Of a stretch of DNA of 64,000 nucleotides, positions 1 to 64,000 are shown piece by piece (the stretch's first letter is position 1; each line of letters starts with the position of its first letter). This DNA comes from Paraphaeosphaeria minitans. Lineage: Eukaryota > Ascomycota > Dothideomycetes > Pleosporales > Didymosphaeriaceae. The notes under the pieces were generated by a model. It saw only the letters and a program-made list of their open reading frames with translations, made no database searches and was not told where the DNA came from. The stretch lies in assembly GCA_015832175.1 (NCBI GenBank), contig WJXW01000005.1, forward strand, positions 2,624,572 through 2,688,571, given 5' to 3'. Made by a program: the position numbers and the translations under genes.

Positions 1-3000
1 TATAACAACTTTAAGAAATACCTTAAACAACTCTTTAGGATTACTAATAAGGACTCTATTACAAAAGCAAAGATTTAGACTATAACTTAGAAATAATTAG
101 CAGCTAAGTATATAGCTAAGTTTTGTAGATACGCTGTGTAACTTAACTAGGATAATAAATCTCTTTAGAACATGTATAAACAAGGACTTAAACAGAAACT
201 ATGTAAGGAACTCCTACGTAGTAGTGCGCAAATTACTAACCTTAAAGAACTATATAAGGAAACTATTAGAATTAATAGAGAATAGTTTTTACTGTAATAG
301 AAGCTCTACTAAAACCCTAGGGCGATAAGCTTTAAACAACTAGTAAAAATAATTTATAAGAACCCTGTTAGAATTATCTAAAAGCAACAGCTAAGCAACT
401 ACTAGAGATATAAACTAATAGAAGATATCTAGTTTAACTACTTAGGTAAAGGAAAAGGAGGAAAGATAGGCCCTAAGCAGCCTAACAAACTCGTCTCTAA
501 TAGAAGTTAATAACTAATAACTAAGACCCGTAAATGCTTTATATGTGGCAAACTAGACTATATAGCTAGGAACTGTAGATTAAAGAACAAAGTCTATTAA
601 ACTAAGTTAAATGTACTAACTATTAAGGACTAAAAACCTAATAAGGAATAGGAAGTTATTATAACGCTATTTAGTTACTAATGCGTTACGCTAGAATAAA
701 GTAAGTAATTAGATTTACCTAACTTACGACTATACGAAGATCTAGAAAATAACTCTAATGTATACTACAACGCAGAAAACATAGAAGAGATACTAAGATC
801 TCCTACTCCTTACCTATAAAGTAGGTAGGAAGAAGACAACCCTATATCACCTAAGTACAAACTAAATGTTTAGGACTACATAGAACCCTACTAGGCACTA
901 AAAGGAATACAACTCTACAAAAATAAGAAGTTAGACTACGTACTAAAGTACTACCTAGACCACTAAAATCCTACACACTAATTCTATATGTAAACACATT
1001 ACGAAGAACTAACATGCGCATAACATAAGGTGGAGAAAAAGGAGAATAAGAAATAACCTAGGAGGAAACTGCGCTGTAGATAGATATAGACAGACTACCC
1101 TATCGCAGCTTACAATAAACACCTCTAGAATAAATAATAAGTAAAATACTTTCCTTACCTTACGCTAAAAGGTAATAAATACTATAATATGCTTATTAAT
1201 AGAAACTGTATGTAACTATACTAGTACACGTGTCTAAACTAAAACTGCGAATACTACTATACAGCTAAGTATTTAGACAGCTTTGTAAACTGCCCTACGT
1301 AAGAAGTAACAATAAAGCTACTAATTTAACTAGTATATAGAAATAGTAAAGACTGCAGGAGGAAAAACAGAAGAACATCCTTGCAGGAAGAAGAAGAAGA
1401 CAATCTATACAAACTATATACTTAAGAATAATAATAGAAGCGGATACTTAGAAACGCATACTAGGCACTAGAACTTAACTACAACCTACACAAACAGATG
1501 TCTTTTTTAGGCCTAAACTTAAATAAGAAAACGCCTTTATTAAATTAAATGCTATAGTAAGCACAGCATTAGTTAAGCTACTAGTACAGCTTAAAGGAAT
1601 ATAGGCTTAAGCTCTTATAGACTTAGGAGTAGGAAAGAATTTTATATCTTATTAGATAGCAAGACAAGTAGAACTTATAATATTAGAGAAAGAAGTACCC
1701 TACATTATCTATATCGCGAATAGATCCCTAATGCCTAAGACACCTTAAATATACTAGAAGGTTACTACTACGATAACAGTCTAAGGATATAGAGAGGAAC
1801 TTACCTTAGATATCTTACTAGGATCTAAGTATAAGTTAGTCTTAGGATTACCTTAGTTAACAATACATAACTTACAGATTAACTAGGGTACAAAGAAAAT
1901 ATTATTTAAACGCTACAATTGTGTATTATAAGTAAAGCCTACGCATTAACTAAAAATAATAATAGATAAGAGAGTTATTAACAATATAAAACTGCGATAG
2001 ACAGTTAAAAAACGGAAGCACACCTTAGTAGACGCTAGTAGGAACTACTAGGTTAAGAAGCGTAAGAAGGAGGATAATAGCACACCCCTCACCTTACTAA
2101 GAGAGTACAGGAAATAGACACACATATTTATAGAAAAGGAAGGAAAAGCAAACCTACTAGAATATTAACCCTAGGATCTTATAATAGACCTAGAAGAAGG
2201 GAAGACGCTACCCTTTAGACTACTATATAGTAAGACAGGAGAAGAACTCCTTAAGGAACGTGATTTCATTAAAATAAATCTTAAGAAAGGATATATACAA
2301 CTATTAAAGTTACTAGCAGTAAGCCTTTTTATATTTGTTAAGAAAAAGAATAGATTAGACAGACTATGCGTTAACTACTAATAACTTAACAACATAATAA
2401 TAAAGAACTAATATCTACTACTAAACATTGCAGAGTTATGAGATTAACTATCTTAAGCTAAGATATTCACAATAATAGATCTAAGAGACAGTTACTACCT
2501 TATACGAATTAAGAAAGGTGAAGAATAGAAAACAGCGTTTTAATTACACTATAAACTATTTAAGTATAAAGTTATACTATTTAGACTTATAAACGCACTA
2601 GTAGCTTTTATAGCACTTATTAACAACGTACTCTATAAACATCTAGACATATTTATTATCGCGTATATAGATAATATCCTCGTCTTTTCTAAAAACAAAT
2701 TAGACCACACTAAGTATATATAGATAGTACTAGAAGTACTAGACAAAGTATGCCTTCGCATTAAACTTAAGAAATGTAAGTTTAACGTTAAACAACTTAA
2801 ATTCCTAGGACACATTATTACTATAGAAAGAATTAAGATAGCACTAAGTAAAGTTAAATGCATTAAGAACTAGCTAATACTAAAGATAGCCAAGAATATC
2901 TAAGAATTCTTAGGATTCTATAAATTCAACTAACAATTCATCTAAAATTACACAAAGGTTATAATACCTTTAATAAATTTTATAAAGAAGGACGCACCCT

Positions 3001-4860
3001 TTAAATAGACAGATAAGTGTAGAATGTTATTCTAACTCCTTAAAACAGTATATACTATAGAACCTATCCTTATTTATTTTAGAAGCGATAAACCACTGCG
3101 CTTTAAAACAGACGCTAGCGATCTTACGCTAGGCGCCTACGCTAAATAAGAACGTAACAGCAAATAGCACCTAATTACCTATTACTTATGCAAATTTAAT
3201 AACGCTAAAACACAATACAACATACACAATAAGGAACTCTACGCTATTATTAAAGCCTTAAAGCACTAGAGGATTTATACACTTAGTTACTTAACGCTAG
3301 AAATCTACATAGATTACAAAAGCCTTCTAAAGTTCACAACAATAAAAGAACTTACGCTATAATAACAAAGATAGTTATAGACTACTAGGCAGTACAAGTT
3401 CAAAATTATCTATATAGCTAGAAAAGAAAATAGCAGAGCAGACGCTTTTAGCTAACAAAGTAATCTAGCAAGAGAAAAGGTAAAAACCTTCTCTACAATC
3501 CTTTGCAAAGCTAAAGATAGATCTCTAGAGCTAACAGCAGAACTAAATTAACTTTTAGTAATTAACTAAGAAGTTCCAGAACATCTACAGACTAAGATTA
3601 TCTAATAATACCACGATAACCCTATATACGGACACCTAGGCATTACAAAGACAATAGAACTTATCTAAAGAAATTACACCTTTAAAGGAATTAAGGAAGC
3701 TGTAATAACTTACATCTATAAATGTATAGAATACTAAAGAAATAAACACAGTATATATCTCAAATATAGAGAGATATAAGTAATTAGAATACTAACAGCA
3801 CTATAGGAAGACATTATTATAGATTTTGTTACAGGAATTCTAAACTCTAAGGATCTAATAATAGGAATTAAATACAACAGTATACTAGTAATAGTCTACT
3901 AACTAACTAAGTATGTTAAGCTTATTCTATGCCTTAAAAGAATAATAGTAAAAGAACTTGCTTTTCTTATTCTAGACTAACTAGTTAGACACCACAGAAT
4001 CCCAAAAACAATTATTAGCGACAGAGATAAGCTCTTCACGTTAAATTATTAGACAACGCTTATAGCACTGCTTAGAACAAAATAAAAACTATTAACAGCT
4101 TACTATCTACAAACAGACGGACAGACAGAACGTACGAACTAAACTATAGAAACGTACCTACGCATCTACTACAATAGTTAGAAGAATAACTAGGTTTTAT
4201 TACTACCTATAGCATAGTTAGCCTATAATAACAAAGTATTAGCAGTATTAGAACATACACTATTCTATGCAAACTATAGAAGACACCTACATCTTTTTAA
4301 CTAACAATTTCCTACAATAATTAAAGCAAAAGAAGCTATAGATATAGCAGAAAATATAAAGAAAATATACTAACAACTCTAAAAGAATCTTAAGAAAGCT
4401 TAGTAGCAATTAATTTTATACTAAAACTAAAAATAAAAAATAGCACTTTAGCTAAAGAAGGGGGATAAAGCATATCTACTTATAAAGAACCTTTAAACTT
4501 AGAAGAAAAAACATAAGAAACTAGATCACATTAAAGTTAGACTATTTTATATTTCTAAGCAAATATCACTAGTAAACTATAAGTTAGAACTACCGCTAGA
4601 TGCAAAGATACATCTAGTATTCTATGTATCACTACTAGAACTAGTAGACCCTAATACACTAGTTGAAACCACCTTCTACTACTAGACTAAGGAAGAAAAT
4701 GAATTTAAGGTTAAAAGAATTCTAGAATATAATTAGCATAACAACATGTACCTTATTAAATAGAAAGGTTACCCACATAGCGAAAACACCTAGGAACTAA
4801 AAAACAATTTAGGAAACTGTTAGCAAAAGATTAAAGAATTCTACTAGAAACACAAACATA
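1..4860 (+). pseudogene. gag-pol remnant of Gypsy copy 1
   Basis: Recognisable landmarks in order: a CCHC zinc knuckle at 535-576 with spacing C-x2-C-x4-[H mutated to Y]-x4-C; an aspartic-protease active-site remnant (ALID..G) starting at 1611; reverse transcriptase with the YIDD box decayed to YIDN at 2664-2675; integrase with an H...GH.G..KT zinc-binding start near 3607-3770, the first catalytic Asp near 3820, a second Asp in an ISDRDKLF-like stretch near 4020, and a Glu in TDGQTER near 4120; and a chromodomain around 4705-4830 (YLIK.KGY ... NT.E). The changes seen are transitions, so the fold order is clear although the gene is dead. The substrate would have been the element's own RNA and cDNA. 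Confidence 0.88.
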
Positions 4861-4904
4861 CCTAGGAGGATTACAGTACTAACGCTATAGTGTCTACTAT
4901 ATTA

Positions 4905-5170
4905 AGCGTTAACCACATCACTATAGAGTAACTAACAGTTGCTGCAGCAGTAGGACAATTAACAGTATCTGTATTTACGTCTTTACTATCTGTAGTTATT
5001 TCTATAGCTAGACATAACGTCTTCTTATAAGCACGCTCTTTAGCCTAAGCTAGTATCTTCTTATTTTGTAACAACCGCACTATTAGGAGAGATAACACCT
5101 TCTTATCCTCCTTAACTTTCTTTTTATACTCCTTATAAGTCTTATCTAGCAACAACTAGCTTATGTTCAC
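4905..5170 (-). pseudogene. antisense ORF remnant in the 3' region of Gypsy copy 1
   Basis: On the minus strand this stretch reads as a fairly coherent Lys/Glu-rich peptide in one frame, broken only by TAG/TAA codons of the kind RIP makes from CAG/CAA. It sits between the chromodomain and the 3' LTR. Copy 2 also has a charged antisense reading frame in the same position, but with different sequence. Many fungal Gypsy-like elements carry extra antisense ORFs here. Function is unknown, and chance coding is possible in such biased DNA. Confidence 0.35.
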
Positions 5171-5451
5171 ACATAAACAACCTAAGCGAACATATTTAGA
5201 ACACTTTAAACCTAAACCTAGTATAACGTAGTAAACAGAACCTTTAAAACTATAATTAATGCAAAGGCTCTTTGCGATAATATTAGCTTCTTAGATCTTA
5301 TAATATAATTAATGTTTTCAAACAGTAGAGTCGCTAGGCATAATGCTAATAGACATACTTATAGTAAGCAGGGTTAGCAGAACAGCTTACGTAATAATAG
5401 CTAAGGTCTAAACATGTAATTTAGAATAAATCTATAAAAGAGAGGGGATAA

Positions 5452-5881
5452 TATTAGGATCTAAAATCTATATAATAGCAGGAAGCTAGTTTTATACCTA
5501 GCGGGCGCGTAGTAAGGATTAAGCGGGGATTTAATACTAGCTACGCCTTAAATAAAGGAGTTACGTGACTACTCTCTATAGAGCGCTTAATTGCTCTATG
5601 CAAAGCATAACACACATAACCGCTCTATATAGAGCGCTCTCTACAGAGCGCTCCCCACAAAGTGGACTTTACTTAGTATATAGGAACGCAAGGATAGACT
5701 CTCTATACTTATATTTAATCTGTTTATTAATCTATTATTTAGATTCTAGCAGACTAAATTGTTAACTTATTACACTTCGCAAGATACTATTATATTAATA
5801 AGACTTTCTACCTTCCGTAAGTACTCCTGCCTAAGAACCAACCTTAACCCTTTAGGACTAGCTACCCTCTTGGATTTAACA
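5452..5881 (+). repeat. 3' LTR of Gypsy copy 1 (430 bp, U3 type A)
   Basis: It begins TATTAGGATC (an RIP-altered TG start) after a purine tract and ends TTTAACA. From about 5670 onward it matches the other Gypsy LTRs in this window (27629, 33890, 37208, 38790). The left half (U3) is different and contains palindromic CTCTATAGAGCGCT-type repeats at about 5570-5655 instead of the 17-bp repeats of copies 2 and 3. Confidence 0.85.
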
Positions 5882-6839
5882 ATATCTTACTTATAATACT
5901 AAGTACCTATCCTTATCTTACGCTCTTATATAGTAAATAGAACCTCTTAGTCTTAAACTATATAAAACTATATTCTATAAAACTAGCACTAGAGTGTTAC
6001 AATAATACTATACTACTCTCTAGTATAGTGTTAGCTATAGTACTGTTGCCCTCTTTATATTTAACTATATTTAGTAGTCTCTCTACCTTTTCTCTAAATA
6101 ACTATAGGTCCTATATGTGCTTTGTCCTCTATACCTATAATACTATTTTCTAATTACGTAGACACTTAGCTATACCTATAGTAACTACTTAGCTTATTAT
6201 CTCTTCTTTAATAGTAGCGCCTACTTTTAGTAGATTTTTTATAAATATATAGTAATAAACCTTTTCTCTATTATCTTCTAATAACTCCGCCTTCTCTATA
6301 TATTATGTATATAGCATAACTTCTATTATTATGTTTACTAGCTAACGCTTTAGCTTTTAATTTCTATCCTTTACTAAACGGCTAGTCGCTTTCAACGTGC
6401 GATTTTCTTTTAGAGGCGCTTTTAGGGCCTCTACTTAAGTGTCTTCCTCCTTACCTAACTCTTCTTTACTATTACTTTAGCGCGCTTAGTCCCTATAGAT
6501 AAAGTGTAAGAAGTAAAAAAATTCTTTCTTTTCTATTTATTTATATATCTATTATACTACAGACTTAGGTAAGCTGCATAGAAATACCTTAGTAGGAGGA
6601 CCTCTTCTCTATAGAACTAAACACTACATAGGCTTCTAATTATAAACTTGTTTATATACGTCTTGTATAAGGGAGAGAATTAGACTACTATTATTCTAAA
6701 GAACCTTAGCTAATAAGATTAAAGAATAGTAGGCTATAGTGTAATATAGTGTTTATATAATCTAGGATAATAAATGTTACCTAGTGTTTCTTATCTCCCC
6801 TTAGCACTAAAGTTTAGCTAACTTATTTTAACTACAGGC
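5882..6839. other. AT-rich RIP-degraded stretch before TLH2; possible antisense coiled-coil ORF
   Basis: No plus-strand gene is recognisable. On the minus strand, about 6560 down to 5990, one frame reads as a Lys/Glu/Leu-rich, coiled-coil-like peptide interrupted mainly by TAG and TAA. It could be the remnant of a gene divergent from TLH2, or chance. The left edge abuts the Gypsy copy 1 LTR. Confidence 0.35.
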
Positions 6840-9800
6840 ATAAATTGAAATTAATTACACTACTACTAACTATAGAGACTCCTAAACACATTTACTATAA
6901 TAAAACCTATTACTCTATTACCTACGTACTACATAGATATATAATACTCCTAAGTAAGGTGTTTCCTATTTTAATAAGGAATACAGATAAAAGATAACTA
7001 GTAAAGAGAGGCGTGTTATCTAAAAATGTGTTAATAAGCTTAGGAACCTTTACCTACTACTATAAGAGAAATATAAAGAATTTATAGTTCCTAACACTTT
7101 AGTACTAGCCTTCCCTAGCCTACGTATTATCCCTAATAGTTATTACTATTATTAATATACCTATATTACTACTAGGATTTCTACAAGGCATAACATGCAA
7201 GGACACCTATACTAGGAATATAAACTCTATATTTTAAATATAGCTAAAGAAAGAAGGTAGCTTTAGTATAGTAAGTAAGTAAAGGGCGTAAATTACTAAT
7301 AGTTTTTCCCCTCTATACTACTTCTATTTTAAAACCTTTGTCTTACTTATAATTTATAGTTAAACTATCTATAAACTTATATAGCTCTAAAGCCACTACT
7401 AATAGTGTTAAAAACCTAACTAAACCTAGCGCAGTCCTTATACTTATTTCTACCTCTACTAGCAGTAAATTTGTAGATTAGCTCTAGGAAGCGTTATAAT
7501 AGGCTAAGAAAGTAAAGTAGGAGTAGTTAGTAGCTATACCTAGCACACCCTCTATCTCTATAAATCTTTAGATTACCTATATAGGTGTCCTATAAGTGTT
7601 TAGCAACACGTCTATATAGGCAGAGGCTTTATAATATATAGCTGTACTAACTACTCTAAGTAATCTAAAGCTGTATTATCTCTATGTAACTATAAAGAGT
7701 ATGGCTAGAACTTAGTAGAATGTTACTAGTAAAGCCTCCTACTATGCCTGTATAAGAGTAATATAGAAATACAAGACTAATGTTCTTCTTACTTTACTAG
7801 AGCTATACTAAAACTTTTACCTCTACTACGTAGGACTACTCTAGAAGATATCTGTCTTCTACTACTACATATTAGTTAACAATATAAAGAAGCTACTAAC
7901 ACTTTATTTGTAGTCTTACTAGGAGCAGACCTAGTAGGATATTATAGAGTACTTAGATTTAATAGATAATATCCTAGAAGTCTAAGAGCACTACACTAGA
8001 ACTTATTTTATATTATTTAAAGAGTACTACTATTACTTTTAGCTATCCTTTATTAAATAAACTAGTTAAACTAAGCATTTTAAACTTACCCTACTAACAC
8101 CTATAGCGTTCCTAACACTCTCCTATAATAGAAAGGGTTTTTAAGAGGCGTACAACTTCGCAATAGATATATTAGCTATAAAGAAGTTCTACTATTCCCT
8201 AGGCCTTTAGAAACTACAGGACAATATTATCTATTTAAATAACGTCTAGCCCTAAGCTACTATAAATAGTATATAGACTACTATTTTACTTAATAAGACT
8301 TCCTTTCTTATTACTAAGTAAGATAGTAACATATCTATAAAGGCAAAGAACTATAATCTTATAGACACGTTTAAGGCGTAGGTATATAACTACCTTACTA
8401 CAAAGTATCCTATAAGTATAAGCTAGCTTATAAACACAGTATAGTTTATTAGTAAGTTCTAATATAGTAAGAACCTAGATGCCTTCGTGCACTAGAATAG
8501 AGATATAGTTACTATGCGTAATATAAGAATAACCCTAGCCTTATTTATAATAATAGCTAGGAATAAGTATAAGGAGACCTTAAAGATCCTATACTAGCTA
8601 ACCTTTATATCTACTTATTTAGACCTTCTAAATATTCTATAGAAACTTCTAGTGGAGAAACTAAAAAATATCACACTAAGGTTCTTTATATTTAGCCCTA
8701 ATAATAGTAACCTTATATATACAGCTAACTTCGTTGTTAAAAACCTAATAAAGGGGGTAGGTTAAGAAAGTTTTTTAACTATCCCCCTTATAAACTTATA
8801 TAACTTCACCTAGGTACAGTAATACTATAACTTAGTATAGAAATTTCTAAAGTATCTTCTTTGCCTAATTTACTTTACTAGCAGCTAACCTAGCTATAGA
8901 ATAGAAGTGCTTAGCGTTTAACTTAAGAATAGTTATATTATAGGTATGCGCAATATCTTCCTATATAATAGTTTTATTATAGTAGTTCTATAATACTATA
9001 AAGGGTACAACTGCGACAAGACTGTAAAGACTATATATAGATTCCTCCTAGCAGAGGTGGGCAGTCTCTTAGTGTAGTACATTTAGCTAGTCTAACTATT
9101 CTATCTAGTTGTCTAAGGACAAATAGGAATAGACTTTTATAACTACTATTATAAGTAGGCGCAAAGTATGCTCCTATAGCTAAATATAGTAGAAAAACAA
9201 CACACTATATTATATATCTTTAGTTTAGCTATCTAGAGTGCTAGTCTTTGTTAGATTAGGTAGGAGATTAATATTAGCACCTTACGTTACCTTATAATTA
9301 CTTTTACCTACTAGTTTACTAGCTCTAAGATACTTATTCAGAAACTTACTAAAGAGGATATAAATAATATTATAAACAAGATAGAGGCTAAAACACAAGA
9401 AATATAGGCTAGGCACCTACCTAAAATAGCCTACGCAGTATACGCACTTAATATATTAAAAATATTTGCCTACTTATTTAATAATGCAGAGGCACACTTT
9501 AAGATGTTATAAAAATAGTATTACACTATTTATTTTAGCTTAGTAGAAGTATAGCTAAGTCTTAACTATTATAAGAGCATTATAGCTACCACTTAATAGT
9601 AGAATACTAAGAGAAGTAATATTAATCTCCTATAACTATTATAAGAGAACTTTAGATACAACGCCTAATTTAGAGGTATATAGAAGGCCGCCCTATTAGC
9701 TATCCTTATAGGCGAAAGTGTAGTAGTGTATATTATAAGCACTAGAGCTAGTAAAAGTCTCCTCTTTATGCTACTAGCCTACTATCTAGGCTATAGACAG

Positions 9801-12436
9801 AGTTTTATAATAGTGCTACTTACAGCCTTACGTATAGATATACTTTAACACTATACAACCCTACGCATACGTGCTATAGTGTGGAAGTAGGGCTTATATA
9901 ATAAGTAGGCGGCTATTATACTTATAACTCTAGAGAATATAGCTAGTAATAGTTTCTAGACTTACGTATATAGGCAGAAGTTATTAGGTGTACTAGAGTA
10001 AATAGTAGTAGACAAATTTTACTATATTATTCTCCCTAATATAGCATACCGCCCTTATCTCTATAACCTATATTAGTTAACATAGTATAAAGTCCCTCTA
10101 ACTTTACTTACTATAACTCTACCTCTAGACAATTAGCACTAAGCGTTTTAATTACTAGGCCTCCTTATAGATATAAACCCTTATAGGGAATCTACACCTT
10201 ATAGTAATGTCTAATATAAGGTCTACAGCGTTCTACTCTTAATAAGCACTATAATAATAGATATAGTAGAGTATATATAACAGGCTCTATAAAAATTTAA
10301 AAAGGTTCTTATTTATATTAACCTTATTTTAATAGTAGATACCCTAGTCTAGGGCCTAGACTACTTAAGATACCACAGCTAAATAAAAGAGGGCAAGAAG
10401 GGAATAAGCTTAGACCTATTCCTATAATAATTAGAAGGCGCTCTAATTGTGACTAGTGTATTAATAGAAGGCCTCTATATCTTAGACATCTAGGCAGTTA
10501 TTAGGTTTACTCTACTAGCTAGTCTAATTAGCTTTATATAAGAATTTAGCAGGATTGCCTAGGACTAGAAATCTAGCACTACACGCCTAGTGCTTAGCAA
10601 GTAAGTCCTAAATACACACTTTAATAAAGCTAGTTAGGATGCTTAGCTAGCTATACTAGCCTATATATAGGACTCTACCTACTAACTAGTCTACTATTAC
10701 AGCATTATTAATCGTTATCTTAATAGTAATAAGATAAGAAAGATATATAAAGTATCTAAGTAGGCTTATAATATATGCTTAGACTTAATTTACTCCCTAT
10801 TTAATTTACCCTATATATAAAGTTTATTAATTACACTAGGAAGACTCTAAGGTGTAGTAAGGGGGCTACTATAAAAGGTGCCTTTAATGCCTATTTAGGC
10901 TAGGTATAATGTAAACTCCTTACTAGCCTATATAATAAGTACCTAGAGTAGTAACTATTATATTCTATTATCTAGAAAACGCCTACTATCTCTAACACCT
11001 AGTTAATTAACTAGGCTAGCTAGCCTATAGACAGATCTAGGTCTCCTCCTAATATATGTAGGAACCACGTTAGGTTCCCCTACTAAATATTTATTTACCC
11101 CTAGTTAGTTTTTCTCTAGCTTCCTAGTTACTATACTAATTATATACACAGTAAACCTATATTAGAAGGCACTAGCTACGCCTTTTAGAGTAGCCTACTA
11201 AAAGAGGGAGCTGGACTTCTTTTAATATAGGATAGAAGAGGCTAGGAAGAGAAGAGGTAGGATTTTTAGGGAAGAGATACTAGCTTATTTTAAATACTAG
11301 AGACTTTACTGTGTAGCTTATTTTATTAAATAGAAGCCCTTTAACTATAGCTAGGATTAATGTGCTATTATTACTAGACAAAAGATAACCTACTTAGGGA
11401 ACACTGTTATATCCTATTACGTTTAAATAGGAAACAAATAGGGTAAAGGCAACTGCTAGGCCTACCTTCTTCTAGTAAATTACTGCCCTAGGTGGCTTAT
11501 ACTAGAATCTAACTAGGTTAAATAGGACTATTAAAAGACGCTTTATATATTAATAAATTTACTATTTAAGATACGTAGGCAATCCTATAGAGTAAGTGCC
11601 TAAAGGCGAAAGAGCTGTAAAGTTATAACATTAAAGTAATTAAGGGTAAGAACTAGGATTCTAAAAGTACTAATATATTCTAGTAACACTTTATTAGTGT
11701 TATTAATTTTAGTAACAACTATAAGGCGGGAAGGATTATTCTTAGCCTTAACTAGCTAACGCGAACCTACTATATATCTAAGCGCTATATAGAGTTATAG
11801 TAGGACTACTCTAGCTAGGGAGCTAGTAGAACTCCTTCTACAATACTAATTTAAATGTAATATAGACATAATAATAGAAGGTTTAAAGTAGGTAACGTAT
11901 ACTATAGGACTAAAGGAAATATAAGAATCTATATCTATTATATAGGGCATAAGTAAGGTAAATTAGGGGGAGAGGCTATCTTATAAATATATTAGGGTTT
12001 AAAATAAAATTGAAAAGCGTTAGGTATACGTCTAGAGTAAGTAGAAGTGTATTTATAACCCCTAGTAATAGTAATTAAATACGTTACAAAAGAAAGTAAT
12101 ACTAAGCTAGAAAAACTACTCTTAAGGTGTAAATATATTTACTAGGCTTAGCTATAGTAAGTAAGCTAGTATAAGCTTAGTGTTACTTTTACCCTTATTA
12201 TCCCTACTATTTTTACCCTTCTTGCCCTTACCCTTGCCTTTACCTTCTTTATCTTCTTTACCTTTCTTACCCTTTTTACCCTCCTTACTCTCCTCTTTAC
12301 TATTAGCGGCCTCCTCTATCTATATAGGTAGCGTAGGTGTAACTGCCTTAATAAGCAGCGTATTCTTATTACTAATAAGCTTACTTACTAACCTATCTAT
12401 ACCTAACTACACACTTAGCCTCTAGCTTATCTAGTA
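6840..12436 (+). pseudogene. TLH2: RIP-killed telomere-linked RecQ-type helicase, split by an LTR element
   Basis: One reading-frame phase holds from about 7176 to 12436 with no net frameshift; it is broken only by TAG/TAA. Near 7176-7230 lies a decayed Cys-rich N-terminal motif. A recombinase-like block follows: Arg at 8898-8900, Lys at 9000-9002 (34 residues on), Arg at 9285-9287, His at 9414-9416, Tyr at 9441-9443 (9 residues on). Then comes a RecQ-type helicase: Walker A at 9738-9758 (GAGKS decayed to RASKS by G-to-A), DEAH-type box D at 10011, motif III T-x-T at 10110-10118, and motif VI remnant near 10542-10562. A Cys/His stretch near 11290-11400 and a long C-terminal tail follow. It differs in sequence from the TLH units at 44624-62325, so it is a second family. 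The start is not defined. The gene is interrupted at 12436 by an inserted element and appears to resume at 19576. Confidence 0.78.
12180..12310. repeat. pyrimidine-rich low-complexity tract inside TLH2
   Basis: Almost pure T/C on the plus strand with many TTACCC/CTTTACC-like words. In the TLH2 frame it reads as a Leu/Pro/Ser low-complexity stretch and is the longest open piece of that gene (12180-12425). On the minus strand it reads as Lys/Gly-rich. It is not a permutation of the telomere repeat. Confidence 0.6.
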
Positions 12437-12629
12437 TGTGATGGGCTGGGGCATAGCCCTAGCCTTTAGAAGGATCTTAAGGAAAGGAACTGCCCTAAAA
12501 GAAGTGGACCTACTAAGGAAAACTCTTCTTATAAGCGGCACACCCCCCTATAGAGACTTAATACCTAGAATTTATCCTTTACATTTAGCACTTACAGTTC
12601 TGTTTATTCTCTAAGGCTAGCCTATAATA
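12437..12629 (+). repeat. 5' LTR of the 12437-19575 Gypsy element
   Basis: 193 bp, starts TGTGATGGGC and ends CCTATAATA. It matches 19383-19575 along its full length with mostly C/T and G/A differences. Confidence 0.85.
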
Positions 12630-12699
12630 TTAAATTCTAGGTCTTCTAGAAAAGAGTTATTTAAAGGAACAAAGAAACGTAATAGAGTCTAGAATAACC

Positions 12700-15600
12700 T
12701 ACTAATAGATGCCTCTAATATTACTAAGTTAGTTAAACAACTATAGAACTTAATTACCACTAGAGATAAAAACTACTCTGCTATATAAATACTATAACTC
12801 TAGAATAAAGAGCTACGCGAGCTCTTTATGCGCTAATAGGCCTACACTAGCACTGCCCTAGACCTATCTACCTCTACTATAGGGGGCGGATCCCTATTTA
12901 CTAGTATAGACTAGCTAATCTTATAGCGCAAACTGCTTTTAAGCCTAACTAAGTTTAAGGGCTTAAAAATATAGTTTAGGGCCTAGAAAGTTATAATAGA
13001 TTATAAGCTCTAGGCTAATAAGTAGTTTATTAGCTCCCCCTAAAAAGAATAGGCGCTAATATAGGACTGTCTAGATAACAGTCCTTAGGACATAGTAGCG
13101 GCCTTCTACTAAACTAGGGGGGCGGACAGCTAGTTTAACCTATAAATATTTATACAGTACTTTACCTTTATATATACTAATAAACATGCCTAGCAAAAGG
13201 CTAAAGCACGCCTTAATATAATTAGGTAAAGCCCTAAGGAGAGTTTCTCTAACTTTTACGTCTGCTTTAAACAGACCTTAGTAGAGGTAGGCGGCAGCTA
13301 GTAAAGTAACACTAAGAAACTGCGTAAGTTGCGCTGCGTAATCTAGCGTAACATCTATATAGTTACCTTTAACTACGACGTTTCTAAAGGGGACTATAAC
13401 GCAGCCATTACTAGGTTTTTATAAATTATAGCGGACCTTAAAATAGAGGCCTTAGAAGACAAGCTTACTACTTAAGCTACCTCTTATAAAAGTAGCTAGC
13501 CCCCTCTTAAGGATAGTAATAGCGACGTCTATATAGTTTCTATAGCAGCTTTAACCTTAACCTAGCCCTAAGCTAGTAGAGAGGTAGGTAAGTAGCGCCT
13601 AAACTAGATACCTAAATATATCTTCTAGTAACGCTAGGACGTAGGCGTGTGCACTTACTATAGTAAGCCTAACTACATAGCTAGAGCCTACTTTAATATA
13701 GTTTTACTCTAGGTAATTATAACCTAACCTTAGTATAATAAAATAAGCATCTAGTTAGGAAAAGAATAGCTCCTAGTCTAGCGCTAACGTAGGGGCTAAG
13801 CGTAATAGCATTAATAGAGGTATAATTAGGGCGAGCTGCGATAGTTAGAGTGGCTAAGGCTAGAGTAGGTATAAATAGGCCTACCTCTACCCTCTATATC
13901 TTCCTTAACAGCACATAGTATATAGAGGCTCTAATTAATATAGGGTGTAAATGCTTTACAGTAATTAGCCCTAGGCTAGTAGATTTACTCTTACTATAGC
14001 ATATTATAATCTTAGCCTAGGAGCTAGAATAGGCCGCTAGGTTATTACTATAGACCCTTATTATAGAAATAGTAGTAGTGCCTTATAATATATCTAGATA
14101 GTAATAGACCCTTTACACTTATGTAATTTTTAACCTCTACTAGAATATAATCCTAGGGGCCCCCTAGCTAGCTAAGTCTAGAGTAGTAGTAAATATCTAT
14201 AGTAGTAAAATTATAATTAGCGTAGCTAGAGGTCTTATTACTCTTAACACCTAAGTAGTAGAAAGGTAGGGCCTCCTCGCTACGCTAGTAAATAAACAGG
14301 ACAACGCGACACCCTTTAATACTCTAGATAAAGACTAGGAAAGGGTATTCTTAACTTTACTCTAGAATATTACTTAGATACTTATAATAACGCTTTCTTA
14401 CATAGTAGAACCTCTACCCCCCTATAACGTGGTAGGGCTAGGTTTTACTAAAAATAGTAGGACTCTCCCCCTAGAACTAGCGGAGTACGCCGCTATCTTT
14501 AATAAGACTAAAGCGTCTAGCCTCTTACTACACTAGGGCACGTTAGACTACTATATCTACTTAAAGTAGACCTTAAGCGGCTCCCTCTTAAGACTACCCT
14601 AAGGCCTACTATATAGTATATCTAGAGATTAGCTAGTAGAACTCTAGCACCAACTTATAGAACTTATAGATAAGGGCTAGATATAAGCTAGCTCTTTTTT
14701 AGTAGGCGCTTTAGTCCTTCTAGCCCTAAAGCCTAGAGGGAAATAGCGCCTATATATTAACTATTAGGAGATTAATATAATCTCTAAGCTAGATTAGTAC
14801 CCCCTCTTACTTATTAAAGAGACACTACACACCCTCTCCTAGGCCACTTAGTTTATAAAAGTATATATCTGTGCTACCTTTTATAAGCTATAAGTTATAA
14901 AGGGGGAAGAACACTACACTATATTCTACACCTAGTTTAGCCTTTTTAAGTAGTTAGTAGTCTTATTTAGACTAACTAGGGCACCTACTATATTCTAGCG
15001 CTATATTAATAGCGCTCTAAAAGATACCCTAGGCAATATATATATAGCTTACCTAGATAATGTCCTTATCTATATAATAGGGCCCCTACGCCAACACTAG
15101 GACTATGTGCGACAAGTGCTAGGACTCTTATAAAAAGCTAGACTATATATAGACCTAGGGAAATGCAAATTCGCGATAATAAAGGTTAGGTACCTAGGGT
15201 ATCTTATTATAGTAGGTAAGGCTATTTACCCTAATCTAGCAAAGATATAAGTAATTAATTAATAGGACGCCCCTTTTATAGTATATGTAGTCTACTATTT
15301 TATTAGCTTTACTAACTTCTATTATAACTTTCTCCCCTAATTCTTTAAGTAGGCCGTACCCCTATATACCTTTACTAAGAAAGGGGTCCTGTTTTAATAG
15401 GGCCCTAGGGAATAAGAGGCCTTCTAGGCCCTAAAGGACATGTTTATATAGGACCTTATCCTAGCGCTTTAGGACCTAGAGCGCAATACGCTAGTAGAGG
15501 CGGACTACTTAGGCAGCGCTACTAGGGCCTACCTCTTCTAATATATTAAGGGGATCTAGCACCCTATAGCCTACTACTCTACAGCCCTAACACTAGCCTA

Positions 15601-17480
15601 GCAGAATTATACTATTCACGATAAAGAGCTGCTTATAATTATATAGGCCCTATAAGTATAGAGACTAGAGCTAATAGGAGTAGCGCGCCCCTTTAAGATT
15701 CTAATAGACTATAAGAACCTTAAATACTTTATAAAGATCTAAGAATTAAGTAAGCGCTAGTACTAGTAGTTAGAGTTACTCTCTACTTTTTACTTCTACT
15801 TCTACTACTAGCCTAGATCCTAAGTAGCTAGACTAGACGCACTAAGCTAGCGTAAGTAGGATATAGCCTAGTAGATAAGGACAAACGCCCTAATAATAGT
15901 GCTTAGGACTATCTAGACCGCCCTAGTGTAGACACAATTTTTAATGGCGCTAGTAGGGGCTTAGATCTTTACTAACACGCATTTATAGGCACTCTAGAAC
16001 GTAGCTATAGTAGAGTTCCTCCCCTACTATATTAGGCTTAAGGCAGTGCACTATAGTAACTATATATTCCCTATAGTAGCTGCTACCTTCTAATAAATTA
16101 GAGACTACATAATTAGTGTATATAAGTCTCTCCTATAGCGAGGAGTCCTTTAGGTTCTAGCTTAGAAACCTTTTACTACTACTATTATATAGCGCGTATA
16201 TAAGTCTCTAGTTATAGGCTATCTTAGGAAGAACTCTACGTTTAAGATTATTTACTAGGACTACTACTAGGACAATATGTCTAAAGATATTACCTAATTT
16301 ATGCGTAATTACCACTGTGTAGGAGTGTATACAGACTAGTAGAAGTAGTAAGGTCTCCTATAGCCACTTCTAATTATAGACTAGTACTAGGCGTAACTCT
16401 TAATAGATTTTATAGTAGACCTCCTCTAGGCCTCTATAGTAGCACCGCGATACCTACTTATAATTACTAATAGGCTGTTAAAGTATATATAACTAGAAGC
16501 TATAACTTCTATAATAATAGAGCACTATATAGCCCGCTTCTATAATATATAGTAGTAGTTCTATAGCTTCCCTACCTTACTAATTACAGATAGAGGCTTA
16601 GACTAGCTAGGGAAGTTCTAGACTACACTATATAAATTAACTAAAATAAAATAACTCCTCTCTATAGTATACTACCCCTAGACTAACAGCGGCATAGAGA
16701 GGGTAAACTAGGAGGTACTTTTAGTCCTCCGCATTATAGTTAATTTTAAATAGATAGACTGGCTAGACTGCCTTCTAGCCTACTAGCTTATATTAAATAA
16801 TAGAGTATTTACTACTATAGGCCTAAGCCTAAACTTTCTACTAAATAGATATTACGTTAATCTCCTTAAGAGAATCCCCTTACTAGCAGAGTCTACCTAC
16901 ACCCCCGCTAGGAGGGTAAAGCACTTCCTAGACTACCTTAAAAAAAAGACAGCTTTAGCCTAGACTACTATCGCCTATAGATAGCAGCGCACTATAGAGG
17001 CTATAAACTACACCTACTACCTTGTAGAGCGATTCTAAGTTAGAGATAAAATATAGTTTTTACTATATAATGTAAAAACTAACTAGCTAAAGAAGAAACT
17101 TAACTAGCTTAAGGTTAAATACACTATAATAGCTATACTATCCCTACTTATAGTAATACTAAACCTGCCTAGTAATCTCTATAAGACTATCTACGTTAAC
17201 CTCCTTAAGTGAGCGGCAGACAATCCCCTACCTAGTTAAATCTAGGCTAACGCCTAGCTAGGCCTAGCTCTAGAGCTAGAAGAAGCGGACCTAGACTTAC
17301 GTAAATAGGAAGTGGAGGAGGTCCTATATATTAAGAACACCTAGGGAAAACAATAATAGGCGCTAGTAAAGTAGACTAGATAGATATTGCTAACTTAGGT
17401 GCTAGTTAAAAATATTATAGACACTATAGTTCTAGACTGCTTTAAGGCCACCTAGGGGGACTATAGGCACAATAATAGTC
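12700..17480 (+). pseudogene. gag-pol remnant of the 12437-19575 Gypsy element
   Basis: Landmarks in order: a retrotransposon gag-like region about 12700-13500; a CCHC knuckle remnant near 13650 (last Cys residues changed to Tyr); an aspartic-protease remnant about 13920-14110; reverse transcriptase about 14550-15250 with the YLDD box decayed to YLDN at 15050-15061; RNase H about 15420-15790; integrase about 16090-17000 (His/Cys zinc-binding part, then the DDE core); and a chromodomain-like stretch about 17290-17450. Stops are almost all TAG, consistent with RIP. Confidence 0.82.
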
Positions 17481-19382
17481 CTATCTAGCCTATAGGGAAG
17501 AATATATAAACACTATAAAGGAAGCTATAATAAGTATTTAAGAATTTATTCTTTTACTAACCTAGTAAAAGCGCTACTTATCTAAAAACTACTAAAGGCT
17601 ATTAGCCCTAGGGTCGCTATAACTAAAGCGGCACTAAAGTGACACTAGGTAGAAATAAAGGGGGGCTATAATAACTATATTACTCTTTACACTAGTAGTA
17701 GCGGCACCTAAGAGGGTGCACTAAGCTAGCCCTAGATAAAGGCTTAAGTAGAGTTACTCTACAAGACTCTTAATATAGGTTAAAGGGTATATACTATTAG
17801 GCTAGGGCTGCTAAGAGGGTAAGGCAGTGTTAGCTAAAAGCTATCTTAAGTCGCTCTATAATAGTAGTAAGTAGGTTAGTAGTTTACGCTTAGGTCTAGG
17901 TTATCTTATCTAGGCGCTAGCCTATGCTCTCTTTAGATTGCTAGATATAATTTTTTATATTATTTATCTACTCTACTATATTATTAGCTAACGCCACTAG
18001 ATTCTAATTATAGTTACTGCTACGCTAGACTAGAGTTATCTAGAGTAAAAGTGCCACTAGGGCTATATCTATACTAGGGGGGGCGACCACTATTCTATTA
18101 CTACGCTAAAGTAGGGGTATAGTAGGGGAGTCTAGCTCCTAGATTAGGCTAGAGTTTTTAAGCGCTAAGTTTAGGTACCGCTTATACTACTAGGCTAAGC
18201 AATAGAACTCTGCTATAAAGGTAGGTAGCGTTCTAGTTATAGGCTTCTAGGGGTTAGTACTATACATTCTAGGATTATAGATATGTAAATTACTATTAAC
18301 CTAGCCTTGCTCTACGTATTTAATCTAGAGGCGTAGAGCCTGCCTTAGGTCTAGGTTATTAGTAAAGGGGGCAGAATTATACTAGTAGGTGGCCTTAGTG
18401 CGATAGTAGGCGCTATAGAAGTAGCCCTAGAATAGTTAATAGCTGTACAAACATTAATAATAGTCTAGAATATAAGGCTATAGACTTACTTTACGCGCCT
18501 AAGCTGCCTTAGGCGCCTAATATATTTAATATATATAAGGCCTATATTAAGATTAGCTAGCTCTTTATCTAAACTATCTCTTTAAAGGACTACGCTTTTA
18601 GTAACGCAAAGCTGCTTTAGAGTATAGGTAGAAGTAATAGAGTTAGGGTAATTAGCTAGTACGCGCCTCTTAGAGGTTATAAAGGGGTAAGAGTAATTAC
18701 TACTATTAGGCTACTATATAAGTGTGTTAAGGCTTTAGAGAATCTCTTCTATTTTAGTATTATTAATCTCCTCCTTAGTATGTGCATAGCTAGGCTTAGT
18801 AAGGTGCTAGTTTAGGTCTAAAGAATTATCGCCACTACTACTACTAGAACTAAAGATATCTGCTAAGACAGCGCTACTTTAGAGGCTATTATTAATAATA
18901 TTAATATTAGCCGCAGCTATAAACAGAACGCTAAAAAAAAGGGCTAGGAGGCTAATAAAAGCATAGGGGCATATAGTGTAGGAATAGGAGGGGGACTAGA
19001 TTAGGGCTAAAAAGAGATAGGGATAGAGGTAGTTATAGATAGTTAAGGAAGTTAGAATGGGCGTAGGTTAGGGTTAGTATAGGAAAGAGAGAGTAGAGAA
19101 GGGAAAAGGAAAGGCAAAGTAACGTAGATATAAGAAGACTATAATAGTAACGCACTACTAAGGTAATAGACACATAATAATTATATTAGAAAGGGCAGGA
19201 GCGCTGTCCTATCGCCTTATAATAATAAGGTAAATAAATAAACCACCTAATAAGGGCCCTTGCCCTAAAGCCGCCTTAGGGCCGCCTCTACACTACTACC
19301 TTACTACAGCACAATACTTCTAAGATCTCTAAGGCTTACCTTGTAATTATAAGACGTTTTAAACTAAGTAAAGTCTAGGGTA
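17481..19382. other. unassigned 3' region of the second Gypsy element
   Basis: About 1.9 kb lies between the chromodomain and the 3' LTR, longer than usual for a Gypsy 3' leader. No known domain is recognisable. Short coherent Gln/Ser/Pro-rich frames appear on the minus strand (for example around 18100-18260), interrupted by TAG only, so a lost antisense ORF is possible. The end (18950-19200) is purine-rich on the plus strand. Confidence 0.4.
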
Positions 19383-19575
19383 TGTAATAGGCTAGGGCAT
19401 AGCCCTAGCCTTTAGAAGGATCTTAAGGAAAGGAACTGCCCTAAAAGAAGTAGACCTACTAAGGAAAACTCTTTTTATAAGTAGTACACCCCCCTATAGA
19501 GACTTAATACCTAGAATTTATCCTTTACATTTGGCACTTACAGTTCTGTTCATTCTCTAAGGCTAGCCCATAACA
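19383..19575 (+). repeat. 3' LTR of the 12437-19575 Gypsy element
   Basis: 193 bp, ends CCCATAACA, partner of 12437-12629, followed by AGTAT (19576-19580). Confidence 0.85.
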
Positions 19576-20985
19576 AGTATACCTCTAGATTAACCTTCTT
19601 TACTACCTCTAGCTAGAGGTTCTACTCCCTAACGCGCAGCGTTTACTCTACCTACTTATAAGTAATATTACTAGGAATTAGGTATAAGAAACCCTAGTTA
19701 AGGGTTTTAGTAGTATTATACTACTAAATAGCTTAGTTTAGGCGCAGCTTTTATATATTCTACGCTAATATAGGTAGCTTATAGCTAAAAGGTATAATTA
19801 TTTAAATAAGTGTAGTAATAGCTTTACTATTATATTACTTAAGTAGCACTTTTTTTACTACTAGCTTAGCTATCTTATTAGTGTAGGCACACCTATAGAA
19901 GGCTATTACCTAGTAGTACTTAATATATATAACTACTACGCAGCACTTATAGTGCTTAACTAAATAGTGTATAGTAGTAAAAGTTTTATCTACTACACTC
20001 CTAGGTGCGTAGGATATAGCCTATATTACCTATATAGTACCTACTTTGCCTACTAGTAATACCCCTAGCTAGCTAGAGATAGAGAAAGGGCTACTATAAA
20101 AGCGCTAGGTAAAGAGGAAAGTAGTAGTATATTACTATATAGTCTTATTACTAAGTAACTATGCGTAATTTAGTATATAAGTAGTAGTTATATAGAGACT
20201 AGTAGCTATAGTTATTAAGTTACACTTTTTACTCTTATTATCTTCCTTTCTAATATTTTACTTAAAGATCTAGGCAACGTTAGGTTTATTTTCTAGTGTA
20301 ATACTATTATAGGTATTAACTTCTATCTAGCTAGCGTTTAGGGGAGAGTAAAGTAGACCTAGCTTAACTACCTTTTTACGCTACTAGTAGGCTACCTACC
20401 TATATTAGTAGTTCTGTTCTGCGCAGTAGTTATTGTAGGTTATCGCCTTAATATAGGCGGGTAACGCCTAGAACGCAGGGCTCTACGTAAAAGAGAAATA
20501 AGATAGTGGTTAGAAGTAAACCTACTTAGTAGGTAAAGAGGTAGAAGTAAAGATAGAGGGCTACTGCGTATACCTTAAGAAGGGCTCTTAGGCTAAAAGA
20601 GGCACTCTACTTAGGTCTTTAACGTTATTATTATTAGCGTTCTAACAGTTAGGATCTATAGTAAGTTACTAGGCAGTAGTAATAAAATATTACTATATAT
20701 TATTAGGTAGCGTATTAGGGGGGAGTATCTAGCAAATTAGACTAATAGTAGATAGAAGTAATAAAGTAATTAGGACTAGCTTATAGTAGCTAGCGTTATT
20801 AAGAAGTAACTATCTAGCGCTGTAATAGGGGGTTTATAAGCTTTATAAGTATAGTAGAATAGTAAGCTAGCGTGTGAAGAGCTGTTTATACACTTTATTA
20901 GGGGGGTTGTAACTAAAGTTATAAAGGACGCGACCTTTAGCAGCTAGAGAAAAGCTATAGGGGCCACTATTATAGTAAGTAGTAG
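19576..20985 (+). pseudogene. continuation of TLH2 (C-terminal part or adjoining gene), RIP-degraded
   Basis: If the Gypsy element and one AGTAT copy are removed, the TLH2 phase runs on here, with the first full new codon at 19581. This frame gives a coherent peptide with stops mainly TAG/TAA to about 20960. No known domain is recognised. The stretch ends where a Copia element is inserted (TATTC at 20986-20990). It may be the tail of TLH2 or a neighbouring gene that shares the phase by chance. Confidence 0.5.
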
Positions 20986-20990
20986 TATTC

Positions 20991-21185
20991 TGTTAAAGTA
21001 AAACACTTACTTCCGTGATTCTTTCTAGATCTACTAATTTATATCACAGGATTCTTACTAAGAGGCTTGTTTCTTTTGTATATAGTCTGCCCTTTTAGCA
21101 TCCTTTCCTATAATTAGCTATTTGTATTCTTTACAACTCTGCTCCTAAATATCCTATAATAGTTTGAGCCCTTTTTACCATAATA
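20991..21185 (+). repeat. 5' LTR of the Copia element
   Basis: 195 bp, begins TGTTAAAGTAAAAC, ends ACCATAATA (CA end altered to TA). It matches 34909-35103. Confidence 0.9.
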
Positions 21186-21189
21186 GTTA

Positions 21190-24100
21190 TAAGCCTGGCG
21201 CTTAGAACGTAAGATAATTCTCCCTGCCTACTTAGTAACGCTTGAATTATTATACAACACTCTATTTAGAACCTCTCTATAATACAACCTCTCTATTTCT
21301 AATTACAAAAATTATTAAAATAGTAGAAGTACAGCTCGTTAATTGCGCTAGCTGGCCCTACTAGTTTATCTAGCTTTAATTCTAAGTAAACTTGAAAGGA
21401 ATCTAGAACTAAATTAATCTAGAGGCGATTAACGCTCTAGTAATTAATTACATAAAGCTAGAATAACCTCCGCTCTTATAGAAACTATTACTAATTACAG
21501 ATACAGCCTCTATAGTAAGTATTTAATTATATAAAGCAGAGCTTACTAAGTATAAAATAGATAAAGAGAGTTTTCTTTTACAAATAGCGGAATATAGAGT
21601 AGTAGTTTTAGACTAGTAAGTAGACTATACTAAGATACAGAATCTCTAGACTTAGGTAAACGCTATAGTATCGCCTAATCTGCTTGCTTCTGCTATAATC
21701 ACTCCAGTTAATACACGCTATACTACGCTTTAGTCCCTAATTTAACTTTTAAAGGAAGATCTCGCACTAAATAAAAGAGCTATATAGAATAATATTTAAG
21801 CTTTATACTACACTTATCTTAAGAAGGCTAAGTAGGCAAGATAAAGTCCTAAAACCTAGTTTAAAGAGTGGCAGCTCCTCTATTAAAAAGCAAAGACCTA
21901 CTTAATTAGCGAAATTAGTAGACCGCTTACTACCTAAGATTTCCTAGATGTAATCGCCGCGCGTATAGCACTAGATTAGGCCTAATTAATAAACTAATAG
22001 CTAATCTAGGATAAGACGCTAGGATAGAATTAGATCACGCTAGACGATCTAGGGAAGGTATTTTCGGCGCTTATTTAGGAGTATTTAATCTAATCTAGTT
22101 CTAATAAAATAAGTGGGGTATTCGCCACTTTTAATAGATTATTAAGATAATCTACTAACTCTAATAGTTCTAGTTCGTCTAATTAGATAAAGAAATAACT
22201 AAACTATCCCTATAAGCCCTATGCTTATAGGTGGAAACTAATAGAGTGCTAAAGACTTTAAGCTACAATAGCTAGATTACCCTAGGATAGAATATTATTA
22301 TTCAATCTTACTAATAAAGAAAAATTAGAGATTCTTAATTAACTTAAGTAGCCTAAGTGGTCGAACCTTTGTAATGCGATTACAAAGGTAGGATAAAATA
22401 AGAAATAATCCTCTACTAAGACTATTAAGTATCCTAGTAGTATTGCTACTGCTCTACTAAACCTATTCAATCTGCCTATAGACAATAGAGTATTAGGTGT
22501 CTACTCTACTCTACATTCTAACGCTTATCCTCTATTAGAATGTACAATACTAGACAGTGCTATAGCAGTTTATCTAGTTAATAATTATAAAAGACTTATT
22601 CTAGGGACGTTTTAATTATTAAATAAGAGTGTAGAGGCAGGTACACAAAGCCTCCTAATCTTAGAAATTAGTAATAGACTAATTAAGAACGCTTTACATA
22701 GGAAAAATAGGAGATTTATAGAAAATTTGCTACTCTAAGAAGTGAGAGTAGTAGAAGGCTTTTATATAAATATTATATCGGAAGCTCTTTTAAAGAAAAT
22801 AAAGCTTTAGTACTTTAGTTTAGATTACATTTTTAGGATTAGAAGTCTAGAATAAAGCGTTATTTTAGTAGACCTAAGATGCGAGTAAGATTTACTTTCT
22901 TATAATATAAGCTAATCTGCTCTTGTCTAACTATTATAAGTGTAACTACTAAAGGATTATCCTAGGTTAATATTAAGAGATTAGATTCTAAGGACCTCTA
23001 GCACCTTTAAGCAGGGCATATAGGAAGTAGAGCCTTATAAGCTCTAGTAACTGCAGCCTAAGGTGTAAAGATTACTAGAATGTTAAGAAAGAATTGTGAG
23101 CACTATACTACTATATACGTAACCTAAGTGATTTCTAGGAGACCTAGAGAACAATTACCTAGGCTATTTTACTTATTATCCTAGGATCTATTTAATATGC
23201 CCACTGCTTAAAATAGAGAAAACTAGGTTTTACTAATTAAAGAAGATTTTAGTAAAAAACCTTACGTTTTTAATCTTAGAACAAAGACGCTTTCTAAGAT
23301 AATAAGAGTGTAGTAGGATTTCTTAGCTCTTGTTAATATAAAATACAAGCTTTAAATTACAAAAATCTACTAGGATAATAATATAGCAACACTTCTATAA
23401 AGAGGGAAATCCTAGTACGAATTTTAGGCTATTTAGGAAAGGATAATAATAAGTAGACTACCGCCCTATACGCATAAGCCTAATAGCGCTATAGAAAGAG
23501 TAGGCTAGGAGCTTATAACAAAAGTAATCAAAATGTAAATAAGTGTAAATCTGCTATTAAATCTCTAGCTTAAGATTATATAAGCGGTATACTAGCTTTA
23601 AGGAATAATTCCTAGCCTAGCATTAGGCTATTAATTACCTAATAAAACGTTAAATGCTTAGTTTAGACAATATTTTTATTATTTTAAACTAGTAAAAACA
23701 TAATATAGGATAGCTAATCTTTATCTAAACTAGAGTGCTGTTTACGCCTATAGCTACTAAGCTTACCCTTTAGATTAGAAGCGTGTAGCTAGGTAAGATA
23801 GAAGAGGATTTAAAGTAAATCCTAAGGGCTATATTAGATACCTAGTAGGCTATAAAGCTTCTAATATCTACTAAATATAGATTCTCTAGCTTAATTAGGT
23901 AATTACTACACGAAACGTAAGGTTTAATAAGTCCTTATTCTATAAAAGATTAGAGGAACAATCTATTCTAAAGATAGAAGCGTTAAAAATAGTAGAAAGC
24001 CTCTAAGAAGGAGAGCTAAATAATCTAGAAGAAGTGTATAAAGACGCGCTTAACATTCTTCCTAAACTAAATAAGTATACAAGAACTGCTACTAGACCTA

Positions 24101-26480
24101 TAAGTAACCTTTAGGTAATTAAAAGCAAAGCAGGCTAGCTAAGTAATTAAGAACCTAAAGTACCTACTACTAAGTAAGCTGTAGGCTTAGCTAGCTAGCA
24201 GCTAAGAATTCGCTTAAGTAGAAAAGGAAGCACAGAACTTGTAACCCCTAATTAGACACTAGAGCTAGGTAATCTTAGGGGTAATCTATTAAGCGATTAA
24301 GAGATATCTAGTAGCCACTAGAACACTACTAAGAGAGCTAGCCCGCCAGAATCTAGGGATTTAATACCCTATTTATTAGTAGAAACTAATTAGATTACTA
24401 ATTAACCTAGCGTAGATAACTTAATTACGCTAGATAAAGCAGATAACTTACTAGCGCACTAATAGCGAAGGCAGATCTATCTAAAGGCAAGTAGAATAAG
24501 TAGGCGAAATTATAGTAAAGCACTAGAAATTAACTAACTAATAAATTACTATCTACTATTGCGAAAATTAAGGAAGTAAAATAATTAGAACAATTAGCTA
24601 GGGGGTAGGTAGAAGCTAGGTGCTTATACACTAATTACTAATTATCTTTAAAGTAATCTTAATGTAATATTAGAGTACACGTTTATACTAGAAGTAGTAG
24701 AGGCCTAGTCTAAGCAAGAAGAATATATTACACTAAATATAATAGTATTTGCTTTTATACTTAGAAAGGCGCCTAGAGCGTCTTATATAGCTTAGACTTA
24801 CAGAGACAAGCTTACACTAGAGCTAACCCTATAGAAACACTTTTTTAATTATCTATATAGGAAGCTATTCCTTTTTACCACTTATAAGGAGATCTCGACT
24901 TTGTAAGATAAAGGTACCTAGATAGAGATTAAATAATTAGAGGTGTTAGAGCGACTACTCCCTTTAAAGTAGGTCTTTACTTATAAGTTTAATTAAAACA
25001 GATACTTCAAAAAGTGTAAAGCTTAAATTATTATAAGAGGAGATCTTTAGAAAAAGAATACTCTCTACTCTACCTATACTACTACCCTAGTAGTAAGATC
25101 TTTTTGATTAGCTATAGCTCTAGCAGCAGAATTCGATCTAGAAATCTTATAATTTAATATAGTAGGAGCGTTTCTAAATACTCTTATTACAGCCGCCAAT
25201 CTAGTAACTTATAAATTACCTAATAGTTTTAAAAAGCTAGGAAAGTGTGTAAGATTAAATTAAGCTTTGTATGGCTTAAGAGATTCACTACTTCTTTAGT
25301 ATAAAGAATTTGCGGGATTACTTTAATCTTATAGACTCTTAGTTTCGCTAGAAGAGCTATGCCTTTTCTTTAATAGTAATTAAAGTATTATTGTTCTATT
25401 TTATGTTAACAACATTCTTCTTCTCTATTATAAGAGTAAAAAGAAAGAAGCCCTGGATTTTTAAAAGAAGATTATAAACAAATACAAGATAATAATATTC
25501 TTCTTCTCTATTACAAGAGTAAAGAGAAAGAAGCCCTAGATTTTTAGAAAAAGATTGCGAACAAATATAAGATTAAATTAAAAGGACTAGTAGAGTGGTT
25601 CCTAGGTGTTTAAGTAATTAGGGACAGAGAAGTAAAATTAATTTCTCTAGTCTATAATACCTACATTAATAAGATTACGAAAAAGTTTAACCTTTTAAAC
25701 TCTAGAAGCTTCCCTACCACACCTCTATTAGCAGAAGATCTCGTTCCAAGCATAGGAGAAGCTACTCCTTAATAAATAAAGCTCTTTTAAGAAGAGGTGG
25801 GATTAGCTCTTTATATAGTAATTATGCTACGCCTAGATATAGCTTTTACAGTGTTAAAGCTATTACACTTTCTAACAATTCTAAGTAAAAAACACTTTAC
25901 TACTATTAATTATATAATCCTTTACCTCTATTAAACTAGATAGCAGGCTATAGTCTTTAGTGGCTATAATAGACCTAATCTGCTAATATATAGAGATGCC
26001 TCTTTTACTAATAATCTAATATTACGGCAATCTTCCTATAGATATATTATCCTATTGTTTAGAGGAGCTATCCTATAGAAAGTAGCTTAATAGAACATAA
26101 TTACCACTTTAATAATAGAAGCAAAGCTTCTAGCGCTTAAATATATAAGTAAAGAAGCTATAGTAATTAAGAGATTCTTTACTAAGCTTACTCTAGATCT
26201 AGGACCTTTATAGTAGGTCTATTGCGACAATCTTTAAACTATTTGTTTAGTGATTAGAAAGAACGAAAAAATTACTATCTAACTGCGCTATATAGATATT
26301 TAGAACATATAGTTGCGGTAAGAGTATACAAAAGGATTGTTTTAAGTAGAATATCTTCTAACTAGTAAAATACTAGCAGATGGCCTTATAAAGGCTCTTA
26401 CTTATTAGTAGTTTAATAGATTTAAAAGGCTATTAAATCTATAAGATATAAGTATAATAATTACAGAATAAGAGTAGGTA
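21190..26480 (+). pseudogene. gag-pol remnant of the Copia element
   Basis: The gag portion (about 21190-22800) has no firm landmark. Integrase shows the PPYT...N...ER.G signature near 23460-23510 and the downstream GY..YLVGYK...I motif near 23828-23870, both typical of Copia integrase. Reverse transcriptase follows: an ILQFD..AFLN-like motif near 25140-25185 and YVDD decayed to YVNN at 25402-25413. RNase H at about 25980-26440 has the Copia-type DASF...SS..Y start and ADGL.KAL end. Stops are TAG/TAA throughout. An 83-bp tandem duplication sits just after the YVNN box. Confidence 0.85.
25414..25579 (+). repeat. 83-bp tandem duplication inside Copia reverse transcriptase
   Basis: A segment starting ATTCTTCTTCTC at 25414 is repeated directly at 25497. 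The two copies differ by a handful of transitions (for example CCCTGG versus CCCTAG). Because 83 is not a multiple of three, it shifts the frame directly after the catalytic box. Confidence 0.8.
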
Positions 26481-27623
26481 AGCAGAGAATTAATCTATTA
26501 ACTACCTAGAATTATTAATTTAGAGCTAGGAAATAAGAAAAGAAAAAGAAAAGAAAGAAAAGATTAAAAGAAAAGGAGATTAAAAAACTTATTTATAAGC
26601 TTATAGACCCTCTTCCTCCTCTACTTAATTATAGGGGTGCGAGAATCTCCCCTATAATTAGTAGTAGGAGATTCTCCCTATCCTTCTTCTCTCCTCCTCT
26701 CTATAGTAGGTAATTCCTTACTCTATCCACCTCCTCTACCTCTTCTTTAATTAGTAGTAGGTAATAGCTTACTCTAGCCTCCCCTCCTTTAATTAGTAGG
26801 AGGAGAAGCACTTACCTAGCCTTTACTCTACTTTAGAGCTAATAGGCTACTTATCTAGCTATTTTAATTAGGGTATTAGCTGCAACCGCGCTACTTTTTA
26901 ATAAGTAGGGTAAAAGGGTAATTACCCTATCCTCTACTAAAGATTAGCTAGGAGGGAGGGAGTAGGATAGTAGCTACGTACTAAGCTTACTCCTTTTAAC
27001 TACTAGTAGGAAGAAGAGCTTATAAGGCCACTTTAACCTTTTACGTAGCTTAGTAATTAGCCTCTCCTATAAAAAGTATTAGCTAAATCTAGAAAGAATC
27101 TTAGAATAAAAGCTTATATTAGCACTCTCTAATAGTTAATAGTAGATAAAATCTATAGCTAGAGTCTAAATATGCAGCTAGCTATAGAAACAATTAGTAG
27201 AATTAGCTAAAGTAATAGAATAACCTTATATATAATAGTGTAAAAGTAGGTAAAATAAGTATAGCAGCGCCTACCTAAGCTTAAAGCGTTATTATAGTAG
27301 TATCTATAACTTTTTCCTACTAGAGCTCCCTTTAAGCAGCCTAAGTAGCTTACTTATCTAAGAGCACTAAGCAATTGCTAAGGGCCTAGAGCTAGGGTAG
27401 GAGGAGCTAGTAAAGTAGGAGGAGTAAAAGAATCTTAGCAGGAGGATTAGAAGTTTTATTTAGTAGTTTTTATAGCCTTTACTACGTGTGCTTTAGCTAG
27501 ATTATTAGATATCTAAAAGAGTTAGCAAAGCTCTAAATAATAGAAAGAGCGTAAGGTAATAATTAGAAAAAGAGAACCTACTATAAAATAGTAGGATTTA
27601 AAGGCTTAAACTAGTAGGCTTAA
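26481..27623. other. 3' region of the Copia element, left of the nested insertion
   Basis: Contains an A/G-rich run (26525-26585) and several imperfect repeats of a TTAGTAGTAGGAGATTCTCCC-like word around 26640-26800. No coding remnant is recognised. Confidence 0.5.
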
Positions 27624-27628
27624 ATTAG

Positions 27629-28084
27629 TGTTAGGATCCAGCCGCGCGCGAGCAGCGGGGCACGAGCTTATTAGACTACTAGTCCACCAGAGTTAGCTAA
27701 CTAGGCAGTTAGGTAATAGGTTATAGGTCCTAAGGGTCCTAAGGACCGCACAGGCCTCACCTATATAGGAACTCTAGAACGCGTAGGACTCGCCCACACA
27801 GGACTCTAGGATATATAGGACTCTAGGACATATAGGACTCTGGGACATATAGGATTCTGGGATGTGTAGGACTACTTAGTATATAGGAACGCAAGAATAG
27901 ACTCTCTATACTTATATTTAATCTGTTTATTAATCTATTATTTAGATTCTAGTAGACTAAATTGTTAACTTATTACACTTTGTAAGATACTATTATATTA
28001 ATAAGACCTTCTACCTTCTATAAGTACTCCTGCCTAAGAACTAACTTTAACCCTTTAGGACTAGCTACCCTCTTAGATTTAATA
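27629..28084 (+). repeat. 5' LTR of Gypsy copy 2 (U3 type B)
   Basis: Starts TGTTAGGATCC and ends TTTAATA (CA altered to TA). It contains four units of a 17-bp repeat, consensus GGACTCTAGGACATATA, at 27801-27868. It retains a few CpG-rich islands near the start (about 27642-27660). Confidence 0.93.
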
Positions 28085-28129
28085 TCTTAAACACCCTTAA
28101 TATAAGTACTTTACAAACTTCTACCTCTT

Positions 28130-31100
28130 TTATAGCTTTAGGTGCCGCTAAGATTACTTCTATAAAGAATAGTAGTAAGGCGCATAAACCTAATCTCTAC
28201 TTTAGTGAATAATTTTAAACTAACGTCTAGATTCTCTAGTTAGACCTCTACTTCTTTAACTTAGATAAACCTCTTAAAGACAAAAAGAAGGTTATCTTTA
28301 CAGCGATATATATGTGAGGAGATATAGAATTATAGATTTATTTCTACCTTAAAAAGTACCTAGGAATGAACCATAATAATAATAACAATAATTACGTAAA
28401 CAAGTACACTAATGTAGTTAACATTATTAAAGATTATAATAACTTTAAGAAATGCCTTAAACAACTCTTTAGGATTACTAATAAGGACTCTATTGCGAAA
28501 GCAAAGATTTAGACTATAACTTAGAAATAATTAGCTACTAAGTATATAGCTAAGTTTTACAGATACACTGTGCAACTTAACTAGGACGATAAATCTCTTT
28601 AGGATATATACAAATAAGGACTTAAATAGAAACTATATAAGGAACTCTTACGTAGTGGTGCGCGAATTACTAACCTTAAAGAACTATATAAAGAAACTAT
28701 TAGGATTAATAAAGAATAGTTCTTGCTGTAATAGGAGCTCTACTAAAACCCTAAGGTAATAAGCTTTAGATAACTAGTAAAAGTGGTTTATAAGAACCCT
28801 ATTAGAATTATCTAAAAGTAACAGCCAAGGAACTACTAGAGATACGAACTAATAGAAGATGTCTAGTTTAACTACTTAGGTAAAGGAAAAGGAGGAAGGA
28901 TAGGCCCTAAGTAGCCTAATAAACGCGTCTCTAATAGAAGTTAATAACTAATAACTAAGACCTATAAATGCTTTATATATAGTAAACTAGGCCATATAGC
29001 TAGGAACTGTAGATTAAAGAATAAAGTCTATTAAACTAAGTTAAATGTACTAACTATTAAGGACTAAGAACCTAATAAGGAATAGGAAGTTGTTATAATG
29101 CCATTTAGTTACTAACGCGTTACACTAGAATAAAGTAAGCGATTAGATTTACCTAACTTACAATTATATAAAGATCTAGAAGACAACTCTAACGTATACC
29201 ACAACGTAGAAAACGTAAAAGAGATACTAAGATCTCCTACTCCTCACCTACAAAGTAGGCGGGAAGAAGACAACCCTATGTCACCTAAGTATAAACTAAA
29301 TGTTTAGGACTATATAGAACCCCACCAGGCACTAAAAGGAATACAACCCTACAAAAATAAAAAGTTAGACTACGTACTAAAGTACTACCTAGACCACTAA
29401 AATCCTATATACTAATTCTGTATATAGACGCATTACGAAGAACTAATATGTGCACAATATAAGGTAGAAAAAGAGGAGAATAAGAAATAACCTAGAAGGA
29501 AACTGCACTATAGATAGATATAGATAGACTACCCTATTACAGCTTACAATAAGCACCTCTAGAATAAATAATAAGTAAAATACTTTCCTTATCTCACGCT
29601 AAAGGGCAATAAATACTACAATATACTTATTAATAGAGACTATATACAACTGTACTAGTACACGTGTCTAAACTAAGACTGTAAATACTACTATATAGCT
29701 AAACATTTGGATAGCTTTGTAAACTGCCCTACGTAAGAAGTAATAACAGAGCTACTAATTTAACTAGTACATAGAAATAGTAAAGACTGCAGGAGGAAAA
29801 ATAGAAGAACATCCTTATAGGAAGAAGAAGAAGACAATCTACACAAGCCACGTACTTAAGAATAATAATAGAAGCGGATACTTAGAAATGTATACTAGGC
29901 ACCAGAACTTAACTACAACCTATATAAACAGATGTTTTTTTTAGGTCTAAACTTAGATAAGAAAACGCCTTTATTAAGTTAAATACTATAGTAAGTATAG
30001 TATTAGTTAAGCTACTAGTATAGCTTAAAGGAATACAGGCTTAAGCTCTTATAGACTTAAGAGTAGAAAAGAACTTTATATTTTATTAGATAGCAAGACA
30101 AGCAGGACTTATAATGTTAAAGAAAGAAACACCCTATATTATCTATATCGCGAATAGATCCCTAATGCCTAAGACACCTTAAATATACTAAGAGGTTACT
30201 ACCACAATAACAGTCTAAGGATATAGAGAGGAACTTACCTTAGATGTCTTACTAGGATCTAAGTATAAGTTAGTCTTAGGATTACCTTAGTTAATAATAC
30301 ACAACCTACAGATTAACTAGGGTATAAAGAAAATATTATTTAAACGCTGTAATTATATATTATAAGCAAAGCCTACGCATTAACTAAAAATAATAGTAGA
30401 TAAGGGAGTTATTAATAACATAATACCGCGACAAACAGTTAAAAAACAGAAACACACCTTAGCAGACGCTAGTAGGAACTACTAGGTTAAGAAGCGCGAG
30501 AAGGAGAACAATAGTACACCCCTTACCTTACTAAGAGAGTATAGGAAATAGACACATATATTTACAGAAAAGGAAGGAAAAGCAAACCTACTAGAACATT
30601 AACCCTAGGATCTTACAATAGACCTAAAAGAAGGGAAAACGCCACCCTTTAGACCACTATACAGTAAGATAGGAGAAGAACTCCTTAAAGAACATAATTT
30701 TATGAAAACAAACCTTAAGAAAGGATATATACAACTATTAAAGTTACTAGTAGTAAGCCCTTTTATGTTTGTTAAGAAAAAGGATGGATTAGATAGACTA
30801 TGCGTTAAATACCAATAACTTAATAATATAATAATAAAGAACTAATATCCACTACTAAATATTATAGAGTTACAAGATTAACTGTCTTAAGCTAAGATAT
30901 TTATAATAATGGATCTAAGAGACAGTTACCACCTTATACGAATTAAGAAAGGTGAAGAATAGAAAACAGCGTTTTAATTACACTATAAACTATTTAAGTA
31001 TAAGGTTATACTATTTAGACTTATAAACGCACTAGTAGCTTTTATAGCACTTATTAACAACGTACTCTGTAAACATCTAGACATATTTGTTATTACGTAT

Positions 31101-33290
31101 ATAGACAATATCCTCGTCTTTTCTAAAAACAAATTAAACCACACTAAGCATGTATAGACAGTACTAGAAGCACTAGACAAAGTATGCCTTTATATTAAAC
31201 TTAAGAAATATAAGTTTAACGTTAAATAACTTAAATTCCTAGGACACATTATTACCACAAAAGGAATTAAGATGGCACTAAGTAAAGTTAAATGCATTAA
31301 GAACTGGCCAATACTAAAGACAGCTAAGAACATCTAAGAATTCTTAAAATTCTGTAGATTTAATTAACAATTTATCTAAGATTACGTAAAGGTCACAATA
31401 CCTTTAATAAATTTTATAAAGAAGGACGTACCCTTTAAATAGATAAATAAGTGCGGAATATTATTCTAACTCCTTAAGACAGCATATATTATAGAACCTA
31501 TCCTTGTTTATTTTAGAAGCGATAAACTACTACGCTTTAAAATAGACGCTAGCGATTTTACGCTAGGCGCCTACGCTAAATAAGAACGTAATAGTAAATA
31601 GCACCTAATTGCCTATTACTTATATAAATTCAATAACGCCAAAACACAATACAACATACACAATAAAGAACTCTACGCTATTATTAAAGCCTTAAAGCAC
31701 TAGAGGATTTATGCGCTTAGTTACTTAACGCTAGAAATCTATACAGATTATAAGAACCTTCTAAAGTTCACAACAACAAAAGAACTTACGCTATAATAAT
31801 AAAGATAGTTGTAAACTATAAGGTAGTATAAGTTTAGAATCATCTATGTAGCTAGAAAAGAAAATAGCAGAGTAGACGCTCTTAGCCGACAAAGTGATTT
31901 AGTAGGAGAAAAAGTAAAAACTTTCTCCGCAATTTTTTGCAAAGCCAAAGATAGATCTCTAGAGCTAATAGTAGAACTTAATTAACTTTTGGTAATTAAC
32001 TAAGAAGTTCTAGAACATCTATAGACCGAGATTATCTAACAATACCATGATAACCCTATGTACAGACACCTGGGCATTATAAAGATAATAGAACTTATCT
32101 AAAGGAATTACACCTTTAAAGGAATTAAGGAAGCTATAATAACTTACATCTATAAATGTGTAGAATGCTAAAGAAATAAACACAGCACACATCTTAAATA
32201 TAGAGAGATATAAGTAATTAGAATACCAATAGCACTATAGGAAGACATCGCTATAGATTTTATTACAGGAATTCTAAACTCCAAAGATCTAATAATAGGA
32301 ATTAAATACAACAGTATACTAGTAATAGTCTACTAACTAACTAAGTATATTGAGCTCATTCTATGCCTTAAAAGAATAACGGCAAAAGAACTTGCTTTTT
32401 TTATTCTAGACTAACTAGTTAGACACCACAGAATCCCAAAAATAATTATTAGCGACAGAGACAAGCTTTTTACGTTAAATTATTAGACAACACTTATAGC
32501 ACTGCTTAGAACGAAACAAAAGCTATTAACAGCTTACTATTTATAAATAGATAGATAGACAGAACGTACAAACTAAACTATAGAAACGTACCTACGCATC
32601 TACTATAATAGTTAGAAGAATAACTAGGTTTTATTACTACCTATAGCATAGTTAGCCTATAATAACAAAGTATTAGTAGTATTAGGACATACACTATTCT
32701 ATGTAAACTATAGAAGACACCTATATCTCTTTAACTAACAATTTCCTACAACAATTAAAGCAAAAGAAGCTATAGATATAGCAGAAAATATAAAGAAAAT
32801 ACACTAATAACTCTAAGAGAATCTTAAGAAAGCTTAGCAGCAATTAATTTTATGCTAAAACTAAAAACGAAAAATAGCACCTTAGCTAAAGAAGGGGGAT
32901 AAAGTATATCTACTTATAAAGAACCTTTAAACTTAGAAGAAAAAACATAAGAAACTGGATTATATTAAGGTTAGACTATTTTACATTTCTAAGCAAATAT
33001 TACTAGTGAACTATAAGTTAGAACTACCGCTAGATGCAAAGATACACCTAGTATTCCACGTATTACTACTGGAACTAGTAGACCCTAATACACTAGTTAA
33101 AACCACCTTCTACCACTAGACTAAGGAAGAAAATAAATTTAAGGTTAAAAGAATTCTAGAATATAATTAGTATAATAACACGTACCTTATTAAGTGGAAA
33201 GGTTACCCACATAGCGAAAACACCTAGGAACTAAAGAACAATCTAGGAAACTATTAGTAAAAGATTAAGGAATTCCACTAGAAATAACTA
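28130..33290 (+). pseudogene. gag-pol remnant of Gypsy copy 2
   Basis: Gag runs from about 28130, with an Asn-rich patch near 28370-28400. The CCHC knuckle lies at 28969-29010 with its second Cys changed to Tyr but its His kept. The protease remnant starts near 30048. Reverse transcriptase has YIDD decayed to YIDN at 31098-31109. RNase H is at about 31500-31850. Integrase is at about 32040-32720, with HDNP.Y.H.GI.K near 32047 and the catalytic Asp/Asp/Glu region following. The chromodomain at about 33140-33260 keeps an in-frame Trp (YLIKWKGY near 33184). It aligns with copies 1 and 3 mainly by transitions. Confidence 0.87.
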
Positions 33291-33319
33291 GAACGCACCT
33301 AGGAATCACCACTAGTATA

Positions 33320-33745
33320 GGGGCTAGCCTATAAAATAGACTAGTTAATTACCTTAGCGCCTAACAGCGCGTTAGGATTTATTAACGTAGCAGCTTATAC
33401 TAACTCCTCCTGCGCCTTAAGCGCTTCTAACTTGTCTATAGTACTTATACTACAATTAAATAATTCTTATTCTTTCTAATATAATTTCTTTTACTAATTG
33501 CGTAAGCGTGCTATCTTCTCTCGCGCCTAATAGGTGTAAAGGAGAGCTGCTTTAGCTAGTTCTTTCTTAATATAGAGCTTTGCCTCCTCTTTAGCCTCTA
33601 ACTTTTCTAACCTCTCTATTTTAGTATCTATTTTTAAATAATCTAGTAAAGGGATCTCTTTAGGCTTACACTTCTAGTTTCCCTATCTAACATAGTTAGT
33701 ACACTAAAAGTGTAAAAAAGAAAGATAATAAGCATATTTCTTCTT
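33320..33745 (-). pseudogene. antisense Cys-motif/coiled-coil ORF remnant in Gypsy copy 2
   Basis: Read leftward, one minus-strand frame gives a short Cys-containing start (C-T-N-Y-V-R ... K-C-K-P, near 33715-33670, probably a decayed C-x2-C...C motif), then a long Lys/Glu/Leu-rich coiled-coil-like stretch ending near 33350. The interruptions are TAG. Small antisense charged ORFs of this sort occur in fungal retroelements. Its role is unknown. Part of the same sequence remains in copy 3 at 44505-44620, where it is cut off. Confidence 0.45.
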
Positions 33746-33889
33746 AGCGCAGTATAAATAGGTAACTATTATAAAAATGTAGTCTTTTTTAAGATAATTA
33801 GCTTAACTATAGCGATATTAAATAGAACGAGATAATAACTTTATAGGTAGTTAACTTATAAGGATATTAAGCTTAGAGGGGGAGGATAA

Positions 33890-34345
33890 TATTAGGATCT
33901 AGCTATGCACAAGCAGCGGGGCATAAGCTTATTAGACTACTAGTCCGCTAGAGTTAACTAACTAGGTAGTTAAGTAATAGGTTATAGGTTTTAAGGGTTC
34001 TAAGGACCGCACAGGCCTCGCCTGTATAGGAACTCTAGGACGCGTGGGACTCGCCTACATAGGACTCTAGGACATATAGGACTCTAGGACATATGGGACT
34101 CTAGGACATATAGGATTCTGGGATGTATAGGACTACTTAGTATATAGGAACGCGAGAATAGGCTCTCTATACTTGTGTTTAATCTGTTTATTAATCTATT
34201 GTTTAGATTCTAGTAGACTAAATTGTTAACTTATTACACTTTGTAAGATACTATTGTATTAATAAGACCTTCCACCTTCTGTAAGTACTCCTACCTAAAA
34301 ACTAACCTTAACCCTTTAGGACTAGCTACCCTCTTGGATTTAACA
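33890..34345 (+). repeat. 3' LTR of Gypsy copy 2 (U3 type B)
   Basis: 456 bp, start altered to TATTAGGATC, ends TTTAACA. Four 17-bp units lie at 34062-34129. Followed by the ATTAG duplication. Confidence 0.93.
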
Positions 34346-34350
34346 ATTAG

Positions 34351-34908
34351 ATAGGAGGTTAAAGTGTTAAAAGTAAAAGATTAAAAAGAGAAGATTAAGC
34401 GCTAGTAAAGGGCTTATATACTCTACCGCCTATCTAATTATTAAGCGCTAAATACGCTCCTTCCTTACTACTTATTTCTTTTACTACCGCTCCTTCCTAA
34501 TTAAAACGCGCCTGCCTATTATACTTGCTAGCTAGTAAGAGCGGGGAAATTACCTTATAGTTAATAGGAAGTGAGCAAAAAGAGTAGCAGAATAAAAGCG
34601 TTTACGCTCTAGGCCTTTATGCCACGCTTATAAGCTCCTAACCCACTAGAAGAAGAGATTCTAGACACGATTTATAATAGGATTTGTAATTTAAAAGATA
34701 AATAGTAATTGTTTTGCTATTACAATAAGTAGGGGGTAATAGAATTGCTATTCTTAAGATAAGGAGATTTGGAAGAATAATTCTTAATAGTTTTTTAATC
34801 TTTAAACAGCCTTTAGATGGTTTTTTAAAGATCTTTAGGAAGGATTTAGACAATTACAAATTACTCCTTAGAATAGGTGATCTGCTTTAAGCGATCACCT
34901 AGGGGGTG
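34351..34908. other. 3' region of the Copia element, right of the nested insertion
   Basis: It continues the Copia sequence after the Gypsy insertion. The minus-strand open stretch at 34638-34853 has no recognisable family and probably arises from base bias. The right end is a G-rich tract next to the LTR. Confidence 0.45.
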
Positions 34909-35103
34909 TGTTAAAGTAAAACACTTACTTCTGTAATTCTTTTTAGATCCACTAATTTATATTATAGGATTCTTGCTAAGAGGCTTATTTCTTTTGTATA
35001 TAGTCTACCCTTTCGGCATCCTTTTCTACAATTAGCTATTTGTATTCTTTACAACTCTGCTTCTAAATATCCTATAATAGTTCGAGCCCTTTTTACCACA
35101 ACA
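34909..35103 (+). repeat. 3' LTR of the Copia element
   Basis: 195 bp, TGTTAAAG...CACAACA, partner of 20991-21185, followed by TATTC at 35104-35108. Confidence 0.92.
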
Positions 35104-35140
35104 TATTCTTAAAGATAGCTATATAATATATATTTAAGTA

Positions 35141-35217
35141 GGAAGTAGTAGGTAAGATAGAAAGTAGTAGGTAAAATAGAAAGAGGTAGGATAGAAAGTA
35201 GTAAGTAGGGAAGATAT
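35141..35217 (+). repeat. minisatellite, about 19-bp unit
   Basis: Four imperfect units of the type GAAAGTAGTAGGTAAGATA, with lengths 19, 19, 15 and 23. Confidence 0.7.
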
Positions 35218-35763
35218 AGTAACACACTAAGTACCTATACTTATACTCTACTATATATTTATAACCTACGCGCTAGTGTAATTAATACTTATAACACTAC
35301 TAAAGTATTGAAACTAATAGTAAATACGTAAACTAAGGTAAATTAACTTAACATAAGCTAGTATTAAGTAATAGTAATTTATAATAATTTAGGTAAGGCA
35401 GTAGGGTGTAAATCTCTAAGATATAGTACTATAAAGCGCCAATCTGTGTACTTATATTAGACTAACTATTTAAACCACATACAAATTGTGTCTAGTTTAA
35501 ATAGTTATTTATAAATAAGTATACTTTCTCTTATATTAAGCGCAGCTACCTAGTGTAGTACACAAGAAAAGAAGTATATAAACGCGGAGCTAGGCGTATT
35601 TTTAAAACACGCCGCTATATTTATTAACTTACAGCTAGCTCCCTACTAACCTATATAGCTAAAGCTAGCATAGATAGGACTAAGATACACAAACTAATGC
35701 GAATTAATACGAATTAATAGAAAGCAGCGTAGATTAGCACTAATTCTATAGTAATTATATAGA

Positions 35764-36526
35764 AGGTAAGGACCTAGATAGGCCGCTTATAACTTACTAA
35801 GACTTATAGGCATGCCCTATAAAAAGAAAAGATCTAGATAAGCCACTTATTCCTTAACTTAATAGTAATTAACGCTAATTACTAAGAAGCAGCCTAAATT
35901 ACTACTATGTAGACTTATAGATGCGAATAAGCTGCTACTTCACTATACTATATTATATAAGAAAGAGGGCTTTATAAGCAAAGGTCCTAGTAATATAAAT
36001 TAACGCAAATTAACGTAAATTAACGCTAATTAACGCGAATTAATAGGAAGTAGTGTAAATTATTACTATATTAACTTATAAATTATAAGGATCTATATAG
36101 AAGCATTAAAACTATTCTACCTAGAGACTACGCTTTTAATTATAGATAAGGAAGACATAGACAAGCATCTCACACTCAGGTAAATAGGCTATCTTAACGT
36201 AAATTTATATAAACTAACGTAAAGTAGGGTGCATTAGCACTAGGTTAGTACTAATCCTAATATATAGTAAGCACCTAGATAAGCCGCCTATTTTTTATTA
36301 GAGGACTTATAGGCATGCCCTATAGATAGAAAAGATATAGATAAGCTGCTTATTCCTTAAATTAACGCAAATTAACGCAAATTAATAAGAAATAGCGTGA
36401 ATTAGCACTAAGTCTATACTAACCTTAATATATAGTAAGCACCTAGATAAGCCACCTATTCTTTATTAGAGGACTTATAGGCATGCCCTATGGATAGTAA
36501 AAATCTAGATATACTGCTTATTCCTT
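35764..36526 (+). repeat. three copies of a ~95-bp module containing GGCATGCCCTAT
   Basis: Copies at 35764-35858, 36266-36360 and 36434-36526. Each runs from A-G-T-A-A-G-[CG]-A-C-C-T-A-G-A-T-A to C-T-T-A-T-T-C-C-T-T-A. The last two are 168 bp apart and form a tandem pair. Confidence 0.75.
35997..36046 (+). repeat. 10-bp tandem repeat, five units
   Basis: Five units of AAATTAACGC with single-base changes. Shorter runs of the same 10-mer occur near 35690-35720, 36350-36395 and 36690-36715. Confidence 0.8.
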
Positions 36527-37207
36527 ATCTAAGAACGTTTAGCTATGCCCTATAGACAGGAAGTTATTGTCTACAGGACAAGAATATAGTATAGCTATAG
36601 GGGCTATATTACAATGTAATTAATAAAGCTAGTATAGGTAGTAAGACCTCCTAATTATACAAATTAGGGATATTAACGCTAGTTTATATAAATTAACGCT
36701 AATAAAGAGGAAGTAGCGCAAATTACTACTATATTAACTTATAAATAGTAAGGATGTAAATATACTACTACTTTACTATACAAGATTAGGTAAAAAAGAG
36801 GGCTATATAAGTAAAGGCCTAGATTAACGTGAACTAGTGCTATGTGTGGTAAATTAAGAGGGAATAGTTTACATAGAGCTCTTTAAGGCTGGCAGCTTAA
36901 ACTTTAGAGCCTATAAGGAACACCTATACACGTGCCTATAAAAACCTTAATACTATACCCACTCTGCCTTACGCACTATTATAGTTAGCCTATAAGTAGA
37001 ATAGAGTCTTCTATAGCCTCTTATAATAAGTACCCTTAAAAAAGTAAGTTTATATAATAGATTTAAAGCTTAGCGTGCTTAGTTTTTTTTAAAGGCTAGA
37101 TTAACTACTCTAGATATTAAAAAAATAACTACACAGTAAAATGTTACAAAAGGACAATGCCTATACTTAGAAATCTATAGAAAAGTACAGTTTTATCCCT
37201 TACGTAC

Positions 37208-37618
37208 TGTTAAAATCCGAAGGCTAGGCCTCCTAGGATCTTCATATATATCTACATTCGTTGTTCGAGTGGCACAGCACAAAAGGTCACGTAACCTAAT
37301 TAGTGTAATCAGAGCGCCAAGACAACTAATTAGACTAAGCACTCGACATACTAAGCAACTAATTAGTGCTTAATTAGTTTAATTAGAGCGATTAGTCCAC
37401 TAATCACTTAAAGTATATAGGAACGTAAGGATAGGCTCTCTATACTTATATTTAATCTGTTTATTAATCTATCGTTTAGATTCTAGCAGACTAAATTATT
37501 AACTCGTTACACTTCGCAAGATACTATCGTATTAACAAGACCTTCCACCTTCCGTAAGTACTCCTGCCCGAGAACCAACCTTAACCCTTTAGGACTAGCT
37601 ACCCTCTTGGATTTAACA
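37208..37618 (+). repeat. solo LTR of the Gypsy copy 1-3 family (U3 type C)
   Basis: 411 bp, TGTTAAAATCC...TTTAACA, flanked by a perfect CGTAC target duplication (37203-37207, 37619-37623), with no internal region attached. The right half matches the other Gypsy LTRs and the left half is a third, distinct U3. It keeps more C/G than its neighbours, so it is less affected by RIP. Confidence 0.92.
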
Positions 37619-37623
37619 CGTAC

Positions 37624-38789
37624 CACCTTTTTATTAGTAAGGTAGTAGAAGTAGACTAGATAGAGTGTAACACCCTAAGAGTAGACGTAAGTATAGGCTA
37701 TTTTCTATATAATTAGAATATCTTATTAAAGTATACGCCTTCTACTACTACTACACTTATTTACACTAGAGACGTTATATCTAGTAAGGGTCTAAAGGAT
37801 ATAGAAGTAGGGCAGTTACCCTATAGAGCTAAATATAAAGTAATCTCTTATTAACTTCGATATAAGGCGCTCTGCTACGCTAAGTAAAGAGAAACAAGTA
37901 AATTAACGTAGAGTAATAAAAGACAGCGCGAATTAGCACTAGGTAATAGTAATATATAATAATTTAGGCAAGGCGGTAAAGGTAATATATAAGAAATATA
38001 GTCTCGTAAAGCGCTAACGTGTATACTTATATTAGAGTAACCTCCTTACGCTTTAATATTAACTAGTTTATATAGGTTTTAATTACTAAGCGTGCTTTAG
38101 CTAAAACTAGCTAGCCTATATAAATTAAGAAGAACCGTAGTAGTAGAGTTAAAAAGTAAAGTAAAAGCTTCTAAAGCTAGTGCACCTAAACCCTAAATAT
38201 AGCTATAGGCGCTATATCTAGGATTTAGTAGACTATAATATAAGGGGTAATAGCGTAAATATAAATAGTAATTTATAATAATTTAGGCGAGACTAGGCCT
38301 AGTAATATAATAAAAAAACTTAGCGTATAACTACGCCTCTATAGTTAACTAGCGTAGATACTACCTAAGTTCTTTTGTTAATGTTCCTTAGCGCTAATAC
38401 AGGCTAAGTACTCTTATTAATAACAAATAAATAGGAGGTAAACCTATGCGTTATATATGTAGAAACTGGCTCTTTAGCCCACCTTATAATTTATAAAGTG
38501 CGCCAATATGCCTTCTTATAACATTTACGATATTAGAGATGCCTTAAACTAGTCTAGTAAGTATTATATTATATCTATACTTTATAGTAGCTATAACAAC
38601 GCGCTGTGTATAGTATATAGTTAATATTCTTAATAAAGTCCTCTTACGCCCTACCTACTACCTATTAATAATCTTACGCCTACTACCTACTATAGAAGAA
38701 GAGGGTGTGCAGCTCTTTAGTATCTCCCTACCCTATAGTAATAATAATAAGTTTAACTTCTCTACCTTCTCTAGCCCTAAGCTCTAGCC
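37624..38789. repeat. telomere-associated-type repeat region, right part
   Basis: AT-rich and without a recognisable gene. It contains a second copy (about 37940-38040) and a shorter third copy (about 38265-38300) of the block at 35361-35470, all sharing TAATAATTTAGG. It continues the 35104-37207 region across the solo LTR and ends where Gypsy copy 3 starts. Confidence 0.55.
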
Positions 38790-39262
38790 TATTAGGATCC
38801 GGCCGCGCGCAAGCAGCGGGGCGTGAGCTTATTAGACTACTAGTCTACTAGAGTTAGCTAACTAAGCAGTTAGATAATAGGTTATAGGTCCTAAGGGTCC
38901 TAAGGACTGCACAGGCCTTGCCTGTATAGGAACTCTAGAACGCGTGGAATTCGCCTATACGGGACTCTAGGACATATAGGACTCTAGGACATATAGGACT
39001 CTAGGACATATAGGACTCTAGGACATATAGGATTCTAGGAAGTATAGGACTACTTAGTATATAAGAACGCGAGAATAAGCTTCTTATACTTATATTTAAT
39101 CTATTTATTAATCTATTATTTAGATTCTAGCAGACCAAATTATTAACTTATTATACTTTATAAGATACTATTATATTAATAAGACCTTCTACCTTCTGTA
39201 AGTACTCCTACCTAAGAACTAACCTTAACTTTTTAGGACTAGCTACCCTCTTAGATTTAACA
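38790..39262 (+). repeat. 5' LTR of Gypsy copy 3 (U3 type B)
   Basis: 473 bp, exactly 17 bp longer than the LTRs of copy 2 because it has five rather than four units of the 17-bp repeat GGACTCTAGGACATATA (38962-39046). Confidence 0.9.
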
Positions 39263-39309
39263 TCTTAAACACCCTTAATATAAGTACTTTATAAACTCCT
39301 ACCTCTTCT

Positions 39310-42300
39310 ATAGCTTTAGGTGCCGCTAAAATTACTTCTATAAAGAATAGTAGTAAGGCGTATAAACCTAATCTCTACTTTAGTAAATAATTTTAAACTA
39401 ACGTTTAGATTCTTTAGTTAGACCTCTACTTCTTTAACTTAGACAAATCTCTTAAAGATAAGAAGAAGGTTATCTTTATAGTAATATATATGTAAGGAGA
39501 TATAGGGTTATAAATCTATCCCTACCTTAAAAAGTACCTAGGAATAGACCACAACAATAATAACAATAATTACGTAAACAAGTACGCTAATGCAGTTAAT
39601 ATTATTAAGAATTATAATAACTTTAAGAAATGCCTTAAATAACTCTTTAGTATTACTAATAAGGACTCTATTATAAAGGTAAAAATTTAGACTATAACTT
39701 AGAAACAATTAGCAGCTAAGTATATAGCTAAGTTTCGCAGATATACTATGCAGCTTAACTAGAACAATAAATCTCTCTAGAACATATACAAATAAGGACT
39801 TAAACAGAAACTACGTAAGGAACTCTTATATAGTAGTACGTAAATTACTAACCTTAAGAAACTGTACAAAGAAACTATTAGGATTAATAGAGAATAGTTT
39901 TTATTATAATAAGAGCTCTACAAAAACCCTAGGGCGATAAGCTTTAGACAACTAGTAAAAGTAGTTTATAAGAACCCTATTAGAATTATTTAAAAGCAAC
40001 AGCTAAGGAACTACTAGAGATATAAACTAATAGAAGATGTCTAGTTTAACTACTTAGGCAAAGAAAAAGGAGAAAGGATAGGCCCTAAGCAGCCTAATAA
40101 ACGTGTCTCTAATAGAAGTTAATAACTAATAACTAAGACCTGTAAATGCTTTACATGTGGTAAACTAGACCATATAGCTAGGAACTACAGATTAAAGAAC
40201 AAAGTCTATTAAACTAAGTTAAATATACTAACTATTAAGGACTAAGAACCTAATAAGGAATAGAAGGTTATTATAATACTATTTAGTTACCAACGCGTTA
40301 CGCTAGAATAAAGTAAGTAATTAGATTTACCTAACTTATAATTATATAAAGATCTAGAAGATAGCTCTAACGTATACTACAACGCAGAAGACGTAGAAGA
40401 GATACTAAAATTTTCTACTTCTTACCTATAAAGTAGGTAGGAAGAAGACAACCCTATATCACCTAAGTATAAACTAAATATTTAGGACTACATAGAACCC
40501 CACTAGGCACCAAAAGGAATACAACCCTACAAAAATAAGAAGTTAGACTACGTACTAAAGTACTACCTAGACTACTAAAATCCTATACACTAATTCTATA
40601 TATAGACGTATTGCGAAGAACTAATATACACATAACACAAGATAAAGAAAGAGAAGAATAAGAAATAACCTAAAAAGAAACTGCGCTGTAAATAGATATA
40701 GATAGACTACCCTATCGCAGCTTACAACGAACACCTCTAGAATAAATAATAAGTAAAATACTTTCCTTACCTTACGCTAAAGGGCAATAAATGCTGTAAT
40801 ATACTTATTAATAGAAACTATATATAACTATACTAGTACACGTGTCTAAACTAAGACTATAAATACTACTATATAGCCAAATACTTAGACAGCTTTACAA
40901 ACTGCCCTACGTAGGAAGCAATAACAGAACTACTAATTTAACTAGTATATAGGAATAGTGAAGACTACGGGAGGAGAAACAGTAGAATATCCTTATAGAA
41001 AAAAGAAAACAATCTACACAAACCACATACTTAAGAATAATAATAGAAGCGGATACTTAGAAGCGTATACTAGGCACTAGAACTTAACTATAACCTACAT
41101 AAACAGATGTCTTTTTTAGGCCTAAACTTAGATAAGAAAACGCCTTTATTAAATTAAATGCCATAGTAAGCATAGCATTAGTTAAGCTACTAGTACAGCT
41201 TAAAAGAATACAGGCTTAAGCTCTTATAGACTTAGGAGTAGGAAAGAACTTTATATCTTATTAGATAGTAAGATAGATAGGACTTATAATATTAGAGAAA
41301 GAAGTACCCTACATTATCTATATTATAAATAGATCCCTAATGCCTAAGACACCTTAAATATACTAAGAGGTCACTACCATAATAATAGTCTAAAGACATA
41401 AAGAGAAACTTACCTTAGATATCTTACTAGAATCTAAGTATAAGTTAGTCTTAGGATTACCTTAGTTAACAATACCCAACCTACAGATTAACTAGGGTAC
41501 AAAGAAAATATTATTTAAATGCTGTATTTATGTATTATAAGTAAAGCCTACGCATTAACTAAAAATAATAATAGATAAGGGAGTTATTAACAATATAATA
41601 CTGCGATAGACAGTTAAAAAACAGAAATACACCTTAGTAGACGCTAGCAGGAACCACTAGATTAAGAAGCGCGAGAAGGAGGACAATAGTACACTCCTTA
41701 CCTTACTAAGAGAGTACAGGAAATAGATACACATGTTTATAGAAAAGGAAGGAAAAGCAAACCTACCTAAATATTAACCCTAGGATCTTATAATAGACCT
41801 AAAAGAAAGGAAAACGCCACCCTTTAAACTACTATATAGTAAGACAGGAGAAGAACTCCTTAAGAAACGTGATTTTATTAAAATAAACCTTAAGAAAGGA
41901 TATATATAACTATTAAAGTCACTAGTAGTAAGCCCTTTTATGTTTATTAAGAAAAAAGATAGATTAGACAGACTATATATTAACTACTAACAACTTAACA
42001 ATATAACAATAAAAAACTAATATTCACTACTTAACATTTTAGAGTTACGAGATTAACTATCTTAAGCCAAGATATTTATAATAATAGATCTAAGAGACGG
42101 TTACCACCTTATATAAATTAAGAAAGGTGAAGAATAGAAAACAGCGTTTTAATTACGCTATAGACTATTTAAATATAAGGTAATACCTTTTAGACTTATA
42201 AACGCACCAGTAGCTTTTATAGCACTTATTAATAATGTACTCTACAAACATCTGGACATATTTGTTATTGCGTATATAGACGATATCCTTGTCTTTTCTA

Positions 42301-44470
42301 AAAACAAGTTAGACCACACTAAGCACGTATGGATAGTACTAAAAGCACTAGACAAAGTATACCTTTATATTAAACTTAAGAAATGTAAGTTTAACATTAA
42401 ATAACTTAAATTCCTAGGACACATTATTACTATAGAAGGAATTAAGATAGCACTAAGTAAAGTTAAATATATTAAAAACTAGCCAATACTAAAGATAGCT
42501 AAGAACATCTAAGAATTCTTAAGATTCTGTAGATTTAATTAATAATTTATCTAAGATTACGTAAAGGTTACAATACCTTTAATAAATCTTATAAAGAAGG
42601 ACGTACCCTTTAAATAGACAGATAAGTATAGAATATTATTCTAACTCCTTAAGATAGTATGTATTATAGAACCTATTCTTATTTATTTTAGAAGCGATAA
42701 ACCACTACGCTTTAAAATAGACGCTAGCGATCTTACGCTAGGCGCCTACGCTAAATAAAAACATAATAGTAAATAGTACCTAATTACCTATTACTTATGT
42801 AAATTTAATAACGCTAAAGCACAATACAACGTACATAATAAAGAACTCTACGCTATTATTAAAGCCTTAAAGCACTAGAGGATTTACGCGCTTAGTTACT
42901 TAACGCTAGAAATCTACACAAATTATAAGAACCTTATAAGGTTTATAACAACAAAAGAACTTACGCCACGACAATAAAGATAGTTGCAAACTATAGGGCA
43001 GTATAAGTTTAAAATTATCTATATAGCTAGGAAAGAAAATGGCAGAGTAGACGCTCTTAGCCAACAAAGTAATCTAGTAGGAGAAAAGGTAAAAACTTTC
43101 TCTATAATCCTTTGTAAAGCCAAAGATAGATCTCTAGAGCTAATAGCGGAACTAAATTAACTTTTAGTAATTAACTAAGAAGTTCTAGAACATCTATATA
43201 CTAAGATTATCTAACAATACCACAATAACCCTATGTACGGACACCTAGGCATTACAAAAACAATAGAACTTATCTAAAGGAATTACACCTTTAAAGGAAT
43301 TAAGGAAGCTATAATAACTTACATCCACAAATATATAGAATACTAGAGAAATAAACATAGTATACATCTTAAATATAGAGAGATGTAAGTAATTAGAATA
43401 CTAATAGCACTATAGAAAAACATTACTATAGATTTTATTACAGAAATTCTAAACTCTAAAGATCTAACAACAGGAATTAAATACAACAGTATACTAGTAA
43501 TAGTCTATTAACTAACTAAGTATATTAAGCTCATTCCATGCTTTAAAAGAATAATAGTAAAGGAACTTACTTTTCTTATCTTAGACTAACTAATTAGACA
43601 CTACAGAATCCTAAAAATAATTATTAGCGATAGAGACAAGCTCTTCACGTTAAACTATTAGATAACGCTTATAACCCTGCTTAGAACAAAACAAAAACTA
43701 TTAACAGCTTACTATCTACAAACAAATAGATAGACAGAACGTACGAACCAAACTATAGAAACGTACCTACGCATCTACTATAACAGTTAAAAGAATAACT
43801 AGGTTTTATTACTACCTATAGTATAGTTAGCCTATAATAATAAAGTATTAGTAGTATTAGGACATACACTATTCTATGTAAACTATAGAAGACACCTACA
43901 TCTCTTTAACTAACAATTTCCTATAACAATTAAAGCAAAAGAAGCTATAGATATAGCAGAAAATATAGAGAAAATACACTAATAACTCTAAGAGAACCTT
44001 AAAAAAGCTTAACAGCAATTAATTTCTTACTAAAATTAAAAACAAAAAATAGCACCTTAGCTAAAGAAGGGGGATAAAGTATATCTACTTACAAAGAACC
44101 TTTAAACTTAGAAGAAAAAACACAAGAAACTAGATTATATTAAGGTTAGACTATTTTATATTTCTAAGCAAATATCACTAGTAAACTATAAGTTAGAACT
44201 ACCGCTAGATGCAAAGATATATCTAGTATTCCACATATTACTACTAGAACTAGTAGACCCTAAAACACTAGTTAAAACCACCTTCTATTACCAAACTTAG
44301 GAAGAAACTAAGTTTAAAGTAGAATAAATCCTATAAGTACGTAATGCGTACATAGACACTAAAGAATACCTTATTAAATAGAAAGGGTATTTGTCTAGTA
44401 AAAACACATAGGAACCTAAGGAAAACCTATTAAACTATTAATAACAGATAAACAACTTCTATAATTAAAC
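39310..44470 (+). pseudogene. gag-pol remnant of Gypsy copy 3
   Basis: The CCHC knuckle at 40147-40188 keeps its His but has lost the last Cys to Tyr. The reverse-transcriptase box YIDD is intact at 42273-42284, the only intact one of the three copies. Integrase is at about 43210-43900. The chromodomain at about 44290-44440 has the expected YLIK.KGY...NT.EP pattern but clearly different sequence from copies 1 and 2, although the flanks align closely. Stops are throughout. Confidence 0.87.
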
Positions 44471-44675
44471 ACTAGAAATTATAAAGAGACAACTAGAACG
44501 CACCTAGAAATTACTACTAGTATAAGGGCTAGCCTATAAAATAGACTAGTTAATTACCTTAGCGCCTAATAGCGCGTTAGGATTTATTAACGCAGTAGCC
44601 TACGCTAACTCCTCCTACGCCTATCTAAAAGAAAGAGGCGTTAGTAATCACAAACGCGCTAAGATTGGCTTAGCG

Positions 44676-44690
44676 TTAGGGTTAGAGTTA
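44676..44690 (+). repeat. interstitial telomere-like motif in unit 1
   Basis: TTAGGGTTAGAGTTA, two and a half near-telomeric repeats in the same orientation as the chromosome end, found at the same place in every unit. Confidence 0.6.
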
Positions 44691-45142
44691 ACAAATTAGG
44701 TAGGATTTAATACCAGAAACGCGTTAGACTAGGGGTAGAAACAATTCTATTCCCTAGCTATTTTTATTTCTTTCTTATTCCAATTTATCTTAACATAACC
44801 TCTTATACTAATCTACTATCTCTTATTTATAAAATAGGATAGTGGTAGCGCAGGGTTTAGCTATTACTTTTTACTACTAATTTATAATAGAGTTCTACTA
44901 GGACGCTTAAGCTTCTGCGTTAAGCCTAGCTAACAGAGTACTAATATTACTACATTAATAGAACTCTTAGTAGTAATAGTAACTAGTAGGAGAAAACTTA
45001 GCGTAAGCTAATATATAAAAGTATATTTATTTTATTAAAGAGTACAGCGTGCTTTACTGTAGTAAGTACAAAGCTAGTATAGAAAATCTTAATATATATC
45101 TCTGTTAAAAGTATAGTATACTAGTTAATAAATAGAGAAAAT

Positions 45143-45451
45143 GTCCGTACAGTTTATCGTACAAATAGCACTAAGTGAAATAGGGGCCTGCCTACCTATA
45201 GGGACCCGCACAAGGACCCACTACTTAGGTTAGCGCTAAGAGGTAGAGACTTCATAAAGCCTTGCCTACCTATAAGGACCTACACAAGGACCCCCTGCTT
45301 AAGTCAGCGCTAAGAGGCAGAGACTTTATAAAGCCCTCAGTGCCCCTTTGTACAATAGACAAGACGTAATTAATTGAACCTACTTCTTACCCTTTGCACG
45401 ATAGTATACTATCAACCCTTAAATGCTTAATTACAGATTAAGCCAAACCAA
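45143..45451. mobile_element. 309-bp insertion in TLH unit 1, MITE-like
   Basis: Absent from units 2-4. Flanked by a 7-bp duplication AGAAAAT (45136-45142, 45452-45458). Near its ends are inverted words TATCGTACAAA (45155-45165) and TTTGCACGATA (45393-45403, 10 of 11 bases complementary). It contains a 74-bp tandem duplication (about 45187-45338) and a perfect palindrome GATAGTATACTATC (45400-45413). It keeps many more C and G bases than the RIP-mutated host unit, so it probably arrived after RIP. No coding capacity. The family is not recognised. Confidence 0.55.
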
Positions 45452-48400
45452 TAGAAAATTTATTAAAAACTACACTCTTTTAAAAAGATAAGGGCTAGGC
45501 AGCGTTACGCTACTAAACGCTAGTAGACTACTAATCTAGGTCTTAAGAGCGCTGTTAGATAGCTTCTAATATAAGTAGCTAGTATATAGCTATTTTATAT
45601 AAAATAAAGGCTAGATATAACTACACTATAATAGTTATAGGTTAGCGTTTAAGATAGGATTAGATGCGCTCTACTAGAAGGTAAAGATATAGTTTTTCTT
45701 CCTTACTTTAGGATAGTAGCGGTACTTTATAGTTTACGTCCCTAATATAGCGGACAGTAGAGCAGACACTAGGGCACATAAAGAAGAGGTAGAAGACATT
45801 CTAGTAGAGTATATGTAAATATAGGAGGAGAGGAAGTAGTAAAAGTAGGTAATAGATATAAAAGTTACAAAAACAGATAAAATAGGCTAGTAAAAGTTTA
45901 TAGATTAGCTAGAGCACTTTATAAACCACAACTATATACACCTTACCTACGTAATCTAGCTGCCACGCTAGAATAAGCCTAAGTTATAGAAGGCTGTATA
46001 GGCTATAGAGTAGCTAGTAGAGTAGAGCGTCTAAGGGCTATTCTTACTACTATATAAAACCTAATAATAGGTAAAGAGTGCGTAGGCTAATAAGATCTAC
46101 TAGTAGCTAATAGCCTAACTATAGAACCTAGAGAGCTAGGCGTGCTATGCTAGATATATTATAATATTTATATATTATATCCTACGTATTATTGCTACTA
46201 AAGAAGTAGATAAAGAGAGTAAGGATATAAAGAGTAGTAAAGGCAGTAGCACTAATAATAGTAGTAATAGTAATAGTAGTAGCAGTAGTAACTATAGTAA
46301 TAAGAGCCCACCTAAAACCCACACAGGTTACTAAGTTAAAGTTAATCCTATAAAGGACGCGCAGGAGATGTTCCTATAGAAAGAGAACTAAAAGCTACTA
46401 GCTACTATACTCTAGAAGGCCCTAGACAGTAATAATAAAGCTGGCCACATCGTCCTAGTGCGCTAGATACTTAGTATATTTATTATAATAACCTACATCC
46501 GCAGTTTATTTAAGAGCAAGCTTATTTACTTTACTACTATACTTAGGTTTAATTTAGAGACACGTTAACTACGCACTACAAAGAACTATTTATATCTAGT
46601 GGCTAGGATAGTGTACTATATTTAGGTAATTAGTATTAAACACCTACTTCTACCCGCGCAATAGGAATAGCAGGGCTTAGTAGAATATAACTACTATCTT
46701 AACCTAAAAAAGCGCTTCCTAGCAGATAGGTCCTTTAGCCTAATAAGCTAGCTACTTAGTCTACTAGCCTATAGTAAGTTTATTAGTATGAATACTAGCA
46801 ACACAGGTAACGCCTTCTAGTTAGAGAATAAGAAGATCTTCTACCTTAACAGTAAACCTATTATTATACACTATTTCTAGCTAATGGCCTAAGAACTATT
46901 AACTAAGCTAGAGGACCTACTCTAGGGTAAGCTACTCTAGGTCTACAGTCCTAGTTAGTGTTTCCTAATCTAGCTTAACCTAATTTAGGACAATGTCGCG
47001 TACACATAATACAATATATCCTTTATTACGCACAGGAATAACAGCCTAGAGAATAGCTTATAATAGATACTTAAATAAATAATATAAAATAAGTAGAGTT
47101 AGAAGCTCCGCTCTAAAGATAAGACTTAGAACGTTACACGTATAAAGCTATACCTATGTAGTGTTAAGCGCTTTAAGGAACTAGAGCTTACTAATCTCTA
47201 TATTAATAAAGAAATACTAGGTTAGGGCACTAAGATTACAGCAATACAGTTCCGCAATAGAGCACTATAGGACCATAACCTCTTTATAATAGACAGACAG
47301 ATTATAATAGTAGTCCATTACTATAAGTCGCAGTTATAGTTTAATAAGCCTAAGGTTATCTTAAAGTTTCTGCCCTTATAGCTTTTATAGGTGTTTATTA
47401 TATACCTAGCGTACGTATAGCTATTTAAAGAGTACCTAACTATAGAAGTGCTAGGCGGTAGCTTTACTAACTACCTATAGGCTAATAAGTAGAGTCTGTA
47501 GTATATAGATTACCTAACGCAGGTGCTAAAGCGCAAGATAGGTAAGTACCTAGAGGTGGCGCTAAATATAATTAACTACTAACACACAGTAGTAGGAATT
47601 AGGTAGGAGGTAGTTAAGGATATATTTAGGCAGGGTTACTAAGACAAGGTGGGTAAGATTAAAGAGCCTAAGGTTAATAAGAATTAAAGAGCCTATTAGA
47701 GCTATAGAGCGCGTAGATAACTAAGATTAGTCTAGCTAACTATAGCGTGCCTATTAATATTATAAAGCATCTTAGTATATGTTTAATTAAGACCTTCTAG
47801 CTACTTAGTTAGCGCTGGCACGAGTTTCTAGGTATAGATAGGTATAAGGTATAACCTAGTGCAGCTAGAAAGTAGTAATAGGAAGAAGAAGGAGATAGTT
47901 AAAATAAAGGGAGAGATAATTTTACTATAGTTATACTATAGAAGAAAACTAAACTAGAGGGTGTTACTATAAGTGCGATGTCTAGAGCGATATAGTAGGC
48001 ACTTAGCCAGACTACTATATTATTTAAGTTAAACAAGTAGAAATAGGCTATGTTTACTATAGTAAATAGTTAGACACTGCTAGTAGTTATGCTCCCTATA
48101 GGTAGAGGCAAGAGTCTACTATTTATAGTACTAGCCTACCTTAACTATACTAGCGTAACTATAGTTATAGTGCTATTCTACGGGCTAATTAAGGACCTAG
48201 TAATATATATCTACACGCGTAGTATTAACTGCATAGAATAGGTTAACTATAAAATAAACCTAGTCTCTATTATACTAGTTAGTGCTAATATCGCCAGTAG
48301 TGTAAGATTCCTAAAGTATACCAGCTTACTAAAGGATAAGAAGCAGGTATAGTAGGTAGTAATTAATAAGTGCTATCTTATTATTACCTCTAGCTATTAG

Positions 48401-49200
48401 CGGCTAAAGCTAGCGAAGCTGTAGAATCTACACGTACTTATATACCTAATTATACTACTAACAGTAACGCTACCGCCTATACTAGAGAGGGTATTAGGTA
48501 GAAGCATGTTAATTTAAGCTACTACCTATATTTAGGCCAGCATAGTGCGGCCTAACATCTAGTATTATATATTATGGTGTAGGCGAGGTAAGGCCATAGA
48601 GGTAGCACTAGCTATATATTAATAGTAGTAGGAATAGCTATAGAGTAGCTAGAAAGGCGTTATTTACTACTATAGTAGGACTATATATAAAATACTAGTA
48701 AGGGCGCTAGGCTATAAGCACTACTACACTAGTAAGTTAGATTAAACTAAGATCCTTACTAGCTAGCTAGATAAAGGTAGGCTTATTATAGTAATATTAG
48801 CGCTTAGTACTAGGGTTAACTTTCCTAGTATTATATTTATCTTACACGTAGGCATACTATAGAGCATAATTAACTACTACTAGGAGAGTGGGCGTGTAGG
48901 GCGTAGCGGCAAGGTGGCAGACTTAGTTATTATTATTAAGCTAGGTAAGGTAGAGAAGTAAATTTAGAAGGGTAGAGCGTTAGTAGATATATACACAATA
49001 GGCATGTTTATTAAGAGTAAAAACTACTAGCGTAGGAAAATAAGTAAGTACATAGATAGGCAGCAAGTAGTGTGTAGTAATATAGACTTAGCTAGGTGTA
49101 ATTAATATAGTAAGGGCTAGATTAAGTAGTAGTAGACCTAGTCGCTTATAGTAAGTAAGTGGCAACAGGTAGAGGTAAGTATAGATAAGCTATAGGCCTA

Positions 49201-52200
49201 TCCAAGAGGAAGAGGCGTCGGTGGTCACAGACGCGCTAAGATTGGCTTAGCGTTAGAGTTAGAGTTAACGAATTAGGTAGGATTTAATACTAGAAACGCG
49301 TTAGACTAGGGGCAGAAACAATCCTATTCCCTAGCTATTTCTATTTCTTTCTTATTCTAATTCATCTTAATGTAACCTCTTATACTAATCTACCATCTCT
49401 TATTTACAAAATAGGATAGTAGTAGTGTAGGGTTTAGCTATTACTTTTTACTACTAATTTATAATAGAGTTCTACTAGGACGCTTAAGCTTCCGCGTTAA
49501 GCCTAGCTAACAGAGTACTAACATTACTATATTAATAGAACTTTTAGTAGTAATAGTAACTAGCAGAAGAAAACTTAGCGTAAGCTAATATACAAAAGTA
49601 TATTTATTTTATTAAGGAGTATAGCGTGCTTTACTGTAGTAAGTATAAAGCTAGTATAAAAAATCTTAATATACATCTCTGTTAAAAGCATAGTGTACTA
49701 GTTAATAAATAGAGGAAATTTATTAAAAGCTGCGCTCTTTTAAGAAGATAAGGGCTAGGCAGCGTTACACTACTAGACGCTAGTAGACTACTAATTTAGG
49801 TTCTAGAAGCGCTATTAGACAGCTTCTAATATAAGTAGCTAGTATACAGCTATCTTACACAAAATAAGGGCTAGATATAACTACACTATAATAGTTATAG
49901 GTTAGCGTTTAAGATAGGATTAGATGCGCTCTACTAGAAGGTAAAGATATAGTTTTTTTTCCCTACTTTAGAACAGTAGCAGTACTTTGTAGTTTATGTC
50001 CCTAATATAGTAGATAGTAGAGCAGACGCTAGGGTATATAAAAAAGAGGTAAAAGACATTCTAGCAAAGTACACGTAAACACAGGAGAAGAGGAAGTAGC
50101 AAGAGTAGGTAATAGATATAGAAGTTATAAAGATAGATAAAATAGGCTAGTAAAAGTTTATAGAGTGGCTAGAGCACTTTACAAACTGTAACTATATACA
50201 CCTTACTTACGTAATCTAGCTACTACGCTAGGACAAGCCTAAGCTATAAAAGGCTGTATAGGCTATAGAGTAGCTAGTAGAGCAGAGCGTCTAAGGGCTG
50301 TCCTCGCTATTATATAAGACCTAATAATAGGTAAAGAGTGCGCAGGCTAATAAGATCTACTAGCAGCTAATAGCCTAACTATAGAACCTAGAGAGCTAGG
50401 CGCGCTATACTAGATACATTATAATATTTATATACTATATCCTATGTATTATCGCCGCCAAAGAAGTAGACAAGGAGAGCGAGAATACAGAGAGTAGCAA
50501 AGGTAGTAGCACTAATAATAGCAGTAATAGTAACAGTAGTAGTAGTAGCAACTATAGTAATAAGAGCCCACCTAAGGCCTACACAGGTTACTAAGTTAAA
50601 GTTAATTCTATAAAGGACGCGCGGGAGATGTTCCTATAAAAAGAGAACTAAAAGCTATTAGTTACTATACTCTAGAAGGCCCTAGACAGTAATAATAAAG
50701 CTGGCTACATTATCCTAGTGCGCCAGATACTTAGTACGTTTATTATAACAACCTATATCTACAGTCTATTTAAGAGCAGGCTTATTCACTTTACTACTAT
50801 ACTTAGGTTTAATTTAGAGACACGTTAACTACGCACTATAAAGAACTATTTATATCTAGTGGCTAGGATAGTGTACTGCGTTTAGGTAATTAGTATTAAA
50901 CACCTACTTCTACCCACGCAATAGGAATAGCAGGGCTTAGTAGAACGTAACTACTATTTTAACCTAAAAAAGCGCTTCCTAGCGGACAGGTCCTTTAGCC
51001 TAATAAGCTAGCTACTTAGTCTACTAGCCTATAGTAAGTTTATTAGTATAAATACTAGTAATGTAGGCAACGCCTTCTAGTTAGAGGATAAAAAGATTTT
51101 CTACCTTAATAGTAGACCTATTATTATACACTATTTCTAGCTAATAGCCTAAGAACTATTAACTAAGCTAGAGGACCTACTCTAGGGTAAGCTACTTTAG
51201 GTCTATAGTTCTAGTTAGCGTTTCCTAATTTAGTTTAACCTAATTTAGGATAATATCGCGTGTATATAACGCAGTATATTCTTTATTACGTATAGGAAAA
51301 ATAGCCTAGAGAATAGCTTATAATAGATACTTAAATAGATAATATAGGATAAGTAGGGTTAGAAGCTCCACTCTAGAGATAGGACTTAGAACGTTACATA
51401 TATAAAGCTGTACCTATATAGTGTTAAGTGCTTTAAGGAGCTAGAGCTTACTAATCTCTACATTAATAAAGAAATGCTAGGTTAGGGCACTAAAATCACG
51501 TTAATACAGTTCTACAATAAAGCACTACAGGACTATAACCTCTTTATAATAGATAGATAGATTATAATAGTAGTCTATTACTATAAGTCGTAGTCGCAGT
51601 TTAATAAGCCTAAGGTTATTTTAAGGTTCCTGCCCTTGCAGCTCTTATAGGTACTTATTATATACCTAGCGTATGTGCAGCTGTTTAAAGAGTACCTAAC
51701 TATAGAGGTGCTAGGTAGTAGCTTTACTAACTACTTATAGGCTAATAAGTAGGGTCTATAGCACATAAATCACCTAACATAGGTGCTAAAGCGTAAAATA
51801 GGTAAGCACCTAGGAGTAGCGCTAAACACGCTTAACTACTAACACACAGTAGTAGGGATTAGGCAGGAGGTAGTTAGGGATGTGTTTAGGCAGGGTTACT
51901 AAGACAAGATAGGTAAGATTAAAGAGCCTAAAATTAATAAGAATAGTAAGAGCCTATTAGAGCTATAAAGCGTATAGATAACTAAGATTAGCCTAGCTAA
52001 CTATAGCGTGCCTATTAATATTATAAAGCATTTTAGTATACGTTTAATTAAAACCTTCTAGCCGCTTAGTTAGTGCTAGCACAAGTTTCTAGGTATAGAT
52101 AGGCATAAGATACAACCTAGTATAGCTAGGAAGTAGTAGTAGGAAAAAGAAGAAGATAGTTAAGACAAAGGGAGAAATAATTTTACTATAGTTATACTAT

Positions 52201-52740
52201 AGAAGAAAACTAAACTAGAGGGTGTTACTATAAGTATAATATCTAGAGCTATATAGTAGGCACTTAGCTAGGCTACTATATTATTTAAGTTAGATAAGTA
52301 GGAATAGGCCATGTTTACTATAGTAAACAGTTAGACACCGCTAGTAGTTATACTCCCTATAGGTAGAGGCAAGAGTCTACTATTTATAGTGCTAGCCTAC
52401 CTTAACTATACTAGCGTAACTATAGTTATGGTACTATTTCGCGCGCTAATTAAGAATCTAGTAATATGTATCTACGCGCACGGTATTAACTACGTAGAAT
52501 AGGTTAACTATAAAACAAATCTAGCCTCTATTATACTAGTTAGTGCTAATATCGCTAGTAGTGCAGGGTTCCTAAAGTATACTAGCTTACTAAAGGATAA
52601 GAAGTAGCTATAGTAGGTAGTAATTAATAAGTGCTATTTTATTATTACCTCTAGCTATTAGCGGCTAAAGCTAGCGAAGCTGTAGAATCTACACGTACTT
52701 ATATACCTAATTATACTACTAACAGTAACGCTACCGCCTA
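49201..52740 (+). pseudogene. TLH unit 2: RIP-destroyed helicase copy, truncated before the second helicase lobe
   Basis: Starts at the same left edge (YCCAAGAGGAAGAGGCG) and aligns with unit 4 up to 61175 (about residue 1091, just after helicase motif III). It therefore lacks the second RecA-like lobe, the zinc module and the 3' region. The start codon is ATA at 49464-49466. There are numerous transition stops. The noncoding leader is far less changed than the coding region. Confidence 0.93.
49253..49267 (+). repeat. interstitial telomere-like motif in unit 2
   Basis: TTAGAGTTAGAGTTA, the unit 2 form of the motif at 57693-57707, with one G-to-A change in the first repeat. Confidence 0.55.
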
Positions 52741-55700
52741 TCCAAGAGGAAGAGGCGTTGGTAGTTACAGACGCGCTAAGATTGGCTTAGCGTTAGGGTT
52801 AGAGTTAACAAATTAGGTAGGATTTAATACCAGAAACGCGTTAGACTAGGGGCAGAAACAATCCTATTCCCTAGCTATTTCTATTTCTTTCTTATTTTAA
52901 TTCATCTTAACGTAACCTCTTATACTAATCTACTATCTCTTATTTACAAAATAGGATAGTAGTAGCGTAGGGTTTAGCTATTACTTTTTACTACTAATTT
53001 GCAATAGAGTTCTACTAGGACGCTTAAGCTTCTGTGTTAAGCCTAGCTAACAGAGTACTAATATTACTACATTAACAGAACTCTTAGCAGCAATAGTAAC
53101 TAGTAGGAGAAAACTTAGCGTAAGCTAATATATAAAAGTATATTTATTTTATTAAGGAGTATAGCGTGCTTTGCTATAGTAAGCATAAAGCTAGCATAGA
53201 AAATCTTAATATACATCTTTATTAAAAGCATAGTGTACTAGTTAATAAATAGAGGAAATTTATTAAAAGCTGTGCTCTTTTAAGAAGATAAGGGCTAAGT
53301 AGCGTTACACTACTAGACGCTAGTAGACCACTAATCTAGGTCCTAGGAGCGCTATTAGACAGCTTTTAATATAAGTAGCTAGTATATAGCTATCTTACGC
53401 GAAATAAGGGCCAGATATAACTACACTATAATAGTTATAAGTTAGCGTTTAAGACAGGATTAGATACACTCTACTAGAAGGTAAAGATATAGTCTTTCTT
53501 CTCTGCTTTAGGATAGTAGCAGTACTTTATAGTTTACGTCCCTAATATAGCGGACAGCGGAGCAGACGCTAAGGCACATAAAGAAGAAGTAGAAGATATT
53601 CTAGCAGAGTATATATAAACATAGGAGGAGAGGAAGCAGTAAGAGTAAGTAATAGATATAGAAGTTATAAAGACAGATAAAATAGGCTAGTAGAAGTTTA
53701 TAGAGTAGCTAGAGCACTTTATAAACTGCAACTATATACATTTTACCTACGCGATCTAGCTACTACGCTAGAATAAGCCTAAGCTGTAGAAGGCTGCGTA
53801 AGCTATAGAGTAGCTAGTAGAGTAGAGCGTCTAAAGGCTATCCTTACTACTACGTAAGACCTAATAATAGGTAAAGAGTGCGTAGGCTAATAAGATCTAC
53901 TAGCAGCTAATAGCCTAACTGTAGAACCTAGAGAGCTAGGCGCGCTATACTAGATATATTATAATATTTGTGTGCTATATCCTACGTATTATTACTACTA
54001 AAGAAGCAGACAAGGAGAGTAAGGATATAAAGAGTAGCGAGGGCAGTAGCACTAATAATAGTAGTAATAGTAATAGTAGTAGTAGTAGTAACTATAGTAA
54101 TAAGAGCCTACCTAAGGCCTACACAGGTTACTAAGTTAAAGTTAATCCTATAAAGGACGCGCAGGAGATGTTCCTATAGAAAGAGAACTAAAAGCTGCTA
54201 GCTACTATACTCTAGGAGGCCCTAAATAGTAATAATAAAGCTAGCCACATTGTCCTAGTGCACTAGATGCTTAGTACGTTTATTATAACAACCTACATCT
54301 ATAGTCTATTTAAGAGTGGGCTTATTCACTTTACTATTATGCTTAGGTTTAATTTAGAGACACGTTAACTGTGCACTATAAAGAACTATTTATATCTAGT
54401 GGCTAGGATAGTGTACTACGTTTAGGTAATTAGTGTTAAATACCTACTTCTGCCCGCGTAACGGGAACAGTAGGGCTTAGTAGAATATAACTACTATCTT
54501 AACTTAAAAAAGCGCTTCCTAGTGGATAGGTCCTTTAGCCTAATAAGCTAGCTGCTTAGTCTACTAGCCTATAGCAAGTTTATTAGCATAAATACTAGTA
54601 ATATAGGCAACGCTTTCTAGTTAGAGGATAAGAAGATCTTCTACTTTAATAGTAGACCTATTGTTATACACTATTTCTAGCTAATAGCCTAAGAACTGTT
54701 AACTAAGCTAGAGGACCTACTCTAGGGTAAGCTGCTTTAGGTCTACAGTCCTAGTTAGCGTTTCCTAATTTAGCTTAACCTAATTTAGGATAATATTACG
54801 TGTACACAACGTGGCATGTCCTTTATTACGCATAGAAATAACAGCCTAGAGAATAGCTTATAATAGATGCTTAAATAGATAATATAGAATAAGTAGGGTT
54901 AGAAGCTTTACTTTAGAGATAGAACTTGGAATGTTATATGTGTAAAGCTATACCTACACAGTATTAAGCGCTTTAAGGAGCTAAAGCTTGCTAATCTCTA
55001 CATTAATAAGGGAATACTAGATTAAGGCACTAAGATTATATTAATATAGTTCTATAATAGAGCACTATAGGACTGTAACCTCTTTATAATAGACAGACAG
55101 ATTATAATAGTAGTCTGTTACTATAAGTTATAGTCGCAGTTTAATAAGCCTAAGGTTATCTTAAGGTTCCTGCCCTTACAGCTCTTGTAGGTGCTTATTA
55201 TATATCTAGCGTACGTATAGCTGTTTAAAGAGTACCTAACTGTAGAGGTACTAGGCGGCAGCTTTACTAACTACCTATAGGCTAATAAGCAGGGTCTATA
55301 GTATATAGATTACCTAATATAGGTGCTAAAGCGTAAGATAGGTAAGCACTTAGGGGTAGCGCTAAACACGCTTAACTACTAACACACAGCAGTGGGGATT
55401 AGGCGGGAGGTAGTTAGGGCTATATTTAGATAGGGTTACTAAGATAAGGTAGGTAAGATTAAAGAGCCTAAGGTTAATAAGGATAGTAAGAGCCTATTAG
55501 AGCTGTAGAGCGCGTAGATAACTAAGATTAGTCTAGCTAACTATAGCGTGCCTATTAATATTATAAAGCATTTTAGTATATGTTTAGTTAAGATCTTCTA
55601 GCCGCTTAGTTAGCGCTAGTATAAGTTTCTAGGTGTAGATAGGCATAAGGTACAACCTAGTGCAGCTAGGAAGCGGTAATAGGAAGAAGAAGGAGATAGT

Positions 55701-57640
55701 TAAAACAAAGGAAGAGATAATCTTACTATAGTTATACTATAGAAGAAGACTAAACTAGGGGGTATTACTATAAGTGTAATGTCTAGAGCGATATAGTAGG
55801 CACTTAGCCAGGCTACTGCATTATTTAAGTTAGATAAGTAGGAATAGGCTATGTTTGCTATAGTAAATAGTTAGACACCGCTAGTAGTCGTGCTCTCTAT
55901 AGGTAGAGGTAAGAGTCTGCTGTTTATAGTGCTAGCCTGCCTTAACTATACTAGTGTAACTGTGGTTATAGTGCCATTCCGCGCACTAATTAAGGATCTA
56001 GTAATATATATCTGCGCGCGCAGTATTAACTGCGTAGAATAGGTTAACTATAAGACAAACCTAGCCTTTATTATGCTAGTTAGTGCTAATATTGCTAGCA
56101 GCGTAGAGTTCCTAAAGTATACTAGCTTACTAAAAGATAAGAAGTAGCTGTAGTAGGTAGTAATTAATAAGTGCTATTTTATTATTACCTCTAGCTATTA
56201 GTAGCTAAAGCTAGCGAAGCTATAGAATCTACGTGTACTTACATACCTAATTGTACTACTAATAGTAACGCTACTGCCTATACTAAAAAGGGTGTTAGGT
56301 AGAAGTATATTAATTTAAGCTACTACTTATATCTAGACTAGTATAGTGTAGCCTAATATCTGGTATTACGTGTTATAGTGTGGGCGAGGTAAGGCCATAA
56401 AGGTAGTACTAGCTATATATTAACAGTAGTAGGAACAGCTGCGGGGTAGCTAGAAAGGCGTTATCTACTACTATAGTAGGACTATATACGAAGTGCTAGT
56501 AGGGGCGCTAGACTATAAGTACTACTACGCTAGCGAGTTAGATTAAACTAAGATTCTTGCTAGCTAGCTAGATAAAAGTAGGCTTATTATAGCAATATTA
56601 GCGCTTAGTATTAGGGTTAACTTTCCTAGCATTATATTTATCTTACATGTAGGTATGCTATAGAGCATAATTAACTACTACTAAGAGAGTAGGCGTGCGG
56701 GGCGTAGTAGTAAAGTGGCAGACTTAGTTATTATTATTAAGCTAGGTAAAGTAGAGAGGCGAATTTAGGAAAGTGGAGCGTTAGTAGACGTATGCGTAAT
56801 AAGCATGTTTATTAAAAGTAAAGGCTACTAGCGCAGGAAGATAAGCGAGTATATAGATAGGTAGTAGGTAGTGTGTAGTGACATGGACTTAGCTAGGTGC
56901 AATTAATGTGGTAAGGGCCAAATTAAGTAGTAGTAGGCCTAGTCACTTATAGCAAGTAAGTGGCAAAAGGTGGAGGTAAGCATAGACAAGCTATAGGCTA
57001 GGTGTGCAATATACTAAGTGCTAGGGTAGGCAGGCTAGTAAGAGTATAGAATAATACTGTGCACAGCGCAGCCTATAATAATAGGAAGGGATATAGATAA
57101 GTTCTAGTAAGGGGTGCGTAACGCTAGGAACTACTATAGCTATTAAAGGTGCTAGGTAAGCCAAAAGTAGTGCGTAATAGGGCAGGACGTTGTGAACTTA
57201 TACTAGTAGCCAAATATTATAATTCCTGTAGCTAGGGTAGTAATAGGGATTGCGGATAGGCTTAAGATTATTTAGTAGTATAGGTTCTAGGGTAAGTGCA
57301 AGGTTTCGTGCTAGGCGTACTAGGTATAGCTTGGACAGCGCCATTATAAACGTATCTAGGGCGAATTTCTTAGTAATACAATAGTAGTAGCTATAAGAGT
57401 TATTATAAAACTTAAAGAGAAGAATTAGGCCTAGAATATAGTACTTTACTTCTATTTTTTAAAAAATCTCACTTTGTATATATTATAGCAGAGTTAGCCT
57501 ATCTATTATAGATTTTATTTTACTTTACTATATATTAGTATAATAGGATGTAAGTTTTAGAAATTATAGAAAAAATAGAAACTAGAGTCTTCTAGAAGAG
57601 TTTAGGAATTGTATAAAATAAGTAAATTTCTAAAAACCTA
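52741..57640 (+). pseudogene. TLH unit 3: full-length RIP-destroyed helicase copy
   Basis: A complete 4900-bp unit that aligns from end to end with unit 4. The start is ATA at 53004-53006 and the frame terminator lies at 57426-57428. Coding changes are transitions, with little or no indel change. The last ~200 bp (57429-57640) are almost identical to the sequence after the intact gene (62326-62537). It is the best RIP comparison: for example CTCGAG in unit 4 is CTTAAG here, and TGCTGGG is TACTAGG. Confidence 0.94.
52793..52807 (+). repeat. interstitial telomere-like motif in unit 3
   Basis: TTAGGGTTAGAGTTA at the same offset from the unit's left edge as in units 2 and 4. Confidence 0.6.
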
Positions 57641-57903
57641 CCCAAGAGGAAGAGGCGTCGGTGGTCACAGACGCGCTAAGATTGGCTTAGCGTTAGGGTT
57701 AGAGTTAACGAATTAGGTAGGATTTGATACCAGAAACGCGTTAGACTAGGGGCAGAAACAATCCTATTCCCCAGCTATTTCTATTTCTTTCTCATTCTAA
57801 TTCATCTCAACGTAACCTCTTATACTAATCTACCATCTCTTATTCACAAAATAGGATGGTGGTGGCGCAGGGTTTAGCCATTACTTTTTACTACTAATTC
57901 GCG
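57641..57903 (+). promoter_or_regulatory. upstream leader of the intact TLH gene
   Basis: The 263 bp between the unit's left edge and the ATG must hold the proximal promoter or 5' UTR if the gene is transcribed from within the unit. Its sequence is the best-conserved noncoding part among the four units and carries the telomere-like motif TTAGGGTTAGAGTTA at 57693-57707. No TATA box or known factor site is certain. Confidence 0.45.
57693..57707 (+). repeat. interstitial telomere-like motif upstream of the intact TLH gene
   Basis: TTAGGGTTAGAGTTA, 197 bases before the ATG, in telomere orientation and conserved in all four units. It could bind telomere-repeat proteins or mark an old telomere junction. 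Confidence 0.6.
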
Positions 57904-60900
57904 ATGGAGTTCTGCTGGGACGCTCGAGCTTCCGCGTCAAGCCCAGCTAACAGAGTACTAACATCACCACATCAACAGAACTCTCAGCAGCAACAGCAAC
58001 TAGCAGGAGAAAACTTAGCGCAAGCTAATATACAAAAGTATATTCATTTTGTTAAGGAGTACGGCGTGCTTTGCTGCAGCGAGCACAAAGCCGGCATAGA
58101 AAATCTCGATGTACATCTCCGTCAAAAGCATAGTGTACCAGTTAACGAACGGAGGAAATTCATTGAAAGCTGCGCTCTTTTGAGAAGACAAGGGCTGGGC
58201 AGCGTTACGCTACCAGACGCTGGCGGACCGCCAATCCAGGTCCTAGGAGCGCCGTTGGACGGCTTCCAATGCAAGCAGCCAGCATGCAGCTATCTTACGC
58301 GAAACAAGGGCCAGATACGACTACACTGCAACAGTCATGGGTTAGCGTTCAAGACGGGATCAGATGCGCTCTACCAGAAGGTAAAGATGCAGTCTTTCTT
58401 CCCCGCTTCAGGACGGCAGCGGTACTTTGTAGTTTGCGTCCCCGATGTAGCGGACAGCGGAGCAGACGCTAGGGCGCATAAAGAAGAGGTGGAAGACATT
58501 CTGGCAGAGTACGCGCGAACGCAGGAGGAGAGGAAGCGGCAAGAGCAGGTGATGGATGCAGAAGTCGCAAAGACAGACAAGACAGGCTGGTGGAAGTTTA
58601 CAGAGTGGCCAGAGCACTTTGCGAACCGCAACTGCGTGCACCTTGCCCACGCGATCCGGCTGCCGCGCCGGGACGAGCCCAAGCTGCAGAAGGCCGCGCG
58701 GGCTGTGGAGCAGCTGGTGGAGCAGAGCGTCCGAGGGCTGTCCTCGCTACCACGTGAGACCCGACGATGGGTGAAGAGTGCGCAGGCCAACGAGATCCAC
58801 CAGCAGCCGATAGCCCGACTGCAGAACCCAGAGAGCCAGGCGCGCTATGCTGGGTACATTGTGATGTTCGTGTGCTATGTCCTACGTATCGTCGCCGCCG
58901 AAGAAGCGGACAAGGAGAGCGAGGACACGGAGAGTAGCGAGGGCAGCAGCACCGACGACAGCAGCGACGGCGACGGCAGCAGCAGCGACTGCAGTGATGA
59001 GAGCCCGCCCGAGGCCCACACAGGTCGCCGAGTCAAAGTTGATCCCATGAAGGACGCGCGGGAGATGTTCCCATGGAAAGAGGACCAAAAGCTGCTGGCC
59101 ACCATGCTCTGGGAGGCCCTGGACAGCAACGACGAAGCCGGCCACATCGTCCTAGTGCGCCGGATGCTTAGTACGTTCATCATGACGACCTACATCCGCA
59201 GTCCGTTTGAGAGCGGGCTCGTTCACTTTGCTGCTGTGCTTGGGTTCGATTCAGAGACACGTCGACTGCGCACCGCGAAGAACTATTCGTATCTAGTGGC
59301 TGGGATGGTGTACTGCGTTCGGGTGATCAGTGTCGAACACCTACTTCCGCCCGCGCAACGGGAACAGCAGGGCTTGGTGGAACGTGACCACTATCTTGAC
59401 CTGAGAAAGCGCTTCCTAGCGGACGGGTCCTTCAGCCCGACGAGCCAGCTGCTTAGTCTGCTGGCCTATGGCAAGTTCATCGGCATGAATACCGGCAACG
59501 CGGGCAACGCCTTCTGGTCAGAGGATAAGAAGATCTTCTACCTCAACGGTAGACCCATCGTTATACACCATTTCCAGCTGATGGCCCAAGAACTGTTGAC
59601 CGAGCTGGAGGACCTGCTCTGGGGTGAGCTGCTCTGGGTCCGCAGTCCCGGTCAGCGTTTCCCGATCCGGCTCGACCTGATTCAGGACGATGTCGCGTGC
59701 ACACGACGCGGCATGTCCTTTGTCACGCACGGGAACAACGGCCTGGAGAATGGCTTGCGATGGATGCTCGAACGGATGATGCAGGACGAGCAGGGTCGGA
59801 AGCTCCGCTCCGGAGATGGGACTTGGAACGTTGCACGCGTGAAGCTGTACCTGCGCAGTGTCAAGCGCTTCAAGGAGCTGGAGCTTGCCAATCTCCACAT
59901 TGACGAGGGAATGCCAGGTCGGGGCACCGAGATCACGTCGATGCGGTTCCGCAACGGAGCACTGCAGGACCGCAACCTCTTCGTGATGGACGGACAGATC
60001 ATGACGGTGGTCCGTTACTACAAGTCGCAGTCGCAGTTCGACAAGCCCAAGGTCATCCCAAGGTTCCTGCCCTCGCGGCTCTCGCAGGTGCTCGTTGTGT
60101 ACCTGGCGTACGTGCAGCCGTTCGAAGAGTACCTGACCGTGGAGGTGCTGGGCGGCAGCTTCACCGACTACCTGTGGGCCAACGAGCAGGGTCCGTGGCA
60201 CACGGATCACCTGACGCGGGTGCTGAAGCGCGAGACGGGCAAGCACCTGGGGGTGGCGCTGAACACGCTCGACTACCGACACACGGCGGTGGGGATTGGG
60301 CGGGAGGTGGTTGGGGATGTGTTTGGGCGGGGTTACCAAGACGAGGTGGGTGAGATTGAAGAGCCCGAGGTCGACGAGGACGGTGAGAGCCCGTTGGAGC
60401 TGCAGAGCGCGCGGACGACCAAGATCGGCCTGGCCAACTACAGCGTGCCCATCGATATTGTGAAGCATCTCAGCATGCGTTCGATCGAGACCTTCCGGCC
60501 GCTCAGTCGGCGCTGGCACGAGTTTCTAGGTGTGGATGGGCACGAGGTACGACCCAGTGCAGCCAGGAAGCGGCGATGGGAAGAAGAAGGAGACGGTCAA
60601 GACAAAGGGAGAGATGATCTCGCCGTGGTCGTGCCGCAGAAGAAAACCAAACCAGGGGGTGTCACTGCGAGTGCGATGTCTAGAGCGATGCAGCAGGCAC
60701 TTGGCCAGGCTACTGCATCGTTCAAGTCGGACGAGCAGGAACAGGCCATGTTCGCTATGGTGAACGGTCAGACACCGCTGGTGGTCGTGCTCCCCACAGG
60801 TGGAGGCAAGAGTCTGCTGTTCATGGTGCCGGCCTGCCTCGACCATGCTGGCGTGACCGTGGTTGTGGTGCCGTTCCGCGCGCTGATCGAGGACCTGGCA

Positions 60901-62325
60901 ACGCGTATCCGCGCGCGCGGTATCGACTGCGTGGAATGGGTTAACCACGAGACGAACCCGGCCTCCGTCATGCTGGTTGGTGCTGATGTCGCCGGCGGCG
61001 CGGGGTTCCTGAAGTATGCCAGCTCGCTGAAGGATAAGAAGCAGCTGCAGCGGGTGGTGATTGACGAGTGCCATCTCATCATCACCTCCAGCCATTGGCG
61101 GCCGAAGCTGGCGAAGCTGCGGAATCTGCGCGTGCTTGCATGCCCGATCGTACTGCTGACGGCGACGCTACCGCCCGTGCTGGAGGGGGTGTTGGGTAGA
61201 AGCATGTTGATTCAAGCTGCCACCTACATCCGGGCCAGCACGGTGCGGCCCAACATCCGGTATTACGTGTCGTGGTGTGGGCGAGGTAAGGCCATGGAGG
61301 CAGCACTGGCCATGTGTCGACGGCGGCAGGAACAGCTGCGGGGTGGCCAGAAAGGCGTCATCTACTGCCACAGCAGGACTGCATGCGAAATGCTGGCAGG
61401 GGCGCTGGGCTGCAAGCACTACCACGCTGGCGAGTTGGATCGAACCGAGATCCTCGCCAGCTGGCTGGACGAAGGCGGGCTCATCGTGGCAACATCAGCG
61501 CTCGGTACTGGGGTTAACTTTCCCAGCATCGTGTTCGTCTTGCACGTAGGCATGCCATGGAGCATGATCGACTACTGCCAGGAGAGTGGGCGTGCGGGGC
61601 GTAGCGGCGAGGTGGCGGACTCGGTCATCATCGTCGAGCCAGGTGAGGTGGAGAGGCGAATCCGGGAGGGTGGAGCGTCGGTGGACGTGTGCGCGATGGG
61701 CATGTTCATCGAGAGCGAAGGCTGCCGGCGCGGGAAGATGAGCGAGTACATGGATGGGCAGCGGGTAGTGTGCAGTGACATGGACTCGGCTGGGTGCGAT
61801 CGATGCGGTGAGGGCCGGATCGAGTGGCAGCAGGCCCAGTCGCTCGCGGCGAGTGAGTGGCAAGAGGTGGAGGCAAGCATGGACGAGCTGCGGGCCGGGT
61901 GTGCGATATGCTGGGTGCTGGGGCGGGCAGGCTGGCAAGAGCACAGAACGATGCTGTGCACGGCGCAGCCCATGATGATGGGGAGGGACATGGACGAGTT
62001 CCGGCGAGGGGTGCGCGACGCTGGGAACTGCCACAGCTGTCGAAGGTGCTGGGTGAGCCAGAAGTGGTGCGCGACAGGGCAGGACGTCGCGAACTCGTGC
62101 CAGTGGCCGAACATTGTGATTCCTGTGGCCAGGGCAGCAACGGGGATTGCGGATGGGCTTGAGATCATTCGGCAGTGCGGGTTCCAGGGCGAGTGCGAGG
62201 TTTCGTGCCAGGCGTACCAGGTATGGCTTGGACAGCGCCATTGTGAACGTATCTGGGGCGAATTTCTTAGTAATGCAATGGTAGTAGCTATAAGAGTTAT
62301 TATAAAACTTAAAGAGAAGAATTAG
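57904..62325 (+). CDS. TLH: telomere-linked RecQ-type DNA helicase with zinc finger and recombinase-like domain (intact)
   Basis: A 1473-residue predicted nuclear ATP-dependent DNA helicase. Domains in order: a Gln-rich start; an OrsD-like N-terminal region with Cys/His pairs at 57-76 and a canonical C2H2 finger C123-x4-C128-x12-H141-x3-H145; an acidic Ser/Asp/Glu linker (333-367); a tyrosine-recombinase-like region with R673, K707, R792-H793 and Y846; RecQ helicase with motif 0 near 940-949, Walker A PTGGGKS 964-970, DECH 1054-1057, TAT 1086-1088 and QESGRAGR 1226-1233; a RecQ zinc module C1274, C1290, C1298, C1301; and a second Cys cluster 1333-1399 typical of fungal TLH proteins. Such genes sit next to telomeres in many fungi and are thought to act at chromosome ends. 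The ATG lies in CGCGATGGA and is lost in all dead copies. The body is GC-rich, unlike everything around it; the last ~25 codons are AT-rich and the exact C-terminus is less certain. No intron is needed. Confidence 0.93.
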   Translation: MEFCWDARASASSPANRVLTSPHQQNSQQQQQLAGENLAQANIQKYIHFVKEYGVLCCSEHKAGIENLDVHLRQKHSVPVNERRKFIESCALLRRQGLGSVTLPDAGGPPIQVLGAPLDGFQCKQPACSYLTRNKGQIRLHCNSHGLAFKTGSDALYQKVKMQSFFPASGRQRYFVVCVPDVADSGADARAHKEEVEDILAEYARTQEERKRQEQVMDAEVAKTDKTGWWKFTEWPEHFANRNCVHLAHAIRLPRRDEPKLQKAARAVEQLVEQSVRGLSSLPRETRRWVKSAQANEIHQQPIARLQNPESQARYAGYIVMFVCYVLRIVAAEEADKESEDTESSEGSSTDDSSDGDGSSSDCSDESPPEAHTGRRVKVDPMKDAREMFPWKEDQKLLATMLWEALDSNDEAGHIVLVRRMLSTFIMTTYIRSPFESGLVHFAAVLGFDSETRRLRTAKNYSYLVAGMVYCVRVISVEHLLPPAQREQQGLVERDHYLDLRKRFLADGSFSPTSQLLSLLAYGKFIGMNTGNAGNAFWSEDKKIFYLNGRPIVIHHFQLMAQELLTELEDLLWGELLWVRSPGQRFPIRLDLIQDDVACTRRGMSFVTHGNNGLENGLRWMLERMMQDEQGRKLRSGDGTWNVARVKLYLRSVKRFKELELANLHIDEGMPGRGTEITSMRFRNGALQDRNLFVMDGQIMTVVRYYKSQSQFDKPKVIPRFLPSRLSQVLVVYLAYVQPFEEYLTVEVLGGSFTDYLWANEQGPWHTDHLTRVLKRETGKHLGVALNTLDYRHTAVGIGREVVGDVFGRGYQDEVGEIEEPEVDEDGESPLELQSARTTKIGLANYSVPIDIVKHLSMRSIETFRPLSRRWHEFLGVDGHEVRPSAARKRRWEEEGDGQDKGRDDLAVVVPQKKTKPGGVTASAMSRAMQQALGQATASFKSDEQEQAMFAMVNGQTPLVVVLPTGGGKSLLFMVPACLDHAGVTVVVVPFRALIEDLATRIRARGIDCVEWVNHETNPASVMLVGADVAGGAGFLKYASSLKDKKQLQRVVIDECHLIITSSHWRPKLAKLRNLRVLACPIVLLTATLPPVLEGVLGRSMLIQAATYIRASTVRPNIRYYVSWCGRGKAMEAALAMCRRRQEQLRGGQKGVIYCHSRTACEMLAGALGCKHYHAGELDRTEILASWLDEGGLIVATSALGTGVNFPSIVFVLHVGMPWSMIDYCQESGRAGRSGEVADSVIIVEPGEVERRIREGGASVDVCAMGMFIESEGCRRGKMSEYMDGQRVVCSDMDSAGCDRCGEGRIEWQQAQSLAASEWQEVEASMDELRAGCAICWVLGRAGWQEHRTMLCTAQPMMMGRDMDEFRRGVRDAGNCHSCRRCWVSQKWCATGQDVANSCQWPNIVIPVARAATGIADGLEIIRQCGFQGECEVSCQAYQVWLGQRHCERIWGEFLSNAMVVAIRVIIKLKEKN

Positions 62326-62537
62326 GCCTAGAATATAGTACTTTACTTCTATTTTTTAAAAAATCTCACTTTGTACATATTATAGTAGAGTTAGCCTATC
62401 TATTATAGATTTTATTTTACTTTACTATATATTAGTATAATAGGATGTAAGTTTTAGAAATTATAGAAAAAATAGAAACTAGAGTCTTCTAGAAGAGTTT
62501 AGGAATTGTATAAAATAAGTAAATTTCTAAAAACCTA
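62326..62537 (+). other. 3' flank of TLH unit 4 shared with unit 3
   Basis: AT-rich 212 bp, nearly identical to 57429-57640 after unit 3, ending TAAAAACCTA. It probably includes the 3' UTR. No clear polyadenylation signal is claimed. Confidence 0.6.
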
Positions 62538-62989
62538 AGTACTAGTATTGATACTATCTTATAACTTATTAGAATTTAATAAAATTATAATTAAACTATA
62601 TTTCTACTTTTTTATAAACTTTACCACTAGTTATTAAATAGTAGTATACTTTTTTATATACTTATAATAATTTTTACTTATTTAGTAATCATAAGTTTTA
62701 CTTTAAATAGTTTATACTAATAGTATTATATAACTACTAGAGTGAAACTAAATTTAATTTTATATTAATAATTTATATTTCTATTAAAAAGAGAATATAA
62801 AAGAAATTATTAAAGTAGTAGTATTTATAAGTAGAAGTAGGACTTATAAATAATAAAACTAAATTACTAAACTATGTAGTAGATAATAAATAATTTCTAG
62901 TTATTATAAAATTAAGAAAAAAAAACTAAAGGGTTATTTTTTATTAAAGGGAAAATATATATTTCTAAAGTTATAGAAAATATAAAGTA
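62538..62989. other. AT-rich subterminal sequence without recognisable features
   Basis: A very AT-rich stretch following the last shared base of the helicase unit. No ORF, RNA gene or known repeat was seen. Confidence 0.5.
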
Positions 62990-63620
62990 ATATAACTTTT
63001 TAAAAAGTAATATAAGGTAAAGTTATTAACTATTCTATACAGGTATATAAGGTCGTGTTAAGTTATATAAAAGGATATAAATTATTATAAAGGGACATAA
63101 AGCTATATAAAGTAATATGTAGTAAAGTTATTAAATATTTTATAAAGTTATATAAGGTTGTATTAAGTTATATAAAGGGATATAAATTATTATAAAGTAA
63201 TATAAAGGTATATAAAGTAATATAAAGTAAAGTTATATAAGGTTGTATTAAGTTATATAAAGTGATATAAATTACTATAAAGCTATATAAAGTGATATAT
63301 GGTAAAGTTATTAGATATTTAATAAAGTTATATAAAGTGATATAAATTGTAATAAAGTAATATAAAGCTATATAATACTATATAACTTTCTATAAAATAG
63401 TATAAGGTACAGTTATTAAATATTTTATAAAGGTTTATAAAGTAGTGTTAAGTTGTATAAAGTGATATAAAGTAACATAACTTTCTATAAAGGGATGTAA
63501 GGTGAAGTTATTAAATGTTATATAAAGTGGTATAAAGCTATATAAAGTAAAATAAAGTTATGTAGAGTAATATAGGATGGACTTATTAAATGTTGTTTAA
63601 AGTTATTAGTTATACTATAA
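62990..63620 (+). repeat. irregular AT-rich subterminal repeat array
   Basis: Built of reiterated AAGTTATATAA, AGTGATATAAA and TATAAAGTAATATAA words. A longer motif, [GT]AAAGTTATTAAATATTTTATAAAG, recurs in variant form near 63012, 63122, 63304, 63411, 63502 and 63587, giving an irregular spacing of about 80-180 bp. No coding potential. Confidence 0.75.
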
Positions 63621-63776
63621 AACAAACTTAGTAAGGAGAGAAGAATAAGCTTCTTATTATAAAACTTTATATAGTAGAGAAAAGTTAGGACTTTTTTAGA
63701 AAAGAGATATAATATTATAACTAGATAAGGAGTATACTAATATAAGTTAAAGGGAGTTAAAGTAGGGAAAAATCTT

Positions 63777-63887
63777 GAGGTAGAATAGGAAACCCGTTTA
63801 TAAGTGTATAGGAGAGGTAGGATAGGAAACCCGTTCGTGAGTGCAAGGGAGAGGTGGGGTGGGTGGGCCCGTCGGGATGGGAAGAAC
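63777..63887 (+). repeat. 37-bp subterminal tandem repeat, three units
   Basis: Units begin GAGGT at 63777, 63814 and 63851, exactly 37 bp apart. The first two share GAGGTAG[AG]ATAGGAAACCCGT. The third is a diverged G-rich version containing GGGGTGGGTGGG and GGGATGGG, which could form a G-quadruplex. The first unit carries transitions relative to the second. Confidence 0.8.
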
Positions 63888-63897
63888 CGCTGGTGCG

Positions 63898-64000
63898 TAG
63901 GGTTAGGGTTAGGGTTAGGGTTAGGGTTAGGGTTAGGGTTAGGGTTAGGGTTAGGGTTAGGGTTAGGGTTAGGGTTAGGGTTAGGGTTAGGGTTAGGGTT
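63898..64000 (+). repeat. telomere, (TTAGGG)n
   Basis: 103 bp of uninterrupted TTAGGG repeat (about 17 units) running to the window end. This is the G-rich strand expected at a right-hand chromosome end. Confidence 0.99.

Follow-up and report, generated by a model that had tools for sequence, protein, structure and literature searches.

The telomere-linked helicase (TLH) units at the right end of contig C5 share one fixed left edge with copies throughout the genome, and these units were added one-way to chromosome ends without a telomere, bringing their own telomere with them. Four things are required by the data: a proximal donor terminus with a precision of 1-2 nt, a recipient that matches it over a short stretch, a one-way transfer that extends to the telomere, and the prior loss of the recipient's own telomere.

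The window, i.e. the whole stretch of 64,000 nucleotides analysed here, forms the right-hand end of C5, one of the 30 contigs of a 47.45-Mb genome. Its last part before the telomere tract, (TTAGGG)n at the contig end (63898..64000, + strand), is a complete terminal unit of about 6.3 kb, unit 4 (57637..63897, +), which comprises the left edge CCTACCC, a helicase gene, AT-rich tandem repeats (an array at 62980..63606, +, recognised from self-matches) and a telomere-adjacent block. An earlier note on this DNA had described four units with one common start, and all four could be aligned to the terminal unit from 44620, 49197, 52737 and 57637, which are the coordinates of the earlier note (44624, 49201, 52741 and 57641) moved 4 bp to the left so that CCTA is included. 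Units 1 (44620..49198), 2 (49197..52738) and 3 (52737..57640), all on the + strand, are older and RIP-mutated, and their cuts were found where they had been reported, unit 1 ending at the equivalent of position 61896, unit 2 at that of 61175 and unit 3 at that of 62537. The joining core is CCTAY (57637..57641, +), where Y is C in unit 4 and T in units 1-3 and many other copies; both bases of this fifth position occur at four junctions. The final CCTA is common to units 3 and 4. That the sequence to the left always ends in CC was seen as well, and it can now be put more precisely as an overlap of CC, CCT or CCTA between target and unit. The flank of unit 1 (44120..44622, +), a repeat that had been named gypsy, is cut at ...ACG^CCT and matches positions 32945-33414 with 80.6%, and in this uninterrupted copy, the empty site (32945..33421, +), the match is followed by CCTTAAG. 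Over the first 600 bp of unit 4, 22 of 40 scored copies (from 89 candidates) have no mismatch by score and 17 have one, which in 13 of these 17 is T for C at position 5. Two small adjoining inverted repeats are predicted at 57655-57692, 18-56 bp inside the edge, and are followed by a TTAGGG-like stretch, all within 18-70 bp inside the edge; judged from the sequence, this segment is a possible candidate for a protein binding site.

For the genome-wide comparison, edges were searched with a 24-mer located 16-39 bp inside the edge, allowing up to 3 mismatches, which is blind to copies without this stretch and gave 75 places in the genome. The 75 edges extracted omit a diverged relic on contig C15, for which the pattern failed, and include unit 1 of the window; an extra edge on C12, read from the distal end, lies outside the 75. 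In this one genome the 75 copies are distributed over 22 contigs and, after RIP-collapsing, their flanks form 54 groups, so the expectation that the same junction would recur in unrelated flanks was borne out. Homology to the left of the edge is confined to spread junctions, i.e. the 9 of 54 flank groups with 2-10 copies, and the edge itself varies by a shift of only 1-2 nt in 3 of 75 copies. It starts with CCTA[C/T] in 72 of the 75, the remaining three reading GCTA, ACTA and ACTA. No upstream motif was recognisable in the flanks, with at most 0.07 bit at each of the 12 positions before the edge, and no poly(A) was seen at the joints of the 75 edges. Three of the 75 copies are oriented inward, and therefore rearrangement or another route exists.

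The relic on C15 (L096 and L129, internal, near 1.241-1.244 Mb) is a diverged, GC-rich helicase sequence in which a 5' fragment (unit 18-580, 76% identity) faces an inverted 3' fragment (unit 4492-3712, 68%), a head-to-head layout suggestive of two chromosome ends that fused long ago. Two further loci, L107 on C1 and L108 on C10, show insertions of a repeat that begins with TAATATTATTAGGACTAAGG; they lie at different sites of the AT-rich array of old units, and the body of this repeat matches positions 5883-9111 of the window.

The short match between target and unit was determined from empty sites, defined as another copy of the flank repeat that runs uninterrupted through the junction. The lost target was recovered in this way for 43 of the 54 junctions, the other 11 flanks having no such copy within the cut-offs. 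The overlap is 0 nt in 4 targets, 1 nt in 6, 2 nt in 4, 3 nt in 9, 4 nt in 12 and 5 nt in 8. It amounts to at least 2 nt in 33 of 43 targets as opposed to 3.05% under the null (p 1e-41), and to at least 4 nt in 20 of 43 as opposed to 1.2% (p 4e-27), the null being the same comparison slid along the same sequences; the short core proposed in the earlier note is supported. CCTA is found in 20 of the 31 targets starting with CC, compared with a background of 38.8% in the same sequences (p 0.003), so that TA is moderately preferred behind the CC. In 10 of the 43 targets the overlap seen in the nearest uninterrupted copy is below 2 nt, and 7 of these 10 read TCTA or CTA, which in our judgement could have been made by RIP from CCTA or CCA. 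In the three off-register junctions, position 1 is a base other than the C of the unit and is the same as in the target, and in 11 junctions position 3 differs between target and product, the product having the T of the unit. Therefore, the joint can be localised to about 1-2 nt and is written as ...NC/TAYCCAAGAGG, with the slash marking the joint.

On the distal side, the telomere-adjacent 24-mer occurs at 33 places in the genome (32 exact, one with one mismatch), all of which adjoin a contig end; the genome search found no internal copy and none between units. As this search approaches the unit from its other side, it is an independent check on the left edge, which was found at full-unit distance in 31 of the 33 capped ends, the other two being readable only in part. 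The distance from edge to contig end is 6,349-6,417 bp in 30 capped ends, and one more was read on C12; "complete" here refers to both ends and their distance, the interior sequence having been read for unit 4 of the window only. Left-truncated terminal units, as a reciprocal event would leave them, were found in none of the 31 capped ends checked. TTAGGG is absent from all 16 readable ends among the 20 fetched of the 27 other contig ends, and one more of these 27, the left end of C9, starts inside a unit. Among the cuts inside older units, 6 of 17 fall within the last 110 bp, which hold 7 of the 251 CC sites (p 4.5e-6), and this distal bias fits a history in which each new addition was preceded by the removal of the telomere with a small amount of adjoining DNA. 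Since all 31 checkable capped ends show the full distance, and the edge is fixed and the match short, we conclude that the units were added one-way to ends without a telomere. This supports the earlier proposal that chromosome ends were repeatedly lost and that a unit starting at a defined point was then added.

The age structure of the copies was assessed from mismatches to the terminal unit of the window in the first 210 bp. At most one mismatch is present in 30 of the 33 edges located up to 6.5 kb from a contig end and in 12 of the 42 edges farther away (Fisher p 3e-8); three of the 33 are on contigs that stop inside a unit. Mismatches in the RIP direction make up 427 of 562, a total that includes an internal copy with 128 mismatches that is probably out of register. 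RIP-mutated units are present at no fewer than three capped ends, the left end of C2 and the right end of C17 (among the 33) and the right end of C12 (outside them), and terminal units are therefore not immune to RIP. Dozens of near-identical terminal units show little RIP and most internal copies are mutated; the low RIP of the terminal units may reflect protection or mere refreshing by exchange. Within arms, 21 pairs speak for an older proximal unit, 12 against and 6 are equal, and this order of age falls short of significance (p 0.08).

The gene of unit 4 is an open reading frame of 1473 aa (57904..62325, +). Above the Pfam cut-offs, it contains an OrsD zinc-finger domain (aa 48-145; 58045..58338, +; PF12013, E 3.6e-9), which we take to be the domain formerly named DUF3505, and a helicase core (aa 941-1235; 60724..61608, +) with DEAD (E 3e-15), Helicase_C (E 2e-12) and an overlapping ResIII match. 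The profile of the helicase region matches structures of BLM, RECQ5 and RecQ, and homologues of the helicase with a named source are from ascomycete fungi, e.g. Pyrenophora, Didymella, Aureobasidium and Exophiala. With a RecQ-type SF2 helicase core, encoded in many copies directly adjoining telomere repeats, the protein was assigned to the TLHs. For the central region (about aa 532-878; 59497..60537, +), no Pfam family scored above its cut-off. Two AlphaFold models of this region (pLDDT 75.6 and 81.0; pTM 0.50 and 0.66) match tyrosine recombinases and topoisomerases among the matches listed (the best 33 and the best 38, respectively), and a plain Foldseek search gave no match at E <= 0.001. 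A sequence-level link to tyrosine recombinases was found neither by Pfam nor by profile comparison with a small Xer set. From the predicted structures, the central domain is assigned a tyrosine-recombinase fold.

Active tyrosine recombinases carry the signature R-K-H-R-[H/W]-Y. The unit 4 protein has R673, K707, R792, H793 and H855, with F864 at the position of the nucleophile, as assigned by motif and approximate structural register. Across the homologues, R673, the arginine of the RxxE motif, is conserved in 100 of 100, K707 in 101 of 101, R792 in 102 of 102 and H855 in 94 of 102 sequences, and the histidine after the second arginine (H793) is nearly invariant in the 102 homologues, while the H of the HxxR motif is Leu in 82 of 102 and His in 11. 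All 101 homologues that could be scored have Phe at the nucleophile position, nine residues after H855; in 13 of 99, a Tyr stands at another place within aa 849-880. The protein was accordingly rejected as an active tyrosine recombinase, which it resembles in its predicted fold but not in the catalytic set, where Phe replaces Tyr. Because strict conservation is maintained without the nucleophile, the sequences suggest that the domain serves in DNA binding or strand handling rather than in cleavage. No reverse transcriptase was detected in the reading frame or in the four antisense frames scanned. Elsewhere in the genome, DUF3435, the family of Starship captains, is matched 20 times on C15, C8 and C20, some of the matches having internal stops, which indicates that tyrosine-recombinase elements are present there.

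We consider it probable that the units are a terminal mobile element that re-caps broken chromosome ends by protein-guided capture through 2-5 nt of pairing, without a reverse transcriptase of its own. Such an element would have a fixed proximal terminus (CC/TAYCCAAGAGG), and its distal terminus would be the telomere itself. A chromosome would lose its telomere and some DNA, exposing an end with CC, preferably CCTA, which would find a pairing partner of 2-5 nt in the proximal terminus of a unit, and the chromosome would gain the whole unit and its telomere without reciprocal exchange. The recombinase-fold domain with its altered nucleophile, together with the zinc finger, would grip the proximal terminus while it is opened by the RecQ motor, so that any matching 3' terminus could be captured and either extended to the telomere, in a guided process resembling break-induced replication, or joined to a free linear unit. 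Later homologous exchange between ends would keep the terminal units alike and spread some junctions. Fold, conservation and location of the encoded protein suggest that it drives the end capture. The wider reading, that TLH genes belong to a mobile element class of its own, telomere-ended capping elements without a reverse transcriptase, in which a RecQ and Phe-type recombinase-fold protein captures ends at the four-base CCTA and provides a telomere in one step, is put forward tentatively.

Exchange between similar subtelomeres, by ordinary homologous recombination or by unequal crossing-over, explains events that follow the making of a junction. Junction g00, a cut at unit position 4986, is present in 10 copies, several with an equal spacing of 4,987 bp, and was therefore evidently spread by homologous exchange once made; the odd junction g17 adjoins two RIP-mutated and two fresh units, so that terminal units were evidently refreshed by exchange after the junction had formed. 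As the origin of the junctions it is extremely improbable and is contradicted by the data, because it cannot make 54 different flanks with one edge, nor a match of 2-5 nt at the majority of these flanks. Host repair alone would treat the edge as a fragile or nuclease-cut donor site, from which fragments are joined by microhomology end joining with the helicase as a passenger. Microhomology end joining typically uses 2-5 nt, and breakage could occur near the two inverted repeats predicted inside the edge. However, an edge exact to 1-2 nt at 54 junctions is finer than hairpin breakage would give, the terminal unit has kept an uninterrupted helicase frame and the family is strongly conserved, which makes this explanation unlikely.

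Site-specific recombination would be a strand exchange at the CCTA core between target and unit edge, carried out by the recombinase-fold domain of the encoded protein or by another tyrosine recombinase, for example a Starship captain. A core match of at least 4 nt is present in just 20 of 43 targets, and a reciprocal exchange would leave the left-truncated terminal units that are missing from all 31 capped ends. Together with the Phe at the nucleophile position, which makes a classical recombinase acting at the core unlikely, and a kinship seen neither at sequence level (Pfam, small Xer set) nor by Foldseek at the above E-value, these points leave it unlikely. In RNA-templated addition, a chromosomal 3' end would pair with an RNA of the element and be extended by the reverse transcriptase of a retrotransposon, as for HeT-A or Y'/Ty1. 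Target-primed reverse transcription can leave a fixed end and 0-5 nt of pairing, and the gene is one open frame in unit 4. The mobilisation of Y' by Ty1 that is reported in PMC4700185 also counts for this route. Against it, the unit encodes no reverse transcriptase in the frames scanned, the joints lack poly(A), and the gene reads toward the telomere, so that a chromosome end could act as primer only on an antisense RNA. Copying that stops early further predicts shortened units under the telomere repeats, whereas 31 of 31 show the full distance, and we regard this explanation as unlikely. We favour end capture guided by the protein of the unit, with the unit being either copied or joined.

TLH genes are common at fungal chromosome ends, and we know of no agreed function for them. 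Through the catalogue of copies, what was vaguely called a "subtelomeric repeat" becomes an element whose terminus can be measured and which has a target rule and an age structure; in addition, a testable domain is named, a recombinase fold in which Phe replaces Tyr. Should end capture be driven by the protein, a backup for telomerase that is encoded by an element, and that also reshapes the subtelomeres, may be present in many fungi. If the reading as a distinct class were true, telomeres would be maintained by a route that an element encodes, and TLH genes would have a function.

Helitrons combine a HUH Rep domain with a Pif1-type helicase and have 5' TC and 3' CTRR ends. The unit described here was rejected as a Helitron, as no Rep or Pif1 family was found by Pfam, the helicase is RecQ-type, and 27 of 75 units read CCTACC, with no TC. 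Starships share a short core with their target and carry at one end a DUF3435 captain with the catalytic Tyr. Starships and Cryptons resemble the unit in having a recombinase-fold gene at the proximal end and a short core common with the target, but the unit ends in a telomere and has no second copy of the core. A Starship assignment was rejected in view of the Phe in 101 of 101 homologues and because the unit 4 protein gave no DUF3435/PF11917 match at E-values up to 1; for 32 members, PF11917 was not among the best 25 of 40 families. HeT-A shows terminal addition, a fixed proximal end and distal erosion before the next addition, and its gene has the opposite orientation to that of the unit. 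Terminal addition and a fixed proximal end are likewise features of MoTeR, FoTeR and terminal Penelope-like elements; in contrast to these telomeric retrotransposons, the unit has no telomere repeats at the proximal junction, and a telomeric non-LTR retrotransposon or Penelope-like element was rejected, as no reverse transcriptase was found in the reading frame or the four antisense frames.

Y' elements of Saccharomyces spread via existing homology or Ty1 cDNA, whereas the recipient of the unit needs only 2-5 nt. The hallmark of a Y'-like element is a spread in telomerase-negative cells that is mediated by RNA or driven by homology. In the searched literature, accessible in part and with most subscription papers outside it, no report was found of a fixed proximal terminus, a CC/CCTA target rule or a recombinase fold in TLHs, and the word "helicase" is absent from the accessible part of PMC13068351. 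As far as the available parts of the sources extend, Y' and type I survivors are similar to the unit in that helicase-encoding subtelomeric units amplify when telomeres fail (PMC4700185, PMC4522978), and Y'-Ty1 and HeT-A are treated together (PMC4700185). The TLHs of U. maydis, Magnaporthe, Metarhizium, Leptosphaeria and Fusarium have in common with the unit that a RecQ-like gene is repeated many times in the subtelomeres, in full as well as truncated form (PMC12857005, PMC7473861). Within the same limits, full and truncated TLH regions are described together with FoTeRs (PMC12857005), telomere failure with subtelomeric tandem amplification in Magnaporthe (PMC8381367), RecQ telomere-linked helicase copies in Leptosphaeria (PMC3411245), subtelomeric RecQ genes in M. 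graminicola (PMC4522978) and Agaricus (PMC7473861), and, in Colletotrichum, telomere-associated units with a helicase and DUF3505 in a single orientation to the telomere (PMC5576322).
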